A stretch of DNA of 64,000 bases. Source: Actinomadura rupiterrae. Its GTDB lineage: Bacteria; Actinomycetota; Actinomycetes; Streptosporangiales; Streptosporangiaceae. Positions 1-64,000 of the stretch are shown one piece after another (the stretch's first letter is position 1; each line of letters opens with the position of its first letter). A program made the translations under genes and the position numbers. The stretch lies in assembly GCF_024172125.1 (NCBI RefSeq), contig NZ_JAMZEA010000003.1, positions 248,001 to 312,000 on the forward strand, written 5' to 3'. The notes beneath the pieces are model-generated. The model ran no database searches, was not told the DNA's origin, and saw nothing but the letters and a program-made list of their open reading frames with translations.

Positions 1-813
1 AAACCACGCGGCCGTCACCCCCTGCCCACGCATGAGGATCAGGTAAACGAATCCGTCCCCGACCGTGGACAGCCCCAACAGGAACGCAGCACAGGTCAAG
101 CGACGCACAGCAGGCAGCCGCAACAACCCGACAGCAGCACGCCCCGAAACCGCGGCACGCGACGGCGGCGACGCGGACGCCTCCGCAGGCTTCTCGCGGA
201 CGGTCAAGAAGAGCAGCAGCACTCCTGCGCACGCGATACAGAAGCTCGTCGTGAACAGGGCATCGAACGTCCGCGCTGTAGCCGCCCCCATGAGCGTGAG
301 GAGCCCGAGCGCGACGAGCGGCCCGGCGAACGCACCCGCGCTGTCCATCGCGCGGTGGACGCCGAACGCGCGGCCGAGGCGCGCCTCCGGCGTGGCCGCG
401 GTGATCATCGCGTCCCGGGGCGCGGTGCGCAGGCCCTTGCCGAGCCGGTCGGCGACGATCACCGCGCCGATCGCCGGGACGGACGCGCCCGCCGCCACGA
501 GCCCCAGTTTCGCGACGGCGGACACGCCGTACCCGGCCCCCGCGACGCCCTTGCGCCGGCGCGTCCGGTCGGCGACGTAGCCGCCGGCGACGCGCAGCAG
601 GGCGGTCGCGCCGGTGTACATGCCGTCCATGACGCCGTAGACGACCGGTCCCATCTGCAGGGTGAGGACCAGGTACAGGGGCAGTACCGCGGTGACCATC
701 TCGGACGAGACGTCCGTGACGAGGCTGACCGCGCCGAGCGCGAGGACGGTCGGGCCGACCGCGGCGCCCGCCCGCGGCCCGACCCGCCGCAGCCCGATCG
801 TGGACAGGTACAT
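1..813 (-). CDS. MFS transporter, N-terminal part (cut by the left edge)
   Basis: The frame is open from an ATG at 813 to the window edge, giving 271 residues with no stop. Hydrophobic helices and the loop sequence ADRTRRRKGVAGAGYG between helices 2 and 3 resemble major facilitator efflux proteins, which are proton-driven exporters in the inner membrane. About six helices are visible, so roughly half of a usual 400-residue transporter is present. The gene starts 79 bp downstream of the secreted phosphoesterase on the same strand and may share its transcript. The substrate cannot be told from sequence. The call as MFS is firm, the start is probable. Confidence 0.8.
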   Translation of the reverse strand, partial: MYLSTIGLRRVGPRAGAAVGPTVLALGAVSLVTDVSSEMVTAVLPLYLVLTLQMGPVVYGVMDGMYTGATALLRVAGGYVADRTRRRKGVAGAGYGVSAVAKLGLVAAGASVPAIGAVIVADRLGKGLRTAPRDAMITAATPEARLGRAFGVHRAMDSAGAFAGPLVALGLLTLMGAATARTFDALFTTSFCIACAGVLLLFLTVREKPAEASASPPSRAAVSGRAAVGLLRLPAVRRLTCAAFLLGLSTVGDGFVYLILMRGQGVTAAWF

Positions 814-892
814 GCGCCCTCCCGCGCGTGGAGCGGCCGGCGGCCGGCGGCGGCGCGCGCCGGCCGGCCACCGGCCGGGTCGGGACGGCGGG

Positions 893-1822
893 TCAGCCGG
901 CGGTCCAGAAGTCGGTCAGGGGCGTGCGGCTCGCGGCCGAGCCGAGAGCGGGCAGGCCGTACAGGTCCTCCAGCGTGCGCAGCAGCGTGTAGTGGTCGAT
1001 CTGCGTGCCCGAGGCGTACCCGGGCTTCACGTACTGGCCGCCGAACGAGGTGTAGATCTGGTTGACGGAGGTGAAGTTGTCCTCGTCGAACGTGGCGACG
1101 AGCAGGCTGTTGTGGGTCCGGGCCCACTGGACGTAGCCGTCCAGGTGGTTCTTCAGCCAGGTGTCGCCCGTCTTGATGGAGCAGTCGTGCATGTCGTCGC
1201 ACATGTTCGGGATGACGAACGACAGCGTCGGCAGCTTGGTGTAGTCGGTCGGGAAGGACGAGAACGGCACGTTGTAGGACGCGCCGCTCACGGTCGGGAA
1301 GCTCGCCCACGGCGCGTGCTTGCGGGCGTAGTTCCCGCTGGTGCATCCGGTGTACCCGGCGCTCGGCAGGCTCTCCGAGTAGCCCTTGAACGACAGGCCC
1401 GCGCTGATGAGCTGCTGCCCGAGGTTGTCGCCCGTCAGGTTCGTGCACGTGTCGCCGGTGACGCCGTGCTGCGAGCCGGAGAACAGGCCGATGTAGTTCG
1501 GCTGGCTGGGATGCGTCAGCCCGAACGAGTTGGTGGACAGCGTGCCCGCCTTCGACAGCGAGTTGAGGTAGGGCGCACTGGAGCTGCCGTTGACGCTGCT
1601 GTAGTTCTTGTTCTCGAACATGACCACGATGACGTGGTCGGGCCGGTGCACGGCGGCCGGCGCGGCACCGCGCGCGGACGCCGGAGCGGGAGCGGGGGCG
1701 ACCGCGGCGGCGGGGACGGCGGCGCGCGGGCTCGCCGAGCCCTGGTTCGCCACCACGGCGGTCGCCGCCGCCGCGGTGGCCGCGGCGGCGAGGGTCAGCG
1801 CCGCGAGTCGGGTCGGACGCAT
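893..1822 (-). CDS. secreted phosphoesterase / acid phosphatase-like protein
   Basis: The 309-residue product starts with MRPTRLAALTLAAAATAA, a classic export signal, and an AGGAGG ribosome site lies just upstream of the chosen ATG, so the longer upstream start is rejected. After an Ala/Pro-rich stretch come VIVVMFENKNY, THPSQPNYIGLFSGS and LLVATFDEDN. These match the metal-dependent phosphoesterase family that includes bacterial phospholipase C and acid phosphatase AcpA. The likely role is release of phosphate from phosphoesters outside the cell. Four to six Cys in the mature part would fit disulfides in an exported enzyme. A TGTCA-type motif upstream (1897-1909) resembles repeats before the neighbouring regulator gene. 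Confidence 0.85.
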   Translation of the reverse strand: MRPTRLAALTLAAAATAAAATAVVANQGSASPRAAVPAAAVAPAPAPASARGAAPAAVHRPDHVIVVMFENKNYSSVNGSSSAPYLNSLSKAGTLSTNSFGLTHPSQPNYIGLFSGSQHGVTGDTCTNLTGDNLGQQLISAGLSFKGYSESLPSAGYTGCTSGNYARKHAPWASFPTVSGASYNVPFSSFPTDYTKLPTLSFVIPNMCDDMHDCSIKTGDTWLKNHLDGYVQWARTHNSLLVATFDEDNFTSVNQIYTSFGGQYVKPGYASGTQIDHYTLLRTLEDLYGLPALGSAASRTPLTDFWTAG

Positions 1823-1953
1823 CGGGGGACCTCCTGCGGGGAGCGGGCTGGAGACCCCAGGTGTAACCCGCCCGTCCCGTCCGCGATGTCCCACTTCCGC
1901 CACTGACAAGAATTCGCCACACGCCGGCCCGCGGACCTTGCCCGCGTCGGCGG

Positions 1954-3096
1954 TCAGAGCCAGCCGTTGCGGGCGGCGTGCAGGGCCAGCTGGAAGCGGC
2001 TCAGCGACCCGGCGCGCGTGTTGAGCTGCTCAAGGTGCCGTGAGAGCGTCCGCCGGCTGATACCGAGCAGTTCGGCGATGGTCTCGTCCGTGACGCCGGT
2101 GGCGAGGAGTTCCAGGATGCGGCGCTGCATCGGGTTCAGCGCGGCGGGGGCGCGGTCGTCCCGGTGCATGGGCAGCGCGACCCGCCAGGACGTCTCGAAC
2201 AGGCCGATCAGCGCGGACAGCAGGCTGGACGGGTGGACGAGCAGCAGCGAGTCGTTCACCTCGGCCTCGACGAAGGACATCGACACCAGCGCCAGCCGGC
2301 CGTCGAAGACGGTCAGCTTCACCGGGACGGCGGGCAGCACCCGCGCCTTCTCCCCGGCCGCGACGCAGGGCCGGATGTTGACGCCGTAGTACGCGGAGTC
2401 CTCGACGGCCGACTTGGAGTAGACGACCCGGTACTCCACCCCCCTGGCGAGGTTCTCGATCTCGACCGGGTTCGCGCCGCGGCGGGTGTGGTACGGCGGG
2501 GAGTCGAACCGCAGGACGCTGCTCTCGACGGCCTCCTCGATGTTCCAGATGCGCTCGGCGATCGCCGTCCCGGTCACGACCTCCACCAGGTCGTGGGTGG
2601 CCTGCGGGCTGACCGAGCGCCGGTAGTCCCGGTAGGCGTTGGCCGCCGCGAGGTGCGCCCGGCGCAGCTCGGCCGTCCGGGCGTGCGCGAGATGCTCCAG
2701 CGCGATGGACGGCTCGACCGGCGCATGCTCGACCTCCGTCCCCGCGCCCCCCTCCCCGGACGCCTCGGACGTCCCGCTCGTTACGGCCACCTCGCCCGAA
2801 GTTCCGGACGTCCCAGACACCTCGCTAGACGTTCCGGCCGTTCCGGACGCCTCGCCCGAAGTTCCGGACGCGCCGGACACCTCGCTGGACGTCCCAGCAG
2901 CGGTGACGAGGCCCAGGGAGCGCAGTTCGCCGAGGCGGCGCGCCACGTCGGGGACGTCGTCGGGGGCGCGGCCGAGCTCCTTGGCCAGCCGGACGGCGTC
3001 ACCCGGGCCGGTCGCGAGCAGCGCCAGGTAGATCTCGGCCTGCGGGCGGGAGAGCCCGAGCCTGCACAGATGGGTGGACAGGTCCGCGTCGTGCAC
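1954..3096 (-). CDS. TrmB/LuxR-like transcriptional regulator with repeat insert
   Basis: This 380-residue protein has a TrmB-like winged helix at the N-terminus (about residues 8-66, LGLSRPQAEIYLALLATGPG) and a LuxR-type helix-turn-helix at the C-terminus (about 318-378, with ATGVTDETIAELLGISRRT). The middle, about 130-310, looks like the ligand or phospholipase-D-like region of such actinobacterial regulators. Between residues 68 and 117 sits a Thr/Ser/Gly-rich tract made of 20-residue repeats, which is not part of the family core. The gene lies upstream of the phosphoesterase on the same strand, 131 bp apart. Three TGTCA-type repeats upstream suggest autoregulation. The target is not known. 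Confidence 0.85.
   Translation of the reverse strand: MHDADLSTHLCRLGLSRPQAEIYLALLATGPGDAVRLAKELGRAPDDVPDVARRLGELRSLGLVTAAGTSSEVSGASGTSGEASGTAGTSSEVSGTSGTSGEVAVTSGTSEASGEGGAGTEVEHAPVEPSIALEHLAHARTAELRRAHLAAANAYRDYRRSVSPQATHDLVEVVTGTAIAERIWNIEEAVESSVLRFDSPPYHTRRGANPVEIENLARGVEYRVVYSKSAVEDSAYYGVNIRPCVAAGEKARVLPAVPVKLTVFDGRLALVSMSFVEAEVNDSLLLVHPSSLLSALIGLFETSWRVALPMHRDDRAPAALNPMQRRILELLATGVTDETIAELLGISRRTLSRHLEQLNTRAGSLSRFQLALHAARNGWL
2746..2895 (-). repeat. in-frame 60-bp tandem repeat inside the regulator gene
   Basis: Residues 68-117 of the regulator consist of two 20-residue copies of GTSSEVSGxSGTSGEAxxTx and a partial third. The DNA repeats with a 60-bp period, so the frame is kept. It forms a flexible linker between the N-terminal winged helix and the sensor part. 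Confidence 0.85.
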
Positions 3097-3473
3097 CGCG
3101 ACACCTCCGGTGGGGGCGGCCGGAAGGCACCGCCGGGCACCGGGCAGGAGTGGCGGACCGGCGGCTCACGCACATCGTGACACGCCCGCCCCCCGCGTGA
3201 CAGATGCGCGCCCCTCCGCCCCGCGTATGACAAGTGCGTGCCCCGCGCCGGGCGCGGCAGACGCGCGAAGCTCCGTGCCCTTCTGCGCCATTGGCCGCTG
3301 TGCGCCACCATGACCGGCGCGCCTGGAGTACACCGGTCTGGCGCTCGGTGTCGCGAGGGTCAGCGCTTCTCCCCATCGGCCGTGAGGCGGCCCTCCCCCT
3401 GCCTCCGGCCGGGCGGCCGGTCCCGGCCCCGCTCCGGGACCGGCCGCCGCCCGCCGCCTGCGACCCGCAGGGG
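3097..3473. other. intergenic region upstream of the TrmB/LuxR-like gene
   Basis: No gene is supported here. The region separates the start of the regulator gene from the end of ychF, both on the minus strand, so it must hold the regulator's promoter and the end of the ychF transcript. Three TGTCA-type repeats lie at 3176-3232. The part from 3400 to 3470 is very GC-rich and pairs with itself (GGGCGGCCGGTCCCGG and CCGGGACCGGCCGCCC), a possible end signal for ychF. Confidence 0.6.
3176..3232. promoter_or_regulatory. three TGTCA-type direct repeats, candidate operator
   Basis: On the minus strand the sequence reads TTGTCATACGCGG, then CTGTCACGCGGGG, then GTGTCACGATG, at about 80-136 bp upstream of the regulator start. 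A related TTGTCAGTGGCGG lies upstream of the phosphoesterase gene (1897-1909). Shared motifs at both genes suggest one regulator acts on both; this is inference. Confidence 0.4.
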
Positions 3474-4565
<1,092 letters not shown>

Positions 4566-4631
4566 GGGCGCCAAGTTTATGGGCCCCGGCGGCCACTCGG
4601 TTACGTGGCCGCGTCCGGGACCGGTACGGGA

Positions 4632-5723
4632 CTAGGCGTTGGCCAGAAACTCGGCTATATGCCGGAAGGCGGCCTTGCCCTCCGGGACGTACTCGCAGAA
4701 CACCGGGAAGACGTGCACGAGGCCGTTCCACTCCTGGTAGACGCTGTCCACACCGGCGGCCTTGGCGCGCTCGTGCGCCTCACGCGTGTCGTCCCTGAGA
4801 ATCTCGCTACCGGACGCCACGAACAGCATCGGCGGCAGGCCCGTCAGGTCTGCGCGCGCGGGGGCGTAGAGCGGGTCGTCCTCCGGCTTGCCGTTGCAGA
4901 AGTCACGTCCGAGCCAGGCGAGCTTCTTGGCAGGGATGAGGTAGTCGGTGCGGGCGTTCGTGCGGTGCGAGTCGGCATCGCAGAGGAGGTCCACCCATGG
5001 GGAGAGGCACACCGCCGCCTTGGGGAGAGGCAGTTCGCGCTCTTTCAGGGCCAGCAGTAGGGCCAGGGTCAGGTGGCCCCCGGCGGAGTCTCCCCCTACG
5101 ACGATGTCCTCCGGCTTGTAGCCGCGTCCTAGCAGGAACTCGTAGGCGGTGACCGCGTCCTCTAGGGCGTCCGCCGGGGTGTGCTTGGGCGCGAGCCTGT
5201 AGTCGAGGGCCAGGACGGCCCGTCCGGTGGACGCCGACAAGCGCCAGTTGAACGGCCGGTACAGGCCCGGGCTGCCGAAGAAGTAGCCGCCGCCGTGCAG
5301 GTAGAGGAAGACCTTGTCCTCGTCGGGCGCGCCCGCGCGCACCCACTCCGCTGTGCAGGCGCCCAGCTCCTGGGGCTCGACCGTCACGCCGCGCGGGAGC
5401 GCCCCGGTGTGGACCAGCAGGCTCGACAGGCGGTGGACGAGCAGCAGCCCGGCGTCGGTGGACGGGCTGTACGCCCACAGGTTCCGTCCGATCGCCCGGA
5501 TGAACTGGTTGGCCACGCGCGCCCGGAGGGTCGGCGGGCCGCCCGGCTCCAGCGCGAGGACGCGGGCGATCCGGCGCTCGACCCGGGTCGTCGCCACCAC
5601 CCGGACGGTCCGGCGCGCGGGAACCGCGCCCGGTTCGGCGGGAGAGGCGGCGGCGGGGATGCCCGACGTGTCGGCGGGGACGTCGGGGGCCGAGTCGGGG
5701 GCGGGACCGGAGGCGGTCGGCAT
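4632..5723 (-). CDS. alpha/beta hydrolase of the hormone-sensitive-lipase type
   Basis: The 363-residue protein carries the HSL-family marks: oxyanion motif YLHGGGYFFGS, nucleophile elbow GGDSAGGHL, an acid residue in SEILRDDTREAHERAK, and a catalytic His in NGLVHVFPVF. Such enzymes cleave short- or medium-chain esters, in the cytosol or at the membrane. The first 45 residues are Ala/Pro-rich and poorly conserved. An in-frame ORF runs much farther upstream but overlaps rmuC. I chose the ATG at 5723 because GAGGAG sits 8 bases before it. The gene is divergent from rmuC across 132 bp that includes an A/T-rich patch at 5752-5780 (likely promoter). The substrate is unknown. Confidence 0.9.
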   Translation of the reverse strand: MPTASGPAPDSAPDVPADTSGIPAAASPAEPGAVPARRTVRVVATTRVERRIARVLALEPGGPPTLRARVANQFIRAIGRNLWAYSPSTDAGLLLVHRLSSLLVHTGALPRGVTVEPQELGACTAEWVRAGAPDEDKVFLYLHGGGYFFGSPGLYRPFNWRLSASTGRAVLALDYRLAPKHTPADALEDAVTAYEFLLGRGYKPEDIVVGGDSAGGHLTLALLLALKERELPLPKAAVCLSPWVDLLCDADSHRTNARTDYLIPAKKLAWLGRDFCNGKPEDDPLYAPARADLTGLPPMLFVASGSEILRDDTREAHERAKAAGVDSVYQEWNGLVHVFPVFCEYVPEGKAAFRHIAEFLANA

Positions 5724-5855
5724 GGCCACTCCTCGCGAGGGGGACGTAAGGGATCTAACTAACAATGAGTCTAATAGTCCGGACATCGCGGGCGGCTCGC
5801 CGGGGGAACGGCGCGTCGCGCCGGTGCGCACCGGTTCCGCTGCCACGATTGGCGG

Positions 5856-7187
5856 ATGGATCCCGCGCTGCTCGTCGGCCTGCTCATCGGGGCCGCCCTC
5901 GGCGTGGTGGTCGGGTACGCCCTCGCCACGAGCCGCCAGGGTGCGCTGATCGCCCGCGCGAAGGCGGCCGAGGAGAAGCTCGCCTACGCCGAGGACCGGA
6001 TGGCCGAGCACTTCGAGAACCTGTCCGCCAAGGCCCTGGACGCGTCCAACCAGCGGTTCCTCGAACTGGCCGACGCCCGGCTCAAGGTCGCCGGCGCCGA
6101 GGCGGCGGGCGAGCTGGACCGCCGCAGGCAGGCCGTGGAGCACCTGGTCGCGCCGCTCCGCGAGACCCTCGCCAAGGTCGAGGAGCAGCTCCGCGAGGTC
6201 GAGACCGGACGCCGCGAGTCGCACGCCATGCTCGCCAAGCAGGTCGAGTTCGTCCGGCAGAGCGGCGAGCAGCTCCGCACCGAGACGCGCACCCTCGTGC
6301 GCGCGCTACAGCGGCCCGAAGCGCGCGGACGCTGGGGCGAACTCCAGCTCCGCCGCGTGGTCGAGCTAGCCGGAATGACCCACCACTGCGATTTCGACGA
6401 GCAGGCCAGCTCCACCACGGAGAACGGCGTGATCCGGCCAGATCTGGTCGTCCGCCTGGCGGGCGGCAAGAACATCGTCGTGGACAGCAAAGTCTCACTC
6501 GCCGCCTATCTGGAGGCCGCTTCCACGGGCGACGCGTCCGCCGAGCGCGACCGGCTGGACGCGCACGCGCGGCACATCCGCGACCACGTGGACCGGCTCG
6601 CCGCCAAGAGCTACTGGCAGGGGTTCAGCCCGACGCCGGAGTTCGTCGTCCTGTTCGTCCCCGGGGAGGCGTTCCTCGCGCCCGCGCTCGACCGCGACCC
6701 GGCGCTACTGGAGTACGCGATGCGGCGGCGCGTCCACATCGCCACCCCGACCACGCTGATCACCATGCTGCGCACCGCGTCCTACGCCTGGCAGCAGGAG
6801 GCCCTCTCGCGCAACGCCCGCGCCGTGTTCGACCTGGGCAAGGAGCTGTACGAGCGGCTCGGCACCATGGGCCGCCACGTGGACGAGCTGGGCCGCACCC
6901 TCACCGGGGCCGTCCGCGCCTACAACCGGACGGTCGGCTCGCTGGAGACGCGCGTCCTGGTGACCGCGCGGAAGCTGAACGAGCTGGGCGTGGTGGAGGA
7001 CAGGCTGGAAGCCCCCGCCCCCGTCGAGGACGGCCCCCGCCCCCTGTCCGCGGCCGAGTTCGCCCCGGAAAACGATCTTCGCGAGGAGACGCGCGCGCAC
7101 GAGCGGCCCGACCCGGCCGCGGAAGCGGTAGGTTTCGGCGGACGGGCCATCCCTGATCAGACTGATCGGCGAGAGAGGTGGCAATGA
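5856..7187 (+). CDS. rmuC: DNA recombination protein RmuC homologue
   Basis: The 443-residue protein starts with one membrane segment (residues 4-25, LLVGLLIGAALGVVVGYALA), followed by a long charged coiled-coil (about 30-135). The RmuC nuclease-like domain then spans about 140-385, with ARGRWGELQLRRVVELAGM and VVDSKVSLAAYLEA. RmuC proteins limit recombination at inverted repeats and are placed in the PD-(D/E)xK superfamily. The D and K of VVDSKV fit that active site. The stop overlaps the next start in an ATGA junction, so the DUF6542 gene is translationally coupled. The start has only a weak GGCGG ribosome signal. Confidence 0.93.
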   Translation: MDPALLVGLLIGAALGVVVGYALATSRQGALIARAKAAEEKLAYAEDRMAEHFENLSAKALDASNQRFLELADARLKVAGAEAAGELDRRRQAVEHLVAPLRETLAKVEEQLREVETGRRESHAMLAKQVEFVRQSGEQLRTETRTLVRALQRPEARGRWGELQLRRVVELAGMTHHCDFDEQASSTTENGVIRPDLVVRLAGGKNIVVDSKVSLAAYLEAASTGDASAERDRLDAHARHIRDHVDRLAAKSYWQGFSPTPEFVVLFVPGEAFLAPALDRDPALLEYAMRRRVHIATPTTLITMLRTASYAWQQEALSRNARAVFDLGKELYERLGTMGRHVDELGRTLTGAVRAYNRTVGSLETRVLVTARKLNELGVVEDRLEAPAPVEDGPRPLSAAEFAPENDLREETRAHERPDPAAEAVGFGGRAIPDQTDRRERWQ

Positions 7188-7762
7188 GTACTTCGTCGGT
7201 TCGTGAGGCGCCGGACGGCGCCGCGGCAGGGGGTCCAGTGCGCCGGAACGCCTCCTCGCGGCGGGCGCCGCGACCCGCCGCCCCGGCCGGGCCGGTCACC
7301 CTCACCGGACGCGGCGGCGTGGCGCTCGTCCTCGCCGCGGCCCTGCTCGGCGCGCTGCTGGCCCGCTGGGTCGGGGTCGGGATGCTCGCCGGGGGCCTGT
7401 TCATCGCGGGCTGCGTGCTCGCCGCGCTGCTGACCCGCCCGGCCGACCTGCCGACGCTGGTCGTCAGCCCGCCGCTGGCCTGCTTCGCCGCCACGGTCGT
7501 CGCCGAGCTCGCCGCCGACGACGGCCCGCTCACCCGGACGATGTCGCTGGGCCTGCTCGCCGCGCTCGCCGCTATCGCGCCGTGGCTGTTCGCCGGGACG
7601 CTGATCGCGGTCGCCATCGCCGTCCCGCGCGGCCTGCCCGGCGCCTTCGGCGACCTGCGCGCGCGCCTGGCCCGCGGCCGCACCCTCGCCGAGGACGACG
7701 ACGTCGACCCCGTCCGCTGGGAGGAACCGAGCCGCCCCCTCCCCCACGGCGACGTCGACTGA
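7184..7762 (+). CDS. DUF6542 membrane protein
   Basis: The 192-residue protein has about 45 charged, disordered residues and then four hydrophobic helices (about 45-130). These hold LPTLVVSPPLACFAATVVAEL, a pattern of the actinobacterial DUF6542 family. The ATG overlaps the rmuC stop in ATGA with GAGAGAGG before it. An alternative GTG two codons earlier is less likely. Mycobacteria have a protein of this type (Rv1111c) between the ispH and ychF orthologues, so the position supports the call. Its molecular role is not known. Confidence 0.8.
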   Translation: MSTSSVREAPDGAAAGGPVRRNASSRRAPRPAAPAGPVTLTGRGGVALVLAAALLGALLARWVGVGMLAGGLFIAGCVLAALLTRPADLPTLVVSPPLACFAATVVAELAADDGPLTRTMSLGLLAALAAIAPWLFAGTLIAVAIAVPRGLPGAFGDLRARLARGRTLAEDDDVDPVRWEEPSRPLPHGDVD

Positions 7763-7804
7763 CCAACACCCGGCGGCAACCGCAACCGGCGCGAACGCGT
7801 TAAC

Positions 7805-7844
7805 AACCGTGCGGGACGAAGCCGAAGGCGAGCCCCGCACGGTT
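7805..7844. terminator. inverted repeat between convergent genes
   Basis: An 11-bp perfect stem, AACCGTGCGGG (7805-7815) with CCCGCACGGTT (7834-7844), lies 43 bp after the DUF6542 gene. It is well placed to end the rmuC transcript. No T-run follows, as is common in high-GC actinobacteria. Confidence 0.7.
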
Positions 7845-7877
7845 GATCGCGAAGCGATGCCGCGTTCGCACGAGCAT

Positions 7878-7919
7878 CCGGGCCGCGCCCCGAGCCGCTA
7901 GGCGAGGGACGCGGCCCGG
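7878..7919. terminator. second inverted repeat, downstream of ispH
   Basis: A 10-bp perfect stem, CCGGGCCGCG (7878-7887) with CGCGGCCCGG (7910-7919), starts 8 bp after the ispH stop on the minus strand. It probably ends ispH transcription. Confidence 0.65.
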
Positions 7920-7927
7920 AGGCTCAA

Positions 7928-8887
7928 TCAAGCACTGCGAAGATCCTTGCGGAGTTCGTGGGGGAGGGCGAAGCGCATGCTTTCCTGGACGGACTCGATC
8001 TCCTCGACCTCGCCGTAGCCGCGCTCGGCGAGCCAGGCGAGGACGCCGCTGACCAGCTCCTCCGGGACGGACGCGCCGGAGGTGACGCCGACCGTGGTCA
8101 CGCCCTCCAGCCAGCCCTCGTCGATCTGGTCGGGGTAGTCGACCAGGCGGGCGTCGTCGGCGCCGTGCTCCTTGGCCACCTCGACCAGCCGCACCGAGTT
8201 GGACGAGTTGGTCGAGCCGACCACGATCACCAGGTCGGACCGGGCGGCCATCTGCTTGACCGCGACCTGCCGGTTCTGGGTGGCGTAGCAGATGTCGTCG
8301 GACGGCGGGTCCATCAGCTTGGGGAAGCGCTCGCGCAGCTTCTCGACCGTCGCGATCGTCTCGTCCACCGAGAGGGTGGTCTGGGACAGCCAGGCGACCT
8401 TCTCCGGGTCGCGGACGACGACGTTGGCGACGTCGCCCGGGCCGTCCACCAGGTGGATGTGGTCGGGGGCCTCGCCGGTCGTGCCGATGACCTCCTCGTG
8501 CCCCTCGTGCCCGATGAGCAGGATGTCGTAGTCGTCCTTGGCGAACCGGACGGCCTCCTTGTGGACCTTGGTCACCAGCGGGCACGTGGCGTCGATGGTG
8601 CGCAGGCTCAGCCCGCGCGCCTCCTCGTGCACCACGGGGGCGACGCCGTGCGCGGAGAACACCACGATCGCGCCCTCCGGGACCTCCTCGGTCTCGTCCA
8701 CGAAGACCGCGCCGCGCTCCTCCAGCGTCCGGACGACGTGCACGTTGTGCACGATCTGCTTGCGCACGTAGATCGGCGCCCCGTACTTCTCCAGGGCGAT
8801 CTCGACCGTCTGGACGGCCCGGTCGACCCCGGCGCAGTAACCGCGCGGTTTGGCGAGCAGGACACGGCGCTGGCTGGTGGAGGTCAT
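7928..8887 (-). CDS. ispH: 4-hydroxy-3-methylbut-2-enyl diphosphate reductase IspH
   Basis: This 319-residue enzyme performs the last step of the MEP isoprenoid pathway, reducing HMBPP to IPP and DMAPP with an iron-sulfur cluster. The three cluster ligands are visible: C18 ([11 protein letters not shown]), C102 (IDATCPLV) and C200 ([11 protein letters not shown]). So are the substrate His residues near 48 and 80 and the HEGHEE motif near 127-132. The window translation starts 15 codons earlier, but I chose the ATG at 8887: the TACGAT box at 8894-8899 ends 6 nt before it, a leaderless layout seen also at xseA and xseB. Length and motifs are normal for the family. Confidence 0.97.
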
Positions 8888-9203
8888 GCCTCTATCGTAC
8901 GAGCCGTCCCAGGGGGCCCGAACCGCCCGCACGGGGGCATCGCGCCCCCACGCGACCCAACTCTCACCCCGGCGCCGGACGCACCGCCCGTCCTGCCCGC
9001 TCCGGGCCGGGGAAGCCCATGTGAAGCCCGCTGCCCGCGCCGCGGAGGCGGCACTGTGACCCAGCCCACGGCCTTCTTGGACGGAAATCCATTAAGGCGG
9101 GGTGACCGTTATCGCACCGATGCGGCAAAGTTGTGGTGGACAGACGGTGCACACCCAACCGGCCCCGGCCAGGCCGGCTGGGGCAGCAGGAGGAGTGACA
9201 ACG
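8888..9203. other. intergenic region between divergent ispH and the Rv1109c-like gene
   Basis: No gene is supported. The left end holds the ispH promoter box TACGAT (8894-8899, minus strand). A hairpin GGGGGC-ATCGC-GCCCCC lies at 8933-8949. The right end has a less GC-rich stretch (about 9080-9135, with CATTAAGG and a TTGTGG) that may hold the promoter of the rightward gene, and AGGAGG at 9189-9194. Confidence 0.55.
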
Positions 9204-9974
9204 ATGACGAGATCGCCGCGCCGCCTCAAGGAGCAGGTCAGGGACACCGTCGGCGAGCAGGTCCGCGACCTTCCGCTGCACGCCGTCCGGCTGGCCATGT
9301 TCGGCGTCGGCCGGGCCCTGCTGCTGAGCGACCGGGTGACCCGGGACTACAAGGAGATCACCGAGGGCGGCGGGGTGAAGCCGGTGCTCGGCCGGCTCCG
9401 CCAGGACGTGCAGCACACCGCCGTCTCGGTGGTCGGCACGGTGGTGGAGCGCGTCCGCGGCGGCGAGGAGGAGCCCGCGCCGCGCACGGCCCGCGCCCGC
9501 ACGGCGGCGGCGCGTCCGGCGGCCCGTCCTGCGGAGCGCCCGGCCGCCCGCGAGAAGGAGATCTCGGTGGGCAAGCCCGCCGCGTCCGCCAAGCCCGCCG
9601 CCAAACCGGAGCCCGAGGCCGCGAAGCCCGCCGAGCCGAAGGCCGCCGAGGCCAAGCCCGCCAAGCCCGCCGAGGCGAAGCCTGCTCAGGCGAAGCCCGC
9701 CGAGGCCAAGCCGAAGGCCGCGGCGAAGCCGAAGCGGGCCGAGCCCGCCAAGCCCGCCGCGACGTCCAAGGCCGCCGGATCCGCCGGTGAGGCCGCCGAG
9801 CTCCCGGTGCCGGACTACGACACCGCGACGCTCCCGCAGCTCCGCGCCCGCCTGCGCGGCCTCTCGGCCGACCAGGTCAAGCTGCTGCGCGAGTACGAGC
9901 GCGAGCACGAGGCCCGCGCCGACATCATCCGCATGTACGAGAACCGGATCGCCAAGCTCAACGGCTCGCACTGA
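9204..9974 (+). CDS. Ala/Lys/Pro-rich protein like lipid droplet-associated Rv1109c
   Basis: The 256-residue product has three parts. An amphipathic N-terminus (about 1-75) contains LPLHAVRLAMFGVGRALLL. A low-complexity stretch (about 95-195) is built of KPAEAKPA-type repeats. The C-terminal helical domain (YDTATLPQLRARLRGLSADQ, then EYEREHEARADIIRMYENRI) closely resembles the C-terminus of mycobacterial Rv1109c, a family named for lipid-droplet association. Gene order supports this, since the orthologue lies between ispH and xseA in mycobacteria. AGGAGG at 9189-9194 fixes the ATG at 9204. The repeat part looks histone-H1-like, so nucleic-acid binding is an alternative. Function is not proven. 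Confidence 0.65.
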   Translation: MTRSPRRLKEQVRDTVGEQVRDLPLHAVRLAMFGVGRALLLSDRVTRDYKEITEGGGVKPVLGRLRQDVQHTAVSVVGTVVERVRGGEEEPAPRTARARTAAARPAARPAERPAAREKEISVGKPAASAKPAAKPEPEAAKPAEPKAAEAKPAKPAEAKPAQAKPAEAKPKAAAKPKRAEPAKPAATSKAAGSAGEAAELPVPDYDTATLPQLRARLRGLSADQVKLLREYEREHEARADIIRMYENRIAKLNGSH

Positions 9975-9991
9975 CCCGCACCGATCCGCAG

Positions 9992-10029
9992 CTCAGGCCC
10001 GTCCGAAACCCCTTTCGGACGGGCCTGAG
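9992..10029 (+). terminator. strong intrinsic terminator-like hairpin
   Basis: A perfect 17-bp stem, CTCAGGCCCGTCCGAAA (9992-10008) with TTTCGGACGGGCCTGAG (10013-10029), has a CCCC loop and starts 17 bp after the stop of the Rv1109c-like gene. Confidence 0.85.
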
Positions 10030-10127
10030 CGCGTCCAGGCCCTCCTCTCGGGACCTGAGCGCGTCCTGGAGAACGTCCTTCCGGGACCTGAGCGCGTCCG
10101 GACGTCCTTCGGGGCCTGAGCGCGTTC
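10021..10127. repeat. four-copy repeat of about 30 bp derived from the terminator arm
   Basis: GGGCCTGAGCGCGTCC and close variants start at 10021, 10050, 10083 and 10111, with CTGG(A)GAACGTCCTT-like spacers. The first copy overlaps the right arm of the terminator. The array fills the gap between two convergent genes. Confidence 0.8.
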
Positions 10128-10146
10128 AGGAACGTCCTCCAGCGGC

Positions 10147-11109
10147 TCAGCGGACGAGCTGGTCGCCGAGCGGGCTGCGCATGTAGACGACGGAGCGGCC
10201 GTCGCGGGTGCGGTTCAGGAGGCCGCCGGCGTGCAGGGCGGTGAGGTGGCGGCTGACCGCGCCCGGCGTGACGCCGAGGCGGCGGGCCAGCTCGGTGGTC
10301 GTGGACGGCGCGGCCAGCATGACCAGCAGCCGGGTCCGGGGCAGGCCGATCAGCTCGACGAGGGCGTCCGGCCCTTCGGGTTCGGAGTGGTCCCAGAGCG
10401 CGCCGCGACCGCGCGCGGGATAGGTGATCAGCGGCGGGCCGTAATCGTCGATCATGGAGACCGCGCCGCGCAGGAACAGGCACGGGACGAGCACCAGGCC
10501 GCGTCCCGCGACGTCCACCACGCGCTCGGGCGCCAGCCCGGACGGGATGGCCAGCCGGACCATGCCCTCGGACCAGGTGACCCGCTCGTCCAGCTCGGCG
10601 AACAGCGCGGCGGCGCCGCCGAAGGTCAGCCGCCGCGCGCGGTGCACGAGGTCGGCCTCCAGGACGGCGAGGATCCGCGGCCAGTAAGGGGCGAGACAGG
10701 CGTCCCAGTACTCCTCGAACGCCGTGCAGATCCGGTCGAGGAGGGCCGCCGGGTCGCCGCTCAGCACGGGCGGCACCGGGACGTGCCGGTAGGCGACGAC
10801 GATGTCCCGCCGGACGTCCTCCGGCGGCGTCCGGCGCAGCACGGCCAGGTCTTCGGCGATGTCGGTGACCAGGCCCTCGGGACGCGGCGTCAGGAAGTCG
10901 GGCGTCCAGCCGTGCGGCGCGAACAGGGCGTCCAGCAGCTCGACGTCGAGCCGCGCGTAGGCGGCGGCCGTCTCGCGCGCGTAGGGCAGGTGCTCGGGGT
11001 GCCGGGCGGGGAAGACTCGCGGGCGCAGGCTGAAGACGAGGTCGAACAGCGGCGACATCCCGAAGGACGTCTCCGCCAGGTCCTGGACGCCCAGCCGGAA
11101 CTCGTACAT
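10147..11109 (-). CDS. ArsR-like winged-helix regulator with DUF5937-type N-terminus
   Basis: The 320-residue protein begins MYEFRLGVQDLAETSFGMSP, the opening of the DUF5937 family. It ends with an ArsR-type winged helix (about 240-315, TTELARRLGVTPGAVSRHLT). The middle probably forms the ligand part. I chose the ATG at 11109 over 11130 because the family starts there and an imperfect palindrome (11109-11125) lies directly upstream. The gene is divergent from an MFS pump, 48 bp apart, which suggests it represses the pump until a ligand binds. The ligand is unknown. Confidence 0.78.
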   Translation of the reverse strand: MYEFRLGVQDLAETSFGMSPLFDLVFSLRPRVFPARHPEHLPYARETAAAYARLDVELLDALFAPHGWTPDFLTPRPEGLVTDIAEDLAVLRRTPPEDVRRDIVVAYRHVPVPPVLSGDPAALLDRICTAFEEYWDACLAPYWPRILAVLEADLVHRARRLTFGGAAALFAELDERVTWSEGMVRLAIPSGLAPERVVDVAGRGLVLVPCLFLRGAVSMIDDYGPPLITYPARGRGALWDHSEPEGPDALVELIGLPRTRLLVMLAAPSTTTELARRLGVTPGAVSRHLTALHAGGLLNRTRDGRSVVYMRSPLGDQLVR

Positions 11110-11125
11110 TGACCCATAGGGTAAA
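11109..11125. promoter_or_regulatory. imperfect palindrome, candidate operator
   Basis: TTGACCC-ATA-GGGTAAA has seven-base arms with one mismatch and lies between the divergent regulator and MFS genes, next to the regulator start. Its less GC-rich make-up suggests it also overlaps a promoter. Confidence 0.4.
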
Positions 11126-11157
11126 TCCATTCCGTCCCGATATGCCGCGGGGTTGGG

Positions 11158-12435
11158 ATGGACGGCATGACGACGACCTCCCCCGGGTCGCCGAGCATGG
11201 CGAGCCTCGCCCGGCATCCGGTGATCCGCGTGCTGTCCGTGGCGATGCTCGTCAACACGCTCGGCAACGGCCTGTTCATGACCACCAGCGCCCTGCTGTT
11301 CACCCGCGCGGTCGGCATGTCGCCTGCCCAGGTCGGCTTCGCGCTGGCGCTGGGCGGGGTGTTCGGCATCGCGGCGGGCGTCCCGATGGGACGGGTCGCC
11401 GACCGGTTCGGGTCGCGTCCGACGGTGGTGGCGCTGCTAGGCGCCGAGGGCGTGCTGATCCTCGGCTACACCCAGGTCCACTCGTTCTGGGCGGCGGTGC
11501 CGCTGATCTGCGGCGTCACGTTCCTGGACCGGGGCGCGAGCGCCGTCCGGAACGCGCTGGTCGCGCACGCGCTGCCCGCCGAGCTGCGGATGCCGGGCCG
11601 CGCCTTCCTGCGGATGATGACCAACGCCGGGGTCGGCGTGGGCGCGGCGCTGGCGTCCCTGGCGCTCGTCGTGGACACCCCGTTCGCCTACCGGACGATC
11701 GTCGTCCTGGACGCGGTGACCTTCGTCGGCGCCGCGCTGCTGCTCACGAGGGTGCCCGGGGAGCGTCCGGCCAAGGGCGCGGCGGCGTCCGGCGGGCGGG
11801 CGTTCGGCGCGCTGACCGACGTCCCGTACCTGGTGATCACGCTGCTGTCCGGGGTGCTGGTGCTGCAGCAGGGGATCATGGAGGTCGGCATCCCGCTGTG
11901 GGTGACGCGCGACACGCACGCGCCGCGGCTGCTGGTGTCGGCCTGCCTCGTCCTGAACACGGCCATGGTCATCGCGCTCCAGGTGCGGCTGACGCGCGGC
12001 GCCGAGGACCCGGCCCGCGCCGCCCGGATCTGCCTGCGCGCCGGGACGCTGATGGCGGTCGGCTGCCTGCTGTTCGGGCTGGCCAAGGGCCCGGACGCGT
12101 GGACGGCGTCGATCCTGGTCCTCGCGGCGCTGGCGCTCCAGACGGTCGGCGAGGTGCTGTGCGCGGCGGGCACCTGGGCGCTCAGCTACGAGCTGGCGGA
12201 CGAGCGCGCGCACGGCGTCTACCAGGGCGTCTTCAACAGCGGCTTCGCCGCCGGGGTGCTGCTCGGCCCGCTGGTCGTCACGCAGACCGCGCTCCGGTTC
12301 GGCATGACCGGCTGGCTGGTCTTCGGCGCGGTCTTCCTGGTGGCGGCGTTCGCCTTCATCCCCGCGACCCGCTGGGCCGCCGCGAACCGCCCGTCCTGGG
12401 AGCCCGTCCCCCGGGAGCAGGAAGTCACCGCCTGA
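11158..12435 (+). CDS. MFS transporter
   Basis: The 425-residue protein has about twelve membrane helices. The cytoplasmic loop motif GRVADRFGSRPTV between helices 2 and 3 is typical of major facilitator drug or metabolite exporters. It is divergent from the DUF5937-type regulator and shares the 48-bp control region with it, so inducible efflux is the likely role. An ATG at 11167 is an alternative start. A 30-bp perfect palindrome follows the stop. The substrate is not visible. Confidence 0.85.
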   Translation: MDGMTTTSPGSPSMASLARHPVIRVLSVAMLVNTLGNGLFMTTSALLFTRAVGMSPAQVGFALALGGVFGIAAGVPMGRVADRFGSRPTVVALLGAEGVLILGYTQVHSFWAAVPLICGVTFLDRGASAVRNALVAHALPAELRMPGRAFLRMMTNAGVGVGAALASLALVVDTPFAYRTIVVLDAVTFVGAALLLTRVPGERPAKGAAASGGRAFGALTDVPYLVITLLSGVLVLQQGIMEVGIPLWVTRDTHAPRLLVSACLVLNTAMVIALQVRLTRGAEDPARAARICLRAGTLMAVGCLLFGLAKGPDAWTASILVLAALALQTVGEVLCAAGTWALSYELADERAHGVYQGVFNSGFAAGVLLGPLVVTQTALRFGMTGWLVFGAVFLVAAFAFIPATRWAAANRPSWEPVPREQEVTA

Positions 12436-12447
12436 GCAGAGCGGACG

Positions 12448-12477
12448 AGAACGGCCCCGGACGTCCGGGGCCGTTCT
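12448..12477 (+). terminator. perfect 15-bp-stem hairpin after the MFS gene
   Basis: AGAACGGCCCCGGAC pairs with GTCCGGGGCCGTTCT without mismatch, 12 bp after the stop codon. It sits between convergent MFS genes and may serve both. Confidence 0.8.
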
Positions 12478-12515
12478 GTGCGCAGGGGCCGCGCGGGGGC
12501 CGGTCCCTGCGCCGC

Positions 12516-12559
12516 TCATACCTTCACGGGGAGTCCTGCGCGGGTCATACCTTCACGGG
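12516..12559. repeat. 15-bp direct repeat
   Basis: TCATACCTTCACGGG occurs at 12516-12530 and 12545-12559, 29 bp apart, just outside the 3' end of the leftward MFS gene. No function is evident. Confidence 0.7.
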
Positions 12560-12573
12560 AGGCTCAGCGCTGC

Positions 12574-13803
12574 TCACGCCTTGGCCGGAAGCGCCTCGTC
12601 CTGGAAGGTGTGGTCGATGTCGACGCGCTCCAGGGACTCCAGGTGCCGCCGCCGGACGACCAGGATGCCGATCGCGACGGCGCAGCAGGCCGCGCCGATG
12701 TAGTACGGAGTCGAGTCGCTGAACCGCTCGGCGAGCTTGCTGCCGAAGTAGGGCGCGATGCCGCCGCCGAGCCAGCGGACGAAGTTGTAGCCCGCGGACG
12801 CGACCGGGCGGGGGTTGTCGGAGACCTCCATGGCCGCCTCGGTGAAGGCGGTGTTGTTCAGCCCGATCGGGATGCCGGACAGGATCGTGGAGACGATGAT
12901 CCCGGTGTGCCCGAGCGTGGCGAGGCCGAGCTGGAACACGATCAGCAGGGCCAGTGCCAGGTGCATGACCCGGACCGTCCCGATCCGGCGCTGCAGGGCG
13001 GGCGCGCCGAACACCGAGGCCAGCGCGACCATGACGCCCCAGCCGAAGAACACCAGGCCGATGCCGTGCGCGTTCATGTGCAGCACGAACGGCGTCCAGG
13101 CGAGGACGGTGAAGAACGCGTAGTTGTAGAAAAGTGCGGTGAACGCGGTGGTCTTGAGGCCGCCGTGCCCGAGCGCGCGGATCGGCGCGGACAGCGGGGT
13201 CTTCTCGGCGGGCTTCGGCGTCGGCTTCAGCAGCGTGGCGATGAGGACGAACCCGACCGCCATCAGGATCGCCGTCCCGAAGAACGGGAAGCGCCAGTTC
13301 ATGTCGCCGAGCAGCGCGCCGACGAGCGGGCCGAGCGAGATGCCGATGCCGAGCGCGGCCTCGTAGAGGATGATCGCCGACTCCGCGCCGCCGGACGCCG
13401 CGCCGACGATCACGGCGAGGGCGGTCGCGACGAACAGCGCGTTGCCGAGCCCCCAGCCCGCGCGGAACCCGACGAGCTGCCCGACGGTGTCGGACGTCCC
13501 GGCGAGCGCGGCGAACAGCACGACCAGGGTGAGCCCGATCATCAGCGTCCGCTTGCCGCCGATCCGGCTGGACACCCAGCCGGTGATCAGCATCGCGACG
13601 GCGGTGATCAGGAAGTAGCTGGTGAACAGCAGCGACACCTGGCTGGGCGTCGCCTTCAGGTTCTTGGCGATGGCGGGGAGGATCGGGTCGACCAGGCCGA
13701 TGCCCATGAAGGCGACCACGGCCGCGAAGGCGGTGGCCCACACCGACATGGGCTGCCGCAGGAGGCCGGGCTTGGCGGCGCCCTCCACTGGCTGTGCGTG
13801 CAT
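12574..13803 (-). CDS. MFS transporter, MarR-linked efflux pump
   Basis: This 409-residue protein has twelve predicted helices in the DHA1 style, with VDPILPAIAKNLKATPSQVS near the first loop and SSRIGGKRTLMIG at the 2/3 loop. AAGGA lies 8 bases before the ATG. It is 49 bp downstream of a marR-type gene on the same strand, so the two are probably one operon read from the palindromic operator at 14310-14340. The layout is that of a drug or toxic-compound exporter repressed by MarR. The substrate is not known. Confidence 0.87.
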   Translation of the reverse strand: MHAQPVEGAAKPGLLRQPMSVWATAFAAVVAFMGIGLVDPILPAIAKNLKATPSQVSLLFTSYFLITAVAMLITGWVSSRIGGKRTLMIGLTLVVLFAALAGTSDTVGQLVGFRAGWGLGNALFVATALAVIVGAASGGAESAIILYEAALGIGISLGPLVGALLGDMNWRFPFFGTAILMAVGFVLIATLLKPTPKPAEKTPLSAPIRALGHGGLKTTAFTALFYNYAFFTVLAWTPFVLHMNAHGIGLVFFGWGVMVALASVFGAPALQRRIGTVRVMHLALALLIVFQLGLATLGHTGIIVSTILSGIPIGLNNTAFTEAAMEVSDNPRPVASAGYNFVRWLGGGIAPYFGSKLAERFSDSTPYYIGAACCAVAIGILVVRRRHLESLERVDIDHTFQDEALPAKA

Positions 13804-13852
13804 GGAACCTTCCTTTCGAAGGGGTGCCCGCCCCTCCCCGCCCGGACGCCGG

Positions 13853-14293
13853 TCAGCCGGCGGGCGGACGGTCGGGGTCGGCGAAGAGCCTCCCGAGCAG
13901 GGGCAGGGCGGCGCTCAGGGTCTCCCGCTCCGGCTCGGACAGCTCGGCGAACCGTTCCACGAGGAGGCCGATGCGGCGTTCCCGGGTGCGGTGCAGCTGG
14001 ACGCTCCCCTCCCGGGTGATGCCGGCGGTGACGACGCGGGCGTCGGAGGCGTCCCGGCCGCGGGCGACCAGGCCGTCCCGCTCCAGCCGGTTGACCAGGG
14101 CGGTCATCGTCGGGAGCTTGACGCCGTGCTCGGCGGCCAGCTCGGTCATCCGGCGGGGCCCGCCCTCCAGCGAGCCGAGCACCGAGGCCTGCTGGCTGGT
14201 GACGGCCTGGTCGGCGTTGACGCGGCGCAGCATCAGCACCATGTCGCGGAGCCTGGCGTTCAGCGCCTCGGCGAGCTCGCGGTCGGACTGCAT
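13853..14293 (-). CDS. MarR family transcriptional regulator
   Basis: The 146-residue product has the MarR winged helix (about 25-110): QASVLGSLEGGPRRMTELA, the recognition helix LPTMTALVNRLERDGLVARG, and the wing with DARVVTAGITREG. Flanking helices serve dimerization. MarR proteins bind palindromic sites and release on ligand binding. The gene leads the operon with the MFS pump. Two overlapping inverted repeats lie 17-47 bp upstream, so autorepression is very likely. Length is normal. Confidence 0.92.
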   Translation of the reverse strand: MQSDRELAEALNARLRDMVLMLRRVNADQAVTSQQASVLGSLEGGPRRMTELAAEHGVKLPTMTALVNRLERDGLVARGRDASDARVVTAGITREGSVQLHRTRERRIGLLVERFAELSEPERETLSAALPLLGRLFADPDRPPAG

Positions 14294-14309
14294 CGGTCTC
14301 TCCTCAATT

Positions 14310-14340
14310 ACTTAGCCATACTAAGTTAGTTTGTCTAACT
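14310..14340. promoter_or_regulatory. two overlapping inverted repeats, probable MarR operator
   Basis: ACTTAG-CCATA-CTAAGT (14310-14326) and AGTTAG-TTTGT-CTAACT (14324-14340) are both perfect 6-bp-arm palindromes with 5-nt spacers that share three bases. They stand out by low GC and lie between marR and xseA. Confidence 0.75.
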
Positions 14341-14383
14341 TTTCAACCCCGGTGACCTGCATCGTGCCGCGTCGCGCACCGCC

Positions 14384-14389
14384 TAGGCT
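14384..14389 (+). promoter_or_regulatory. -10 box of a leaderless xseA transcript
   Basis: TAGGCT ends 6 nt before the xseA ATG. The same box at the same spacing precedes xseB, and TACGAT at the same spacing precedes ispH. No Shine-Dalgarno sequence is present. Confidence 0.55.
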
Positions 14390-14395
14390 GCCGAC

Positions 14396-15625
14396 ATGGC
14401 GATGGAGACCTCGGCGGAGTCCCCCGTTCCCGTCCGGACGGTGTTGCAGGCGGTCGGCGGCTGGATCGGGCGGCTCGGCCGGATCTGGGTCGAGGGGCAG
14501 ATCACCGAGCTCAACGCGCGGGGCGGCACGGTTTACGTCACGCTCCGCGATCCGGTGGCGAACATGTCGGTGCCGGTCGTCGGCCGCCGCGAGACCTTCG
14601 CCGCCGCCGGGCCCGCCGTGACCGACGGCGCCCGGGTGGTGATCCACTGCAAGCCGGACTTCTGGGTCAACCGCGGCCGGTTCTCGCTCAGCGCGATCGA
14701 GGTCCGCCCGGTCGGCGTCGGCGAGCTGCTCGCCCGGCTGGAGCGGCTCAAGCAGCTGCTGGCGTCCGAGGGCCTGTTCCGGGCCGAGCGCAAGCGCGCG
14801 CTGCCGTTCCTGCCCGGGCGGCTCGGGCTGATCTGCGGCCGCGACTCCGACGCCGAGCACGACGTGCTGCAGAACGCGCGCCGCCGCTGGCCCGCCGTCG
14901 AGTTCACCGTCCGCAACACCGCGGTGCAGGGGAGCAACGCCGTCCCGCAGATCATGGACGCGCTGCGCGAGCTGGACGCCGACCCGGACGTCGAGGTGAT
15001 CGTGATCGCGCGCGGCGGCGGGTCCATGGAGGACCTGCTGCCCTTCTCGGACGAGGCGCTCGTCCGGGCCGTCGCGGCCGCCCGCACGCCCGTGGTCAGC
15101 GCGATCGGGCACGAGCAGGACAGCCCGCTCCTCGACCTGGTCGCCGACCTGCGCGCCTCCACGCCGACCGACGCGGCCAAGCGGGTCGTCCCGGACGTCC
15201 GGGAGCAGCTGCAGCTCGTCCGGCAGCTTCGGGACCGGGGGCGGCGCGTCCTGGTGGGCGGGGTCGAGCGGGAGCTGCACTGGCTGTCGGCGATGCGGTC
15301 CCGTCCGGCGCTCGCCGACCCGGTGCGGGAGATCGAGCGGCAGGCCGAGCGCGTGGAGGCGCTGCGTGACCGCTCGCGGCGCTGCCTGTCGTCCGCGCTG
15401 GACCGGGCGCACGACCAGCTCTCTCATACGCGCGCGCGTCTGCTGGCCCTCTCCCCTGCCGCGACGCTGTCGCGCGGGTACGCGATCGTCCAGCGGGAGG
15501 ACGACGGGGTCGTGCGGGACGCGTCGTCCGTCGCCGAGGGCGAGGCGCTGACCGTCCGGCTGGCCGAGGGACGCCTGTCCGTCACGGTCACCGACCGCGA
15601 ACTCCCGGACGCCGAAACTGGCTGA
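14396..15625 (+). CDS. xseA: exodeoxyribonuclease VII large subunit
   Basis: The 409-residue protein has an OB-fold N-terminus (about 15-115, [20 protein letters not shown]) and the catalytic domain with [28 protein letters not shown] and [12 protein letters not shown] coiled-coil follows, then the C-terminal segment [14 protein letters not shown]. With XseB it forms an enzyme that degrades single-stranded DNA from both ends in repair. The ATG at 14396 follows a TAGGCT box at leaderless spacing; an ATG two codons later is possible. xseB follows after 70 bp. Confidence 0.96.
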
Positions 15626-15683
15626 ACCGGCTGAGTCCGGTGGGACGTCCCGGCATTGCCGCGAGGCGGTTCGGCATTGGCCC

Positions 15684-15689
15684 TAGGCT
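15684..15689 (+). promoter_or_regulatory. -10 box of a leaderless xseB transcript
   Basis: CCTAGGCTGG repeats the core of the xseA promoter, and TAGGCT again ends 6 nt before the start codon (GTG at 15696). It suggests xseB has its own promoter. Confidence 0.5.
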
Positions 15690-15695
15690 GGGCCT

Positions 15696-15935
15696 GTGGC
15701 GGAGAAGACCGAACAGAGTTACGAGCAGGCCCGGGACGAGCTGACCGAGGTCGTCCGGAAGCTGGAGGCCGGCGGCCTCACGCTGGAGGAGTCGCTGGCC
15801 CTCTGGGAGCGCGGCGAGAAGCTGGCCGCCGTCTGCGAGGAGTGGCTGGAGGGCGCCCGCGCCCGCCTGACCGCCGCCATGAACGCCGAGGGCGACGCCA
15901 AGGACGATTCGTCCGACCCGTCCGCCCCCTTCTAG
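15696..15935 (+). CDS. xseB: exodeoxyribonuclease VII small subunit
   Basis: The 79-residue protein has the two-helix XseB core: [20 protein letters not shown] then [16 protein letters not shown]. The acidic, Ser-rich tail is disordered. XseB binds the XseA coiled-coil and regulates exonuclease VII. The start is a GTG six bases after the TAGGCT box. The stop is 13 bp from the end of the convergent DUF4245 gene, with no hairpin between. Confidence 0.95.
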
Positions 15936-15948
15936 CCGGGCCCGCGCC

Positions 15949-16689
15949 CTAGGAGCGCTGGGTGGGGGCGGGGGTGACGATGCTGGTGTCGTTCTTGTCC
16001 AGCGGCTTGAGGGACGCGGCGAGGACGGCCAGCTCGTCGTAGGTGGCGGTGCCCGTGACCACGATGCTCACCCCGTCCTTGAGGGTGCGGGCGAGCGAGT
16101 TGGCCTTCTTGTCGCGGCGGTAGTAGGTGTCCCAGGTGATCCCGGCCACGGCCCTGGTGCCGATCGCGGCCTTGCTGTTGGTCATCCGCGGGACGTAGTC
16201 CTTGGCCTTCTCGTTGCTCTCCTCAAGCGCCGCGTACTGCCCGGACGGCGTGACGAACCCGAGGTGCCACGCGACCGGCTTCCCCTTCTCACCGAGCCCG
16301 TGCAGCCGCGCGCTGGTCGCCCGCCAGCCCGCCGGGAGGCCCTTCGGACCCCACGCCTGGTACGGGCCGCTGTGCGCGAGCGCCCACTCCTGGGAGCCGT
16401 AGTCGACCGTCGGGAGCAGCTCCTTGTTCGACCGCGGCGTGATGATGAAGATCACTCCGACCAGCAGCAGGCACGCCGCGATCGCCGTGGCGAACCCGCC
16501 GAGCCCGCTGGTCAGCCGCTTGTAGAGCCCCGGCGCGACCTGCACCGTGCCGCGCTGACCCGCACCGGCGGCGGGCACGGCGGAACCGCCGTCCGGCGCG
16601 GCCGCAGGGGCGGGCGTGGTGGCGCCGTCCTCCGCGGACGGGCGCGGGTGCTCGGACGTCGTCGTCGGGGCAGGGCTGTCGTCGCTCAC
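15949..16689 (-). CDS. DUF4245 membrane-anchored protein
   Basis: The 246-residue protein has about 60 disordered residues, one membrane helix (about 66-88, GFATAIAACLLLVGVIFIIT) and an extracytoplasmic domain to the end with GLPAGWRATSARLHG and a WHLGFVTPSGQYAALEES motif. This is the DUF4245 pattern, found next to xseB and glpX in many actinobacteria (Rv1100 in M. tuberculosis). A GTG at 16689 starts the protein; the open frame runs farther upstream but overlaps the TetR gene. It lies 20 bp after the TetR gene on the same strand. Function is unknown. Confidence 0.85.
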   Translation of the reverse strand: MSDDSPAPTTTSEHPRPSAEDGATTPAPAAAPDGGSAVPAAGAGQRGTVQVAPGLYKRLTSGLGGFATAIAACLLLVGVIFIITPRSNKELLPTVDYGSQEWALAHSGPYQAWGPKGLPAGWRATSARLHGLGEKGKPVAWHLGFVTPSGQYAALEESNEKAKDYVPRMTNSKAAIGTRAVAGITWDTYYRRDKKANSLARTLKDGVSIVVTGTATYDELAVLAASLKPLDKNDTSIVTPAPTQRS

Positions 16690-16709
16690 CCCACCAGGAT
16701 CCCGCACGG

Positions 16710-17330
16710 TCAGCGCTGCTCCGTACGGGGGTTCCTGATAGTGCCGACAATGGCCATGATGTCGTCCGCGAGCCGCCGCGACCCGTCGGCGTCGTCGCTC
16801 AGCGACACCTCCGACACCGCGCCCGCCATCGCGCCGGTCAGGACGACGACCAGCGCCTCGTCCACCCCGCCGTCGGCGGTGTGGAACAGCGCGGCGTTGC
16901 GCCGGGCCCACTTGTTCAGCCGCTGCCGCATCACCCGGTCGAAGCCGGGCGGGCCGTCGCCGGAGATGAACAGGCGCGAGACGTCCCGCTCCTCGATGCA
17001 GCCGTCCAGGTAGGCGCCCGCGCCCGCGATGAACTGCCGCATCGGGTCGGACTCGCCCGCCTCGCGCACCGCGTTGATCGCCTTGCGGGTGCGCTCCTGC
17101 TGCCGCGCCTGGAACTCCTCGAACAGCGTGAGGTACAGGTCGGCCTTGCCGTTGAAGTGGTGGTAGAGGCTGCCGACGCTGGCCCCGGCCTTGGCCACGA
17201 TGTCGGTGACCGCGGCCTGGGCGAAGCCCGCCTCGCAGAACACGTCCCGCGCCGCCGCCAGCAGGGCTCCGCGCGTCGCCGCGCCCCGGTCCGAGGTCCG
17301 CGGCGGGGTCGTGTCGATGTCGCTGCTCAT
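16710..17330 (-). CDS. TetR family transcriptional regulator
   Basis: The 206-residue protein has a TetR helix-turn-helix at about 15-65 (RGALLAAARDVFCEAGFAQA, VTDIVAKAGASVGSLYHHF) and a ligand-binding helical C-terminus. I chose the ATG at 17330; a TAATCT box ends 8 nt before it, which fits a leaderless start, while the ATG at 17336 would overlap the expected transcript start. It probably forms an operon with the DUF4245 gene and is divergent from glpX. The ligand and targets are unknown. Confidence 0.88.
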   Translation of the reverse strand: MSSDIDTTPPRTSDRGAATRGALLAAARDVFCEAGFAQAAVTDIVAKAGASVGSLYHHFNGKADLYLTLFEEFQARQQERTRKAINAVREAGESDPMRQFIAGAGAYLDGCIEERDVSRLFISGDGPPGFDRVMRQRLNKWARRNAALFHTADGGVDEALVVVLTGAMAGAVSEVSLSDDADGSRRLADDIMAIVGTIRNPRTEQR

Positions 17331-17470
17331 GAGCATAGAGATTACGCCGGACGATCCCTGGACACGATCCCGACGGGGGCCTCCGTCCGCTCTGGTCTGG
17401 TCCAATTTGGACGGCGGCGCGGGCCGCACGGAGAATCCGGATGAGCCATCGACCGAAAGGGCGTCCCGCC

Positions 17471-18505
17471 ATGTCCGACGACACCACCGTCTCGTCCCCC
17501 CTCGTCACCGAGCCCGCGGCCCCGGACCGCAACCTGGCCCTGGAGCTCGTGCGGGTGACCGAGGCGGCCGCGATGGCCGCCGCGCGCTGGGTCGGCCGGG
17601 GGGACAAGAACGGCGCCGACGGGGCCGCGGTCAACGCCATGCGGCAGCTGATCAACACCGTCTCGATGAGCGGCGTCGTGGTGATCGGCGAGGGCGAGAA
17701 GGACAACGCCCCGATGCTCTACAACGGCGAGGCGGTCGGGGACGGCTCGGGCGCCGAGTGCGACGTGGCCGTGGACCCGGTGGACGGCACCCGGCTCACC
17801 GCGCTCGGCATGAACAACGCCATCGCCGTCCTCGCGGTCGCGCCGCGCGGCTCGATGTACGACCCGTCCGCGGTCTTCTACATGGAGAAGCTGGTCACCG
17901 GCGCCGAGGCGGCGGACGCGGTGGACATCGAGCGCCCGATCGCCGACAACATCCGCGCGGTGGCCCGCGCCAAGGGCTCCTCGGTGGACGACGTGACGGT
18001 CGTCATCCTGGACCGCCCGCGGCACGAGGGCATCGTCAAGGAGATCCGGGAGACCGGCGCGCGGATCAAGTTCATCCTGGACGGCGACGTCGCCGGCGCG
18101 ATCATGGCGGCCCGCGAGGGCACCGGCGTGGACCTGCTGCTCGGCATCGGCGGCACCCCCGAGGGGATCATCGCCGCCTGCGCGATCAAGGCCCTCGGCG
18201 GCGTCATCCAGGGCCGGCTGTGGCCCAAGGACGACCCGGAGCGGCAGAAGGCCCTGGACGCCGGGCACGACCTGAACCGCGTCCTCACCACCGACGACCT
18301 GGTCTCGTCCGACGACGTCTTCTTCGCCGCGACCGGCATCACCGACGGCGAGCTGGTGGACGGCGTCCGCTACAGCAAGGGCCGCGCCATGACGCACTCG
18401 CTCGTCATGCGCTCCCGCAGCGGCACCATCCGGACCATCCACAGCGAGCACCAGCTCAACAAGCTGCGCGCCTACAGCGCCATCAACTTCGACTCCGCGG
18501 TCTGA
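17471..18505 (+). CDS. glpX: class II fructose-1,6-bisphosphatase GlpX
   Basis: The 344-residue enzyme hydrolyses fructose-1,6-bisphosphate to fructose-6-phosphate and is the gluconeogenic FBPase of actinobacteria (Rv1099c in M. tuberculosis). Visible marks are [30 protein letters not shown], the metal motif [12 protein letters not shown] and [16 protein letters not shown]. The ATG at 17471 was chosen because AAGGG lies 10 bases before it and GlpX proteins start near here; the frame is open 30 bases farther. It is followed by a strong hairpin. Confidence 0.96.
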
Positions 18506-18540
18506 CCCGCGCACGTGCGCAAGCCCTGACCCGCGGACGT

Positions 18541-18574
18541 GCGCGAGCCCGGCGTGCGTACGCCGGGCTCGCGC
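18541..18574. terminator. 14-bp-stem hairpin after glpX
   Basis: GCGCGAGCCCGGCG (18541-18554) pairs perfectly with CGCCGGGCTCGCGC (18561-18574) around a TGCGTA loop. It lies between convergent genes and can end both transcripts. Confidence 0.8.
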
Positions 18575-18594
18575 GCGTCGTGCCGTGGACCGCG

Positions 18595-18864
18595 CTACTT
18601 CACCGTCCCGCAGGCCGCCTGGATCTGCTTCTGGATCTTCAGCGGGAGGTTCTTCACCTTCACCGCCTTGTAGCGCTTGTAGAACGGGGTCTTGACGATC
18701 TTGGCCTGGGCGGCGGGCGTCAGCCCGGCCACGCCCTCGGCGACGGTGTGCTCCCTGACCTTCCCGTAGTCGCACCCGGCCGGCACGGCCGCGCGGGCGG
18801 GCGCCGCGGCACCGCCCAGCGCCAGGGCGAACGCGGCGGCGGTCCCCAGAACACGCATCTTCAT
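18595..18864 (-). CDS. small secreted protein of unknown function
   Basis: The 89-residue product has a clear signal peptide (MKMRVLGTAAAFALALGGAA, cleavage likely after APARA) and a mature part of about 60 residues. The mature part has two Cys, one near each end (AGCDYGKV and QAACGTVK), which could form one disulfide. It is rich in Lys (YKRYKAVKVKNLPLKIQKQI) and so basic. GAGGGAG precedes the ATG at 18864, so the longer frame is rejected. I do not recognise the family. A small exported basic protein could be an antimicrobial or envelope factor, but nothing shows this directly. Confidence 0.65.
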   Translation of the reverse strand: MKMRVLGTAAAFALALGGAAAPARAAVPAGCDYGKVREHTVAEGVAGLTPAAQAKIVKTPFYKRYKAVKVKNLPLKIQKQIQAACGTVK

Positions 18865-19096
18865 CTCAGAACTCCCTCGATCTCGAAGCACGTGGCAACG
18901 CCATCTGGCTACCCAGCGACATAGATCAACTACCCTCGGTCACGAAACCTCGCAGAAGATCTCCCTGCGCCCCCGCGGCAAACCCGCATCGAGCAGGCGG
19001 CACCACCCCAACCGAACGATGCGGGCCGAGCGCACAAGCCCAGGCGATGCCGGATCAGACGGACGCGGGCGGCGGCGTTACGGGGGGCTTCGGCGA

Positions 19097-19663
19097 TCAG
19101 GTCTGGCGGCGGTAGTGGCGGGCGGCGCGGGCGCGGTTGCCGCATCGGGTCGAGCACCACTCCTGCTGGGGGTGGCGCTTGATGAAGTACAGGACGCAGC
19201 GCGGCGCGGGGCAGACCTGCACCAGCGCGGGAAGCGGGCCGGCGAAGAAGTCGACGGCGGCGTTGGCCAGGGCGGCGGCCAGGCGGGCGGCGTCGCCGTC
19301 CACGGTGGGACGGGCGTCCTCCTGCCAGGTGTCGTGCCATTCCAGGGTCCTGACCAGGGGCGCGGCGGCGGCGTTCACGCGCGCGAGGGCCTCGGGGAAC
19401 GGCGGCAGGTTCGGGGCGTCCGCCGAACTGAGCGGCGACGGCGCGACGGCGCGGGCGAACAGGGCGCGGACGGCCTGGCGCAGCTCGGCGATCTCGGCGC
19501 GGACGGGCTCGTCCGCCGTGAACCGGGAGGCGTCCAGGTACGGGGACAGGTCCTGGTCGCGGACCCAGGCGGTGAGGCCCTCGGGGGTGGCGAAGGCGTC
19601 GGTCAGCCCGGCGCGGGTCGCGCGGATCGTACTCGCCAGACGCAGGGCCAGAGGGTCGTCCAT
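19097..19663 (-). CDS. CGNR zinc-finger regulator (ABATE domain)
   Basis: The 188-residue protein ends with the CGNR zinc finger (about 148-185): CPAPRCVLYFIKRHPQQEWC then STRCGNRARAARHY. It has Cys pairs and the CGNR signature expected to touch DNA. The N-terminal 140 residues form the ABATE domain, thought to sense a ligand. The gene is divergent from an AhpD-like gene, and a palindrome (19697-19711) lies in the 84-bp gap, so it likely controls that gene and itself. Length fits the family. Confidence 0.88.
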   Translation of the reverse strand: MDDPLALRLASTIRATRAGLTDAFATPEGLTAWVRDQDLSPYLDASRFTADEPVRAEIAELRQAVRALFARAVAPSPLSSADAPNLPPFPEALARVNAAAAPLVRTLEWHDTWQEDARPTVDGDAARLAAALANAAVDFFAGPLPALVQVCPAPRCVLYFIKRHPQQEWCSTRCGNRARAARHYRRQT

Positions 19664-19696
19664 GTCTCAACTCTAACGGGTTCCCGACCGTTGCGG

Positions 19697-19711
19697 CGTT
19701 ATGTTATAACG
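19697..19711. promoter_or_regulatory. CGTTAT-GTT-ATAACG palindrome, candidate CGNR operator
   Basis: A perfect 6-bp-arm inverted repeat with low GC lies between the divergent CGNR and AhpD-like genes, 37 bp before the latter's start. Confidence 0.5.
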
Positions 19712-19747
19712 GCTTTCATCGATGGAGCCCGTGAGAAAGTTGGCGTG

Positions 19748-20242
19748 ATGATCAAGCCGGTGCAGAACGACCCGCGCCTGGACGACCTGGCGAAGCGGCT
19801 CCCCCGCGTGCCGAACATGCTCCGCGTCATGGCGAACTCCCCCGCCGTGCTGGACGGCTACCTCGGGCTGGCCCGGTCCCTGAAGAAGGGAAGGCTGCCC
19901 GCCGCCACCAGCGAGCGGATCGCGCTGACCATCGGCGCGGCGAACGGCTGCGACTACTGCGTCGCCGCGCACACCTACAGCGGCAGCACGGCCGCGGGGC
20001 TGAGCGAGGACGAGATCGAGGCCGCCAAGGCGGGCACCTCGGCGGACCCGCGGGAGGCGGCGGCCGTGGCCTTCGCGCGGGCCCTGACCGAGTCGCGCGG
20101 CAACGCCGACCCGTCCGCCGCGCGCGAGGCCGGCTGGAGCGACGAGCAGATCCTGGAGATCATCGCGCTGGTCGCGCTCCAGACCCTGACGAACTACACC
20201 AACAAGGTCGCCGAGACCGAGAACGATTGGCCCCCGGCGTGA
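19748..20242 (+). CDS. AhpD-like carboxymuconolactone decarboxylase family protein
   Basis: The 164-residue helical protein has the AhpD redox motif GCDYCVAAHT (C68, C71, H75). AhpD-type proteins use this pair as a peroxidase or peroxide-linked disulfide reductase. I chose the ATG at 19748; a much longer frame upstream overlaps the CGNR gene and is spurious. Its stop overlaps the start of the next gene (GTGA). Together with the divergent CGNR regulator this looks like an inducible oxidative-stress or detoxification pair; the trigger is unknown. Confidence 0.88.
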   Translation: MIKPVQNDPRLDDLAKRLPRVPNMLRVMANSPAVLDGYLGLARSLKKGRLPAATSERIALTIGAANGCDYCVAAHTYSGSTAAGLSEDEIEAAKAGTSADPREAAAVAFARALTESRGNADPSAAREAGWSDEQILEIIALVALQTLTNYTNKVAETENDWPPA

Positions 20243-20676
20243 ACACGGTGGTGCGGGCGTCGGGGCTGACGGTGCTGTTCCTGGCGCCGCTGGCGGTGGC
20301 GCAGGCGCTGTCGGCGGAGCCGCTGCTGGCGCCGCCGCTCGCCGCGTCCGCCGCGCTGGTCGCCGCCACTCCGGCGGTTCCGGCGGCGCGTCCGGCGACG
20401 GTGCTGCTCGGGCACCTGATGTCGGTCGCGGCGGGGCTTCTGGTGGCGCTGACCCCGGCGTCCGCACCGGTCGCGGCGACGATCGCGGCGGGCCTTGCGG
20501 TGGCCGCGATGACGGCGACCGGACGCTTCCACGCGCCCGCCGTGGCGTCCGCCGCGCTGGCGGGGGCGAGCGGCTCCCTGCCCAACGCGACCGCGCTGCT
20601 GGCAGGAGCGGCCGCGATCACGGTCCTGGCGTCCGTCCCGCTGCTGCTCCCGAAGCCGAACGTCCAGGAGACCTGA
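20239..20676 (+). CDS. small HPP-like membrane protein
   Basis: The 145-residue protein has four to five hydrophobic helices and the segment TGRFHAPAVASAALAG, which recalls the HPP family motif (HPPA before a small-residue helix) in shortened form. Its GTG overlaps the stop of the AhpD-like gene by 4 bp, so it is translationally coupled. A role in transport or membrane protection linked to that enzyme is inference. A strong hairpin follows the stop. Confidence 0.6.
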   Translation: MNTVVRASGLTVLFLAPLAVAQALSAEPLLAPPLAASAALVAATPAVPAARPATVLLGHLMSVAAGLLVALTPASAPVAATIAAGLAVAAMTATGRFHAPAVASAALAGASGSLPNATALLAGAAAITVLASVPLLLPKPNVQET

Positions 20677-20684
20677 GCGGACGA

Positions 20685-20721
20685 GCCTGTTTCCGGACCC
20701 CGGGGGCGTCCGGAAACAGGC
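20685..20721. terminator. 14-bp-stem hairpin
   Basis: GCCTGTTTCCGGAC (20685-20698) pairs perfectly with GTCCGGAAACAGGC (20708-20721). It lies between the convergent HPP-like and uppP genes. Confidence 0.85.
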
Positions 20722-20751
20722 CGCCGGGACGGGCCGCCTTCTCGGGGATGA

Positions 20752-21717
20752 TCAGGTGGCGGCGAGGTAGGCGGCGCTGAGGAGGCCGGCTGCGCCGCAG
20801 TAGATCGCGAACGGGGTCAGCGTCCGAGTCTCGAAGTACTTCACCAGGAACCGGACGGCCAGGTAGGCGGCGACGGCGGCGGCGACGCTGCCCGCGAGGA
20901 TCTGGCCGTGGATGCCCTTGCCCTCCGCGCCGGTCAGCTCGGGCAGCTTCAGCACGCCCGCCGCGAGGATCACAGGCGTGGCCAGCAGGAACGAGAACCG
21001 CGCGGCGTCCTCATGGGTGAGGCCGCGGGTCAGGCCCGCGACCATCGTCGCGCCCGAGCGGCTGATGCCGGGGAGCAGCGCGAGGATCTCGGCGGCGCCG
21101 ATCAGGAGCGCCTCCCACCAGCCCAGCCGGGCCAGCCGCCGGTCGGACGCGACGTCCGCGTCCTCGACGATCGGCAGGTCGGCGCGGGTGGCGCGGGACG
21201 ACGCGTCCCACGCCGGTGCCCCCTGCCGGGCCGGGACGGGCGCCGCCGGTGCGGGCGGCGCGGCCTTGCGGCGCAGGCGTTCGCCGACGAACAGGAGCAG
21301 GCCGTTCGCGGCCAGGAACAGCGCCGCCGGGATCGGCTTCCCGAGGACGGTCCGGAACACGTGGTCCAGCGCGAGCCCGGCCGCGCCGACCGGGACGGTC
21401 GCGACGATCAGCAGCCACGCGAGCCGCTGGTCGGACGTCGCGATCCGGCGGTCGCGCAGCGAGGTGAGCAGGCCGACCGTGATCCGGATCCAGTCCCGCC
21501 AGAAGAAGACCACCAGCGCCAGCGCCGTGGCCACATGCAGGCCGACCAGGAACGCCAGGTAGGGCGACTGCGAGGCGGACACGTCCAGGTCCCTCGCCCA
21601 GCGCCCGCCGACCAGCGCGGGGATCAGCACGCTGTGCCCCAGGCTCGACACCGGGAACAGCTCGGTCACCCCTTGGAACAGCCCGACCACGATGGCCTCG
21701 GGATACGTCAGCGACAT
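20752..21717 (-). CDS. uppP: undecaprenyl-diphosphatase
   Basis: The 321-residue membrane protein shows both BacA/UppP signature regions: GVTELFPVSSLGH (about 16-28) and PGISRSGATM (about 220-229). It has about eight helices. It removes a phosphate from undecaprenyl diphosphate so the lipid carrier can be reused in cell-wall synthesis; loss often raises bacitracin sensitivity. A loop of about 45 residues between the two halves is Ala/Pro-rich and longer than usual. The ATG at 21717 was chosen because family members start just before the first motif; the frame stays open for 660 more bases antisense to another gene. Confidence 0.95.
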   Translation of the reverse strand: MSLTYPEAIVVGLFQGVTELFPVSSLGHSVLIPALVGGRWARDLDVSASQSPYLAFLVGLHVATALALVVFFWRDWIRITVGLLTSLRDRRIATSDQRLAWLLIVATVPVGAAGLALDHVFRTVLGKPIPAALFLAANGLLLFVGERLRRKAAPPAPAAPVPARQGAPAWDASSRATRADLPIVEDADVASDRRLARLGWWEALLIGAAEILALLPGISRSGATMVAGLTRGLTHEDAARFSFLLATPVILAAGVLKLPELTGAEGKGIHGQILAGSVAAAVAAYLAVRFLVKYFETRTLTPFAIYCGAAGLLSAAYLAAT

Positions 21718-21834
21718 GCCCGAAGCCAAGCACCGCGATCCACGCCTTTCCAGCGGAACAGGCGAACACCGGATGAACTCGGGCTCCGGCCGCGTCAGCC
21801 CGGCGCGCGGCGCGGAACGTGCCAGGATCGGCGG

Positions 21835-22386
21835 ATGGAGGCCGAGGACGAGCGGCGCGCGGAGGCCGAGCAGGCGCGGCGTGTGGAGGCCGGGGACGAG
21901 CGGCGCGTGGAGGTGGCGGCCGAGCGGCTCAAGGAGCGGATCTACGCCACGATCACCATGGTCGCGGTCACGATCGGGCTCGCCCTCGGCGGGCATGTCG
22001 GACCGGCCGGCGCGGCGCTGTCGGTGCTCGGCACGGCGGCAGGCCTCTGGATGGCCACGCTGGTCGCCGACGGCCAGGCGTACAGGACCGTCCACCGCGA
22101 GCTTCCGATGTGGCCGGGAGTGCGGCGCTCGCTGTACGTCACCAGCCCGCTGCTGCTGTCGGCGGTGAGCCCGCTGCTCCTGATCGGCGCCGCCGCGCTG
22201 GACCTGATGCCGCTGCGGACGGCCCTGCTGACCGCCACCGGCCTGGACGTCCTGTCGCTGTTCCTCTGGGGCTACGTGGGCGGCCGCCGGATGGGCGACC
22301 GCCCGATCGTGGCGCTGGTCGCGGGCGTCCTCGACTGCGCCGTCGGCGCGATCGTCGTCGCCGTCAAAGTCCTGGCCGGCCACTGA
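21835..22386 (+). CDS. four-helix membrane protein of unknown function
   Basis: The 183-residue product starts with about 40 charged residues rich in Glu and Arg (EAEDERRAEAEQARRVEAGD), which look like a short cytoplasmic coiled-coil. Four hydrophobic helices follow (about 42-183). I do not recognise the family. AGGA lies 9 bases before the ATG; the longer upstream frame overlaps uppP and is rejected. It is divergent from uppP with 117 bp between. Confidence 0.7.
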   Translation: MEAEDERRAEAEQARRVEAGDERRVEVAAERLKERIYATITMVAVTIGLALGGHVGPAGAALSVLGTAAGLWMATLVADGQAYRTVHRELPMWPGVRRSLYVTSPLLLSAVSPLLLIGAAALDLMPLRTALLTATGLDVLSLFLWGYVGGRRMGDRPIVALVAGVLDCAVGAIVVAVKVLAGH

Positions 22387-22449
22387 CCCGCCCCGCCCCG
22401 GTAAAGCGGGTTCGGCTGCGGCAGGGCCGGGCGGATTCAGCGGCCGAGG

Positions 22450-22860
22450 TCAGGACAGTTCGGCGTTGGCGCGGTCGGTGATGGTGGTCAGGACGCGCGC
22501 GGCCACGGCGAGATCCTCCGGCGCGATGCCGCTGTAGAGGCGGTCGATGATCTGCGCCGTCTCGGCGGCGAGCTTCGCCTGGACGTCTCGTCCCGCGTCG
22601 GTGAGGGCGGAGACGGACGGGTCGGCGAGGCCCTGCGCGGGCAGCGAGTCGGCCACGGCGGACGCCTCCGCGCGGTCGATCTTGAGGCCGCCGGCCAGCT
22701 GGTCGATCACCTGCTCGCGGTCCTTGCCGGAGGCGAGGGCGTTCAGGGCGAGCGACTGGCGGAAGGTCAGGCCGAGCGCCGGGAGCCGGGACTCCAGGAC
22801 GGCGCGGGTGGCCTGGTGGGCGCGGCCGATGATCTGGCCGTTCAGGGTGGGGACGGGCAT
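22450..22860 (-). CDS. MarR-like winged-helix regulator
   Basis: The 136-residue protein has the size and helix plan of MarR proteins: an N-terminal dimer helix (TLNGQIIGRAHQATRAVLES), a degenerate winged helix in the middle, and C-terminal helices (AQIIDRLYSGIAPEDLAVAA). The recognition helix is less typical than in the other MarR protein here. GAGGAG precedes the ATG. It is divergent from a TetR gene across a 93-bp region with a palindrome, and the two may cross-regulate. Confidence 0.7.
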   Translation of the reverse strand: MPVPTLNGQIIGRAHQATRAVLESRLPALGLTFRQSLALNALASGKDREQVIDQLAGGLKIDRAEASAVADSLPAQGLADPSVSALTDAGRDVQAKLAAETAQIIDRLYSGIAPEDLAVAARVLTTITDRANAELS

Positions 22861-22897
22861 CGCGTTCTCCTCACGGGCGAAATCGTTAACGAGAACC

Positions 22898-22919
22898 TAA
22901 TGGAACTCAGTGTCATTTA
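22898..22919. promoter_or_regulatory. TGnnACTnAGTnnCA palindrome, candidate TetR operator
   Basis: TGGAACTCAGTGTCA (22901-22915) is a gapped palindrome centred on ACTCAGT and flanked by TAA and TTTA. It overlaps the space between the divergent MarR-like and TetR genes, upstream of a TACGGT -10 box at 22941-22946. Sites built on ACTnAGT are typical of actinobacterial TetR proteins, so the adjacent TetR is the likely binder. Confidence 0.5.
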
Positions 22920-22953
22920 GCAACGGTTCACGGAATCCGGTACGGTGAGCGGC

Positions 22954-23604
22954 ATGAGCCCACCGAAGGCGCGCGAGGACGGCATGCGCGAGCTGCCGCT
23001 GCGCGAGCGGAAGAAGCTGCGGACGCGCCGGGCCCTCGCCGAGGCGGCGCTGCGGATGTTCACCGAGCGCGGCTTCGACGCGGTCACGCTCGAAGAGCTC
23101 GTGGACGCCGTCGAGGTCTCCAAGAGCACCTTCTTCCGGACGTTCCCCGCCAAGGAGGCGGCGGCGATCGAGGCCGAGGCCGAGATCTGGACCGCCTACC
23201 TCGAAGCCCTCACCGCGCCGGAACGCCTCCCCGAGGGGCCGGCGCTCGACGCGCTCCGGACGGTGCTGGGCGAGGTCGTCGGGGAACTCGGCCGGGAGTG
23301 GGGCGAGCGGTACGCGGCGACGCGGCGGCTCGTCCTGACCGCGCCGTCCCTGCTCGCGTACGCGGGAAGCCACCGGCACGGCGTCGAGCGGGAGCTGACC
23401 GCCCTGCTCGCCGCGCGGCTCGGCCTGCCGGAGGACGACCTCCGCCCGCAGACCCTCGCGCAGCTCACCACGACCGCGTGGAGCGTCGCCGCCCGCGGCT
23501 GGGTCTTTTCGGACGCCCCTTTCGACGCCCTGCTGGACCGGGTGGGACGGGCCTTCGCCGCGATCCCCGGAAGCCTGGAGCTGACCGTCCGCCACCCGGG
23601 ATGA
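22954..23604 (+). CDS. TetR family transcriptional regulator
   Basis: The 216-residue protein has a TetR helix-turn-helix at about 20-68 (RRALAEAALRMFTERGFDAV, LEELVDAVEVSKSTFFRTFP) and a variable helical ligand domain. I chose the ATG at 22954 because the TACGGT box ends 7 nt before it, with a TTAGCA 18 nt upstream, giving a leaderless transcript; a GTG three codons earlier lies inside that box. No transporter follows, so autoregulation and control of a distant gene are both possible. Confidence 0.88.
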   Translation: MSPPKAREDGMRELPLRERKKLRTRRALAEAALRMFTERGFDAVTLEELVDAVEVSKSTFFRTFPAKEAAAIEAEAEIWTAYLEALTAPERLPEGPALDALRTVLGEVVGELGREWGERYAATRRLVLTAPSLLAYAGSHRHGVERELTALLAARLGLPEDDLRPQTLAQLTTTAWSVAARGWVFSDAPFDALLDRVGRAFAAIPGSLELTVRHPG

Positions 23605-23670
23605 TCGAAGTGTCGCCGCGGAGCGGCAGAATCGCGGGGCGATCTTGATTCCGGACCCGGAGGCCCGCCC

Positions 23671-25026
23671 ATGCCCGCGCTCGACGACTTCGCCACCTGG
23701 GAACCCCTGCTGAGGCTCATGTGGGAGGCGCTGGACACCCCGAACGGTGATGGCAAGGCATCCGGCTCGATCTCGAAGGGCGGCTGGAGCGTCCCGGTGA
23801 AGCGGCCTCCGATGGTCCCCGGCCGGGCCATGCAGGTCGAGGACATGCGCGCGGAGCACGACGCCGTCGAGCGCGTGATGGGGGCGCTCGGCGAGCCGGG
23901 CGTGATCTCGTTCGTCGCCGAGTTCGAGGCGTCCGGACGGACCGTCCTGCGCCTGATCAACCCGACGGAGGCCGCGCAGCCGGGCCTCTCGAACGCCGCG
24001 CCGGACGAGTTGGTCCTGGTAGCAGGGTCGCGTCCGGAGCCCTGGCGCCGCCTGCCCGAGCCGAACCCGGACGCCGTGCCCGCCCCCACGGCCGACGCCG
24101 CACTTGTTGAGCGGACGCTCCGCGAGCGGCTCCCCGACGCGATCGCCGCCACGGACGAGGAGATCGCCGCCGCCGAGGCCCGTCTCGGCATGCCGCTGCC
24201 CGACGAGCTCAAGGCGGTGTACCGCGTCACGCGCGCCCGGTGGAGCGACTTCAACGGCGACTACGAGGCGATGACGCGCCACGCCGACGCCGTCCGCGCG
24301 GAGCTCTACTCCCTGGACTCGCTGCGCATCGCGGACGCGGCGTCCCGGGACGCGCCGTGGCAGTTCGCCGCGACGGAGGCGGCGGTCACGCGTCCGGACT
24401 CCGCCGTCCAGGGGCTGCCCGGTTCGCCGGGATGGCTCGCGTTCGGGGAGAACGGCGGCGGCGACGTCTACGCGATCGACCTCACACCCGGGCCGGCCGG
24501 GCGCCTGGGCCAGATCATCTTCCTCAGCCACGAGGAGAACATCGGCGCGGCCCTGGTCGCCGACTCGCTCACGGACATGATCGTCCACGACGCGGAGCCC
24601 GTCTGGGCGCAGCCCGCGGACGGCACGCCCGAGATCGCCTACGTCAACGTCCGGAGCATCCCGGACGTCGCGTCCGCGGCGCATCCCGACCTGGAGGTGC
24701 TGAGCCTCGGCGTCTGGGAGGCCGAGCCGACGAGCCTCGCCCCGGTCTTCGGCTGTCCGAAACTCCGGACGCTGTCCGCCTACCCCGGCACGCTCGCCGA
24801 CCCATTGGAGATCAACCGGCTCGCGAACCTGGAGTACCTCTCGCTGCCGGTCGCGTACTGGCGCGTCCTGCTGGACGCGGACGCCGTGCCGCGGAGCCTG
24901 CTCGCCGCGGGCTTCGAGGGCTACGCGGACGACCCGCTGGACCGGGTGGCCGTCGCCAACGAGCTGCTCGCGCTGTTCGCGGCGGGCCCGCAGATCACTG
25001 AGACCGTCGTCGAGGGCGTCCTCTAG
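23671..25026 (+). CDS. SMI1/KNR4 (SUKH)-domain protein with C-terminal repeats
   Basis: The 451-residue protein has a novel N-terminal part (about 1-145), then a SMI1/KNR4-type domain (about 150-300) with ATDEEIAAAEARLGMPLPDE, WLAFGENGGGDVYAIDL and a helical end. The C-terminal part (about 325-430) has HPDLEVLSLGVWEAEPTSLA and LANLEYLSLP, which recall leucine-rich repeats. SUKH proteins often act as immunity proteins against polymorphic toxins or as scaffolds. GGAGG lies 9 bases before the ATG. No toxin is adjacent. The 3' end overlaps the convergent DUF1707 gene by 32 bp. Confidence 0.75.
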   Translation: MPALDDFATWEPLLRLMWEALDTPNGDGKASGSISKGGWSVPVKRPPMVPGRAMQVEDMRAEHDAVERVMGALGEPGVISFVAEFEASGRTVLRLINPTEAAQPGLSNAAPDELVLVAGSRPEPWRRLPEPNPDAVPAPTADAALVERTLRERLPDAIAATDEEIAAAEARLGMPLPDELKAVYRVTRARWSDFNGDYEAMTRHADAVRAELYSLDSLRIADAASRDAPWQFAATEAAVTRPDSAVQGLPGSPGWLAFGENGGGDVYAIDLTPGPAGRLGQIIFLSHEENIGAALVADSLTDMIVHDAEPVWAQPADGTPEIAYVNVRSIPDVASAAHPDLEVLSLGVWEAEPTSLAPVFGCPKLRTLSAYPGTLADPLEINRLANLEYLSLPVAYWRVLLDADAVPRSLLAAGFEGYADDPLDRVAVANELLALFAAGPQITETVVEGVL

Positions 25027-25609
25027 CGCCGAGCCGCGCCCGGGCGCGCTCGCGCAGGGTGCGCTTCGGCGCGTGCGCGGACACCGAGCCGAAGATCAAC
25101 GTGCCCGCGATCTCCACGGTCGGGCCGTCCGCCTCGGGACGGGTGCGCAGGTCGCGGGTGGTCAGCGCGCTGCGGCCGGTGACCGTGACGTGCACCCCGT
25201 CCGGGACGAGCAGCCGGACGCGCCCGGCGACCAGCAGCGAGTCCAGGACGATGTGCCGGCGCTGCAGGACGGCCTCGCGCAGGTCCAGCTCGACCGTGCC
25301 GAACAGCGCGACCAGCGGCAGCTTCACCGGGACGACCCAGCGGCCCTCCCGGCGGGTCCGGCCGAACAGCACCGACACCGGGCGGTCGTCCACCAGGATC
25401 GGCTGCGACTCCTCGGGGCTCAGGTCGGCGGTGAGGCCGGTCAGCTCGCCCAGCGTCCGGGCGGTGTAGGCGTGCGAGGTGCGCTCGGCGTGCTCCGCCA
25501 TGGTGATCCGGCCGTCGGCGAGCGCCTCGCCGAGCACCGCGACCACGCGCTCCCGGTCGGCGTCGGACGCGCGCAGGTCACGCACGCGCGGCGGGCGGCT
25601 CCTGTCCAC
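24995..25609 (-). CDS. DUF1707 protein with LiaF-like C-terminus
   Basis: The 204-residue protein begins with the DUF1707 domain (about 5-62, RASDADRERVVAVLGEALAD, then GRITMAEHAERTSHAYTART). It continues with a beta-rich domain like the cell wall-active antibiotic response domain of LiaF (VALFGTVELDLREAVLQ, LLVPDGVHVTVTG). No membrane helix is seen, unlike many relatives. Such proteins are tied to envelope stress sensing. A GTG at 25609 is the best start. The last 10 codons overlap the convergent SUKH gene. Confidence 0.83.
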   Translation of the reverse strand: MDRSRPPRVRDLRASDADRERVVAVLGEALADGRITMAEHAERTSHAYTARTLGELTGLTADLSPEESQPILVDDRPVSVLFGRTRREGRWVVPVKLPLVALFGTVELDLREAVLQRRHIVLDSLLVAGRVRLLVPDGVHVTVTGRSALTTRDLRTRPEADGPTVEIAGTLIFGSVSAHAPKRTLRERARARLGARGRPRRRSQ

Positions 25610-25657
25610 GCCGCCAGCGTAGCCGCCCACCCCCGCCACGCCGAAGCCCTGCAGCCT

Positions 25658-25840
25658 CCCGCCCCGAACCCCCGCCTCCCGCCCCGAACCCCCGCCTTCG
25701 GGCCGAAGCCCCGCCTTCGGGCTGAAGCCCCGGGCGGTCCGTCCGGAGCCGTGGCCGCCGGGCCGGAGTTCTGCCGTGGCCGCCGAGCTGGAGTTCCGGC
25801 CGTGGTCGCCGGGCCGGAGTTCCGGCCGGTCGTGGCCGAA
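25658..25840. repeat. three families of short tandem repeats
   Basis: CCCGCCCCGAACCCCCGCCT occurs twice from 25658, then CGCCTTCGGGCYGAAGCCC twice, then three copies of a 26-bp unit CCGTGGYCGCCGRGCYGGAG with TTCYG between about 25749 and 25826 and a partial fourth. All lie upstream of the rightward MFS gene. Confidence 0.75.
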
Positions 25841-25903
25841 GAGCAACCTTTTCGCTATGTTCGCGGGCGTTGACCGCCGAGCATCCAGGTCTCTACCCTC
25901 ATT

Positions 25904-25916
25904 TGAAACTCTTTCA
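25904..25916. promoter_or_regulatory. TGAAA-CTC-TTTCA inverted repeat
   Basis: Perfect 5-bp arms in a locally A/T-rich stretch 43 bp before the MFS start. It resembles operators of LacI, GntR or ROK-type sugar regulators, but no such regulator is adjacent. Confidence 0.35.
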
Positions 25917-25958
25917 TGTTTTTCGGCCGCCCGGATTCGCGGTTGGGAAGGGGCGGAT

Positions 25959-27209
25959 ATGACTACGGAAGCCGCCGCGGCAGGGGCCGTGACCGGCCGG
26001 GACCGCCAGGCCCGCATCGCCGCGTACGCCGCGTTCGCCGTCCAGGGGCTGTGCTTCGCGACCCTCGTCGGGCGCGTCAACCAGCTGCGCGACGCGCACC
26101 ACATGACCGACGACCAGATCAACATCCTGGTGCTGTGCGTGCCGATCATCGCCGGTGTCGGCAGCGCGGTCGCCGCGCCGCTGATGGGCCGGCTCGGCAG
26201 CGGCCCGGTGCTGCGGATCGCGCAGCCGCTGGTCTGCCTGTCCGTCCTCGCCGTGGGCCTCACCGGCCACTCGCGGCTGCCGCTGTACGTCCTGATCGCG
26301 CTGTTCGGCCTGTTCGTCGGCGCGGTGGACGCGTCGATGAACGCGCAGGCCGTCCGGGCGGAGCGGGCCTACGGGGTCAGCATCCTCACCGGCTTCCACG
26401 CGCTGTGGAGCGCGGCCGCCGGGCTCGGCGCGGTCTGGGCGTGGGCGGCCAACGAGTACGTCTTCCACGGCTCCCTGACCAAGTCGCTCGCCGTCGGGTT
26501 CGCGATCCCGGCCGTGCTCGGCATCGCGGTGTCCGCCGCGACCGGGACGCGCCTCTACCGCCGTGCCGAGGAGGCCGCGGACGTCGCCGCGGAGGCGGTG
26601 AAGTCGGCCGCCAAGCTCGTCCCGTGGCGCCCGGTGCTGATCATCGGCATCGCGATGGCCTGCTTCTACATCGCCGACTCGATGCTGTCGAACTTCGGCA
26701 CCCTGTTCTTCGACAAGGACCTGCACAGCAAGTCCGTCGCGCCGCTCGGCCTCGCCGCCTACCAGGTGATGATGGTCGTCAGCCGCGCCGTCGCCGACTT
26801 CGGCGTCCGCCGCTTCGGCGCGACCCTGGTCGTCCGGGCCGGGACGGTCGTGGGCGCGCTCGGGCTCGTCCTGGTCGTCGCCGCGCAGAACGCCCCGATG
26901 GCCATCGCCGGGTTCGCCGTCACCGGCCTCGGCATGTGCGTGGTCGCCCCGATCTCGTTCTCGGCGGCGGGCAAGGTGGACGGCAGCGGCCTCGGCATCG
27001 CGGTCGCGCGGGTGAACATCTTCAACTACGTCGGGTTCGTGGTCGGCGCGGTGATCGTCCTGATCGTCCAGCCGATGTCCAGCTACCAGACCAGCTACAT
27101 CGTCCCGGCCGTGCTGGCCGTGGTGATCATCGCCCTGGCCCGCGGGTTCGAGCCCGCCGAGGCCGCGGGCGCCCCCGCTCCCGTGGCGGCCGAACGCCCG
27201 GTCGCCTGA
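25959..27209 (+). CDS. MFS transporter
   Basis: The 416-residue protein has twelve helices in the style of the FucP/NagP-like or YbjJ-type MFS group (GRVNQLRDAHHMTDDQINIL near the first loop, GVSILTGFHALWSAAAGLGA in the middle). GGAAGGGG precedes the ATG at 25959; the longer frame upstream runs through the repeats and is rejected. The gene stands alone and ends in a strong terminator. The substrate is unknown. Confidence 0.87.
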   Translation: MTTEAAAAGAVTGRDRQARIAAYAAFAVQGLCFATLVGRVNQLRDAHHMTDDQINILVLCVPIIAGVGSAVAAPLMGRLGSGPVLRIAQPLVCLSVLAVGLTGHSRLPLYVLIALFGLFVGAVDASMNAQAVRAERAYGVSILTGFHALWSAAAGLGAVWAWAANEYVFHGSLTKSLAVGFAIPAVLGIAVSAATGTRLYRRAEEAADVAAEAVKSAAKLVPWRPVLIIGIAMACFYIADSMLSNFGTLFFDKDLHSKSVAPLGLAAYQVMMVVSRAVADFGVRRFGATLVVRAGTVVGALGLVLVVAAQNAPMAIAGFAVTGLGMCVVAPISFSAAGKVDGSGLGIAVARVNIFNYVGFVVGAVIVLIVQPMSSYQTSYIVPAVLAVVIIALARGFEPAEAAGAPAPVAAERPVA

Positions 27210-27288
27210 GTCCCGCCCCCCGTCCCTGCCCCGCGTCCGTCGCGCGCGACCGCACCCCGCTCCGCGCGCGCCGGACGCGGCCACGACG

Positions 27289-27318
27289 AAGGCCCCCGCA
27301 CCGGGTGCGGGGGCCTTT
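27289..27318 (+). terminator. strong intrinsic terminator
   Basis: AAGGCCCCCGCACC (27289-27302) pairs with GGTGCGGGGGCCTT (27304-27317) and ends in TTT. It follows the MFS gene and lies between convergent genes. Confidence 0.88.
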
Positions 27319-27346
27319 CGCGGTCTTCTGCGGGGTTCGTGTGGGG

Positions 27347-27580
27347 TCAGGAGTTCTCGCTGACGGCCATGACGGCCTTCTCGCCCTCGACGCGGGCTTC
27401 GTCGGGTGACAGGTCCTCGGAGGCGCGGTCCAAGGCCGTGATGGTGGCTTCGATCGCGGCGCGGGCGGTGACCGCGTTCTCCTGTGCGCGGTCGAGGTCG
27501 CCCAAGCCGATCAGGTCGAACGACACCTGCGCGTCGTGGACGGCCATCTTCAGCTGCCGTGCGGCCTCGTCCAGACTCAT
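27347..27580 (-). CDS. small helical protein of unknown function
   Basis: The 77-residue protein is predicted to be all-helical and acidic (LDEAARQLKMAVHDAQVSFD at the start). It has a perfect AAGGAGG ribosome site 6 bases before the ATG, so translation is likely strong. No signal peptide, membrane segment or known motif is visible. It lies downstream of the MocR regulator gene on the same strand, 97 bp apart. I do not recognise it. Confidence 0.7.
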   Translation of the reverse strand: MSLDEAARQLKMAVHDAQVSFDLIGLGDLDRAQENAVTARAAIEATITALDRASEDLSPDEARVEGEKAVMAVSENS

Positions 27581-27676
27581 CCGTACCTCCTTAGGCGGGA
27601 ACCCCGTATCTACCCCTGAGCATCGCCTGTAACCGCTCTGCCAGCCCGTTCACGCAAGGGCTGAAGGTCGTTTTCG

Positions 27677-29575
27677 TCACTCTCGTGCGCGCGCGACGGC
27701 GTCGCCCAGAATGCGGGCCGCCTCGTCCAACCTGGCCTCGTTCAGGGCCGCATACCCGAGGACGAGCGCGGGATGCTTCTGACCTTCGCTCCACATCTCC
27801 GTCGCGCCGGAGACCCGAACTCCGGACGCAGCGGCCACGTCGATCACGGCCTTTTCGGACGCGCCGGAAGGCAGTTCCAGATACAGGTGGACGCCCGCCG
27901 AGATACCCCGGACCACGGCGTCCGGGACGTGCTCGCGAAGCGCCGCGACCAGGGCGTCCCGCCGGGACCGGTAGCGCCGCCGCATCGCCCGCAGGTGCCG
28001 GTCGTACGCGCCGTCCGCGAGGAAGCGCGCGAAGGCGTGCTGGTCCAGGACGGGCCCGCCGAGGTCGCTCAGCTCGCGGTGCTCGCGCAGCTCGGCGGCC
28101 ACCCACGGGGGCGCGACGGCCCACCCGAGCCGCATCCCGGGCGCCAGCGCCTTGCTGACCGATCCGAGCAGGACGGTTCGCTCGGGCGCGACGCCCTGCA
28201 GGCAGCCGACCGGATCGCCGTCGTAGCGGAACTCGGCGTCGTAGTCGTCCTCGATGATCACCGCGTCGGCGGCGCGGGCCCAGTCCACCAGCGCGGCGCG
28301 CCGCCCGGGGGCCAGCACGACGCCGGTCGGGTACTGGTGCGCCGGCGTGACCAGCACGGCGGACGCGCCGGACCGCGCGAGCGCCGCGACGTCCAGCCCG
28401 TCCCCGTCCACCGGTATCCGGACGATCCGGGCGCCGGTCGCTTCGAGCATGGGCAGCTGCCGGTCGCTGGTCGGATCCTCCACGGCGAGCGTCCCGCGCC
28501 CCGCCGCGACCAGCGCCCGGACCGCCGACGACAGCCCGAGCGCCACCCCGTTCATGATCACGACCTGGCCCGCGTCCGCAAGCGCCGCCCGGACCCGCCC
28601 GAGGTACCCGGCCAGCTCCGCCCGCAACTCCAGGACCCCACCGGGATCCGGATACGTCAACGCACGATGCGGCACGTCCTGCAAGGCCGCCCGATAAGCC
28701 GCCAACCACCGAGACCGCGGAAACGCCGCCAAATCCGGCCGCCCCGGCGTCAAATCAAACCGCACCCCAGGAACAACCGCCTCAGCCCACCCATCCAACT
28801 CCCCCGAACGCCCATCCGCCGCGCGAACAAGCCACCCTCCCGAGGCATCCTGCGCTCTCATCGCCGTCCGCGCGCCCGAAGCACCCCCCGAACCAGGGAC
28901 CGCACACGCGTCCGAGGCGCCCCGCGATGCGGCAACGGGCCGCGTCCCCGAGCCGTCCCACGCTTTCGTCCTGGTCCGCGCATCCGAAGCACTTCCCGGA
29001 TCAGGGTCTGGCAGCGCGTCTGAGGCGCCCGGCGATCCGGGAACGGGGCGCGTCCCCGAGGCGTCCTGCGGTCCCGTCGCCATCCGCGTGTCCGAAGCGC
29101 CCCCCGAATCAGGGAGCGCACGCGCGTCTGAGGCGCCCCGCGATGCGGGGACGGGCCGCGTCCCCGAGGCGTCCTGCGGTCCCGTCGCCGTCCGCGTGTC
29201 CGAAGCACCTCCCGGATCAGGGACCGGCCGCGCCTCTGAGGTCCTCCGCGATGCGGGGGCGGGCCGCGTCCCCGTGACGTCCTGCGCCGGACGCGGGCTC
29301 GGCTCGGGCCGCGGGACGGGGACGGGGCGGGCGTTGGGGGCCACTCGGGTGCCGTCGCCTCGGCGGGCGACGAGGAAGCCTTCGGCGATCAGCTGCTCGT
29401 ACGCGGTGACGACCACGCCTCGGGAGATGCCCAGGTCACGGGCCAGATCGCGGCTGGACGGCAGGCGCGTGCCCGCCACGAGCCGTCCCGCCCGGATCGC
29501 GTCGCGGCAACCGGCCGCAAGCTGCGCGGCAAGGTGCCCGGCCGAACGATCGAGCGCAACATGCAGGTCGGTCAC
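27677..29575 (-). CDS. MocR-type GntR/aminotransferase regulator with expanded linker
   Basis: The 632-residue protein joins a GntR winged helix (about 10-78, AIRAGRLVAGTRLPSSRDLA) to an aminotransferase-like domain (about 265-625). In the latter, NGVALGLS, PAHQYPTG, IIEDDYDAEFRYDG and GSVSKALAPGM give the PLP lysine as about K475. MocR proteins sense PLP or amino compounds and act on nearby genes. The usual linker is short; here residues 98-247 are 36-residue repeats. I chose the GTG at 29575 because the winged helix starts right after it. The gene is divergent from an EamA exporter and shares direct-repeat motifs with it. Confidence 0.9.
   Translation of the reverse strand: MTDLHVALDRSAGHLAAQLAAGCRDAIRAGRLVAGTRLPSSRDLARDLGISRGVVVTAYEQLIAEGFLVARRGDGTRVAPNARPVPVPRPEPSPRPAQDVTGTRPAPASRRTSEARPVPDPGGASDTRTATGPQDASGTRPVPASRGASDARALPDSGGASDTRMATGPQDASGTRPVPGSPGASDALPDPDPGSASDARTRTKAWDGSGTRPVAASRGASDACAVPGSGGASGARTAMRAQDASGGWLVRAADGRSGELDGWAEAVVPGVRFDLTPGRPDLAAFPRSRWLAAYRAALQDVPHRALTYPDPGGVLELRAELAGYLGRVRAALADAGQVVIMNGVALGLSSAVRALVAAGRGTLAVEDPTSDRQLPMLEATGARIVRIPVDGDGLDVAALARSGASAVLVTPAHQYPTGVVLAPGRRAALVDWARAADAVIIEDDYDAEFRYDGDPVGCLQGVAPERTVLLGSVSKALAPGMRLGWAVAPPWVAAELREHRELSDLGGPVLDQHAFARFLADGAYDRHLRAMRRRYRSRRDALVAALREHVPDAVVRGISAGVHLYLELPSGASEKAVIDVAAASGVRVSGATEMWSEGQKHPALVLGYAALNEARLDEAARILGDAVARARE
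28835..29284 (-). repeat. in-frame 108-bp tandem repeat in the MocR linker
   Basis: About four copies of a 36-residue unit (QDASGTRPVPASRGASDARA then LPDSGGASDTRTATGP) follow each other at residues 98-247. The DNA repeats with a 108-bp period and high identity, so expansion was recent. Confidence 0.9.
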
Positions 29576-29579
29576 GAGG

Positions 29580-29647
29580 TGGTCCTTGTCACGTTCGGGG
29601 GTTGGTCCTCGTAAAGGGGCAGGGATTGGCCCTGTTTCCAGGACCAA
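29580..29647. promoter_or_regulatory. repeated TTGGTCCT motifs, candidate MocR operator
   Basis: TGGTCCT (29580), TTGGTCCT (29602) and TTGGCCCT (29626) are direct repeats spaced 23 and 24 bp. AGGACCAA (29640-29647) is an inverted copy. They fill the 94-bp gap between divergent mocR and EamA genes. MocR regulators are known to bind direct repeats in such gaps. Confidence 0.6.
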
Positions 29648-29669
29648 GGGGTTTCTAGCGTTGCATGCC

Positions 29670-30578
29670 ATGACGTTCTCGGCCAACACCCGCGGGGCGG
29701 CTCAGGCCGCGCTCGCGATGTCCCTTGTCGGGTCGCTGACCGCCGTGTCCGCGACGATCGCCGACTTCCCGGTGCTCGGCGGGCAGGCCGTCCGGTATGC
29801 GGGCGCGGCGGCGATCCTGTTCGGTATCGCGCGGCTGGACGACCGGCGTTCGGGGCGCGCGCCGGTCAGGCCGTCCCGGCGCGATCTCGCCCTGCTGGCG
29901 GCGCTCGCGGCGACCGGGCTGGCCGCGTTCAACGTGTTCATCATCCTGGCGACGCACGACACGAGCCCGGCGACGATCGGGACGGTCGTGGCGACGGTCC
30001 CGATCGTGCTGGCGCTGGTCGGGCCGCTGCTGTCCGGACGGCGGCCGACCGCGGCGACCGTCCTCGCGGCGTGCGTCGTGGCGTCCGGGGCGGGGCTGGC
30101 GAACGGGCTGGGCGGCGGGACGGTCCGGGGCCTGCTGCTCTCGCTCGGCGCGCTGGGCGGCGAGGTGTGCTTCTCGCTGCTCGCCGTCCCCCTGCTGCCG
30201 CGGCTGGGCCCGATCCGGGTGTCGGCGTGGTCGGCGGCGCTCGCGGTCCCCATGCTGCTCGGCTCCGGTCTGATCATGGACGGGCGGCACGTCCTGCGGA
30301 TGCCGACGGGCGCCGAGCTCGCGGGCCTGATCTACCTCACCGTCGTCGTGACCTGCGTCGCGTTCCTGCTCTGGTACGACGCGCTGGGCGTGATGGGCGC
30401 CGACCGGGCGGGGCTGTTCGCCGGGATGATCCCGGTCGCCGCCGTCCTGACGACGGTGGTGCTGGGCGTGGCGGCGCCGCGTCCGGCGGAGGTCGCCGGG
30501 GCGGCCCTGGTGGCGGTCGGCGTGGCCCTCGGACTGCGGCCGGTACGGGGGCCGGAGGCTCGGTTGAACACGGCGTAA
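29670..30578 (+). CDS. EamA/DMT-family transporter
   Basis: The 302-residue protein has ten helices in two EamA halves (AMSLVGSLTAVSATIADFPV near the start, TYLTVVVTCVAFLLWY-like segment in the second half). DMT exporters move amino acids, metabolites or drugs out of the cell. It is divergent from the MocR regulator, a common pairing. The ATG at 29670 was chosen because the longer frame runs antisense through the regulator. The substrate is unknown; a link to amino or PLP compounds is inference. Confidence 0.88.
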   Translation: MTFSANTRGAAQAALAMSLVGSLTAVSATIADFPVLGGQAVRYAGAAAILFGIARLDDRRSGRAPVRPSRRDLALLAALAATGLAAFNVFIILATHDTSPATIGTVVATVPIVLALVGPLLSGRRPTAATVLAACVVASGAGLANGLGGGTVRGLLLSLGALGGEVCFSLLAVPLLPRLGPIRVSAWSAALAVPMLLGSGLIMDGRHVLRMPTGAELAGLIYLTVVVTCVAFLLWYDALGVMGADRAGLFAGMIPVAAVLTTVVLGVAAPRPAEVAGAALVAVGVALGLRPVRGPEARLNTA

Positions 30579-30621
30579 CCTGTAGGGCGGCCCCCAACCG
30601 GACACCTCACGAGGATCTTCG

Positions 30622-32262
<1,641 letters not shown>

Positions 32263-32268
32263 CCCGTC

Positions 32269-32302
32269 CGGACGGCCGTCGCCCCGCCCCGGCGGCCGTC
32301 CG
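32269..32302 (+). terminator. 10-bp-stem hairpin after the class I fumarase
   Basis: CGGACGGCCG (32269-32278) pairs perfectly with CGGCCGTCCG (32293-32302), starting 7 bp after the stop. Confidence 0.7.
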
Positions 32303-32690
32303 ACCAGCACAACCCGTCATCGAGGCCGTCCTGGCAAAGGCCATCACATCGAGGTGCCCTGCCTTCGCCGCAGAGTCCGTCCCTCAACCCGGCCCGTCCC
32401 TCAACGCGGCCGTCCCGTGGGCGCGGGCCTTTGGTCGGCGAGGTGCGTCCGGCGGCGCCCCGCGTCCGGCCGCGGTGGCCGCCGGCCTCTTCGCAGGCCA
32501 GGGCGGGATCCGAGGGGGACGTTCCGGATGTTCTCCGAGGGTTCGGCGAGGCTTCACCTGGCCCGTCGGAGCTGGGGTGATCGCGGGACGCGGGGGAACG
32601 GGACCGGGCGAAGGTGACGGACCGGATACATATCGGCGGAAATTCCAAGTTGGTGCCGAGGTGTAGCCGCTGGGAACCTGGTCACTCCGG

Positions 32691-32696
32691 TATCTT
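32691..32696 (+). promoter_or_regulatory. -10 box of a leaderless kinase transcript
   Basis: TATCTT ends 7 nt before the ATG of the kinase, and no Shine-Dalgarno sequence is seen. Confidence 0.45.
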
Positions 32697-32703
32697 TTCG
32701 GCC

Positions 32704-34020
32704 ATGTCTCAGTCAGAGCGCCTCGTGTTGGCGACGCGCTACCGGCTGGTCTCGGAAATCGGTCAAGGCGCCAACGGAACCGTCTGGAGAGGCCACGACG
32801 ACCTCCTCGACCGCGCTGTCGCGATCAAGGAGCTGCGGCTGCCCGCGGACCTCTCCGAGGACGACCGGGTGGTGTTCTACCGCCGGACGCTGCGCGAGGC
32901 GCGCGCCCCGGCGCAGCTGCGCTCGACCTCGATCGTCGAGGTCTACGACGTGGTCATCGAGCAGGGCCGCCCGTGGATCGTGATGGAGCTGATCGAGTCC
33001 CCCAGCCTGGAGGACCTGATCGAGCGGGACGGGCCGCTCCCGCCCGACCGCGTGGCGCACATCGGGCGCCAGCTCCTGACCGCCCTGGAGGAGGCGCACC
33101 GCTCGGGCATCGTGCACCGCGACCTCAAGCCGTCCAACGTGCTGCTGGACGGCGACCGGGTGGTGCTCACCGACTTCGGCCTGGCGTTCTCGTCCGGGTC
33201 GGTGAAGCTCACCAAGACCGGCCACTTCATGGGGTCGCCCGCCTACGTCGCGCCGGAGGTCGCCGCCGGGGAGAAGGCCACGCCCCGCTCCGACCTGTGG
33301 TCCCTCGGCGCGACCCTGTACGCCGCGGTCGAGGGCAAGCCGCCCTTCGAGCGCGAGAACGTGATGGCGACGCTGAGCGCCCTCGCGAACGAGTCCCCGC
33401 CTCCCCCGCTGCGCGCCGGGCCCCTGGCCCCGGTGATCGACGGCCTGCTGGTGAAGAACCCGACCCGCAGGCTCACCCACGCCCGCGCCGCGGACCGCCT
33501 GGAGCGCGCCCTCAACGGGCCGCGCTCGGCGCGCCGCGCCGCCGTCCCCGCCGCCCCCCGCTACCGGCTCATGATCGTGATCGCCCTGATCGGCGCGACC
33601 GTCGCGTCCTGCGGCATCGGCGCGACCGCGCTCATCGTCGGGATGATGAAGGAGAAGCCCGGCCCGTCCCCCACCCAGCCTCCACCCAAGACCGGCGGCG
33701 CCGGCCAACCCGGATCCGGCACTCCGTCCGGCGCGGCGACCGCGACCTTCCTCGTGCGCGCGCGGGAGGAGGGCTGCAAGATCTTCGTATCCGTGCCCGG
33801 CTCCCGGCTGACCGTCCTCACGGACGAGACGCTCGCCAAGGGCGACGCCCGGCAGTACAACCAGCCGAAGCTGACCGCCGTCCTGACGAACTCGGCGGCC
33901 TGCGAGGTCTGGGTGAACGGCCAGCGCAAACCCGAAGGACGCGCCGGAGAACGCCGCACCTACACCGTGGACCGGGCGATCCCCGGCGACGGCACCGCCG
34001 ACTCCGGCACCGGGGGCTGA
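32704..34020 (+). CDS. membrane serine/threonine protein kinase (PknB-like)
   Basis: The 438-residue protein has a full Hanks-type kinase domain (about 12-270): P-loop GQGANGTV, K42 in VAIKEL, HRDLKPSN (138-145), DFG (157-159) and SPAYVAPE. A single membrane helix follows (about 290-313). A Pro/Gly linker and a small extracellular domain of about 90 residues with two Cys end the protein. It phosphorylates Ser/Thr of cytosolic targets in response to an outside signal. The external part is not PASTA. The start fits a leaderless transcript. Fumarase genes flank it, but a functional link is not shown. Confidence 0.93.
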   Translation: MSQSERLVLATRYRLVSEIGQGANGTVWRGHDDLLDRAVAIKELRLPADLSEDDRVVFYRRTLREARAPAQLRSTSIVEVYDVVIEQGRPWIVMELIESPSLEDLIERDGPLPPDRVAHIGRQLLTALEEAHRSGIVHRDLKPSNVLLDGDRVVLTDFGLAFSSGSVKLTKTGHFMGSPAYVAPEVAAGEKATPRSDLWSLGATLYAAVEGKPPFERENVMATLSALANESPPPPLRAGPLAPVIDGLLVKNPTRRLTHARAADRLERALNGPRSARRAAVPAAPRYRLMIVIALIGATVASCGIGATALIVGMMKEKPGPSPTQPPPKTGGAGQPGSGTPSGAATATFLVRAREEGCKIFVSVPGSRLTVLTDETLAKGDARQYNQPKLTAVLTNSAACEVWVNGQRKPEGRAGERRTYTVDRAIPGDGTADSGTGG

Positions 34021-34142
34021 TCCCGGCCCGGCGCCCGCGGCTGTCTGATCGATCACGTCCGGGAATGGACGGGCCGCCGCGGAGGCTGCGCTCTGACGAG
34101 AGTTAACGTCGGAGGACAGCGTCGCAGCGGAGGTGGCTTTCC

Positions 34143-35534
34143 ATGGACTACCGGATCGAGCACGATTCCATGGGCGAGGTTCGGGTCCCGGCCGAGGCGA
34201 AGTGGCGGGCGCAGACCCAGCGCGCGGTGGAAAATTTCCCGATCTCCGGCCGCGGCCTCTCACCTGCGCACATCGCCGCGCTCGGCCAGATCAAGGCGGC
34301 CGCCGCCCGGGTGAACGCCGAGCTGGGCGTCCTGGACGAGGACGTCGCCGAGGCGATCCGTGAGGCGGCGCTCGACGTCGCCGCCGGAAAATGGGACGAC
34401 CAGTTCCCGATCGACGTCTTCCAGACGGGTTCCGGCACGTCGTCCAACATGAACGCCAACGAGGTCGTCGCAACGCTCGCCTCCGAGAAGCTGGGACGGG
34501 ACGTCCACCCGAACGACCACGTGAACGCCTCCCAGTCCTCGAACGACGTGTTCCCTTCGTCCATCCACATCGCGGCGACGGGCGCGGTTTTGAACGACCT
34601 GATCCCCGCGCTGCGGCACCTCGAAGCATCCCTCACCCGCAAGCAAGCCGAGTTCGCCGACGTCGTGAAGTCGGGCCGCACGCACCTCATGGACGCGACG
34701 CCCGTCACCCTCGGCCAGGAGTTCGGCGGCTACGCGGCGCAGATCCGCTACGGCGTCGAGCGCCTGGAGGCCGCCCTGCCCCGGCTTGCCGAGCTGCCCC
34801 TGGGCGGGACGGCCGTGGGCACCGGCATCAACACCCCGCCCCGGTTCGCGTCCCGCGTGATCGAGGAAGTTTCCGCCGCGACCGGGTGGCCGTTCACCGA
34901 GGCCCGCGACCACTTCGAGGCCCAGGGCGCCCGGGACGGCCTGGTCGAGACGTCCGGCGAGCTGAAGACCATCGCGGTCTCCCTCACCAAGATCGCCAAC
35001 GACCTGCGCTGGATGGGCTCCGGCCCGCGCGCCGGCCTCGCCGAGATCCGCCTCCCCGACCTCCAGCCCGGCTCGTCGATCATGCCCGGCAAGGTCAACC
35101 CCGTGATCCCCGAGGCCGTCGCCCAGGTCGCCGCCCAGGTCATCGGCAACGACGCCGCGATCACGTTCGGCGGCGCGTCCGGAAACTTCGAGCTGAACGT
35201 CATGCTCCCGATGCTGGCCCGCAACGTCCTGGAGTCGATCAGCCTCCTGGCCAACGTCTCCCGCCTCCTCGCCGACCGCACCATCGACGGCATCGAGGCC
35301 GACACCGACCGCGCCCGCGAGTACGCCGAGTCGTCCCCGTCCATCGTGACGCCCCTGAACCGCTACATCGGCTACGAGGAAGCCGCCAAGGTCGCCAAGC
35401 AGGCCCTGGCCGAACGCAAGACCATCCGCCAGGTCGTCCTCGAACGCGGCTACATCAAGTCCGGCAAACTCACCGAACCCCAACTCGACGCCGCCCTCGA
35501 CGTCCTCTCCATGACCCACCCACCCCAGCCCTAA
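34143..35534 (+). CDS. fumC: class II fumarate hydratase
   Basis: The 463-residue enzyme is the iron-free, oxygen-stable fumarase of the fumarase/aspartase family. It has [14 protein letters not shown], the catalytic-site region [17 protein letters not shown] and the signature [11 protein letters not shown]. It works as a tetramer in the TCA cycle. GGAGG lies 9 bases before the ATG. M. tuberculosis has its orthologue Rv1098c beside glpX, so the position is conserved though 15 kb of other genes intervene here. A strong hairpin follows. Confidence 0.96.
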
Positions 35535-35541
35535 CCAGAGA

Positions 35542-35570
35542 GGAGGGCGCCCACTCCCCCGGCGCCCTCC
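35542..35570 (+). terminator. 10-bp-stem hairpin after fumC
   Basis: GGAGGGCGCC (35542-35551) pairs perfectly with GGCGCCCTCC (35561-35570), 7 bp after the stop. Confidence 0.82.
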
Positions 35571-35593
35571 GAACTCCCCGCTCCGCTCTCCTC

Positions 35594-35678
35594 AAAAGGC
35601 CCTCGCTCCGCTCGGACAGCCCTCATTGGGGCTCCCGCCCCAAACCCCGAAGCCGGGGGCTCCGCCCCCAGACCCCCG
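35594..35678 (-). repeat. hairpin-rich dispersed element, copy 1 (inverted)
   Basis: This 85-bp stretch is the reverse complement of three copies at 39.9, 40.5 and 41.1 kb. It holds CTGGGGGC-GGA-GCCCCC, TTGGGGC-GGGA-GCCCCAA and CCGAGCGGAGCGAGG, then CCTTTT. It lies between fumC and a convergent small operon. Confidence 0.85.
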
Positions 35679-35744
35679 GAACCACCCATCGCCCGAACCC
35701 GTGGCCAGTGGGCGCCGTCCTGCGTCCCACAGGCCACGGGAGCG

Positions 35745-35978
35745 TCAGCGGAGCCCACTCAGGAACCGCACCACCACCAACTCCAGCGCCGCGAACTCCC
35801 CACCGGGCTCGTACGGTTGCCACATCTCGCGGCTCTGTGACCCATCCGGCGTCACGCAGAACCACCAACCGTCCCAGCCTTGGCCCTTCGGGCTGATCTC
35901 GGCCAGCCGCACGCCATTCGTCGCCGCGCACACGACGTATCCGGAACGGTCAGTCCGCCGATAAATCTCCGCAGTCAT
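35745..35978 (-). CDS. hypothetical protein, third gene of an ATGA-linked operon
   Basis: The 77-residue protein starts MTAEIYRRTDRSGYVVCAAT and is rich in aromatic residues (GWDGWWFCV). It has no membrane segment. Its ATG overlaps the stop of the gene before it (ATGA), so the two are translationally coupled. I do not recognise the family. The codon bias is a little weaker than in the neighbouring housekeeping genes, but the coupling supports a real gene. Confidence 0.65.
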   Translation of the reverse strand: MTAEIYRRTDRSGYVVCAATNGVRLAEISPKGQGWDGWWFCVTPDGSQSREMWQPYEPGGEFAALELVVVRFLSGLR

Positions 35979-36364
35979 CCCCAGGTCTCACTCCCGAGGA
36001 AGAACCAGCGCAACCAATTGCGCATGCGCCGCCGCCAAGACAAATGCAGGACCGAAACCCGCGCCGGACACTCAGCCAGGCAGCCCGTCACGACCGAGTC
36101 GTGAACGAGCACACCAGCGGACCGCGCCGACGGATCAGCGCGCCGCACCGGCAGATCCGCGGGCCGCGCCGAGGGCAGCGAAGCGCGAATGGACTCGGCG
36201 AGCTGACAGGCATCGCGGGCTTCGACGAGGCGCCCGCGCAGCAGGGCCCACCACGAGCCGGTGAACTCCCCGTGCCAGGTCATCACGTTGGGAAACTCCT
36301 CGTGCAGGACGGCCAGCACCTCGTCCGGATCGACGTCCGCCGCCGACCAGGGCAAGGCACTCAT
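35975..36364 (-). CDS. hypothetical protein, second gene of an ATGA-linked operon
   Basis: The 129-residue product begins with VDPDEVLAVLHEEFPNVMTW and WWALLRGRLVEARDACQLAE, a compact alpha/beta-looking region seen in small uncharacterised actinomycete proteins. The last 25 residues are basic and aromatic (LSWRRRMRNWLRWFFLGSET) and could touch the membrane. Both ends overlap neighbours by 4 bp in ATGA junctions. No function can be assigned. Confidence 0.68.
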   Translation of the reverse strand: MSALPWSAADVDPDEVLAVLHEEFPNVMTWHGEFTGSWWALLRGRLVEARDACQLAESIRASLPSARPADLPVRRADPSARSAGVLVHDSVVTGCLAECPARVSVLHLSWRRRMRNWLRWFFLGSETWG

Positions 36365-36711
36365 CGCCGGTCCCCGTCCCGCTGCGCGGCCAGCCGTCCC
36401 TTGATCTCGGTCACCGCGTTGAACATCTGGTCATGCGGCGCGAGCGGCGTTCCGTCCGCATCGAAGAACCACAGCTCGTCCCCATCGGTGGGACGCTCAC
36501 GACACACCACCCGCACCGACGGAACTTCACCGGACCCCGACCACAATTCGTCCTGCGGGTCCGTGACCAGCGCACTCGTGTCGCTCAGCTCGGTGAACAG
36601 CTTGTGCGCGAGAAGGTGTTCCTTGAGCGCCGAAAGCCGCTCGGACGGTCGCGCAGGCCGGCTTTCAGGCACAGGCCCAGTCGAGCCCGCCCCTTCATTA
36701 CGATCGTTCAC
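36361..36711 (-). CDS. hypothetical protein, first gene of an ATGA-linked operon
   Basis: The 116-residue protein has a disordered first 35 residues and a folded part with LSALKEHLLAHKLFTELSD, RVVCRERPTDGDELWFFDAD and a helical end. I chose the GTG at 36711 because GGAGG lies 8 bases before it; an ATG farther upstream gives a low-quality extension through a hairpin. It starts the three-gene operon and is divergent from the XRE regulator. No function is recognised. Confidence 0.68.
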   Translation of the reverse strand: MNDRNEGAGSTGPVPESRPARPSERLSALKEHLLAHKLFTELSDTSALVTDPQDELWSGSGEVPSVRVVCRERPTDGDELWFFDADGTPLAPHDQMFNAVTEIKGRLAAQRDGDRR

Positions 36712-36737
36712 GGGTCGGACCTCCAGAGTCCGATCAA

Positions 36738-36779
36738 GGCCCCGGACCTCCCCGGTGTTAGCGCACCGAGGCCGGGGCC
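36738..36779. other. strong inverted repeat between divergent genes
   Basis: GGCCCCGG (36738-36745) pairs with CCGGGGCC (36772-36779), with an inner CGGTG/CACCG stem. It lies 27 bp upstream of the first gene of the small operon and could be a 5' leader structure or a terminator for read-through. Confidence 0.5.
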
Positions 36780-36984
36780 GCCTTGTGTCTCCGGACGGAC
36801 GCGAGCAACACACGACTTTTCGACCCGCCGACGGATCCCTCGAAAAATCAGTAGTGGTCGGTCGCACCCATCACCGACAGTGAACAGCTGCGCGTGCTGC
36901 GAAACCATGGGGAGAATGGGGGAGGTAAGGGGAGGCGGTAGCCCGTCCATCCCTCCCTCGGTTCGGTGAGAGGTGCATTGCGAC

Positions 36985-38253
36985 ATGCCCACCGACAAGA
37001 TCAAGCGAGCCATCGGCGCGCGACTTCGCGCCGCTCGCGAGGCACCTCCGTATTGGTCGCGGGCCGAGATGGCGCGCCGACTCCGGGCGGCTGCCGACCC
37101 GGCCGACCGGCAAGGTCTTCCCCATGTCGCATCCCTCGCCGACATGGTCAAGCAATGGGAGCGCGGAGACCACACGCCGGGCGCCCGCTACCGGCCCCTT
37201 TATGCGGTCGCGACGGGACTGGCGGAGGACGCACTGTTCGGCGACACCCCAGGCAAGGCGATGGCACTGCCGGCCGAACTCGCACTGGACGACGAAACCG
37301 AGGCACTTGAACTCGCGCGGCGCATCGCCGCCAGCGACGTGGGAAACGAGACACTCACCGGCCTTGAGGCCGCAGTGGACGAACTGGCCATCGCCTATCC
37401 CCAGACTCCGCCCGCGTCGCTTCTGACAGGCACCCGCCGCCACCTGATCTACGTGACCAGCCTCATGGACGCTCGGATGACGCTTGCCGAACGGCAACGT
37501 CTGCTCGTGATCGGCGGATGGCTGTCCTTGCTCGCCGCGACCTGCGGGATCGACCTCAAACAGGACCCCGCGGCAGCGGCCCGGCTGAGAACCGCCGAAC
37601 AACTCGCCCGCCATGCCGGACACGACGAGATCCTGGCATGGTGCCTCGAAACCAAGGCTTGGCAAGCACTCACAGCCGGAAACCTGGCCATGACGGTCGA
37701 GCTCTCACAAGCCGCGCAAGAGATCGGGCCAACCGGAAGTTCGGCCTACATCCAAGCCATCGCGCAGGAGGGCCGCGCATGGGCACGTCTCGGTGACGGC
37801 CGCCGAACCCGGGAATCGCTCAGCCGTGTCGAGCAACTCGTCGCACCGCTTCCGATGCCGGACCGTCCCGAACACCATTACCGATACGACCCGGCGAAGA
37901 GCGAGGCTTACATCGCGACCACGCTCTCATGGCTCGGCGACCCCGCCGCGGAGCGCTATGCGCGCCATGTTCTCGGACGCCTCGAAGGCGCTGACGGCTC
38001 ACCTGCCCGCCCGCGCAGGGCCGCTTCAGCCCGCCTCGACCTTGCACTGGCCCTCCTCGCCGCTGATCAACCAGACGAGGCCGCACACACCGCGCTGGAG
38101 GCGGTCACAAGCGGACGCCTCGTCCCGTCCAACTACTGGCGAGCAGCCGAGGTCCTGAGCGGCGTCCAGAACTGCGACGCCCCCGAGGCCACCGAACTGA
38201 ACGAGGCATACCAAGCCCTCTGCAACACCGGAGTCTCGACTCACCAGCCATGA
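36985..38253 (+). CDS. XRE-type regulator with TPR-like C-terminus
   Basis: The 422-residue protein has an N-terminal helix-turn-helix region (about 3-75, IKRAIGARLRAAREAPPYWS, then LADMVKQWERGDHTPGARYR), wider than a minimal XRE fold. About 300 helical residues follow, arranged like tetratricopeptide repeats (LDLALALLAADQPDEAAHTA). Such proteins in actinomycetes often control nearby peptide or signalling genes. GAGAGG precedes the ATG at 36985 by 11 bases. It is divergent from the three-gene operon and convergent with the methyltransferase gene. Confidence 0.8.
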   Translation: MPTDKIKRAIGARLRAAREAPPYWSRAEMARRLRAAADPADRQGLPHVASLADMVKQWERGDHTPGARYRPLYAVATGLAEDALFGDTPGKAMALPAELALDDETEALELARRIAASDVGNETLTGLEAAVDELAIAYPQTPPASLLTGTRRHLIYVTSLMDARMTLAERQRLLVIGGWLSLLAATCGIDLKQDPAAAARLRTAEQLARHAGHDEILAWCLETKAWQALTAGNLAMTVELSQAAQEIGPTGSSAYIQAIAQEGRAWARLGDGRRTRESLSRVEQLVAPLPMPDRPEHHYRYDPAKSEAYIATTLSWLGDPAAERYARHVLGRLEGADGSPARPRRAASARLDLALALLAADQPDEAAHTALEAVTSGRLVPSNYWRAAEVLSGVQNCDAPEATELNEAYQALCNTGVSTHQP

Positions 38254-38411
38254 GCGCGGTCACCACCAGACGGCGCAAGGACCACCCCTCACGACCTGGC
38301 CACTGCCGATGGCCGATTGGGCGCCCGGTTCGCCCCCGGCCGGTCCTGCCCAGCGCGGATCGCGCCGGTGGACGATAGCGTGTCGCCTGGCGTCGCGGTG
38401 TTCTGGCCTGG

Positions 38412-39527
38412 TCATGCGCGTAGCGGGGTGCGTGGGGAGTCGAGCCAGACGTGTTGGCCGTGGGGCGTGACGCTCAGGCCGAAGCGGTCTCTCGTGGGGC
38501 TGCCCAACGCCACCCAGTGCAGGAAGGCGTCGTGCACTTCGTCCCACAGAGCGCGGCGCCCGGACTGGCGGACGGCGGAATCCTTGTAGCCGGGGTCATA
38601 GTGGACGTGCGCGGAGGAATCGCTGCTCCAAAGCCACAGATCGAAGGACCCGTCGTCCTCGGTCTGGTGGTTACCGAACAGGTCGGGCACCAGCCCCGCG
38701 ATCGCCACGTCGGCCCCGGTTGAAGCACGAACCACGCGGCGAGGGTCAAGCGCCGTGAACGACTTGCGCGACTCTCCGCCGGCAGGCGCGGCCGGTGGAC
38801 GTTGGCTCCGGAGCATCACGAATCCGCAACCACCGTGGAATCGGCCAACGGCCGTCCCGCCTTCACCGACGGTGAGCCTGACGCAGTGCCCCGGCTCCCA
38901 CCCCGGCATCCAGGGAAAAACGACCAAGCCACCCGGCCGCGTCTGCTCCACCCATGCATGAGGCACGTCGCGTACGCCAACTGTGACATGGACCCGGTCA
39001 TAGGGCGCTCCCTCAGCCCACCCCTTTGCGCCGTCCGCATGGATCAGGTGCGGAGTACGCCCGGCTGCCAAGAGGTTGGCGCCGGCCACGACGTGCAGAG
39101 CCTCGTCGATCTCGATGCTGTACACGTTGTCGTCGCCAAGCCGAGACGCCAGCAGGCCTGCCGTCCAGCCGGTGCCGGTACCGATCTCCAGCACCTCGTC
39201 CCCGTCGTACGGATCGAGCAGCTCCAGAAACGAGAACACAATTCCCGGAGCCGACAAGGAAGAGGTGAATTCACCCGGCCCGGACGCCACACTCGCCGAG
39301 CCATCGGCGAACTGCGTGATGATAGCCGAGTCGGAGTAGGCAGAATGCACCCATTTGTCGCAGTCCGCCGCTCGATCAATGAGGTAACCGTCGCCCTCCT
39401 CCGGCAAACACCACGCCTGGTCAGGAACGAACAGGTGTCGAGGCACGGCCCGCGCCGCTCCCCGCCACTCCTCTCCGAGCCCCGCCATCCGGTCGATGAG
39501 CGACTCGAACCCCTCAGCCTGCGTCAC
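38412..39527 (-). CDS. PCMT-type methyltransferase
   Basis: The 371-residue protein has a protein-L-isoaspartate O-methyltransferase-like domain (about 25-240): AVPRHLFVPD, SLSAPGIVFSFLELL and the SAM-binding VLEIGTGTGWTAGL (112-125), then a domain of about 130 residues not found in housekeeping PCMTs. Its size recalls methyltransferases of RiPP maturation systems such as the one paired with ATP-grasp maturases, but no ATP-grasp gene is here. The GTG start overlaps the stop of a 36-codon gene (GTGA), so the two are made together. It may act on that peptide; this is inference. Confidence 0.85.
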   Translation of the reverse strand: MTQAEGFESLIDRMAGLGEEWRGAARAVPRHLFVPDQAWCLPEEGDGYLIDRAADCDKWVHSAYSDSAIITQFADGSASVASGPGEFTSSLSAPGIVFSFLELLDPYDGDEVLEIGTGTGWTAGLLASRLGDDNVYSIEIDEALHVVAGANLLAAGRTPHLIHADGAKGWAEGAPYDRVHVTVGVRDVPHAWVEQTRPGGLVVFPWMPGWEPGHCVRLTVGEGGTAVGRFHGGCGFVMLRSQRPPAAPAGGESRKSFTALDPRRVVRASTGADVAIAGLVPDLFGNHQTEDDGSFDLWLWSSDSSAHVHYDPGYKDSAVRQSGRRALWDEVHDAFLHWVALGSPTRDRFGLSVTPHGQHVWLDSPRTPLRA

Positions 39528-39634
39528 TTGCCCTTCTCATGTTTTCCTCCCTTGTCGGGACGGTCCCCGTTCTTGCTCGGCATGATCGGCTGAACCGGCT
39601 TGTCCTGGGGCTTGTCACCCTCATGCTTCGCCAT
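39524..39634 (-). CDS. 36-residue charged peptide coupled to a PCMT gene
   Basis: The gene encodes MAKHEGDKPQDKPVQPIMPS followed by KNGDRPDKGGKHEKGK. It is very hydrophilic, with ten Lys, and has no Cys. It carries one Asn-Gly pair (N22-G23), the classic site of succinimide and isoaspartate formation, which is what PCMT-family enzymes act on. GGAG lies 8 bases before the ATG, and the TGA overlaps the GTG of the methyltransferase. It could be a RiPP precursor or a partner peptide, or a small leader gene that only couples translation. No homologue is recognised. Confidence 0.6.
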   Translation of the reverse strand: MAKHEGDKPQDKPVQPIMPSKNGDRPDKGGKHEKGK

Positions 39635-40016
39635 AAGGTAGCTCCATCCAGCGGCCCTCAAGCTCCTGCGGAACTCTTCCGAACTGGTGCAGCTGCCAGA
39701 TTACGCAACGACCACCTGCGACACGATTACTTCGACGATCCGATTCAGTCACCAACAATAAGAGGAACCGGTCTCAACTGGCCACCTCCCTCGAATTTGG
39801 ACGAACCCAAATTAGCCTCGTCGGTCACCACAGAGGCTCTTCGCGGGCCGCGATCATGAACTCTGGAATTAGGCGGGCCGTCGGGGGTCTGGGGGCGGAG
39901 CCCCCAGCTTGGGGTTTGGGGCGGGAGCCCCAATGAGAGGCCCGAGCGGAGCGAGGACCTTTTCACAAGGCGTTGTGGGGGGCTCTTGAGGGGGCGGCGG
40001 TCCGGACAGCGCTTGT
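39635..40016. other. intergenic region upstream of the peptide gene
   Basis: No gene is firmly supported. The part 39640-39860 is unusually low in GC for the window and should hold the promoter of the peptide and methyltransferase genes, with TAATCT near 39696-39701 on the minus strand. The right part contains copy 2 of the hairpin-rich element. Confidence 0.55.
39882..39970 (+). repeat. hairpin-rich dispersed element, copy 2
   Basis: It has the same order of parts as the other copies: GGGGGTCTGGGGGCGGAGCC, TTGGGGCGGGAGCCCCAA, CCCGAGCGGAGCGAGG, CCTTTTCACAAGG. It starts 47 bp beyond the 3' end of the 40017-40394 gene. Confidence 0.88.
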
Positions 40017-40394
40017 CTAGCCGGGGCTGTGGTGGGTTTTTAGGTGGTCTCGGGCGTCTTGCTCCAGGCGTTCGAGGAGTCTGGTCATGGGCTGCATCGT
40101 TGCGAGCAACTCGTTGCGCAGGCCGTCGAACTTGGCGCTCATCTCCGAGCGGAGGCCGTCGATGCGGGCGTTCGTGCCGTCCATCTTGGCATCCAGTTCG
40201 GTCCGCGTGCCCTTGACCTCCTTGCGGACGCCGTCGATCTTCGCGTCGAGTTCGGTGCGGGTGCCGTGGGCCTCCCTCCGGGCACTGTCGATCACCGCGT
40301 TGAGTTCGGCGCGGACGAGGCCCATCTGGCGGAAGATGACGGCCAGGAGGGCGAGGGCGGTCGCTACGAGCATGGCGAACTGGGACAGGTGCAT
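40017..40394 (-). CDS. membrane-anchored coiled-coil protein, paralogue A
   Basis: The 125-residue protein has one N-terminal membrane helix (about 4-24, SQFAMLVATALALLAVIFRQ) and then a coiled-coil to the end built of 7- and 11-residue steps (ELDAKIDG, EMSAKFDGLRNEL). It carries an extra GTRTELDAK block compared with paralogue B. The tail DHLKTHHSPG is shared by all three. AAAGGA precedes the ATG. It may tether or space a partner at the membrane. No known function; the other two copies lie just upstream. Confidence 0.8.
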   Translation of the reverse strand: MHLSQFAMLVATALALLAVIFRQMGLVRAELNAVIDSARREAHGTRTELDAKIDGVRKEVKGTRTELDAKMDGTNARIDGLRSEMSAKFDGLRNELLATMQPMTRLLERLEQDARDHLKTHHSPG

Positions 40395-40475
40395 GGCTGC
40401 GTTCCTTTCATCACTGAATGCTGACGTGACGATGGTCCGAAAGCGTCACTGTTGATCACAAGCCGACGCCGGAAC

Positions 40476-40484
40476 TGTGGATAA
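40476..40484 (-). promoter_or_regulatory. DnaA-box-like 9-mer upstream of paralogue A
   Basis: TTATCCACA on the minus strand matches the DnaA-box consensus. It ends at 40484, 90 bp from the start codon base at 40394; the same distance holds for the other two copies. Confidence 0.45.
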
Positions 40485-40506
40485 CTTCGTCCCGCCCGTG
40501 CTTTTC

Positions 40507-40596
40507 CGGGGGTCTGGGGGCGGAGCCCCCAGCTTGGGGTTTGGGGCGGGAGCCCCGATGAGACGGCCCGAGCGAAGCGAGGACCTTTTCACAAGG
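40507..40596 (+). repeat. hairpin-rich dispersed element, copy 3
   Basis: It is nearly identical to copies 2 and 4, with CGATG in place of CAATG after the second hairpin. It lies 47 bp beyond the 3' end of paralogue B. Confidence 0.88.
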
Positions 40597-40642
40597 GCGC
40601 GGCGAAGCCTGGCGGGCAGTGCCTGCGCCCGGACCACAGCGC

Positions 40643-40966
40643 CTAGCCGGAGCTGTGGTGGGTTTTTAGGTGGTCTCGGGCGTCTTGGTCCAAGCGTTCG
40701 AGGAGTCTGGTCATGGGCTGCATCGTTGCGAGCAGCTCGTTGCGCAGGCCGTCGAACTTGGCGCTCATCTCCGAGCGCAGGCCGTCGATGCGAGCGTTCG
40801 TGCCGTCGATCTTGGCGTCCAGTTCGGTGCGCGTGCCGTTGATCTCTCCGCGGACGCTGTCGATGCGGGCGTTGAGTTCGGCGCGGACGAGGCCCATCTG
40901 GCGGAAGATGACGCCCAGGAGGGCAAGAGCGGTCGCCACCAGCGTTGCGATCTGGGGCAGGTGCAT
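40643..40966 (-). CDS. membrane-anchored coiled-coil protein, paralogue B
   Basis: The 107-residue protein has the same plan as paralogue A: membrane helix (about 4-24), then ELNARIDSVRGEINGTRTEL and a coiled-coil ending DHLKTHHSSG. It is the middle copy of the triplication and has the intermediate length. The ribosome site and upstream 9-mer are conserved (one mismatch in the 9-mer). The high identity over the C-terminal 60 residues indicates recent duplication or gene conversion. Confidence 0.8.
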   Translation of the reverse strand: MHLPQIATLVATALALLGVIFRQMGLVRAELNARIDSVRGEINGTRTELDAKIDGTNARIDGLRSEMSAKFDGLRNELLATMQPMTRLLERLDQDARDHLKTHHSSG

Positions 40967-41047
40967 GACTGTTTTCCTTTCATCACTGGTTGCTGACGTG
41001 ACGATGATGCGAAGGCGTCGTTGTCGATCACAAGCCGACGCCTACAC

Positions 41048-41056
41048 TGTGGATTA
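41048..41056 (-). promoter_or_regulatory. DnaA-box-like 9-mer upstream of paralogue B
   Basis: TAATCCACA differs from TTATCCACA at one base and lies at the same 90-bp distance from the start. Confidence 0.35.
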
Positions 41057-41078
41057 CTTCGTCCTGTCCGTGCTTTTA

Positions 41079-41166
41079 GGGGGTCTGGGGGCGGAGCCCC
41101 CAGCTTGGGGGTTGGGGCGGGAGCCCCAATGGGACGGCCCGAGCGGAGCGAGGACCTTTTCACAAG
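41079..41166 (+). repeat. hairpin-rich dispersed element, copy 4
   Basis: Same parts and order as copies 2 and 3. It lies about 43 bp beyond the 3' end of paralogue C. Confidence 0.88.
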
Positions 41167-41208
41167 GGCGCGGCGGAGGCTGGAGTCCCTTCGCCTGGAC
41201 CACAGCGC

Positions 41209-41499
41209 CTAGCCCGGGCTGTGGTGGGTTTTCAGGTGGTCTCGGGCGTCCTGGTCCAGGCGTTCTAGGAGCCTCGCGATGGGCTGCATCGTCGCTAGAA
41301 GCTCGTTGCGGAGGCCGTCGATGCGGGCGTTCGTGCCGTCGATCTTGGCGTCCAGTTCGGTGCGCGTGCCGTTGATCTCTCCGCGGACGCTGTCGATGCG
41401 GGCGTTGAGTTCGGTGCGGACGAGGCCCATCTGGCGGAAGATGACGCCGAGCAGGGCGATAGCGGTGGCTACGAGCATGGCGATCTGGGACAGGTGCAT
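41209..41499 (-). CDS. membrane-anchored coiled-coil protein, paralogue C
   Basis: The 96-residue protein is the shortest copy. It keeps the membrane helix (SQIAMLVATAIALLGVIFRQ) and the tail DHLKTHHSPG but lacks the 11-residue SEMSAKFDGLR unit. I chose the ATG at 41499 because it aligns with the other copies and has AAGGGGA before it; a start 14 codons upstream is not conserved. It is the first copy after the large AAA+ gene on the same strand, with 127 bp between. Confidence 0.8.
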   Translation of the reverse strand: MHLSQIAMLVATAIALLGVIFRQMGLVRTELNARIDSVRGEINGTRTELDAKIDGTNARIDGLRNELLATMQPIARLLERLDQDARDHLKTHHSPG

Positions 41500-41580
41500 G
41501 GGCGTGTCCCCTTCGTCACTGGCTGTTGATGTGACGATCATCTGGGAACGCGGGCATTGATCACAAGCCGATGCCTGAGC

Positions 41581-41589
41581 TGTGGATAA
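41581..41589 (-). promoter_or_regulatory. DnaA-box-like 9-mer upstream of paralogue C
   Basis: TTATCCACA, perfect match, at the conserved 90-bp distance from the start of paralogue C. Confidence 0.45.
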
Positions 41590-41626
41590 CTGCGTCCTGC
41601 CCGTATCTGAGCGATGTTTGTGGGGG

Positions 41627-44600
41627 TTAGGCGGGGGTCAGGTCTTTGGGGAGTAGGAGGGTGAGGTCGGTCAGGGAGGGGGCTGGGAGGAGGGCTATGC
41701 GGCCGGCCTGGCGGGTGATCATGCGGTCGAGGGTCTGGCGGGCGTAGCGGGCGTTGCCGAAGGTGCGGTCTCTCGGGACGGTGGCGAAGTGGGCGCGGAG
41801 GGCTTCGCGGGTTTCGGGGGAGAACTCGTAGCCGACGGTGGTGGCGGTGCGGGCGGCGATCTCGACCAGTTCGTCGTCGGCGTAGTCGGTGAAGGCGATG
41901 GTGTGGGCGAAGCGGGAGGCGAGGCCGGGGTTGGACGCGAGGAAGCCGGACATCTCGGTGGCGTAGCCGGCGGCGATGACGACGACTTCGTCGCGGTGGT
42001 CCTCCATGAGTTTGACCAGGGTGTCGACGGCCTCCTGGCCGAAGTCGCCGGTGCGGCCCTCGGGGGTGAGGGTGTAGGCCTCGTCGATGAACAGGACGCC
42101 GCCCCGGGCGCGGTCGAAGACCTCGCGGGTGAGCTGGGCGGTGTGGCCGATGTAGCGGCCGACCAGGTCGGCGCGGGCGACTTCGACGAGCTGGCCGCGG
42201 GGCAGGACGCCCAGGGCGCGCAGGAGTTCGCCGTAGAGGCGCGCGACCGTCGTCTTGCCGGTTCCCGGAGGGCCGGAGAAAACGAGGTGGTGGCCCACGG
42301 ACGGGACGGGGAGCCCGGCGGCGCGGCGGCGGGACGCGGTGGCGGCGAGGTTGACGATGTCGGTGACCTGGCTCTTCACGCCGTCCAGGCCGATCATGGC
42401 GCGGAGTTCGGTGAGGAGGCGCGTGGCCTCGTCGGCCTCGGGGGCGCCGGACGGTGCGGGGACGCCGAGGTCGGCCGGTTCTAGGCGGACGAGGTCGGCG
42501 GGCAGTGCGTCGGGGCGGGCGGCGAGGCGCTGGGCCTGGCGTTCGACCATCTCCTCGAAGACGCGGCGGGCGGCGCGGCCGTTGCCGAAGTCGTCGCCCT
42601 TGTGGAGGGCGGCGAAGTGCGCGAGGAGCGCGCCGCGGGTCTCGGCGGCGAGCTCGTAGCGGTGCTGGACGCAGAGTCGCTCGACGATCGCGACGAGCTC
42701 TTCGTCGGAGTAGTCCGGGAAGGTGATCGTCCGGGTGAAGCGGGAGGTCAGGCCCGGGTTGGACGCGAGGAAGCGTTCCATGTCGGCGGCATAGCCGACG
42801 GCGATGACCACCACGTCGTCGCGGTGGTCCTCCATGAGTTTGACCAGGGTGTCGACGGCCTCGCGGCCGAAGTCGTGGCCGCTGCCGGGCTTCTGCGCGG
42901 TGAGGGTGTACGCCTCGTCGATGAACAGGACGCCGCCGACGGCCTTCTGGAACGCCTCGGTGGTCTTGATGGCCGTCCCGCCGATGACCTGCGCGACCAG
43001 GTCGGCTCGGGACACCTCGACCAGGTGGCCGCTCTTGAGGACGCCGAGTTCGGCGAGGATGCCGCCGTAGAGGCGGGCGACAGTGGTCTTGCCGGTGCCG
43101 GGCGGGCCCGCGAAGATCAGGTGGCGGCTCATCGGCGGCGCGGGGAGGCCGACCTCCTCCCGGCGGCGGGCCAGCTCGATCAGGTTCACCAGGCCGGTGA
43201 CCTCGCGTTTCACCGCGTCCAGGCCGACCAGGGCGGCGAGTTGCTCGCGCAGCGCCAGCGGCTTGGCGGGCTCCTCGGCGGGCGCCGGGACGGCGGACGA
43301 GGCGGGCGTCTCGACCGTGTCCCCGTCGCCGTTGCCGAGGACGGTCAGGTTCTCGGCGCTCAGGTTCGCGCTCGGCTGCGTCTGCCGGAGCCCGGCGCCC
43401 GAATTGTCCCGGACGACCAGGTCCCGCAGCGCGACAGGTTCGGTGCTGTGGACGAGCAGCCCGTCGCCGCCGTTGCCGAACACCTCGGAGTCGCTCACCG
43501 CGGCGCGCGCGCCCGCGACGACCAGCACTCCGGCCAGGCGCGCGCCGTGGATCCGGGTGCGGGCGACGACCGCCTCGCCGCCCGCGCCGATGCGCAGGCC
43601 CTCGGCGCCGGCGGTGTCCAGGTCGCAGTCGCGGACGGTCGCGTGCGCGTCCTCGATCCGCAGGCCGGCGCCGCCCGCCTCCCGGACGGTCAGCCCGGCG
43701 AGGTGCGGCCGCGCTCCCCCGGCCGCGCGGACGCCGGGACCGCCGGTGCCGGTGATCTCGCCGTCCTCGACGCGGCCGTGCCCGCCGTCCAGGTCCAGGC
43801 CGGGACCGCCCGGCGCGGTGATCATCGGACGGCGCAGCAGCGGGTTCGCGCCGTCGGTCACGAGCACGCCGGTCCCGGCCGGGCCGGTGACGCGGAGCAG
43901 GTCGAACTCGGCGGCACTCTCCCCGGACAGCACGACCCCGTCGCCCGTCCCGCCGTCCACGGTCAGGTCGGAGAACACCGGCGAGGCGGCTTCAGTGACG
44001 ACCACACCGGCGCCGGCATCTGCAACCCGGCAGCGCTCGAAGCGGCCCCGGGAACGGGAGGTCACTTCGATACCGGTGTCCGAGGTTCCGGACACTTCGC
44101 AGTCCACGAGCAGCGGATCGGTACCGCCCGCTAGGCGAATGCCCGGGGCGGACGCGCCCGCTACACGGATCCCCTCCAGCCTCGCGCGCCCGCGCGTAGC
44201 GAGGTGGACACCGGCGTCCGCGCACTCGCGCACGATCGTCCGCCGGACGGTCGTGGACGAGTCCTCCTCCAGCGCGATCGCGGGCTTGGCCGTCCCGGTG
44301 ATCTCGCAGTCCTCGACGGTGCCGCGTCCGTGCCCGTTGGCGCACAGGCCGTTGCCGCGCGCGTCGCGCAGCACGCAGCGGCGGACGAGCGGGTCGCCGT
44401 GCCCGCCGATCACCACGGCGGACGTGCCGAGGCCCTCGACCACGCAGTCCTCAACGACGCTCTCCCCCGGCGCGGTCACCACGACGCCCGCGCCGGACGG
44501 GTTGGAGATGCGGCAGCCGCGCATCGCGAGGGTGCCCTCGTCGCGGCAGAGCACGGCCGTCCAGGACGCGCCGGTGATGCGGCAGTCGTCGATCGCGGCC

Positions 44601-44899
44601 TGGCCGACCGCCACGTCCACCGCGGGGGTGTCGGCGTCCTCGCCGGTGACGGTCAGCCCGGACAGCATCACGGCCTCGGCGGCGAGCAGGAACGCGCTGC
44701 CCTCGGCGGCGGCGATCTCGACCGTGCCGGGGCCGTCCGCCGCGAGGATCGTCACGACCCGCGTCACGACCAGGCTCTCCCGGTACCGTCCCGGCCCGAC
44801 CGCGATGACCGCGCCGGACGGCGCGGCGGCGAGGGCCGCTTCGAGGGTGGAGTGGTCGGCGTCCGGGCCGGTGCCGACCCGCAACCGCTGCCGTGTCAT
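41627..44899 (-). CDS. beta-helix protein fused to two CbbX/EccA-type AAA+ domains
   Basis: The 1090-residue protein has a right-handed parallel beta-helix (about 20-530) of short repeats such as [20 protein letters not shown]. Two AAA+ ATPase domains follow, with Walker [16 protein letters not shown] near 597 and 876, Walker [12 protein letters not shown] near 657 and 934, and arginine-finger regions SNPGLxSRF. The AAA+ pair resembles CbbX and the C-terminal domain of EccA, the cytosolic ATPase of type VII secretion. It lies 24 bp after the golvesin-like gene in the effector operon, which supports a role in substrate handling. The beta-helix is likely a binding platform. GGAG precedes the ATG. 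Confidence 0.88.
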
Positions 44900-44922
44900 T
44901 CAGGTGTCTCCGAAAAGGGGGT

Positions 44923-46221
44923 TCAGGGCTTGCAGATGGCACGCATGGCGCCCGCGGCGAGGTGCGCGCCGCTCCGGCTGCCCCAGTCGATGCCGCGGTC
45001 GTGCAGTTTCACGGTCAGGGACCCGCCGCTCACCGGGTACGAGCCGACGTCGACCCAGCTGTCCTGGTTCGAGGTCTGGTCCACGGTGAAGGCGGACCCG
45101 CCGACCGTGTAGTACGCGGGCGCGCCGCCGACGTCCTTGATCCCGCCGGACGGGACGTACACCGACAACTGGCAGGTCCCGTTCTGGACCTGCCCGGTGT
45201 CGAACGTCCAGAGCACCGAGTTCTCGCCGTCCTTGTTAGAGGCGCCCGTCATCGGGACGGTCGAGAACCGGCCGCTACATCCATTGCCCGGGGAGCTGCC
45301 GATGCGCGTGTGCCAGTCCTCGTTGTGCCCGATCAGCCGGTAGCCGCCGCCGGTGGAACTCGGGCAGCCGGGGCCCGCGAGCGCCGTGACGGAGACCGAG
45401 TGCGCCTTGTCGCCCTTCGGCGCGCCCGCGTTCGGCGCGCCGCCGGGCTTCTCGGGCGTCCCGTCGCCCGCCTTCCCGCCCGCTCCGCCGGACGGGCTGG
45501 TGGACGGCGCGCCGCCGCCCCCTCCGCCGCCGTTCCCACCGTTCCCGCCTCCGCCGCCCGTGCCGTCCGTGGGGGCGGGGCCGAGCTTGGGGTCGGTCAC
45601 GCCCGGGACGTAGCCGGAATCGCCGGGCTTGTGCAGGCCGCCGAACGCGACCGGCTGCTCCTTCTTGCCCGAGTGGTCGCCGCCGCCCACGGTCGCCACG
45701 GCCAGCGGCACCGCGAGCAGGACGAGCCCGACGAGCACCGCCCCGGCCAGCGCGGGCTTGCTCGGCTTCCCGACGGCCTGCTCCTTCGGCTTCGCGGCGG
45801 CCGTCGTGGCGAGCGCGAACCCGCGTGCCTTCGCCTTGCCTTCGGCTTTCGCCTCGGCGTCGGCATCGGCTTCGACGTCCGCGACGGCCTCGGCTTTGGC
45901 GTCGGTTTTGACTGCGGCCTTGGCCTTCGCTTTCGCTTCTGCTTCGGCCTTCGCGGCCACCTTCGCCTCAGCGTCCGGCCCGAACCTGCGTCCGCCCTCA
46001 GCGCCCGTCCCTGCCGACGCGACCGGTCCGGCTTCCGCCTCGGTGCTCGTCCCGGCTTCCGCTTCGGCCTCGGTCTCGGGCTTCGCTTCGCCCTCCGCGC
46101 TCAGCGCGGCCGAGACCGCCTGGGCGTCGGCGGTCCCCGGCGAGGGCGCCGTCTCGTCCGGGACGGCCTGGTCACCCGCGTCCGTGGGACGCCGCGATCC
46201 GCGAGCGCCGTCGTTGTCCAT
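44923..46221 (-). CDS. membrane protein with golvesin-like C-terminal domain
   Basis: The 432-residue protein has a long Ala/Glu/Lys-rich cytoplasmic part (about 1-150), with repeats such as EAEAKAKAKAAVKTDAKAEA, and one membrane helix (about 158-180). A Gly-rich linker (about 215-265) leads to an exported domain (about 275-432) with four Cys and VLWTFDTGQVQNGTCQLSVY, YTVGGSAFTVDQ and VKLHDRG. The C-terminal pattern recalls golvesin C-terminal or carbohydrate-binding domains. GGGAGAGG precedes the ATG. It sits in the type VII effector operon between the giant protein and the AAA+ gene. A surface-binding role is inference. Confidence 0.7.
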   Translation of the reverse strand: MDNDGARGSRRPTDAGDQAVPDETAPSPGTADAQAVSAALSAEGEAKPETEAEAEAGTSTEAEAGPVASAGTGAEGGRRFGPDAEAKVAAKAEAEAKAKAKAAVKTDAKAEAVADVEADADAEAKAEGKAKARGFALATTAAAKPKEQAVGKPSKPALAGAVLVGLVLLAVPLAVATVGGGDHSGKKEQPVAFGGLHKPGDSGYVPGVTDPKLGPAPTDGTGGGGGNGGNGGGGGGGAPSTSPSGGAGGKAGDGTPEKPGGAPNAGAPKGDKAHSVSVTALAGPGCPSSTGGGYRLIGHNEDWHTRIGSSPGNGCSGRFSTVPMTGASNKDGENSVLWTFDTGQVQNGTCQLSVYVPSGGIKDVGGAPAYYTVGGSAFTVDQTSNQDSWVDVGSYPVSGGSLTVKLHDRGIDWGSRSGAHLAAGAMRAICKP

Positions 46222-46332
46222 CGCCGCTACCTCTCCCTGTCACATCCGCCGCGCCCGGCGGCGGACCCCGTCCGGTCGGCGCGCCGCGCCGGACCATCAT
46301 TCCGATCTTGGACGTTCCGCGCGATCCGCCCT

Positions 46333-46391
46333 CGGCTCACGTGCGGGCTCCGCTCCCGGCTCACGTGCAACCACCGCCCCCGGCTCACGGG
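46333..46391. repeat. 24-bp tandem repeat at the 3' end of the giant gene
   Basis: CGGCTCACGTGC occurs at 46333 and 46357, and CGGCTCACGGG at 46381; the period is exactly 24 bp. The last copy includes the stop codon of the giant gene. The first two contain CACGTG. Confidence 0.8.
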
Positions 46392-49300
46392 TGGCCTCCG
46401 GTGCCGCGGCCGGTCCGGGCCGGGGCGGGCTCGCCCGTGGCCGTGAGGATGAACTGGCCGTAGGAGTCCGCGTTCATGAGGCCGCGCAGCCCCATCGCGT
46501 ACCAGTTCGCCTGCTTCTTCTTGATGTCCGCCTCGCTGGACCCGGTGTACGACCCCGGGTCCCGGACGTTGCGGTCGTCGTTGGGGATGACCACGTCCTC
46601 GGGCATCCCGTCGTAGAGGACCTCGTCGTTGTACGAGGAGTACTGGTAGTCGAGCGTCCCGGCGAAGCGGTGCGTGGCCTCGTGGATGAGGAGCCAGGTC
46701 AGCTCCGTGTGCCCGCCGATCTGCGCGAGCCGGATCGAGCTGGTCCGCTCGAACATCGGCGCCAGCTCGTCGCGTTCCATCTGCTTCGGGTCGGTGAGCC
46801 GCTGCCCGATCTCCGTCCAGGTCGGCTTCACCCAGCCGAGGTGGGTCGGGTTGCCGCCGGGGACGATCTTGATGCTCGCCTGCGCGGAGTCCAGGCCGTC
46901 CCGGACGCGGGTCAGGACGTCCACGACCCGGTCGACGTAGGTGAGGATCTCGTGCTGCGGCTTGTCGCGCAGCACCGGGAAGCTCGAATCCAGGGCCTTG
47001 CGGACGGGGTGGTCCGGGTGCAGCGGATGGTCGGTGGAGCGCATCGTCTGCGGGGTCCGCAGCTTGGATCCGAGCAGGTCGACGACCTGGTCGATCCTGC
47101 GCTTGGCGTCGGCGACGGCGTTACGCGTCCGCTGCTCCTTGACAGCGTAGTTCTCGACCGTGCCTTCGGCTTTGATCGACACGTTGGCGCTGCTGTAGAG
47201 CTTGCCGGTGGCCTGGTCGAACTGGTCGCCGTGCAGCGGACGCGGCGGAACCCCTTCTGGCCCGCCGTCCGGGTGCGTCTGGTGGGGAGCGTTCACGTTC
47301 ACCCACTGGCCGGTACCGCCGTCGTAGCGCCAGACCGGCGACGGGACGAGCGGCGCTTGGTCGAGCGGCGGCGCGGACGGGGTGTCCGTCGTGTCGTCCG
47401 GGCGCGGAACGTCGTGGTGCGCCTGCTTCGCGATCTCCTCGATGCGCGTGAGGTCGTGCTCCGTCAGCACCTTGTCCTGCGTAGCCGCGACGGAGTGCAT
47501 GACCCCCTCAGACGAGACGGACGAGGACGAGTGCAGAACCGCGCCGCGCTCGTAGTCGTCCGGCAGCCCGAGGTAATGCAGGAGTTCGTGCGTGAGCTGC
47601 CGGTGGTCGTTCTCCACGAAGACGTGGTCCTGCTTCGGGGTGCCCGCGCCCGGCGACACCTTCATCCGGACGTGCGCCCGGTCGGGGTCGCCCACGCGCT
47701 CCACGCGGACGTGCAGCTGGTTGCCGCCAGTAGGCAGGTGGAATCGCTGGTTCACCAGCAGGTCCAAGCCGTCCTGCATCCGCTGGTGCAGGCCGTCAAG
47801 CTCGCCGCCCGAGACGCCCGAGACGCCCGAGTCGGACGAGTCGAAGTGCACGCGGAGCGTGAACTCGCTGACACTCTTCCCCTCGATCTTGTATTCGCGC
47901 AGGTCGTAGCGGATGCGCGTGGTCTCCTGGCGCAGCCCGCCGAGCGCGGAGACGATGTCGTCGTAGAGCCGGTCGCCGCCTTGCGGGTGCAGGAGTTCGG
48001 TCCGCTCGGTCCAGAGCGACTTCGGGGTGGTCTCGTCCCGAAGGTGATCCCAGGCGTCGGGGTGGAGGTTTTCCGACACGGCTTCCACGGTCGGGTGGGC
48101 CGCGTGGAACTTGCCGTCCTTCAGGACGACCGTGACGTCGCGTCCGCCGCCGGACTCGTTGAACGTCTGGAACGTGCCGTCCTCCGCGACGACCGTGAGC
48201 CGGACGCCGAACTCGCGCGCGGCGAGGTCGGGCAGAAGGTCGGCGGCAGAGTGATCCCAGCCGTCGCCGCCACGGGACAGCATCGTCCGCGCGAGGGCGT
48301 GGCGCTGTGCACCCGTGAGCGGCTGCGAATGCGGCATGACCTTCAGCGCGTCGAACTCGTTCTGCTGCGGCCCGCCCAACCGGATTCCGGCGGCCTCCAA
48401 CTCCTGCGGGGTGAAGGTGTCGGTGTCGTCCACAGCCAGAACGTCGGCGTAACGCCGCTGGTTGGCCGGACGATCGAACGCGCTGAGCAGCTTCGCATGG
48501 ACGTCCTCGGAACTCCCCACCGAGGGAAGCAGTTCGCTCAGCGCATGCTGGAGCGAACGCCCTTGAGGCGAAACCGAATCCGACAGTTTCAGCAGAGAAC
48601 CGGTAGGCGAGGTGACCTGGTCGTCCGCGATGGTGAAGCGTGGCGGCTGGTCGTCCTCGTCCTTGGAAACGGTAAGGACAGCAGGCTCGGCGGACGGATC
48701 AGCGGTGAGCCGGGCCGCGTTGGCCCGGGCGTCGCGCCAGCGCTTCTCGGCGTCCGCGACGGCCAGCCGGGACGCATCGGTGTCGATCCGGGCGAGGTTC
48801 TCGCGGGCGCGCGCGGCGGCTTGGAGCGCCTCCGCCTCGGCCTGCCGCGCTGCTGCCGCCTTACGCCGCGCCTCGCGAAGCTCCGACGCGGCCCGGTCAC
48901 GACGCCCGGCGGTCTCCGAAAGGGCATTCCGGTCGCGATCGAGCAGAGTTTCCGTCTCCCGCAAAGCCGCGGACGAACGGTCCGCCCGAACCTCCGTCTC
49001 GCGGATCTTCCGGTCGCCGTCCTCGACCGCGGTAAGCAGCCGCTCGTGCCGGGATTCGGCCTCGGCGACCCGTGCATCAGCGTCCCCAGCAGCCGAAGTC
49101 AGCTCCGAGACGCGTCGCGAGGCCGCCGAAAGGTCGCGTTCGGCGTGCTCGAACGCGGTGCGTGCGTTGTCGGTGCGGCGCTGCGCCTCGTCCCGGGCGG
49201 CCGGAGGCTTCGTCACGTCGTTGATGTGCGCGTCGCGTTCGGCGATCGTGTCGGCCCAGCGGCGGTAGCGGCGCGCGTACCGCTGCCGCGCCTGCTCCTC

Positions 49301-52300
49301 CTCGTCGCGGGCCCTGCCCAGGGAGTCGCGGGCCTGATCACGGATGGACCGCTGCTCGGTCAGGTCGCGAGTCGCGGTGTCAAGATCGTCCTGGTGCCGC
49401 GTCTGCTCGTCGCGCAGGCCGCGGAGTTCGGACTGCGCGCGGTGCAGGTCGGCACGGTGCAGGTCCCGCCGCCTCTCCAGCTGCCCGATCGAGTCCTGGA
49501 GCTTCGCCGCCTGGTCGTCGAGGTCGCGATGCCGCCGGTCGAGCCGGGAGGCGTCCGACTCCGCGGTGCGGCGTTCGTCGCGGCGGTTCTCGTGCGTCAG
49601 GTTCGCGCGGTCGCTCGCCGCCCGCGCCTCCTGGAGGACGGTCGCCGGGTCGCGGTCCCCGGCGTTCTCCTTGAGCCGGTGGACGGTGTCGTCGTGCTCG
49701 CGGCGCTTCTCGGTCCACGCGTCCTCGGCCTCGCCGTCCGCGTCCCACGCCTTCTTGACGGCGTCCGGGTAGCGCTCCTCGGTGAGCAGCCCGAACCGCT
49801 TCGCCTCGGACTCGCTGAGCCACAGCGTGACGTGCGTGTCCGCTTCCGTCTGCCGGGCACGCAGCGAACGCGGCGTATAGAACGGCGTGTGCTGCGCCAT
49901 CCAGGTAGCGGCGTCGGAGTCGCGGACGCGCCGGTGCGCCTGCGCAACGGTCGTCAGCCGAACCGGAACGCGGAACAGGAACGAGCGTTCGGCGGGCGGC
50001 TCGTTGGACGTCGCGGTCGTCGTGCCCGGTTTGCGATTCCCGGTGTCGCCGCTGCCCGAGCCGACGATCCCCGGGTTGGGCGCGCCGGTCGTCTGGAAGC
50101 CGTCGTGCGCATCGTCCCCGGTCAGGACGAGCGTGGGCGACGCGGTGCTGCTCGCCTCGGTGCCGAACTCGATGTCGGAGCCCGCCGCAGCCTTGGTCGT
50201 CCCGCCGAGGGTGACCTTGTCGGACGCCGTGAGCAGCTCGGCGCCGGACACGTCGATCTCCGGACGCAGCGAGACGGTCAGGTCCGTCCCGCCGATCAGC
50301 GCGCGGTCGGGTAGCCGGGGCAGGACGACCGGCTCGCCCGTGGACAGCGCCTTGTACAGCAGCGCCTTGAACCCGGTCGCGTTCAGCAGTCCGGACAGCG
50401 CCTCACCTGCGGCGCTTCCCGGACGCGTCAGGTTCGGCGACCCGACCGGCGGCGGGGTTCCGGACGGCCCGTCCCGGCGCGTGCTGGTCGCGGCCCGGAC
50501 GGCGGTGTGGACCGATTCGCGCAGGTCAGAGATGTGATCCAGGGCGTGGATCGCGAACTTGTCGGACGACAGCTTGTCCCACGTGCCGCCCTTGCCGTCC
50601 CGGACGAGCGGCCCGGGCGCGCCGGGTTCGGTCACCTTCGCAGCCGCGTGCTCCACCGGATTCGGCGCGTCGTGCCGTAGCGCGCCGCCGGGACGCAGCA
50701 GGCTCGTCGAGATGTACTCGCGGACGGTCCCAGCGGGGATCGTCCGCGGCAGCTCCTTGCCGTCCAGGGTGAAGGTGATCCGCAAGGAGACGTCGGTGTC
50801 GAAGCGTGCCTCCGAGCCCTTGTAAGTGATCGTGCTGGACGTCGTGTGCGTGCTCGACTCGGTCGTCCCGTCGGTCTGCTTGCGGCCGCCGTCCACAGTC
50901 ACGCTCGGGCCGGCGCCGACGAGCTTCGGGTCGGGGGTCTTGATCGCCTCACCGAGCGTCATGTTGGCGTTGAGGCCGCCGACGCTCTTCGACACGGCCT
51001 TGTCCTCGGCGGACGCCAGCTCGGACGCGACCTCCAGCTCGGTGTCGTGCCCGAGGCCGTGGAACTCCGGTTCGCCGTTCCGGACGAGTTCCAGCGTGAG
51101 GCGTCCGCTCGAACTGCTCAGCTTGAGGTCTTTCAGGTCCTGGATCGGGTCCCAGCCTCCGTCGGTTCCGGTCTTGCGGTCGCCCTCGAACTTCCACAGC
51201 AGGCGGTTCGCGGTGCGGAGCCGCGAGGTCAGGCCGCCGCCCTCCATCGCATCGGCGAGCGACGGCAGCGCGTGGTCGGAGATCAGCGCGCGCAGCCGGT
51301 CGCGGCTCGGCGCGTCCAGCTTCACGCCGGCGTCCGCGAGGAGCTTCTCGGCCTCCTGCACGACGGTGTGCGCGGACGGCGGGTGGGTCATGTACGCGGG
51401 CGAGCGCGTCCAGTCCTCCTGGTGCCACGGCTCGTCCTTCACCGGAGCGACGTCCGGCGCCCCGTCGAGCCACAGGTGCAGCTCGTTCTCGGGGACGTAG
51501 ATCAGCGCGCCCGCCTCGACGTTCACCTCGCGGCTCGCCGCCGGGCGCGGCGCGACCTCGGTGAACGCGAGCGGCCCGGTCTTGCCGACCTTCGCCGCGA
51601 GGGCGAACGACACGTCCGCGACGATCGGCACCATCCAGCCGGTGTACTTGCGGGACTGCTTGCCCGTCGCGGTGAGCGACAGTCCCTTGGACACGCTCTT
51701 CGCGACGTCGAGCAGGCTCGCGCCGGGCCCGTAGGACGCCAGGTCGTTGGGGCCGTGGTTGCCGCTGTAGCCGAGCGCGGCCGTGATCTTGTGGGTGAGG
51801 CCGGTGCCGGTCGTCCTGCCCGCCACCTGGTCCAGCCCGGCCGACAGCTTGGTGCTCATACGCACGGGCGGGCCCGCCAGGCGGTGGTTGGTGAGCGCCA
51901 TCCGCAGCCCGACGTCGGCGACCATGTCCCGGAACGGGCCCTCCGCGCGGACGCCCGGCACCTGGAGCCCCTCGGCGAACCGCTGCGGCGCGCTGCGGAC
52001 GACCGGCTGGCTCAGCAGCGCCTCCAGCAGGTCGTGCGGCCCGGAGCCGGGCTCGGTGTACTGCCACTGGTCGCCGGACGCCTCGCGCAGCACCTCGGTC
52101 AGCGCGTGGTTCAGGCCGTCGGTGACGATGTCCTCCAGCTTGTAGGACTCGCCGAGCAGCTCGTCCTTCGGGCCTTTGCCGAAGGTCCCTCCGGCGAGCT
52201 GGTCTGCGGTCTCGGTGAAGGTCCGCCGGTTATCGGTAGGACGCGGCGTGATGTCCTGGAACCGCGCCGGGTTGTGGTTGTGGGTGAGCCGGTCGGGGAC

Positions 52301-55300
52301 GAGCAGGACGATCTCGTCCTTGTGGGTCAGCGGCGCGTCGTCGCCGCCGGTCAGAGGCCGCGTCTCCGAGCGGTTCACGAACTGCTCCAGCGCGCCGACA
52401 CCGAGCACGCGCTTGAGCTTCCGGGGACGCGAATAGGTCGTGACGTCGGCGGTGAGGTTCGCGTTGTACTTCCAGCGGTTCGCCGGGCCGTCGAAGGACG
52501 ACTCCCCCGAGGACGAGTACGTCGTGCCGTAGGCGGTCTTCTCCGTCCGCTTGCCGCCGCCCTTGTAACCGGCGGCCGCCTGGACGCCCTGGCTGGTCTT
52601 GTCGCCCTGGTCGTGGGCGAGGCGGAGCGTGACGTCCAGGCCGGCCTCGAACCCCTGGGTGTCGGTCTGCGAACCGTCCGCGCGGCGGGTCGCGGCGGCC
52701 GTCCGGGAGAGCGACGCCACGTCCCGGGACGCGCCGTCGAAGGCCCGGTCGGTCAGCTCGGCGCGCAGCCTGACCACGACGGTGTGCATGCGCCCGTCGT
52801 GCATCTGCTTCAGCTTGACAGGGACGCCGTCGTTGACCAGCGAGCTCAACTGCCCCTGAAGCTGCGCCTGCCGCATCGCGGTCCGGAGCCGCTGGGTGTT
52901 CTCCTGCGCGCGCCGGTAGGACAGCTCGTTCGGGAAGTCGTCGCGGCGCTGACCTGGGCGGACGACCAGGTGCGGCGGCAGGTCGCTGCCCGGCCGGGAC
53001 AGCGCGTCCAGCAGCTCGTGGTGGAAGTCCTCGGCGTGGTCGAGGCCCTCGACGGCGTGCGGGCCGAGCAGGCGCGGCCGGTCCTTCGGCAGGTGGGACG
53101 GGGCGGGCGGCTCGGAGCGGTCGCGTCCGGCGTCCCATCCGGCGAACGCGCGCGCATCGGACGGGGTGAGCCGGTCGAGCGTGACCACCGGCCGGGTCTC
53201 GCTCGTGCCGTCCGGCAGGTGGACCGTGATGTCGCGCCGCACCCGGTAGAGCGGCAGCTCGGAGTACTTGACCTTGGACGTGTCCGCCGCCGACGCGCCG
53301 CCCGTGGACGCCTGCTCGGACGAGTTGGTCACCTTCACCGACGCCGCGGCGCGTCCGGAGAGCTGGAGCGCCCCGAAGGAGTGCGAGACGGACGGCCCGC
53401 CCGACACGTCCAGGCTGACCGAAAGGGTGTCCTTGGTTCCGGTCTCGGCCTTGACCTGCGACGCGACCGATGTACTGCCGGTCACCTTCGTCCCGGCGCC
53501 GACCAGTTCGATGCCCGTGACGCGCGACCGGACGCCGAAACGGCCGTCCAGGCCGGGCAGGTTCGCGGTGGTGAGCATCTCGTGCTGCGCCGCGTTCTGG
53601 TTCGCGAGCAGGTTGTCGGCGGACAGCAGGCGGTTGACCTCGCTCCGGTGAGCGCCCGGCCGCGCCAGCTCGGGATGGTTCCTCGCCAGCCAGTTCATGG
53701 CGGTTTCGCGGAGTTCGCGAACCGAGCTCATCCCTTCCGAGTGGACGACCGTCAGCGGACGGGACGTCGCGGGCTCGTAGGCGAGCGGGATGCGGCTCGG
53801 GCGCGCATCGACGTCCTTGGTGGAGGTCAGGTCGTCCGAGATGCGGGCCGTGATGCCGTGCCGCATCCCGAAGGACGCGGTGTGCGAGGCGCCCTTGGAC
53901 GGCGTGATCGTCAGCTCGAAGAACGCGTCGCCCCGGAACAGGTGCGACAGCCCCGCCGAGGTCTCGCCCTTCGCCTTGACCTGCGAGTTCAGGACGTGCG
54001 AGACGCCCTGCGCCTGCGAACCGGTGAGGCCGGCCGACACCATGCCCGCGACCTTGGTGTCCGCGACGGCCCCGGACGTCGGCAGGCCCGAGACCGTCAT
54101 GCCCGTTTCGGACGCCTTCACCGCGACCTGGAAACGCGTGCTCGCCTGCTTCGCCGTGCTCGCGATCGCGTCCGCGCCCTCGTGGGACGAGACGACCTTC
54201 GTCTTGTCGCCCTGCGGATCGGCCGCCGTCCAGTTGCCGCCCTTCAGCGTCAGGCGGACTTCGTGCGGACGCCCCTTCGCATCGGTGTAGGTGAATGCGC
54301 GCCCGTCACCGGCGAGCGTGCCGGGCGCGGCATGGACCGCGTGCCGCAGGTCGGCGGGGAGGCGGTCGACCGGCACGCCCGTCCGCTCGCTGATCGCGTT
54401 GAGCACCTGGGACGTGCCGAGCAGCTTGACCTCGGCGCCGCCGAACGTCTCGTCGAACAGGGCGGGCAGCTTGCGGTCGCCGTCCTCGAACGTCACGGTG
54501 CTTCCCGCGACGTTCTCCGGCTTCGGCATGGTCCGGACGAGCCTGGGCTGCTGCTGATCGGTGGGCAGCGGTTCGAGTCGGGTGCCTTCCTGCTCGTCCT
54601 CCGGCGCTTGGCGCGGATGCTGCGGGCTGGTCGGCGGGTGTTCGGGCGCTGCGTGCGTCGTCGTCGTGGCGCCGGGGCTGAGCCAGGCGTCGCTCTGGTT
54701 TTCGATCTTCTCCAGGTGGCCGGGGAGCAGGCCCGGCGCGTCCTCGTCGTGGAGGGCGCCGCTCATCAGCCCCTCCCCTTCGAGCGCCGCGCCGCCGCCG
54801 AGCAGGCGGTTCGGACGGGCGTAGCCGTCGCGCAGGCCGAACGAGTGCATCACCTCGTGCACCCACGCGCGCGGCGGAGCCCCTGCGAACCAGGTCGCCG
54901 TGTCGGACCGTCCGTTCCCGGGGACGACCTTGACCTGCGTGTGCGCGCCGGAGTCGACGAACTCGACCCGCACCCGGAACTCCTCGCGGCTGCGCGGTAG
55001 GGCGGACCCGACGTTGACGAGCCGGTCCAGCTCGTCCGCGAACGAGGTCTTGAGCGCTTCGAGCTGCTCGGGCGGGAGGCCGCCGCCGTCCAGCTGCACC
55101 CGGACGACGTGCTCGCGGACCATGCCCCCGCCGCCGAGCGGATCCGGGACGCGCCGGACGGCGTACCGCACCGGATCGGGCGAGCCGAGTTCCTTGACCG
55201 CCTCGGACAGGCCGCTCGCCCGGGAGTTCCGCGCCGAGGCGAGCGGATCGAAGTCGTCCGTGGCGATCTCGGTGTAGCGCGCCGGCGGCTCGTCCGACGT

Positions 55301-56905
55301 GGAGGTCGTGGACGTGGTCTTCGGGCGCACGTCGGGCTGGTTCGGCGTGCCGCCGACCGTCTTGGTCTCGTTGACCGGCGTCGGGACCGTCTTCGCCTCG
55401 GTGCTCGTCGGCGTCGAAACGGTCTTCGTTTCGTTGACCGGTGTCGAGACCGTCTTGGTTTCGGTGATCGGGGTGGAGACGGTCTTCGGCTCGTTCAGCG
55501 GGACGGGGTGGTCACCGGGCGGGAGCGAGGTCAGGTGGGACGTGTCGAAGGCGACCGCGAAGTGGCCGGACGAGCCGAGCGGGGTGACGCCGAGCGCCTT
55601 CAGGCCGGCGAGGCTGCCGTGGAGCATCACCTCGTGGACGCCGCCCATCGCGGCCCCGGCGACACCGCTCAGCCAGGACGTGTGGAACTCGTGGCTCGGG
55701 TCGAAGACGAGGTTGTACATGCCCTCGGTGAGCATCCCGGCCCCGGCGTTGCTGACCGCGCGCAGCCCGAAGCCGCCGATCTTCGGCAGCACGTCATTCG
55801 CGGCGCCCGCCAGCGCCTTGTTGATCGCGCCGGGCAGCTCGTGGGCGAACAGGTCGCGGGTCGGCGGGGTGAGCTTCCCGGCGCTGCCTCCGAGGTCCCG
55901 GCCGAGGTCCCGGCCGAGGTCGCGTTCGAGGAGGTTGCCGAGATCCTTCTTGCCCCAGTTCTCGGCCAGGTTGCGTCCGTAGCGGCTGCCGAGGTCGCGG
56001 GCTGCGTCGTTGCCGAGCGTCCCGCCGAGGTGCTGGGTGAACAGGTCGCCGAAGCCCCGGGACATGTTGTCGGCAGCGGACTTCGGCAGCGGCGTCCGCT
56101 CGGTGAGGTGCTTGAAGAAGTCGCTGCCGTGCGGCTTGAGGACGTTCCCGAGGTCGTGCTGAAGTTCGGGCCCGAGCCCTTTGAGTCCCTTGAGCTCCTT
56201 GTCGAGGTTCTTGCCGAACCGGCTCAGGAAATGGCTGAGGTACTGGGCGAGCCTGCCGAGCGGGCCGCCGACGAGCCCACCGAGCAGGCCCATCTCCGCG
56301 CTCTGGATGGTGAGCTGGGTGTCCCAGTCGGTGCGCGAGCCGTTCGCGATCTGGATGCGCTGGATGATGGCGTCCATCGCCAGCATCCCGGCCTCGCTGA
56401 TCACGACGTGCTTGATCATCCACTCCCAGAGGAACTGGAAGACCTTCTGGATCACCGTCCGGGAGACCTCCTCGGCCACCTCGGCCTCGGCCGCCGCGGC
56501 CGGGTTGAACCACCAGGTCGCCAGCGCCCACGCGATCTCCAGCGCGAGCTGGATCAGCTGCGCGATGATCATGTACTTGGCGTACTCGACGTTCGCCGCG
56601 GTGTCGCGGGCGAACTTCGCCAGCAGGTCGGACGCCTCGGCGGCGGCCGACAGGTAGCCGGGCCGGCCGTCCACGAACACCGACATCGAGTCGCGGAACT
56701 GGTCGGAGGTGTCGGCGTCGAACTCCGACTGCACCTCGTTGATCGCCTGGACGACCAGCCCCGGCAGGACGCCGCGCAGGTCGTGCGCGGTGTGCTGGTA
56801 GACCGCGGCGAGTTCCCGGAGGGCGTCCTCGTTCGCCTTCGGGAACTCCATCCCGGTCAGCCCCTTGAACAGGCCGATCAGGCCGTCCGGCAGCTCAAGC
56901 GCCAT
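46385..56905 (-). CDS. 3506-residue type VII-associated protein with three metalloprotease motifs
   Basis: The N-terminus (about 1-190) is helical and WXG100-like with hydrophobic stretches (MIIAQLIQLALEIAWALATW). At 683-693 lies HEVMHSFGLRD with a possible Met-turn EGLM (M714). At 3106-3116 lies HELLHYLGLPD with EGVM (M3136). Both match snapalysin-type metzincins (HExxHxxGxxD), and the sequences before them are related, so the domain is duplicated. At 3408-3419 lies HEATH then GTLD, with NADSY at 3478, as in M35 aspzincins. Residues about 2410-2735 form a long coiled-coil; 471-520 is a KTVSTP repeat. The middle third is beta-rich and unrecognised. It is probably a secreted effector, encoded 17 bp after a WXG100-like gene. 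Confidence 0.85.
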   Translation of the reverse strand: MALELPDGLIGLFKGLTGMEFPKANEDALRELAAVYQHTAHDLRGVLPGLVVQAINEVQSEFDADTSDQFRDSMSVFVDGRPGYLSAAAEASDLLAKFARDTAANVEYAKYMIIAQLIQLALEIAWALATWWFNPAAAAEAEVAEEVSRTVIQKVFQFLWEWMIKHVVISEAGMLAMDAIIQRIQIANGSRTDWDTQLTIQSAEMGLLGGLVGGPLGRLAQYLSHFLSRFGKNLDKELKGLKGLGPELQHDLGNVLKPHGSDFFKHLTERTPLPKSAADNMSRGFGDLFTQHLGGTLGNDAARDLGSRYGRNLAENWGKKDLGNLLERDLGRDLGRDLGGSAGKLTPPTRDLFAHELPGAINKALAGAANDVLPKIGGFGLRAVSNAGAGMLTEGMYNLVFDPSHEFHTSWLSGVAGAAMGGVHEVMLHGSLAGLKALGVTPLGSSGHFAVAFDTSHLTSLPPGDHPVPLNEPKTVSTPITETKTVSTPVNETKTVSTPTSTEAKTVPTPVNETKTVGGTPNQPDVRPKTTSTTSTSDEPPARYTEIATDDFDPLASARNSRASGLSEAVKELGSPDPVRYAVRRVPDPLGGGGMVREHVVRVQLDGGGLPPEQLEALKTSFADELDRLVNVGSALPRSREEFRVRVEFVDSGAHTQVKVVPGNGRSDTATWFAGAPPRAWVHEVMHSFGLRDGYARPNRLLGGGAALEGEGLMSGALHDEDAPGLLPGHLEKIENQSDAWLSPGATTTTHAAPEHPPTSPQHPRQAPEDEQEGTRLEPLPTDQQQPRLVRTMPKPENVAGSTVTFEDGDRKLPALFDETFGGAEVKLLGTSQVLNAISERTGVPVDRLPADLRHAVHAAPGTLAGDGRAFTYTDAKGRPHEVRLTLKGGNWTAADPQGDKTKVVSSHEGADAIASTAKQASTRFQVAVKASETGMTVSGLPTSGAVADTKVAGMVSAGLTGSQAQGVSHVLNSQVKAKGETSAGLSHLFRGDAFFELTITPSKGASHTASFGMRHGITARISDDLTSTKDVDARPSRIPLAYEPATSRPLTVVHSEGMSSVRELRETAMNWLARNHPELARPGAHRSEVNRLLSADNLLANQNAAQHEMLTTANLPGLDGRFGVRSRVTGIELVGAGTKVTGSTSVASQVKAETGTKDTLSVSLDVSGGPSVSHSFGALQLSGRAAASVKVTNSSEQASTGGASAADTSKVKYSELPLYRVRRDITVHLPDGTSETRPVVTLDRLTPSDARAFAGWDAGRDRSEPPAPSHLPKDRPRLLGPHAVEGLDHAEDFHHELLDALSRPGSDLPPHLVVRPGQRRDDFPNELSYRRAQENTQRLRTAMRQAQLQGQLSSLVNDGVPVKLKQMHDGRMHTVVVRLRAELTDRAFDGASRDVASLSRTAAATRRADGSQTDTQGFEAGLDVTLRLAHDQGDKTSQGVQAAAGYKGGGKRTEKTAYGTTYSSSGESSFDGPANRWKYNANLTADVTTYSRPRKLKRVLGVGALEQFVNRSETRPLTGGDDAPLTHKDEIVLLVPDRLTHNHNPARFQDITPRPTDNRRTFTETADQLAGGTFGKGPKDELLGESYKLEDIVTDGLNHALTEVLREASGDQWQYTEPGSGPHDLLEALLSQPVVRSAPQRFAEGLQVPGVRAEGPFRDMVADVGLRMALTNHRLAGPPVRMSTKLSAGLDQVAGRTTGTGLTHKITAALGYSGNHGPNDLASYGPGASLLDVAKSVSKGLSLTATGKQSRKYTGWMVPIVADVSFALAAKVGKTGPLAFTEVAPRPAASREVNVEAGALIYVPENELHLWLDGAPDVAPVKDEPWHQEDWTRSPAYMTHPPSAHTVVQEAEKLLADAGVKLDAPSRDRLRALISDHALPSLADAMEGGGLTSRLRTANRLLWKFEGDRKTGTDGGWDPIQDLKDLKLSSSSGRLTLELVRNGEPEFHGLGHDTELEVASELASAEDKAVSKSVGGLNANMTLGEAIKTPDPKLVGAGPSVTVDGGRKQTDGTTESSTHTTSSTITYKGSEARFDTDVSLRITFTLDGKELPRTIPAGTVREYISTSLLRPGGALRHDAPNPVEHAAAKVTEPGAPGPLVRDGKGGTWDKLSSDKFAIHALDHISDLRESVHTAVRAATSTRRDGPSGTPPPVGSPNLTRPGSAAGEALSGLLNATGFKALLYKALSTGEPVVLPRLPDRALIGGTDLTVSLRPEIDVSGAELLTASDKVTLGGTTKAAAGSDIEFGTEASSTASPTLVLTGDDAHDGFQTTGAPNPGIVGSGSGDTGNRKPGTTTATSNEPPAERSFLFRVPVRLTTVAQAHRRVRDSDAATWMAQHTPFYTPRSLRARQTEADTHVTLWLSESEAKRFGLLTEERYPDAVKKAWDADGEAEDAWTEKRREHDDTVHRLKENAGDRDPATVLQEARAASDRANLTHENRRDERRTAESDASRLDRRHRDLDDQAAKLQDSIGQLERRRDLHRADLHRAQSELRGLRDEQTRHQDDLDTATRDLTEQRSIRDQARDSLGRARDEEEQARQRYARRYRRWADTIAERDAHINDVTKPPAARDEAQRRTDNARTAFEHAERDLSAASRRVSELTSAAGDADARVAEAESRHERLLTAVEDGDRKIRETEVRADRSSAALRETETLLDRDRNALSETAGRRDRAASELREARRKAAAARQAEAEALQAAARARENLARIDTDASRLAVADAEKRWRDARANAARLTADPSAEPAVLTVSKDEDDQPPRFTIADDQVTSPTGSLLKLSDSVSPQGRSLQHALSELLPSVGSSEDVHAKLLSAFDRPANQRRYADVLAVDDTDTFTPQELEAAGIRLGGPQQNEFDALKVMPHSQPLTGAQRHALARTMLSRGGDGWDHSAADLLPDLAAREFGVRLTVVAEDGTFQTFNESGGGRDVTVVLKDGKFHAAHPTVEAVSENLHPDAWDHLRDETTPKSLWTERTELLHPQGGDRLYDDIVSALGGLRQETTRIRYDLREYKIEGKSVSEFTLRVHFDSSDSGVSGVSGGELDGLHQRMQDGLDLLVNQRFHLPTGGNQLHVRVERVGDPDRAHVRMKVSPGAGTPKQDHVFVENDHRQLTHELLHYLGLPDDYERGAVLHSSSSVSSEGVMHSVAATQDKVLTEHDLTRIEEIAKQAHHDVPRPDDTTDTPSAPPLDQAPLVPSPVWRYDGGTGQWVNVNAPHQTHPDGGPEGVPPRPLHGDQFDQATGKLYSSANVSIKAEGTVENYAVKEQRTRNAVADAKRRIDQVVDLLGSKLRTPQTMRSTDHPLHPDHPVRKALDSSFPVLRDKPQHEILTYVDRVVDVLTRVRDGLDSAQASIKIVPGGNPTHLGWVKPTWTEIGQRLTDPKQMERDELAPMFERTSSIRLAQIGGHTELTWLLIHEATHRFAGTLDYQYSSYNDEVLYDGMPEDVVIPNDDRNVRDPGSYTGSSEADIKKKQANWYAMGLRGLMNADSYGQFILTATGEPAPARTGRGTGGHP
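55345..55492 (-). repeat. KTVSTPxxET repeats in the giant protein
   Basis: Residues about 471-520 contain five copies of a 10-12-residue unit, ETKTVSTPVN and variants. It forms a Thr-rich linker between the helical N-terminus and the first metalloprotease domain. Confidence 0.85.
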
Positions 56906-56922
56906 GCGTGTTCCCGCCGTCC

Positions 56923-57246
56923 TCAGCGGCGGGGGTGGAGGTCATGGCCCAGCTCGGTGTTCTCCATCTCGGTCTTGCCGAAGCGCTTGGCGGTGCCGAG
57001 CAGGACGTCCGCGCTGGACTCGAACCCGTGCGGGAGGCTCTGCATGAGCCTGCCCAGGTTCTCCCGCGCGGGCCCGTACACCTCGTGGAACTTGCCGCCG
57101 GTCTCGTCGTCGCCCCAGCACGCGCCGAGCAGCTCCAGGGACGTCGCGTGCCGGTCGGCGATCGCCCTGGCGACCCTGGCCAACTCGGCGACGGCGCTGC
57201 TGCGGTCGGCCAGGCCGTCCGGGTCGACGGACAGGAAGTCGGCCAT
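56923..57246 (-). CDS. WXG100-like protein
   Basis: The 107-residue protein has two helices around CWGDDETGGKFHEVY (W44-G45), a WxG-type turn seen in actinobacterial WXG100 proteins that precede large effectors. It begins MADFLSVDPDGLADRSSAVA. It probably dimerises and is exported with, or serves as a targeting partner for, the giant protein encoded 17 bp downstream. Its ATG overlaps the last base of the YbaB-like stop (TGATG). A YGPARE is present, but not the exact YxxxD/E spacing. Confidence 0.82.
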   Translation of the reverse strand: MADFLSVDPDGLADRSSAVAELARVARAIADRHATSLELLGACWGDDETGGKFHEVYGPARENLGRLMQSLPHGFESSADVLLGTAKRFGKTEMENTELGHDLHPRR

Positions 57247-57584
57247 CAGAACGCCCCCAGGAACGAGCGCAGGCGCTCCTTGTCCGCGCGCAGCGGCTCG
57301 AACGCCTCGCTGACCTGCTCGGCCATCGTCCGCTGCGCCTCGACGACGGTCTCGCTGACGGCCGCGGCGAGTTCCGCCGGGGCCATCGTGCGGTACCGGG
57401 TGGTGTTGAAGGTCAGGCCGACGAGCCCGCCGCGCGCGTCAACCGTCGCCGTGACCAGCCTGTTCGCGGACGTCGCCGACGCCGTCCGCTCCCGCAGTTC
57501 GGCTCCCGTGCTGCGCAGCCTCGCCGTCTGCTCCGCCAACTGTCCGAGCGCCTGCTGGAGCTGCTCCTGGAACGACGTACTCAT
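57246..57584 (-). CDS. YbaB/EbfC-like protein in the type VII locus
   Basis: The 112-residue product has the YbaB helix-sheet-helix plan: an N-terminal helix QEQLQQALGQLAEQTARLRS, a beta region TVDARGGLVGLTFNTTRY, and a C-terminal helix. Such proteins are frequent in actinobacterial ESX loci, where they are thought to act as adaptors for WXG proteins rather than as nucleoid proteins. The ATG at 57584 lies inside the end of the upstream 697-codon frame; the family needs this start. Its stop overlaps the next gene's ATG. Confidence 0.82.
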   Translation of the reverse strand: MSTSFQEQLQQALGQLAEQTARLRSTGAELRERTASATSANRLVTATVDARGGLVGLTFNTTRYRTMAPAELAAAVSETVVEAQRTMAEQVSEAFEPLRADKERLRSFLGAF

Positions 57585-59532
57585 ATTCGGCTTCCGTCCT
57601 GCTTCTGCGCTTGGCGCGGCGGCCGAGGACCCCGGCACTGCGCTTACCGTCCTGCCAGGTCCCCTCGTCCTCCGACACCCATGTCGTGCGTTCGCGTTCG
57701 GCGTTCTGCTGCCCGCCCGCGCCGCCGCCCTGCGCGCCGGCGGTCGGCGGGTAGAGCGGGACGCCGCCCTGGCCCTTGGCGGCCGAGCCGTCCGCCTGCG
57801 GGGACAGGCTCGGGTCGGCGACGGTCTTCGGGAGGCCGCCGGTTCCGTTCCCGGTGCCGAGTTCGCCGCTGCCGCCCGTCCCGCCGGGGATGCGGCCCCC
57901 GCCGCTGCTGGTCGGCACCTTGCCCATCTGGTTCTGGAGGCGGCGCAGTTCCTTTTCGGCCTGCTTCCGCGCGTCCTCCTGCGCCTTGGCGAGCGCGTCG
58001 GCCTGCTTGCGCGCCTCGTCGCGGAGCCGGGCCGCGTTCTCCTCGGCATTCTTGCGGGCCTGCTCCTCGGCCTTCTTCAGGTCGTCGAGGTACTTCTGCT
58101 GGGCCTTGCGGCGCTTCTCGTCCTCCTTGGCGGCGTTCTTGTTGCCGTTCGGGTTGTTCGTGCTCGGGACGAACCCGTGGCCGCCGCCTTTGGGGTTGTT
58201 CTTGCCCTGGCCGGGTCCGGTGCCCGGGCCGTTGCCCGGGCCGTTCTTGCCCGTGCCGTTCGTATTGTGCGAGCCGCCCGGCGTCAGGCTGCCGGAACCG
58301 CCGCCCTGCGGGCCCTTCGAGCCGTTCGGGCCCTGGCCGTTCCCGTTCCCGTTGCCCGTTCCGTTGCCGTTACCGTCGCCGGTGGTGCCACTGCCGGGGC
58401 CTTTGCCGTCGGGGCCCTTGTCACCTGATCCCGGGCCATTGCCATTGCCGGAGTTCTTCGGGTCGAACGGGTTGCCGGAGCCACCGCCGCCCGCCAGCGG
58501 CGAGGACGGCAGGTACCGCTGCATGTGGCCCTCGGCCGTCAGGTAGGCGTTGTTGAGCGTGGACATGGCGGAGGTGGCCGGGACGTCGAGCTTCTCGCCG
58601 ACCGACGTCAGCCACTTCAGCTTCGCCGCCGCGGACAGCGCCTCGTAGAAGGACGGGAGCGACGCGTCCATCCCGTTGCCGAAGCGGTACGGCGCGTTCG
58701 CGTTGGTCGGCGGGGACTGCATCCACTCGTCCACCACGGCGCTCAGCGCGCCCATCGGCATGGACAGCGGGTCCGCGCGCCAGGTCCAGTAGGCCGTCCG
58801 GAGCGAGTTGAGCGCGGTGACCAGGTTGTTCTTCGCGGTGAGCAGCGCGACGCCCATCGGCGGCTCGGCGCTCATGTGGTCGTGCAGGAGCGTGAAGCCG
58901 ACCGACAGCCTGTCGATCAGCTTCCAGATCTCGTCGGCGGCCTCGCCCTTGAGCGCGGCCTCGTCGCCGCCGAGCCCGCTCTGCCAGCCCTTCACCTTGG
59001 CCTGCGTGGTCTCCAGCCAGGAGATCACCTGGCCGAACTGGGTGGCCAGCTCGTCGAACGAGCCGAGCCGGACGGCCTTGGTGTCCTCGCCGCGCGCCGC
59101 CGAGTCGAGGATGTTGATCGCGTTGACCGAGTACTGCTCGATCGGGCTGTTCGCGCCGTTGCCCAGCTCGTGCTTGGGACCCTCGCCGCCCTTCGGCCCC
59201 CACGGGTAGTCGAAGGTGAAGAAGTAGGTGTAGCCGCCGACCGACCACGTCCTGACCATGTCGTGGCTGCCCGCCGACGAGGTGGACGAGCTTCCGTAGG
59301 AGTAGTAGCGGATCCACTGCACCGACGGGTCCGACACGGCCGACCGCGTGGGGACGGCCGGCAGCGTCTTGCCGTCGGTGAAGCTGTTGATCGCCAGCTC
59401 CCAGGTGCCCATCCCGCCGGTCGCGGGACCGTCGCCCTGGTTGTCGGTGAGCGGGTCGCCCGGCTTGATGCTCTTCGTGTTCGTCCCGTCGTCGCCGAAC
59501 GTGGGCTCGTGCGAGTCGATCGGCTTGGTCAT
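57439..59532 (-). CDS. WXG-type large substrate with Gly/Asn-rich linker
   Basis: The 697-codon frame encodes an N-terminal globular and helical part (about 1-350) with WQSGLGGDEAALKGEAADEI, a WXG-type helix turn. It continues with a Gly/Asn/Pro-rich linker (about 350-470), a charged helix (about 475-550, KEDEKRRKAQQKYLDDLKKA) and a short tail. It resembles PPE-like or WXG-fold substrates of actinobacterial type VII systems. The start overlaps the previous stop (TGATG). The last 48 codons overlap the YbaB-like gene in another frame and have poor codon bias, so the true end may lie near 57585 if a frameshift is present. Confidence 0.75.
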   Translation of the reverse strand: MTKPIDSHEPTFGDDGTNTKSIKPGDPLTDNQGDGPATGGMGTWELAINSFTDGKTLPAVPTRSAVSDPSVQWIRYYSYGSSSTSSAGSHDMVRTWSVGGYTYFFTFDYPWGPKGGEGPKHELGNGANSPIEQYSVNAINILDSAARGEDTKAVRLGSFDELATQFGQVISWLETTQAKVKGWQSGLGGDEAALKGEAADEIWKLIDRLSVGFTLLHDHMSAEPPMGVALLTAKNNLVTALNSLRTAYWTWRADPLSMPMGALSAVVDEWMQSPPTNANAPYRFGNGMDASLPSFYEALSAAAKLKWLTSVGEKLDVPATSAMSTLNNAYLTAEGHMQRYLPSSPLAGGGGSGNPFDPKNSGNGNGPGSGDKGPDGKGPGSGTTGDGNGNGTGNGNGNGQGPNGSKGPQGGGSGSLTPGGSHNTNGTGKNGPGNGPGTGPGQGKNNPKGGGHGFVPSTNNPNGNKNAAKEDEKRRKAQQKYLDDLKKAEEQARKNAEENAARLRDEARKQADALAKAQEDARKQAEKELRRLQNQMGKVPTSSGGGRIPGGTGGSGELGTGNGTGGLPKTVADPSLSPQADGSAAKGQGGVPLYPPTAGAQGGGAGGQQNAERERTTWVSEDEGTWQDGKRSAGVLGRRAKRRSRTEAEYEYVVPGAAPAGARTVGGADGEAAQHGSRTAGADGVGDVREQAGHGDG

Positions 59533-59990
59533 CAGGACTTCCCGGACGGATCTCCGGACGACCCGCCGGGCTGGTTCGAGCCCCCGCCCGGCTGGTTCGA
59601 GCCCCCGCCGGGCTGCGTCGAACCACCGCCGCCGGACGTCGGCGCGAGCGTGTTGAGGATCGCGTCGACCTCGGCGACCGTCAGGCCGTTCTCCAGCTCG
59701 GTCTTGTCGGCGGTGGCCAGCGTCAGCTCGATCGCGTCGACCATCTGGCCGAGCGTGCCCTTCAGCGCGTCCCGCCAGGTCACCACGCTCTTGGCGGCGG
59801 TCTGCACGGCGGTCGCGAGCCCGGCGCCGCCCGGCAGCAGCGTGCCCGCGCCCGGCTCCAGCGTCTTGTCGGTGACGTTGCCCATCGACACGAGGCCCGG
59901 GGCGGTGGTGACCTCGGTGGCGAGCGGCGTGACGTCCTTGCTCTCGAAGTCCCTCAGCCAGGCTTCGTCGATCTTGATGGTCTCCGCCAT
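59532..59990 (-). CDS. helical type VII-associated protein with repeat tail
   Basis: The 152-residue protein has a folded region (about 1-118) with MAETIKIDEAWLRDFESKDV and WRDALKGTLGQMVDAIELTL, followed by three STQPGGG/SNQPGGG repeats. It is helical and WXG-like in length without the turn. It lies 1 bp after a WXG100 gene and overlaps the next start, so it is a fixed member of the operon. It could be a chaperone or a substrate; no family is recognised with certainty. Confidence 0.7.
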   Translation of the reverse strand: MAETIKIDEAWLRDFESKDVTPLATEVTTAPGLVSMGNVTDKTLEPGAGTLLPGGAGLATAVQTAAKSVVTWRDALKGTLGQMVDAIELTLATADKTELENGLTVAEVDAILNTLAPTSGGGGSTQPGGGSNQPGGGSNQPGGSSGDPSGKS

Positions 59991-59991
59991 G

Positions 59992-60288
59992 TCAGCGGAT
60001 CTCCGACCACTGGAAGGACAGCTTGGCGTCGGTGCCGGAGTAGTTCGCGCGGATCTCCACCAGCGCCTGCTGCGCCTTGGTGAGGACCGTCCGCATGTCC
60101 TCGACCTTGGCGTTCCAGGCGTTCTGGACGGCCTGGTAGGTCTGCGGGTTCTCACCCAGCCACTGCGACTTCAGCGGCTCGATCTGGTCGTTGAGGTGCG
60201 CGACGATCGCGCCGACGCGGAGGGTGGCCTGGGCCAGGTCGTCGGTGACGCTGTCGACGGTGCCGGTGTGGACGGTGTAGTCGGGCAT
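59992..60288 (-). CDS. WXG100 protein with YxxxD tail
   Basis: The 98-residue protein has the full family plan: helix, W43-L44-G45 turn in SQWLGENPQTY, second helix, and the export signal Y83-SGT-D87 near the end. These proteins leave the cell as dimers through the EccC-driven channel. AAGGAGAG lies 7 bases before the ATG, so it may be highly expressed. It follows another WXG100 gene by 116 bp, and the two may pair as an EsxA/EsxB-like couple. Confidence 0.9.
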   Translation of the reverse strand: MPDYTVHTGTVDSVTDDLAQATLRVGAIVAHLNDQIEPLKSQWLGENPQTYQAVQNAWNAKVEDMRTVLTKAQQALVEIRANYSGTDAKLSFQWSEIR

Positions 60289-60345
60289 GGATCTCTCCTT
60301 CGGGAGGCGGGGGGAAGGCGGGGCGAGGCGGCGCGGCGGGTCGGT

Positions 60346-60420
60346 CCGCGGCGCGCGGCCGGCGGCGGCGGGTAAGCCCGCGGCGCGCGGCCGGCGGGGG
60401 CGGGTCAGCCCGCGGCGCCG
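60346..60420. repeat. 32-bp tandem repeat at the end of a WXG100 gene
   Basis: CCGCGGCGCGCGGCCGGCGG and following bases repeat at 60346 and 60378, with a partial third from 60410. The stop codon of the 60405-60746 gene lies in the second copy; the first copy has TAA at the matching plus-strand place. Confidence 0.75.
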
Positions 60421-60746
60421 AGCTCCTTGCCGATCCAGGCCATCGCTTGGTCGATGTTGTCGTTCTCCATGCGCTTGTAGGACGCGTCGTGGCTCATCAG
60501 CAGGTTGCCCATCTCCTCGATCTTGGAGATCACGCCCTGCAGGTCGGTGAGCCACTCGTGCACCGCGTTCTGGTAGCGGGTCGCCGCCTCGCCGGTCCAC
60601 CCCGCGCTGAGCGAGCCGCGGATCTCGTCCACCATCAGGTGCACGCCCCGGCAGTCGCCCGCCGCGGTCTCCAGCGCGCGGATGCCGGTGGTCATCGCCT
60701 GGTCGGTCGTCTGGAGCGTTCCGGGCACACCCTGGTCAGCGGTCAT
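60405..60746 (-). CDS. WXG100 protein with YxxxE tail
   Basis: The 113-residue product has W50-T51-G52 in LSAGWTGEAATRYQ and Y90-KRM-E94 near the end, the two marks of a type VII substrate. AAGGA precedes the ATG. It is the first gene of the long leftward substrate operon, 180 bp after eccB, and probably the partner of the next WXG100 protein. Confidence 0.9.
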   Translation of the reverse strand: MTADQGVPGTLQTTDQAMTTGIRALETAAGDCRGVHLMVDEIRGSLSAGWTGEAATRYQNAVHEWLTDLQGVISKIEEMGNLLMSHDASYKRMENDNIDQAMAWIGKELGAAG

Positions 60747-60926
60747 GGCGGATCCTTCTCGCGGGGGGTCGAGCGGGGTCGTGGGACGCGGACCGCCGGG
60801 CGGGCCGCGGCAGGCGGTAGTTGATCACAGCCGCCGGGGCCGATTCCAGAGCCCAGACGAAAATTTGAAACAACGTTCACCTATCGGGCGGAACCCGACG
60901 TTCCCCTCGCCCGTCACGGCGTCGGC
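60747..60926. promoter_or_regulatory. gap between eccB and the WXG100 operon, probable promoter
   Basis: A locally A/T-rich patch (about 60857-60885, GACGAAAATTTGAAACAACG) stands out from the GC-rich surroundings. It lies 111-139 bp upstream of the first WXG100 start and probably carries a promoter for the substrate operon. Confidence 0.45.
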
Positions 60927-62297
60927 CTACCAGCCCATCGCGCACGGGAGCACCGGGGCGGACGCCGAGCCGGACCGGACCGCGCCCGCGTCCAGCACCG
61001 GACCGGTCGGCAGCAAGTCCAGGACAGTCCCGGGGAGCATGACGTCGCCGGAGTAGCCGAGCGCCTTCGCCGCGTCCGCGTTCGGCACGGGGTACTTCAC
61101 GCCCTCGTCAGTGACCAGGTAGTCGGTCGCGACGCGGGGCCGTCCGGCGGCGGGCAGTGCGGCGGCCAGCACGCCGTGGCCGGGACGCGTCCCGATCAGG
61201 TCGGGGGCGGCACAGGACGGCGCGGTGTTCGGCTGGGCGGTGACGGACCGTCCGCCTACCCGGTCCTGGGGCACGAGCGATACGGCGACGTCGGCGGTGT
61301 CCGCGCCGGGCGCAATCCGCACGCACGGGAGGCCGCCGGAGCCTGCCGCGGCCGGAGCGGGCGGGGCCGGAGGGAGGCCGTCGTCCGGAGGCGGCGCTAC
61401 CGAGGTCGTCGCCGACGACAGGACGCGCGGCTCCCCCGCGTCCGTGCGGTACAGGTCGAACAGGGTCGCGGTGAGCGGGGTGAGGCCCTCGCGGCGGAGT
61501 TGGTAGTACTGGTCCGAGCCGCCCGCGACATGCAGGACGAACAGCTGCCCGACCTTCGCGGGCCGTCCTGCGACCGGGGTACCGGGCTTGCCGGCGCCGG
61601 GCAGGACGGGCGCGGCGAGTTCCGGCCCGGCCGCCACCGCGTTCAGGAACGGCGCGCCGACCGGGTAGGGCGTGACCGCGCCGTACCCGAGCGCACCGAG
61701 CGCGGCCTGGCCGATCTTCAACCGGTGCCCGCGCCACAGCAGGTAGCGGGCCTTGTCCGGGCCGCTCACCACCAGCGCATGCTTGTCATCGAGCGCCCCG
61801 CCGGACGGCGCGGACGCCACGTCCAGCACGGTCTTGCCGCCGTCCGAGCAGACCTGCCACGGGTCGGCGGTGAGCCGGGACTGCGGCGGCAGCGCGTCCG
61901 GCGCGCCGGGAATGCCGAGCGGCGCGCCGCGCGGGACGTTCCGCAGCGCGTCGCGCCCGACCCTGTGCATCTCGGGCTCGTGCCCGGCCAGCAGCCGCGC
62001 CGAGGAGTAGTTCAGCAGCGGGTGCAGCGAGCCGTCGAGGTAGACGAACCGGGCGCCGGTCTCGCTCTCGGTGACGACCGTCCCGGCCTTGCGCCAGGCG
62101 TCGCCGCCGCCCGTCACCACCCCGTACACGACCGCGCCGACGCACACGATGACGGCGAGGCACGCGCCGACCAGGAGACCTTGCGTGGTGCGGACGGTCG
62201 GCGGTTCGGGGACGTCGGGCTCGGCGCGCAGCATGCCGGTGGTCAGCCGGTTCACCACGAACCGGTGCGCCTGGACCTGGTCGCGTCGGGTCTGCAT
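60927..62297 (-). CDS. eccB: type VII secretion protein EccB
   Basis: The 456-residue protein begins MQTRRDQVQAHRFVVNRLTT, the EccB N-terminal signature. It has one membrane helix (39-61) and a large periplasm-side domain with VYLDGSLHPLLNYSSARLL, TDEGVKYPVPNADAAKALGY and four Cys. EccB is a membrane component of the ESX core complex with EccC, EccD and EccE. It starts 10 bp after the eccD stop on the same strand. Length and motifs are normal. Confidence 0.95.
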   Translation of the reverse strand: MQTRRDQVQAHRFVVNRLTTGMLRAEPDVPEPPTVRTTQGLLVGACLAVIVCVGAVVYGVVTGGGDAWRKAGTVVTESETGARFVYLDGSLHPLLNYSSARLLAGHEPEMHRVGRDALRNVPRGAPLGIPGAPDALPPQSRLTADPWQVCSDGGKTVLDVASAPSGGALDDKHALVVSGPDKARYLLWRGHRLKIGQAALGALGYGAVTPYPVGAPFLNAVAAGPELAAPVLPGAGKPGTPVAGRPAKVGQLFVLHVAGGSDQYYQLRREGLTPLTATLFDLYRTDAGEPRVLSSATTSVAPPPDDGLPPAPPAPAAAGSGGLPCVRIAPGADTADVAVSLVPQDRVGGRSVTAQPNTAPSCAAPDLIGTRPGHGVLAAALPAAGRPRVATDYLVTDEGVKYPVPNADAAKALGYSGDVMLPGTVLDLLPTGPVLDAGAVRSGSASAPVLPCAMGW

Positions 62298-62307
62298 GGC
62301 CGTCCCC

Positions 62308-63696
62308 TCAGCTCAGCGCGCCGCGCAGCGCGTCGTACACGCCGAGATTCCACAGCACGAGCGGGATCAGCCCGATCGCGGCGAGCGTGTGCAGCACGTC
62401 GGCGGCGCGTCCCCAGTACGGCAGCGTCCGGCGGCCGGGCAGCGACCAGGCCGCGACGGCGAGCGCGGCGGCGGCGAGCATGCAGCCCGCGAGCGCCGCG
62501 CCGCGCGCCGGGCCGTGCGCGGTGACCGCGAGGAGGCCGAGGCCGAACGCGGCGGGCAGCACCATCGCCAAGCGCTGCCAGGCGCCGCCGAGCGCGCGGG
62601 CGTGCAGCAGGAGCAGCAGGCACAGCACCCCGGCGATGCCGTCCCGCAGCCCGGTCCGGTGCCCCGCGAGGACCAGCACGCCGAGGCAGGCCGCGCACAG
62701 CGCGCCCGCCGCCGCGTACAGGCCGGTCATGTACCCGTCGGCGACGGCCGAGCGGCGCAGCGTGTCGGCCGCCGGATGCGGCTCGATGCCCTCCTGCAGC
62801 TGGTCGGCGTTGGTCGGGAGCGGCGGCAGCCGGAAGCCCGCGAGCCGGAACGCGAGCACCGGGACGAACGCGCCGAACACCATGACCAGCACCGCGACGG
62901 CCCCCGCCGCCTGCGACGGGCTGTAGTCGCCGAGCACCATGAACGTCCCGCCGAGCACCGACGAGAGCGTGATCACCGCGACCGCGAGGAACAGCGGCGC
63001 GCATACGGCGACTCCTGCGAGCGCCAGCGCTGCTGCGCCCGTCCCGGACGCGCCGCCCGCCAGCAGCCGCGCGCCAATCAGCTTGTCCCCGGCGGGGCCG
63101 TGCGGGACGAGCGCGCCAAGCGCCGCCGCGTACGGGACGGCCGCGAGCCCGAGCGCGGTGGCCGAGCCGCCGTCGCCGAGCGCCCGCGCCGCGAGCGTCG
63201 CGCCGATCAGCAGCAGGACGGCGAACGCCGCGCACAGCGGGACCCGCGCGGACGCCGGGCCGGTCAGCGCCGCGATGCCGAACGCGGCGGCGAGCGCGGC
63301 GACCGACAGGCCGATCAGCAGGTGGTGGGTGAACGCGGGCCGCCAGGCGTCCGGCCGCTCGCGCATCCCGGTGGCGATGCCGTCCACCAGGTCGTCGAAG
63401 TGGATCCGCGGCAGCCGGTCGGCGCGCGGGCGCAGGTGGACGGTCTCGCCGTCGCGCAGGCCGAGGTCGGCGGCGCCGCGCTCGGTGTCCAGCGGGTCCT
63501 CGCCCAGCCGTTGCAGCACCCAGCCGCCCGCCGCGTCGGCCCGGGCCTCGCCGGGGGCGGCGCCGGCGCGGGCGTGCTCGACCAGCACGGGCAGCAGCTC
63601 GGCGAGCGGGACGTCCGCCGGGACCGCCAGCTCGAAGCGGCGGCCGGGAGCCCGGACGGTGAGCCGGCACAGGCCGGCCGTCGTGGTGTCGGTCAC
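62308..63696 (-). CDS. eccD: type VII secretion integral membrane protein EccD
   Basis: The 462-residue protein has a ubiquitin-like N-terminal domain (about 8-92, CRLTVRAPGRRFELAVPADV and LRDGETVHLRPR). About eleven membrane helices follow (about 120-460) with KLIGARLLAGG in the middle. EccD forms the membrane vestibule of the ESX channel. A GTG at 63696 is the start. It is divergent from eccC with 171 bp between and leads into eccB, so the pair is one operon. Confidence 0.95.
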   Translation of the reverse strand: MTDTTTAGLCRLTVRAPGRRFELAVPADVPLAELLPVLVEHARAGAAPGEARADAAGGWVLQRLGEDPLDTERGAADLGLRDGETVHLRPRADRLPRIHFDDLVDGIATGMRERPDAWRPAFTHHLLIGLSVAALAAAFGIAALTGPASARVPLCAAFAVLLLIGATLAARALGDGGSATALGLAAVPYAAALGALVPHGPAGDKLIGARLLAGGASGTGAAALALAGVAVCAPLFLAVAVITLSSVLGGTFMVLGDYSPSQAAGAVAVLVMVFGAFVPVLAFRLAGFRLPPLPTNADQLQEGIEPHPAADTLRRSAVADGYMTGLYAAAGALCAACLGVLVLAGHRTGLRDGIAGVLCLLLLLHARALGGAWQRLAMVLPAAFGLGLLAVTAHGPARGAALAGCMLAAAALAVAAWSLPGRRTLPYWGRAADVLHTLAAIGLIPLVLWNLGVYDALRGALS

Positions 63697-63867
63697 CTGG
63701 AGTCACCCTTCTCGGTAGGACACGGCAGGGCACGGTGGGGCGGGAGGCCGCGCGCGGTGCACGAACGCGCAGCGCGCGGGGCACCGCGGAGTGCACGGTG
63801 ACACGGTGTGCGCGGAAACTATGGCATGGCATGATCTGTCCCGCTCTCCCCGGTGGAAGGATCACGA
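63697..63867. promoter_or_regulatory. divergent promoter region of eccD and eccC
   Basis: No gene fits here. The less GC-rich stretch at 63818-63840 (GAAACTATGGCATGGCATGA) probably holds the eccC promoter; direct GGCAT repeats are visible. The left part should serve eccD. Confidence 0.45.
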
Positions 63868-64000
63868 GTGAGCCTGGTGCTGTTCCGGCGTCCCCCGCGC
63901 CTGCCCGGACCGCCTCCCCCCGCCGGCGGCATGGAACTCCAGGAGCCGCCCGCGCTGCCCGAGCAGCAGGCGAACCTGTCGGCGTTCCTGACCTACCTGC
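63868..64000 (+). CDS. eccC: type VII secretion ATPase EccC, N-terminal fragment (cut by the right edge)
   Basis: The 44 visible codons encode MSLVLFRRPPRLPGPPPPAG then MELQEPPALPEQQANLSAFL, the EccC N-terminus: an Arg/Pro-rich lead followed by a PPxLPE motif before the two membrane helices. EccC is the FtsK/SpoIIIE-like ATPase that drives export. GGAAGGA lies 8 bases before the GTG. The frame is open to the window edge. Place and motif make the call strong despite the short length. Confidence 0.88.
   Translation, partial: MSLVLFRRPPRLPGPPPPAGGMELQEPPALPEQQANLSAFLTYL

Follow-up and report, generated by a model that had tools for sequence, protein, structure and literature searches.

ESX toxins of the CpnT type have a WXG100_2 domain at the head of the chain and a toxin at its C-terminus. 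Very large proteins that combine multiple peptidase and toxin domains (e.g., gi 345002682) have been known from actinobacteria since 2012, and the portions of that work consulted here also describe the metallopeptidases Tox-MPTase1-5, which are HExxH and Wss1-like and typically occur with N-terminal RHS repeats (Zhang et al. 2012, PMC3482391). In the same portions a processing peptidase is told from a toxin by an internal protease being kept while the tails differ (PMC3482391).

A giant protein in an ESX gene cluster

The window (the whole stretch of Actinomadura rupiterrae DNA that was analysed, 64,000 nucleotides) encodes a giant protein that lies in an ESX (type VII) gene cluster:

46385..56905, minus strand: giant ESX-linked protein (P0001), 3506 aa, reading frame without internal stop
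56444..56884, minus strand: WXG100_2 domain (PF25547), the giant's export head, residues 8-154 (E 1.1e-15, 58.3 bits, cut-off 27)
55610..56905, minus strand: head, residues 1-432, common to Nocardiopsis giants (33-35% identity)
48761..49588, minus strand: coiled coil, residues 2440-2715 (weak SMC match, E 3.9e-5, 21.6 bits, cut-off 567)
56923..57246, minus strand: WXG100-like protein (CWGDDETG), 107 aa, likely export partner (no NCBIfam match)
57439..59532, minus strand: AAWKG-family-like protein, 697 aa (NF038047, 69.2 bits, cut-off 70)
59532..59993, minus strand: small cluster gene, start set at an internal ATG (weak NF033533 match, E 0.027; no match in another scan)
60405..60746, minus strand: WXG100 protein, 113 aa (PF06013, 32 bits, cut-off 27.3; TIGR03930, 35.5 bits, cut-off 44.85)
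60927..62297, minus strand: EccB
62308..63696, minus strand: EccD
44923..46221, minus strand: 432-aa protein with a Golvesin_C-like end (22.1 bits, cut-off 31.6)
41627..44899, minus strand: right-handed beta-helix fused to two EccA-type AAA domains

The 3506-residue protein that an earlier note on this DNA had placed at 46385-56905 is real, and its strand, absent from that note, is minus. The third-position GC of its frame (0.93) is similar to that of the neighbouring genes, and 17 bases separate the end of the WXG100-like gene from its start. Upstream, beyond the window (locus L088), EccC is encoded together with a mycosin-like protein that scores 159 bits (cut-off 279). No EccE was found among the genes scanned around the giant. 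The locus has what is expected for a type VII substrate: a WXG100-type head, a WXG100 partner and export machinery (EccB, EccD, EccA-like and EccC) nearby. Downstream of the giant follow the Golvesin_C-like protein, which has a low-complexity N-terminal part and, by eye, one likely membrane helix, and then the beta-helix/EccA fusion. Relatives of these two proteins were present in 9 and 14, respectively, of 59 loci, which are mostly loci of giants, often end short of the neighbours and are counted separately when from the same genome. No recognised immunity family was found among the scanned neighbours of the giant. Three tandem paralogues lie at 40017-41541.

Metzincin domains and a zincin-like tail

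Three regions of the giant have motifs of zinc proteases:

54650..55279, minus strand: metzincin domain A, residues 543-752 (profile of relatives, 130.5 bits; BLAST match to B)
54827..54859, minus strand: predicted metal site of A, HEVMHSFGLRD, residues 683-693
54764..54775, minus strand: EGLM, presumed Met-turn of A, residues 711-714
47396..48082, minus strand: metzincin domain B, residues 2942-3170 (profile, 139.1 bits; predicted model, pLDDT 82.7; fold matches)
47558..47590, minus strand: predicted metal site of B, HELLHYLGLPD, residues 3106-3116
47498..47509, minus strand: EGVM, presumed Met-turn of B, residues 3133-3136
46388..47158, minus strand: tail domain C, zincin-like, residues 3250-3506 (no convincing relative found)
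46640..46684, minus strand: M35-like motif HEATHRFAGTLDYQY, residues 3408-3422
46460..46474, minus strand: NADSY, M35-like distal motif, residues 3478-3482

Both motif pairs of the earlier note (HEVMH at 683 with EGLM at 711, HELLH at 3106 with EGVM at 3133) were confirmed, as were the glutamates at 684, 3107 and 3409; the Met-turn role of EGLM and EGVM is presumed from other metzincins. The composite HExxHxxGxxD...[GN]xM occurs twice in the giant and the M35-like composite HExxH...GTxDxxY...N[AST]DxY once, each in 0 of 20,000 residue shuffles, with both composites having been formulated after the sequence was seen. When A was compared with the rest of the giant by BLAST, it matched B with 32% identity over 148 aa (E 9e-10). 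The profile behind the scores listed above was made from 51 metzincin copies of other species, with the window copies left out, and the best of 200 shuffles reached 5.2 bits for the whole sequence. It revealed no third metzincin copy in the giant, as its three other envelopes score negative.

These similarities argue that A and B share common descent, and in this sense the proposal that the domain had been duplicated is right. As to a simple duplication in place, the best tree puts A and B, both on long branches, into different branches (support 76/84), and a tree that forces them together as sisters costs 4.8 log units and is not rejected (p-AU 0.22).

The HExxHxxGxxH/D zinc-site motif of metzincins is intact in both A and B, and the predicted structure of B has a metzincin fold. 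The Foldseek matches of that model were modest: one at E <= 0.001, query TM-scores of ~0.27-0.37 for the metzincins and unrelated proteins among the matches from rank 9 onward. EGVM corresponds to residues 193-196 of the model, in a block with a mean pLDDT of 79 that follows a stretch averaging 52. The two domains had been called snapalysin-type metzincins; the metzincin part of that name fits the motifs and the predicted fold of B, while the snapalysin family profile (M7) does not match. The Pfam M7 family gave no row in the giant at E up to 10 and none in domain A up to E 1, and one relative scores 17 bits against its cut-off of 25. The fold ranking for B is headed by ADAMTS-type chains; the snapalysin chain has 134 residues, compared with 248 in the B model. 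A weak NCBIfam M6 match covers residues 682-753 in A (E 0.0015, 18.5 bits, cut-off 110.8). Pfam includes families of the Tox-MPTase kind named by Zhang et al. 2012, and none of them matched in the Pfam scans of the giant and its relatives.

Domain C is a zincin-like tail of uncertain family. It has in common with the aspzincins of family M35 (PF14521) an HExxH, a GTxDxxY and a distal NxDxY, so that the motifs on which an M35 likeness had been claimed are in place (HEATH at 3408, NADSY at 3478); the family profile, at 13.1 bits (E 0.13), stays below its cut-off of 30. A genuine bacterial M35 protein (locus L089) reads HExxH-x5-GTYDHVYG and then NSDNYEYF, whereas domain C reads HExxH-x3-GTLDYQY and then NADSYGQF, with a spacing of 3 instead of 5, and BLAST found no significant match between the two. 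A single-sequence model of domain C gave no confident fold (pLDDT 41.1). Searches with domain C returned, besides itself, one weak match off the HExxH in 298 genomes of the family and one weak match with two stops (E 0.008) in 396 genomes of the phylum, none in viral contigs and phages, antibody chains only (E ~1) in the PDB and a best E of 0.064 among the loci of relatives. PF14521 was found in 0 of 59 genomes (where the controls were silent) and in 1 of 346, which is not the host genome.

The three protease sites had been described as lying at both ends of a coiled-coil core. The sites are present, though A is not at the very N-terminal end, because the first 432 residues are the ESX head, and the coiled coil, a weak match at ~2440-2715, makes up only a small portion of the core. 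Residues 2821-2938 are common to two Streptomyces-like giants. An OTU-like reading of these residues was rejected, with no Pfam support and no cysteine in the aligned part.

Relatives and their tails

A whole-protein scan of the genome contigs gave 11 pattern matches and no relatives. Within the genus, domain A turned up in two of 65 genomes (its own and a weak match over query residues 4-81 only) and domain B in 11 of 394 genomes of the class, its own included. A scan of species genomes with a six-copy alignment led to 39 loci, in Nocardiopsis, Marinitenerispora, Marinactinospora, Actinorugispora, Streptomonospora, Saccharothrix, Lentzea, Amycolatopsis, Saccharopolyspora, Umezawaea, Crossiella, Pseudonocardia, Dactylosporangium, Actinoplanes and Streptomyces; the metzincin domain thus recurs in Nocardiopsidaceae, Pseudonocardiaceae, Micromonosporaceae and Streptomycetaceae. 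Among plasmids, 11 Streptomyces records had a match to residues 1-1075 of the giant, and five had one to the stretch of B and C, solely in the part up to B. Alignment A1 leaves out L005 (no HExxH), L017 (truncated) and L025, and alignment A4 leaves out copies that are >90% identical or lack HExxH, as well as five rows of L081, L082 and L084.

Most copies are in very long frames (e.g., 3539, 3543, 5506, 8442, 6338 and 4638 residues), and a frame of at least 16,885 residues in Actinorugispora endophytica, which reaches the contig end, has five full metzincin copies. Shorter frames with the domain were also seen (640 residues in L038, 492 in L052 and 1809 in L069), some of which may be broken genes. 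Loci L047-L085 gave 82 envelopes at E 1e-5, and 67 of these span the active-site part, with HExxH in 61 and HExxHxxGxxD in 58. At least one HExxH copy is present in 41 frames: one in 25 frames, two in 14 and four in 2, with the overlapping loci L057/L058 and L074/L079 counted twice.

The tails of these proteins vary while the metzincin domain stays internal. In 29 closed frames, some of which share one genome, the last 450 residues held an ADP-ribosyltransferase in four, Gln_amidase in two and Gln_deamidase_2 in one, and most had no recognised toxin family. The metzincin was terminal in none of the 29, with its last copy 209 to 3965 residues from the end. Four long frames were scanned whole: the WXG100_2 head was recognised in three (L050, L062 and L064), and a C-terminal Gln_amidase was present in L064 and in L059, the frame without a recognised head, which also has a glycosyltransferase domain. 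A head or core that is shared, with C-terminal toxins that are exchanged among relatives, is the pattern of polymorphic toxins.

A candidate self-processing toxin

Our leading explanation, to which we assign a probability of roughly 0.45, is that the giant is an ESX-exported polymorphic toxin, whose metzincins A and B cut the chain after export and free the tail effector. The WXG100_2 head would pair with the small WXG100-like protein made from the gene just upstream, and the two would bring the chain to the EccB/C/D machine, with the neighbouring beta-helix/EccA ATPase possibly assisting export, judging from its family. The core would act as a long carrier. Domain C would be the effector, probably a zinc protease, because some relatives carry ADP-ribosyltransferase or glutamine-amidase toxins in the same position; its toxin role is thus suggested by position. 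A lies behind the head and B just before the tail, an arrangement that would suit the removal of both ends, and the two most likely would cleave the giant and release the effector from head and carrier. We infer export, catalysis, self-cleavage and the toxin role of the tail from these arrangements. Several observations run counter to this account. The distance between metzincin and tail is not constant among relatives (~2550 residues in L059), which weakens a simple model of a cut placed before the toxin, and 16 of the 41 frames have two or four copies, and some copies have no HExxH, which agrees less readily with pure processing. The modest Foldseek scores of B, the tails without a recognised toxin family, the missing WXG100_2 head in L059 and the absence of a clear immunity gene among the scanned neighbours also count against it.

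The repeated copies lend some weight to the proposal of the earlier note, a multi-headed secreted protease or toxin. That proposal is supported in part; that A, B and C are toxic proteases delivered together is an appreciable possibility that we place below self-processing. Metzincins are common secreted proteases, and frames in L047-L085 have up to four HExxH copies, with five in the 16,885-residue frame. Multi-toxin giants with several peptidase and ADP-ribosyltransferase domains are described from actinobacteria in the consulted portions of Zhang et al. 2012 (PMC3482391), and because those giants bear tandem toxin domains an internal domain may still be a toxin. It counts against joint delivery that the metzincin is never the last domain in the closed frames (29/29) and persists as the tails change.

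The chains with metzincin copies that lack HExxH (e.g., L082, L081 and L083) would suit a non-catalytic use, in which the fold is mainly a structural or peptide-binding carrier module, and inactive peptidase domains as binding modules are mentioned in what we consulted of Zhang et al. 2012 (PMC3482391). We consider this improbable, as HExxHxxGxxD is kept in 58 of the 67 active-site envelopes and both window copies are intact. Less probable still is that the giant is no weapon but serves the producer's own surface or development, its proteases remodelling that surface. This reading would agree with the adjoining Golvesin_C-like membrane protein and the lack of a recognised immunity gene and is opposed by the known tail toxin domains in some relatives with the same head (e.g., L064).

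A wider form of the self-processing account, less likely than not, is that the metzincin domain represents an uncatalogued family of self-processing proteases. Giant ESX cargoes, the largest with at least 16,885 residues, would then leave the cell as polyproteins, which the metzincin copies within them would split into separate effectors, with the inactive copies marking or binding cut sites. If the self-processing account is right, ESX systems have a way to export and mature cargo much bigger than the substrates studied well so far, and one gene and one export event could yield several effectors freed by built-in proteases.

The giants of Zhang et al. 2012 resemble this one in size, actinobacterial origin and multiple peptidase domains, with the difference that the peptidases named for them in the consulted portions are anthrax-lethal-factor-like, caspase, OTU and MCF1-SHE, with no metzincin (PMC3482391). 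Tox-MPTase1-5 are described in those portions only as HExxH and Wss1-like (PMC3482391), and the metzincin module may equal one of them. Among the literature matches listed, judged by titles and the openings of abstracts, neither the module nor its repeat within giant ESX cargoes was found. What appears to be new is therefore a metzincin module, sometimes repeated, in giant ESX cargoes, and with it a family of proteases that matched none in Pfam. With the CpnT-type toxins the giant has in common the WXG100_2 head and the C-terminal position of the toxin; it is about four times the length of CpnT, and its internal protease domains set it apart from that type.

Repeated metzincin units and the stretch before domain B

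One region of the 3506-residue giant lies directly ahead of its second metzincin domain, domain B.

48071-48808, minus strand: stretch before domain B, residues 2700-2945 of the giant

This stretch had no Pfam match, and it shares 38-40% identity with Streptomyces-like giants of genomes G377 and G596. In G377, loci L013, L020 and L024 were observed to carry tandem units of ~530 residues, each with one metzincin copy, and a second motif, MLAHEIGLHP, lies farther along, at least in L024. The Actinorugispora endophytica giant has five full metzincin copies, plus weaker partial ones.

NZ_SNYN01000014.1 (G105:C14), 52893-103550: A. endophytica giant (L057 + L058), 16,885 residues, a lower bound as the open frame extends past the contig end

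A C-terminal tail in some relatives

A similar short C-terminal tail, roughly ..F.QALN.., was observed in nine of the 29 closed frames (L029, L030, L045, L049, L050, L051, L053, L056 and L060), all from Nocardiopsidaceae. It is perhaps a C-terminal signal. The C-terminus of the window protein does not carry it.

Neighbouring genes and a second ESX-type head

40017-41541, minus strand: tandem trio of small paralogues (125, 107 and 110 aa)

These genes lie directly past the ESX cluster, within a GC dip, and their products are 66-83% identical to one another; all three probably have a membrane helix at the N-terminus (judged by eye). They possibly represent an immunity array.

G000:C20:22359-29222: L027, frame of 2287 residues with a second WXG100_2-like head of the window's genome

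A WXG100-like gene is immediately upstream of this frame.

No YbaB/EbfC-like small gene was noticed in the window. In loci of other giants, four small genes that resemble the YbaB/EbfC nucleoid-protein type lie close to the giant or its WXG100-like partner.

L047, 6533-6931: YbaB/EbfC-like small gene
L064, 35-430: the same
L076, 3312-3809: the same
L069, 1030-1485: the same
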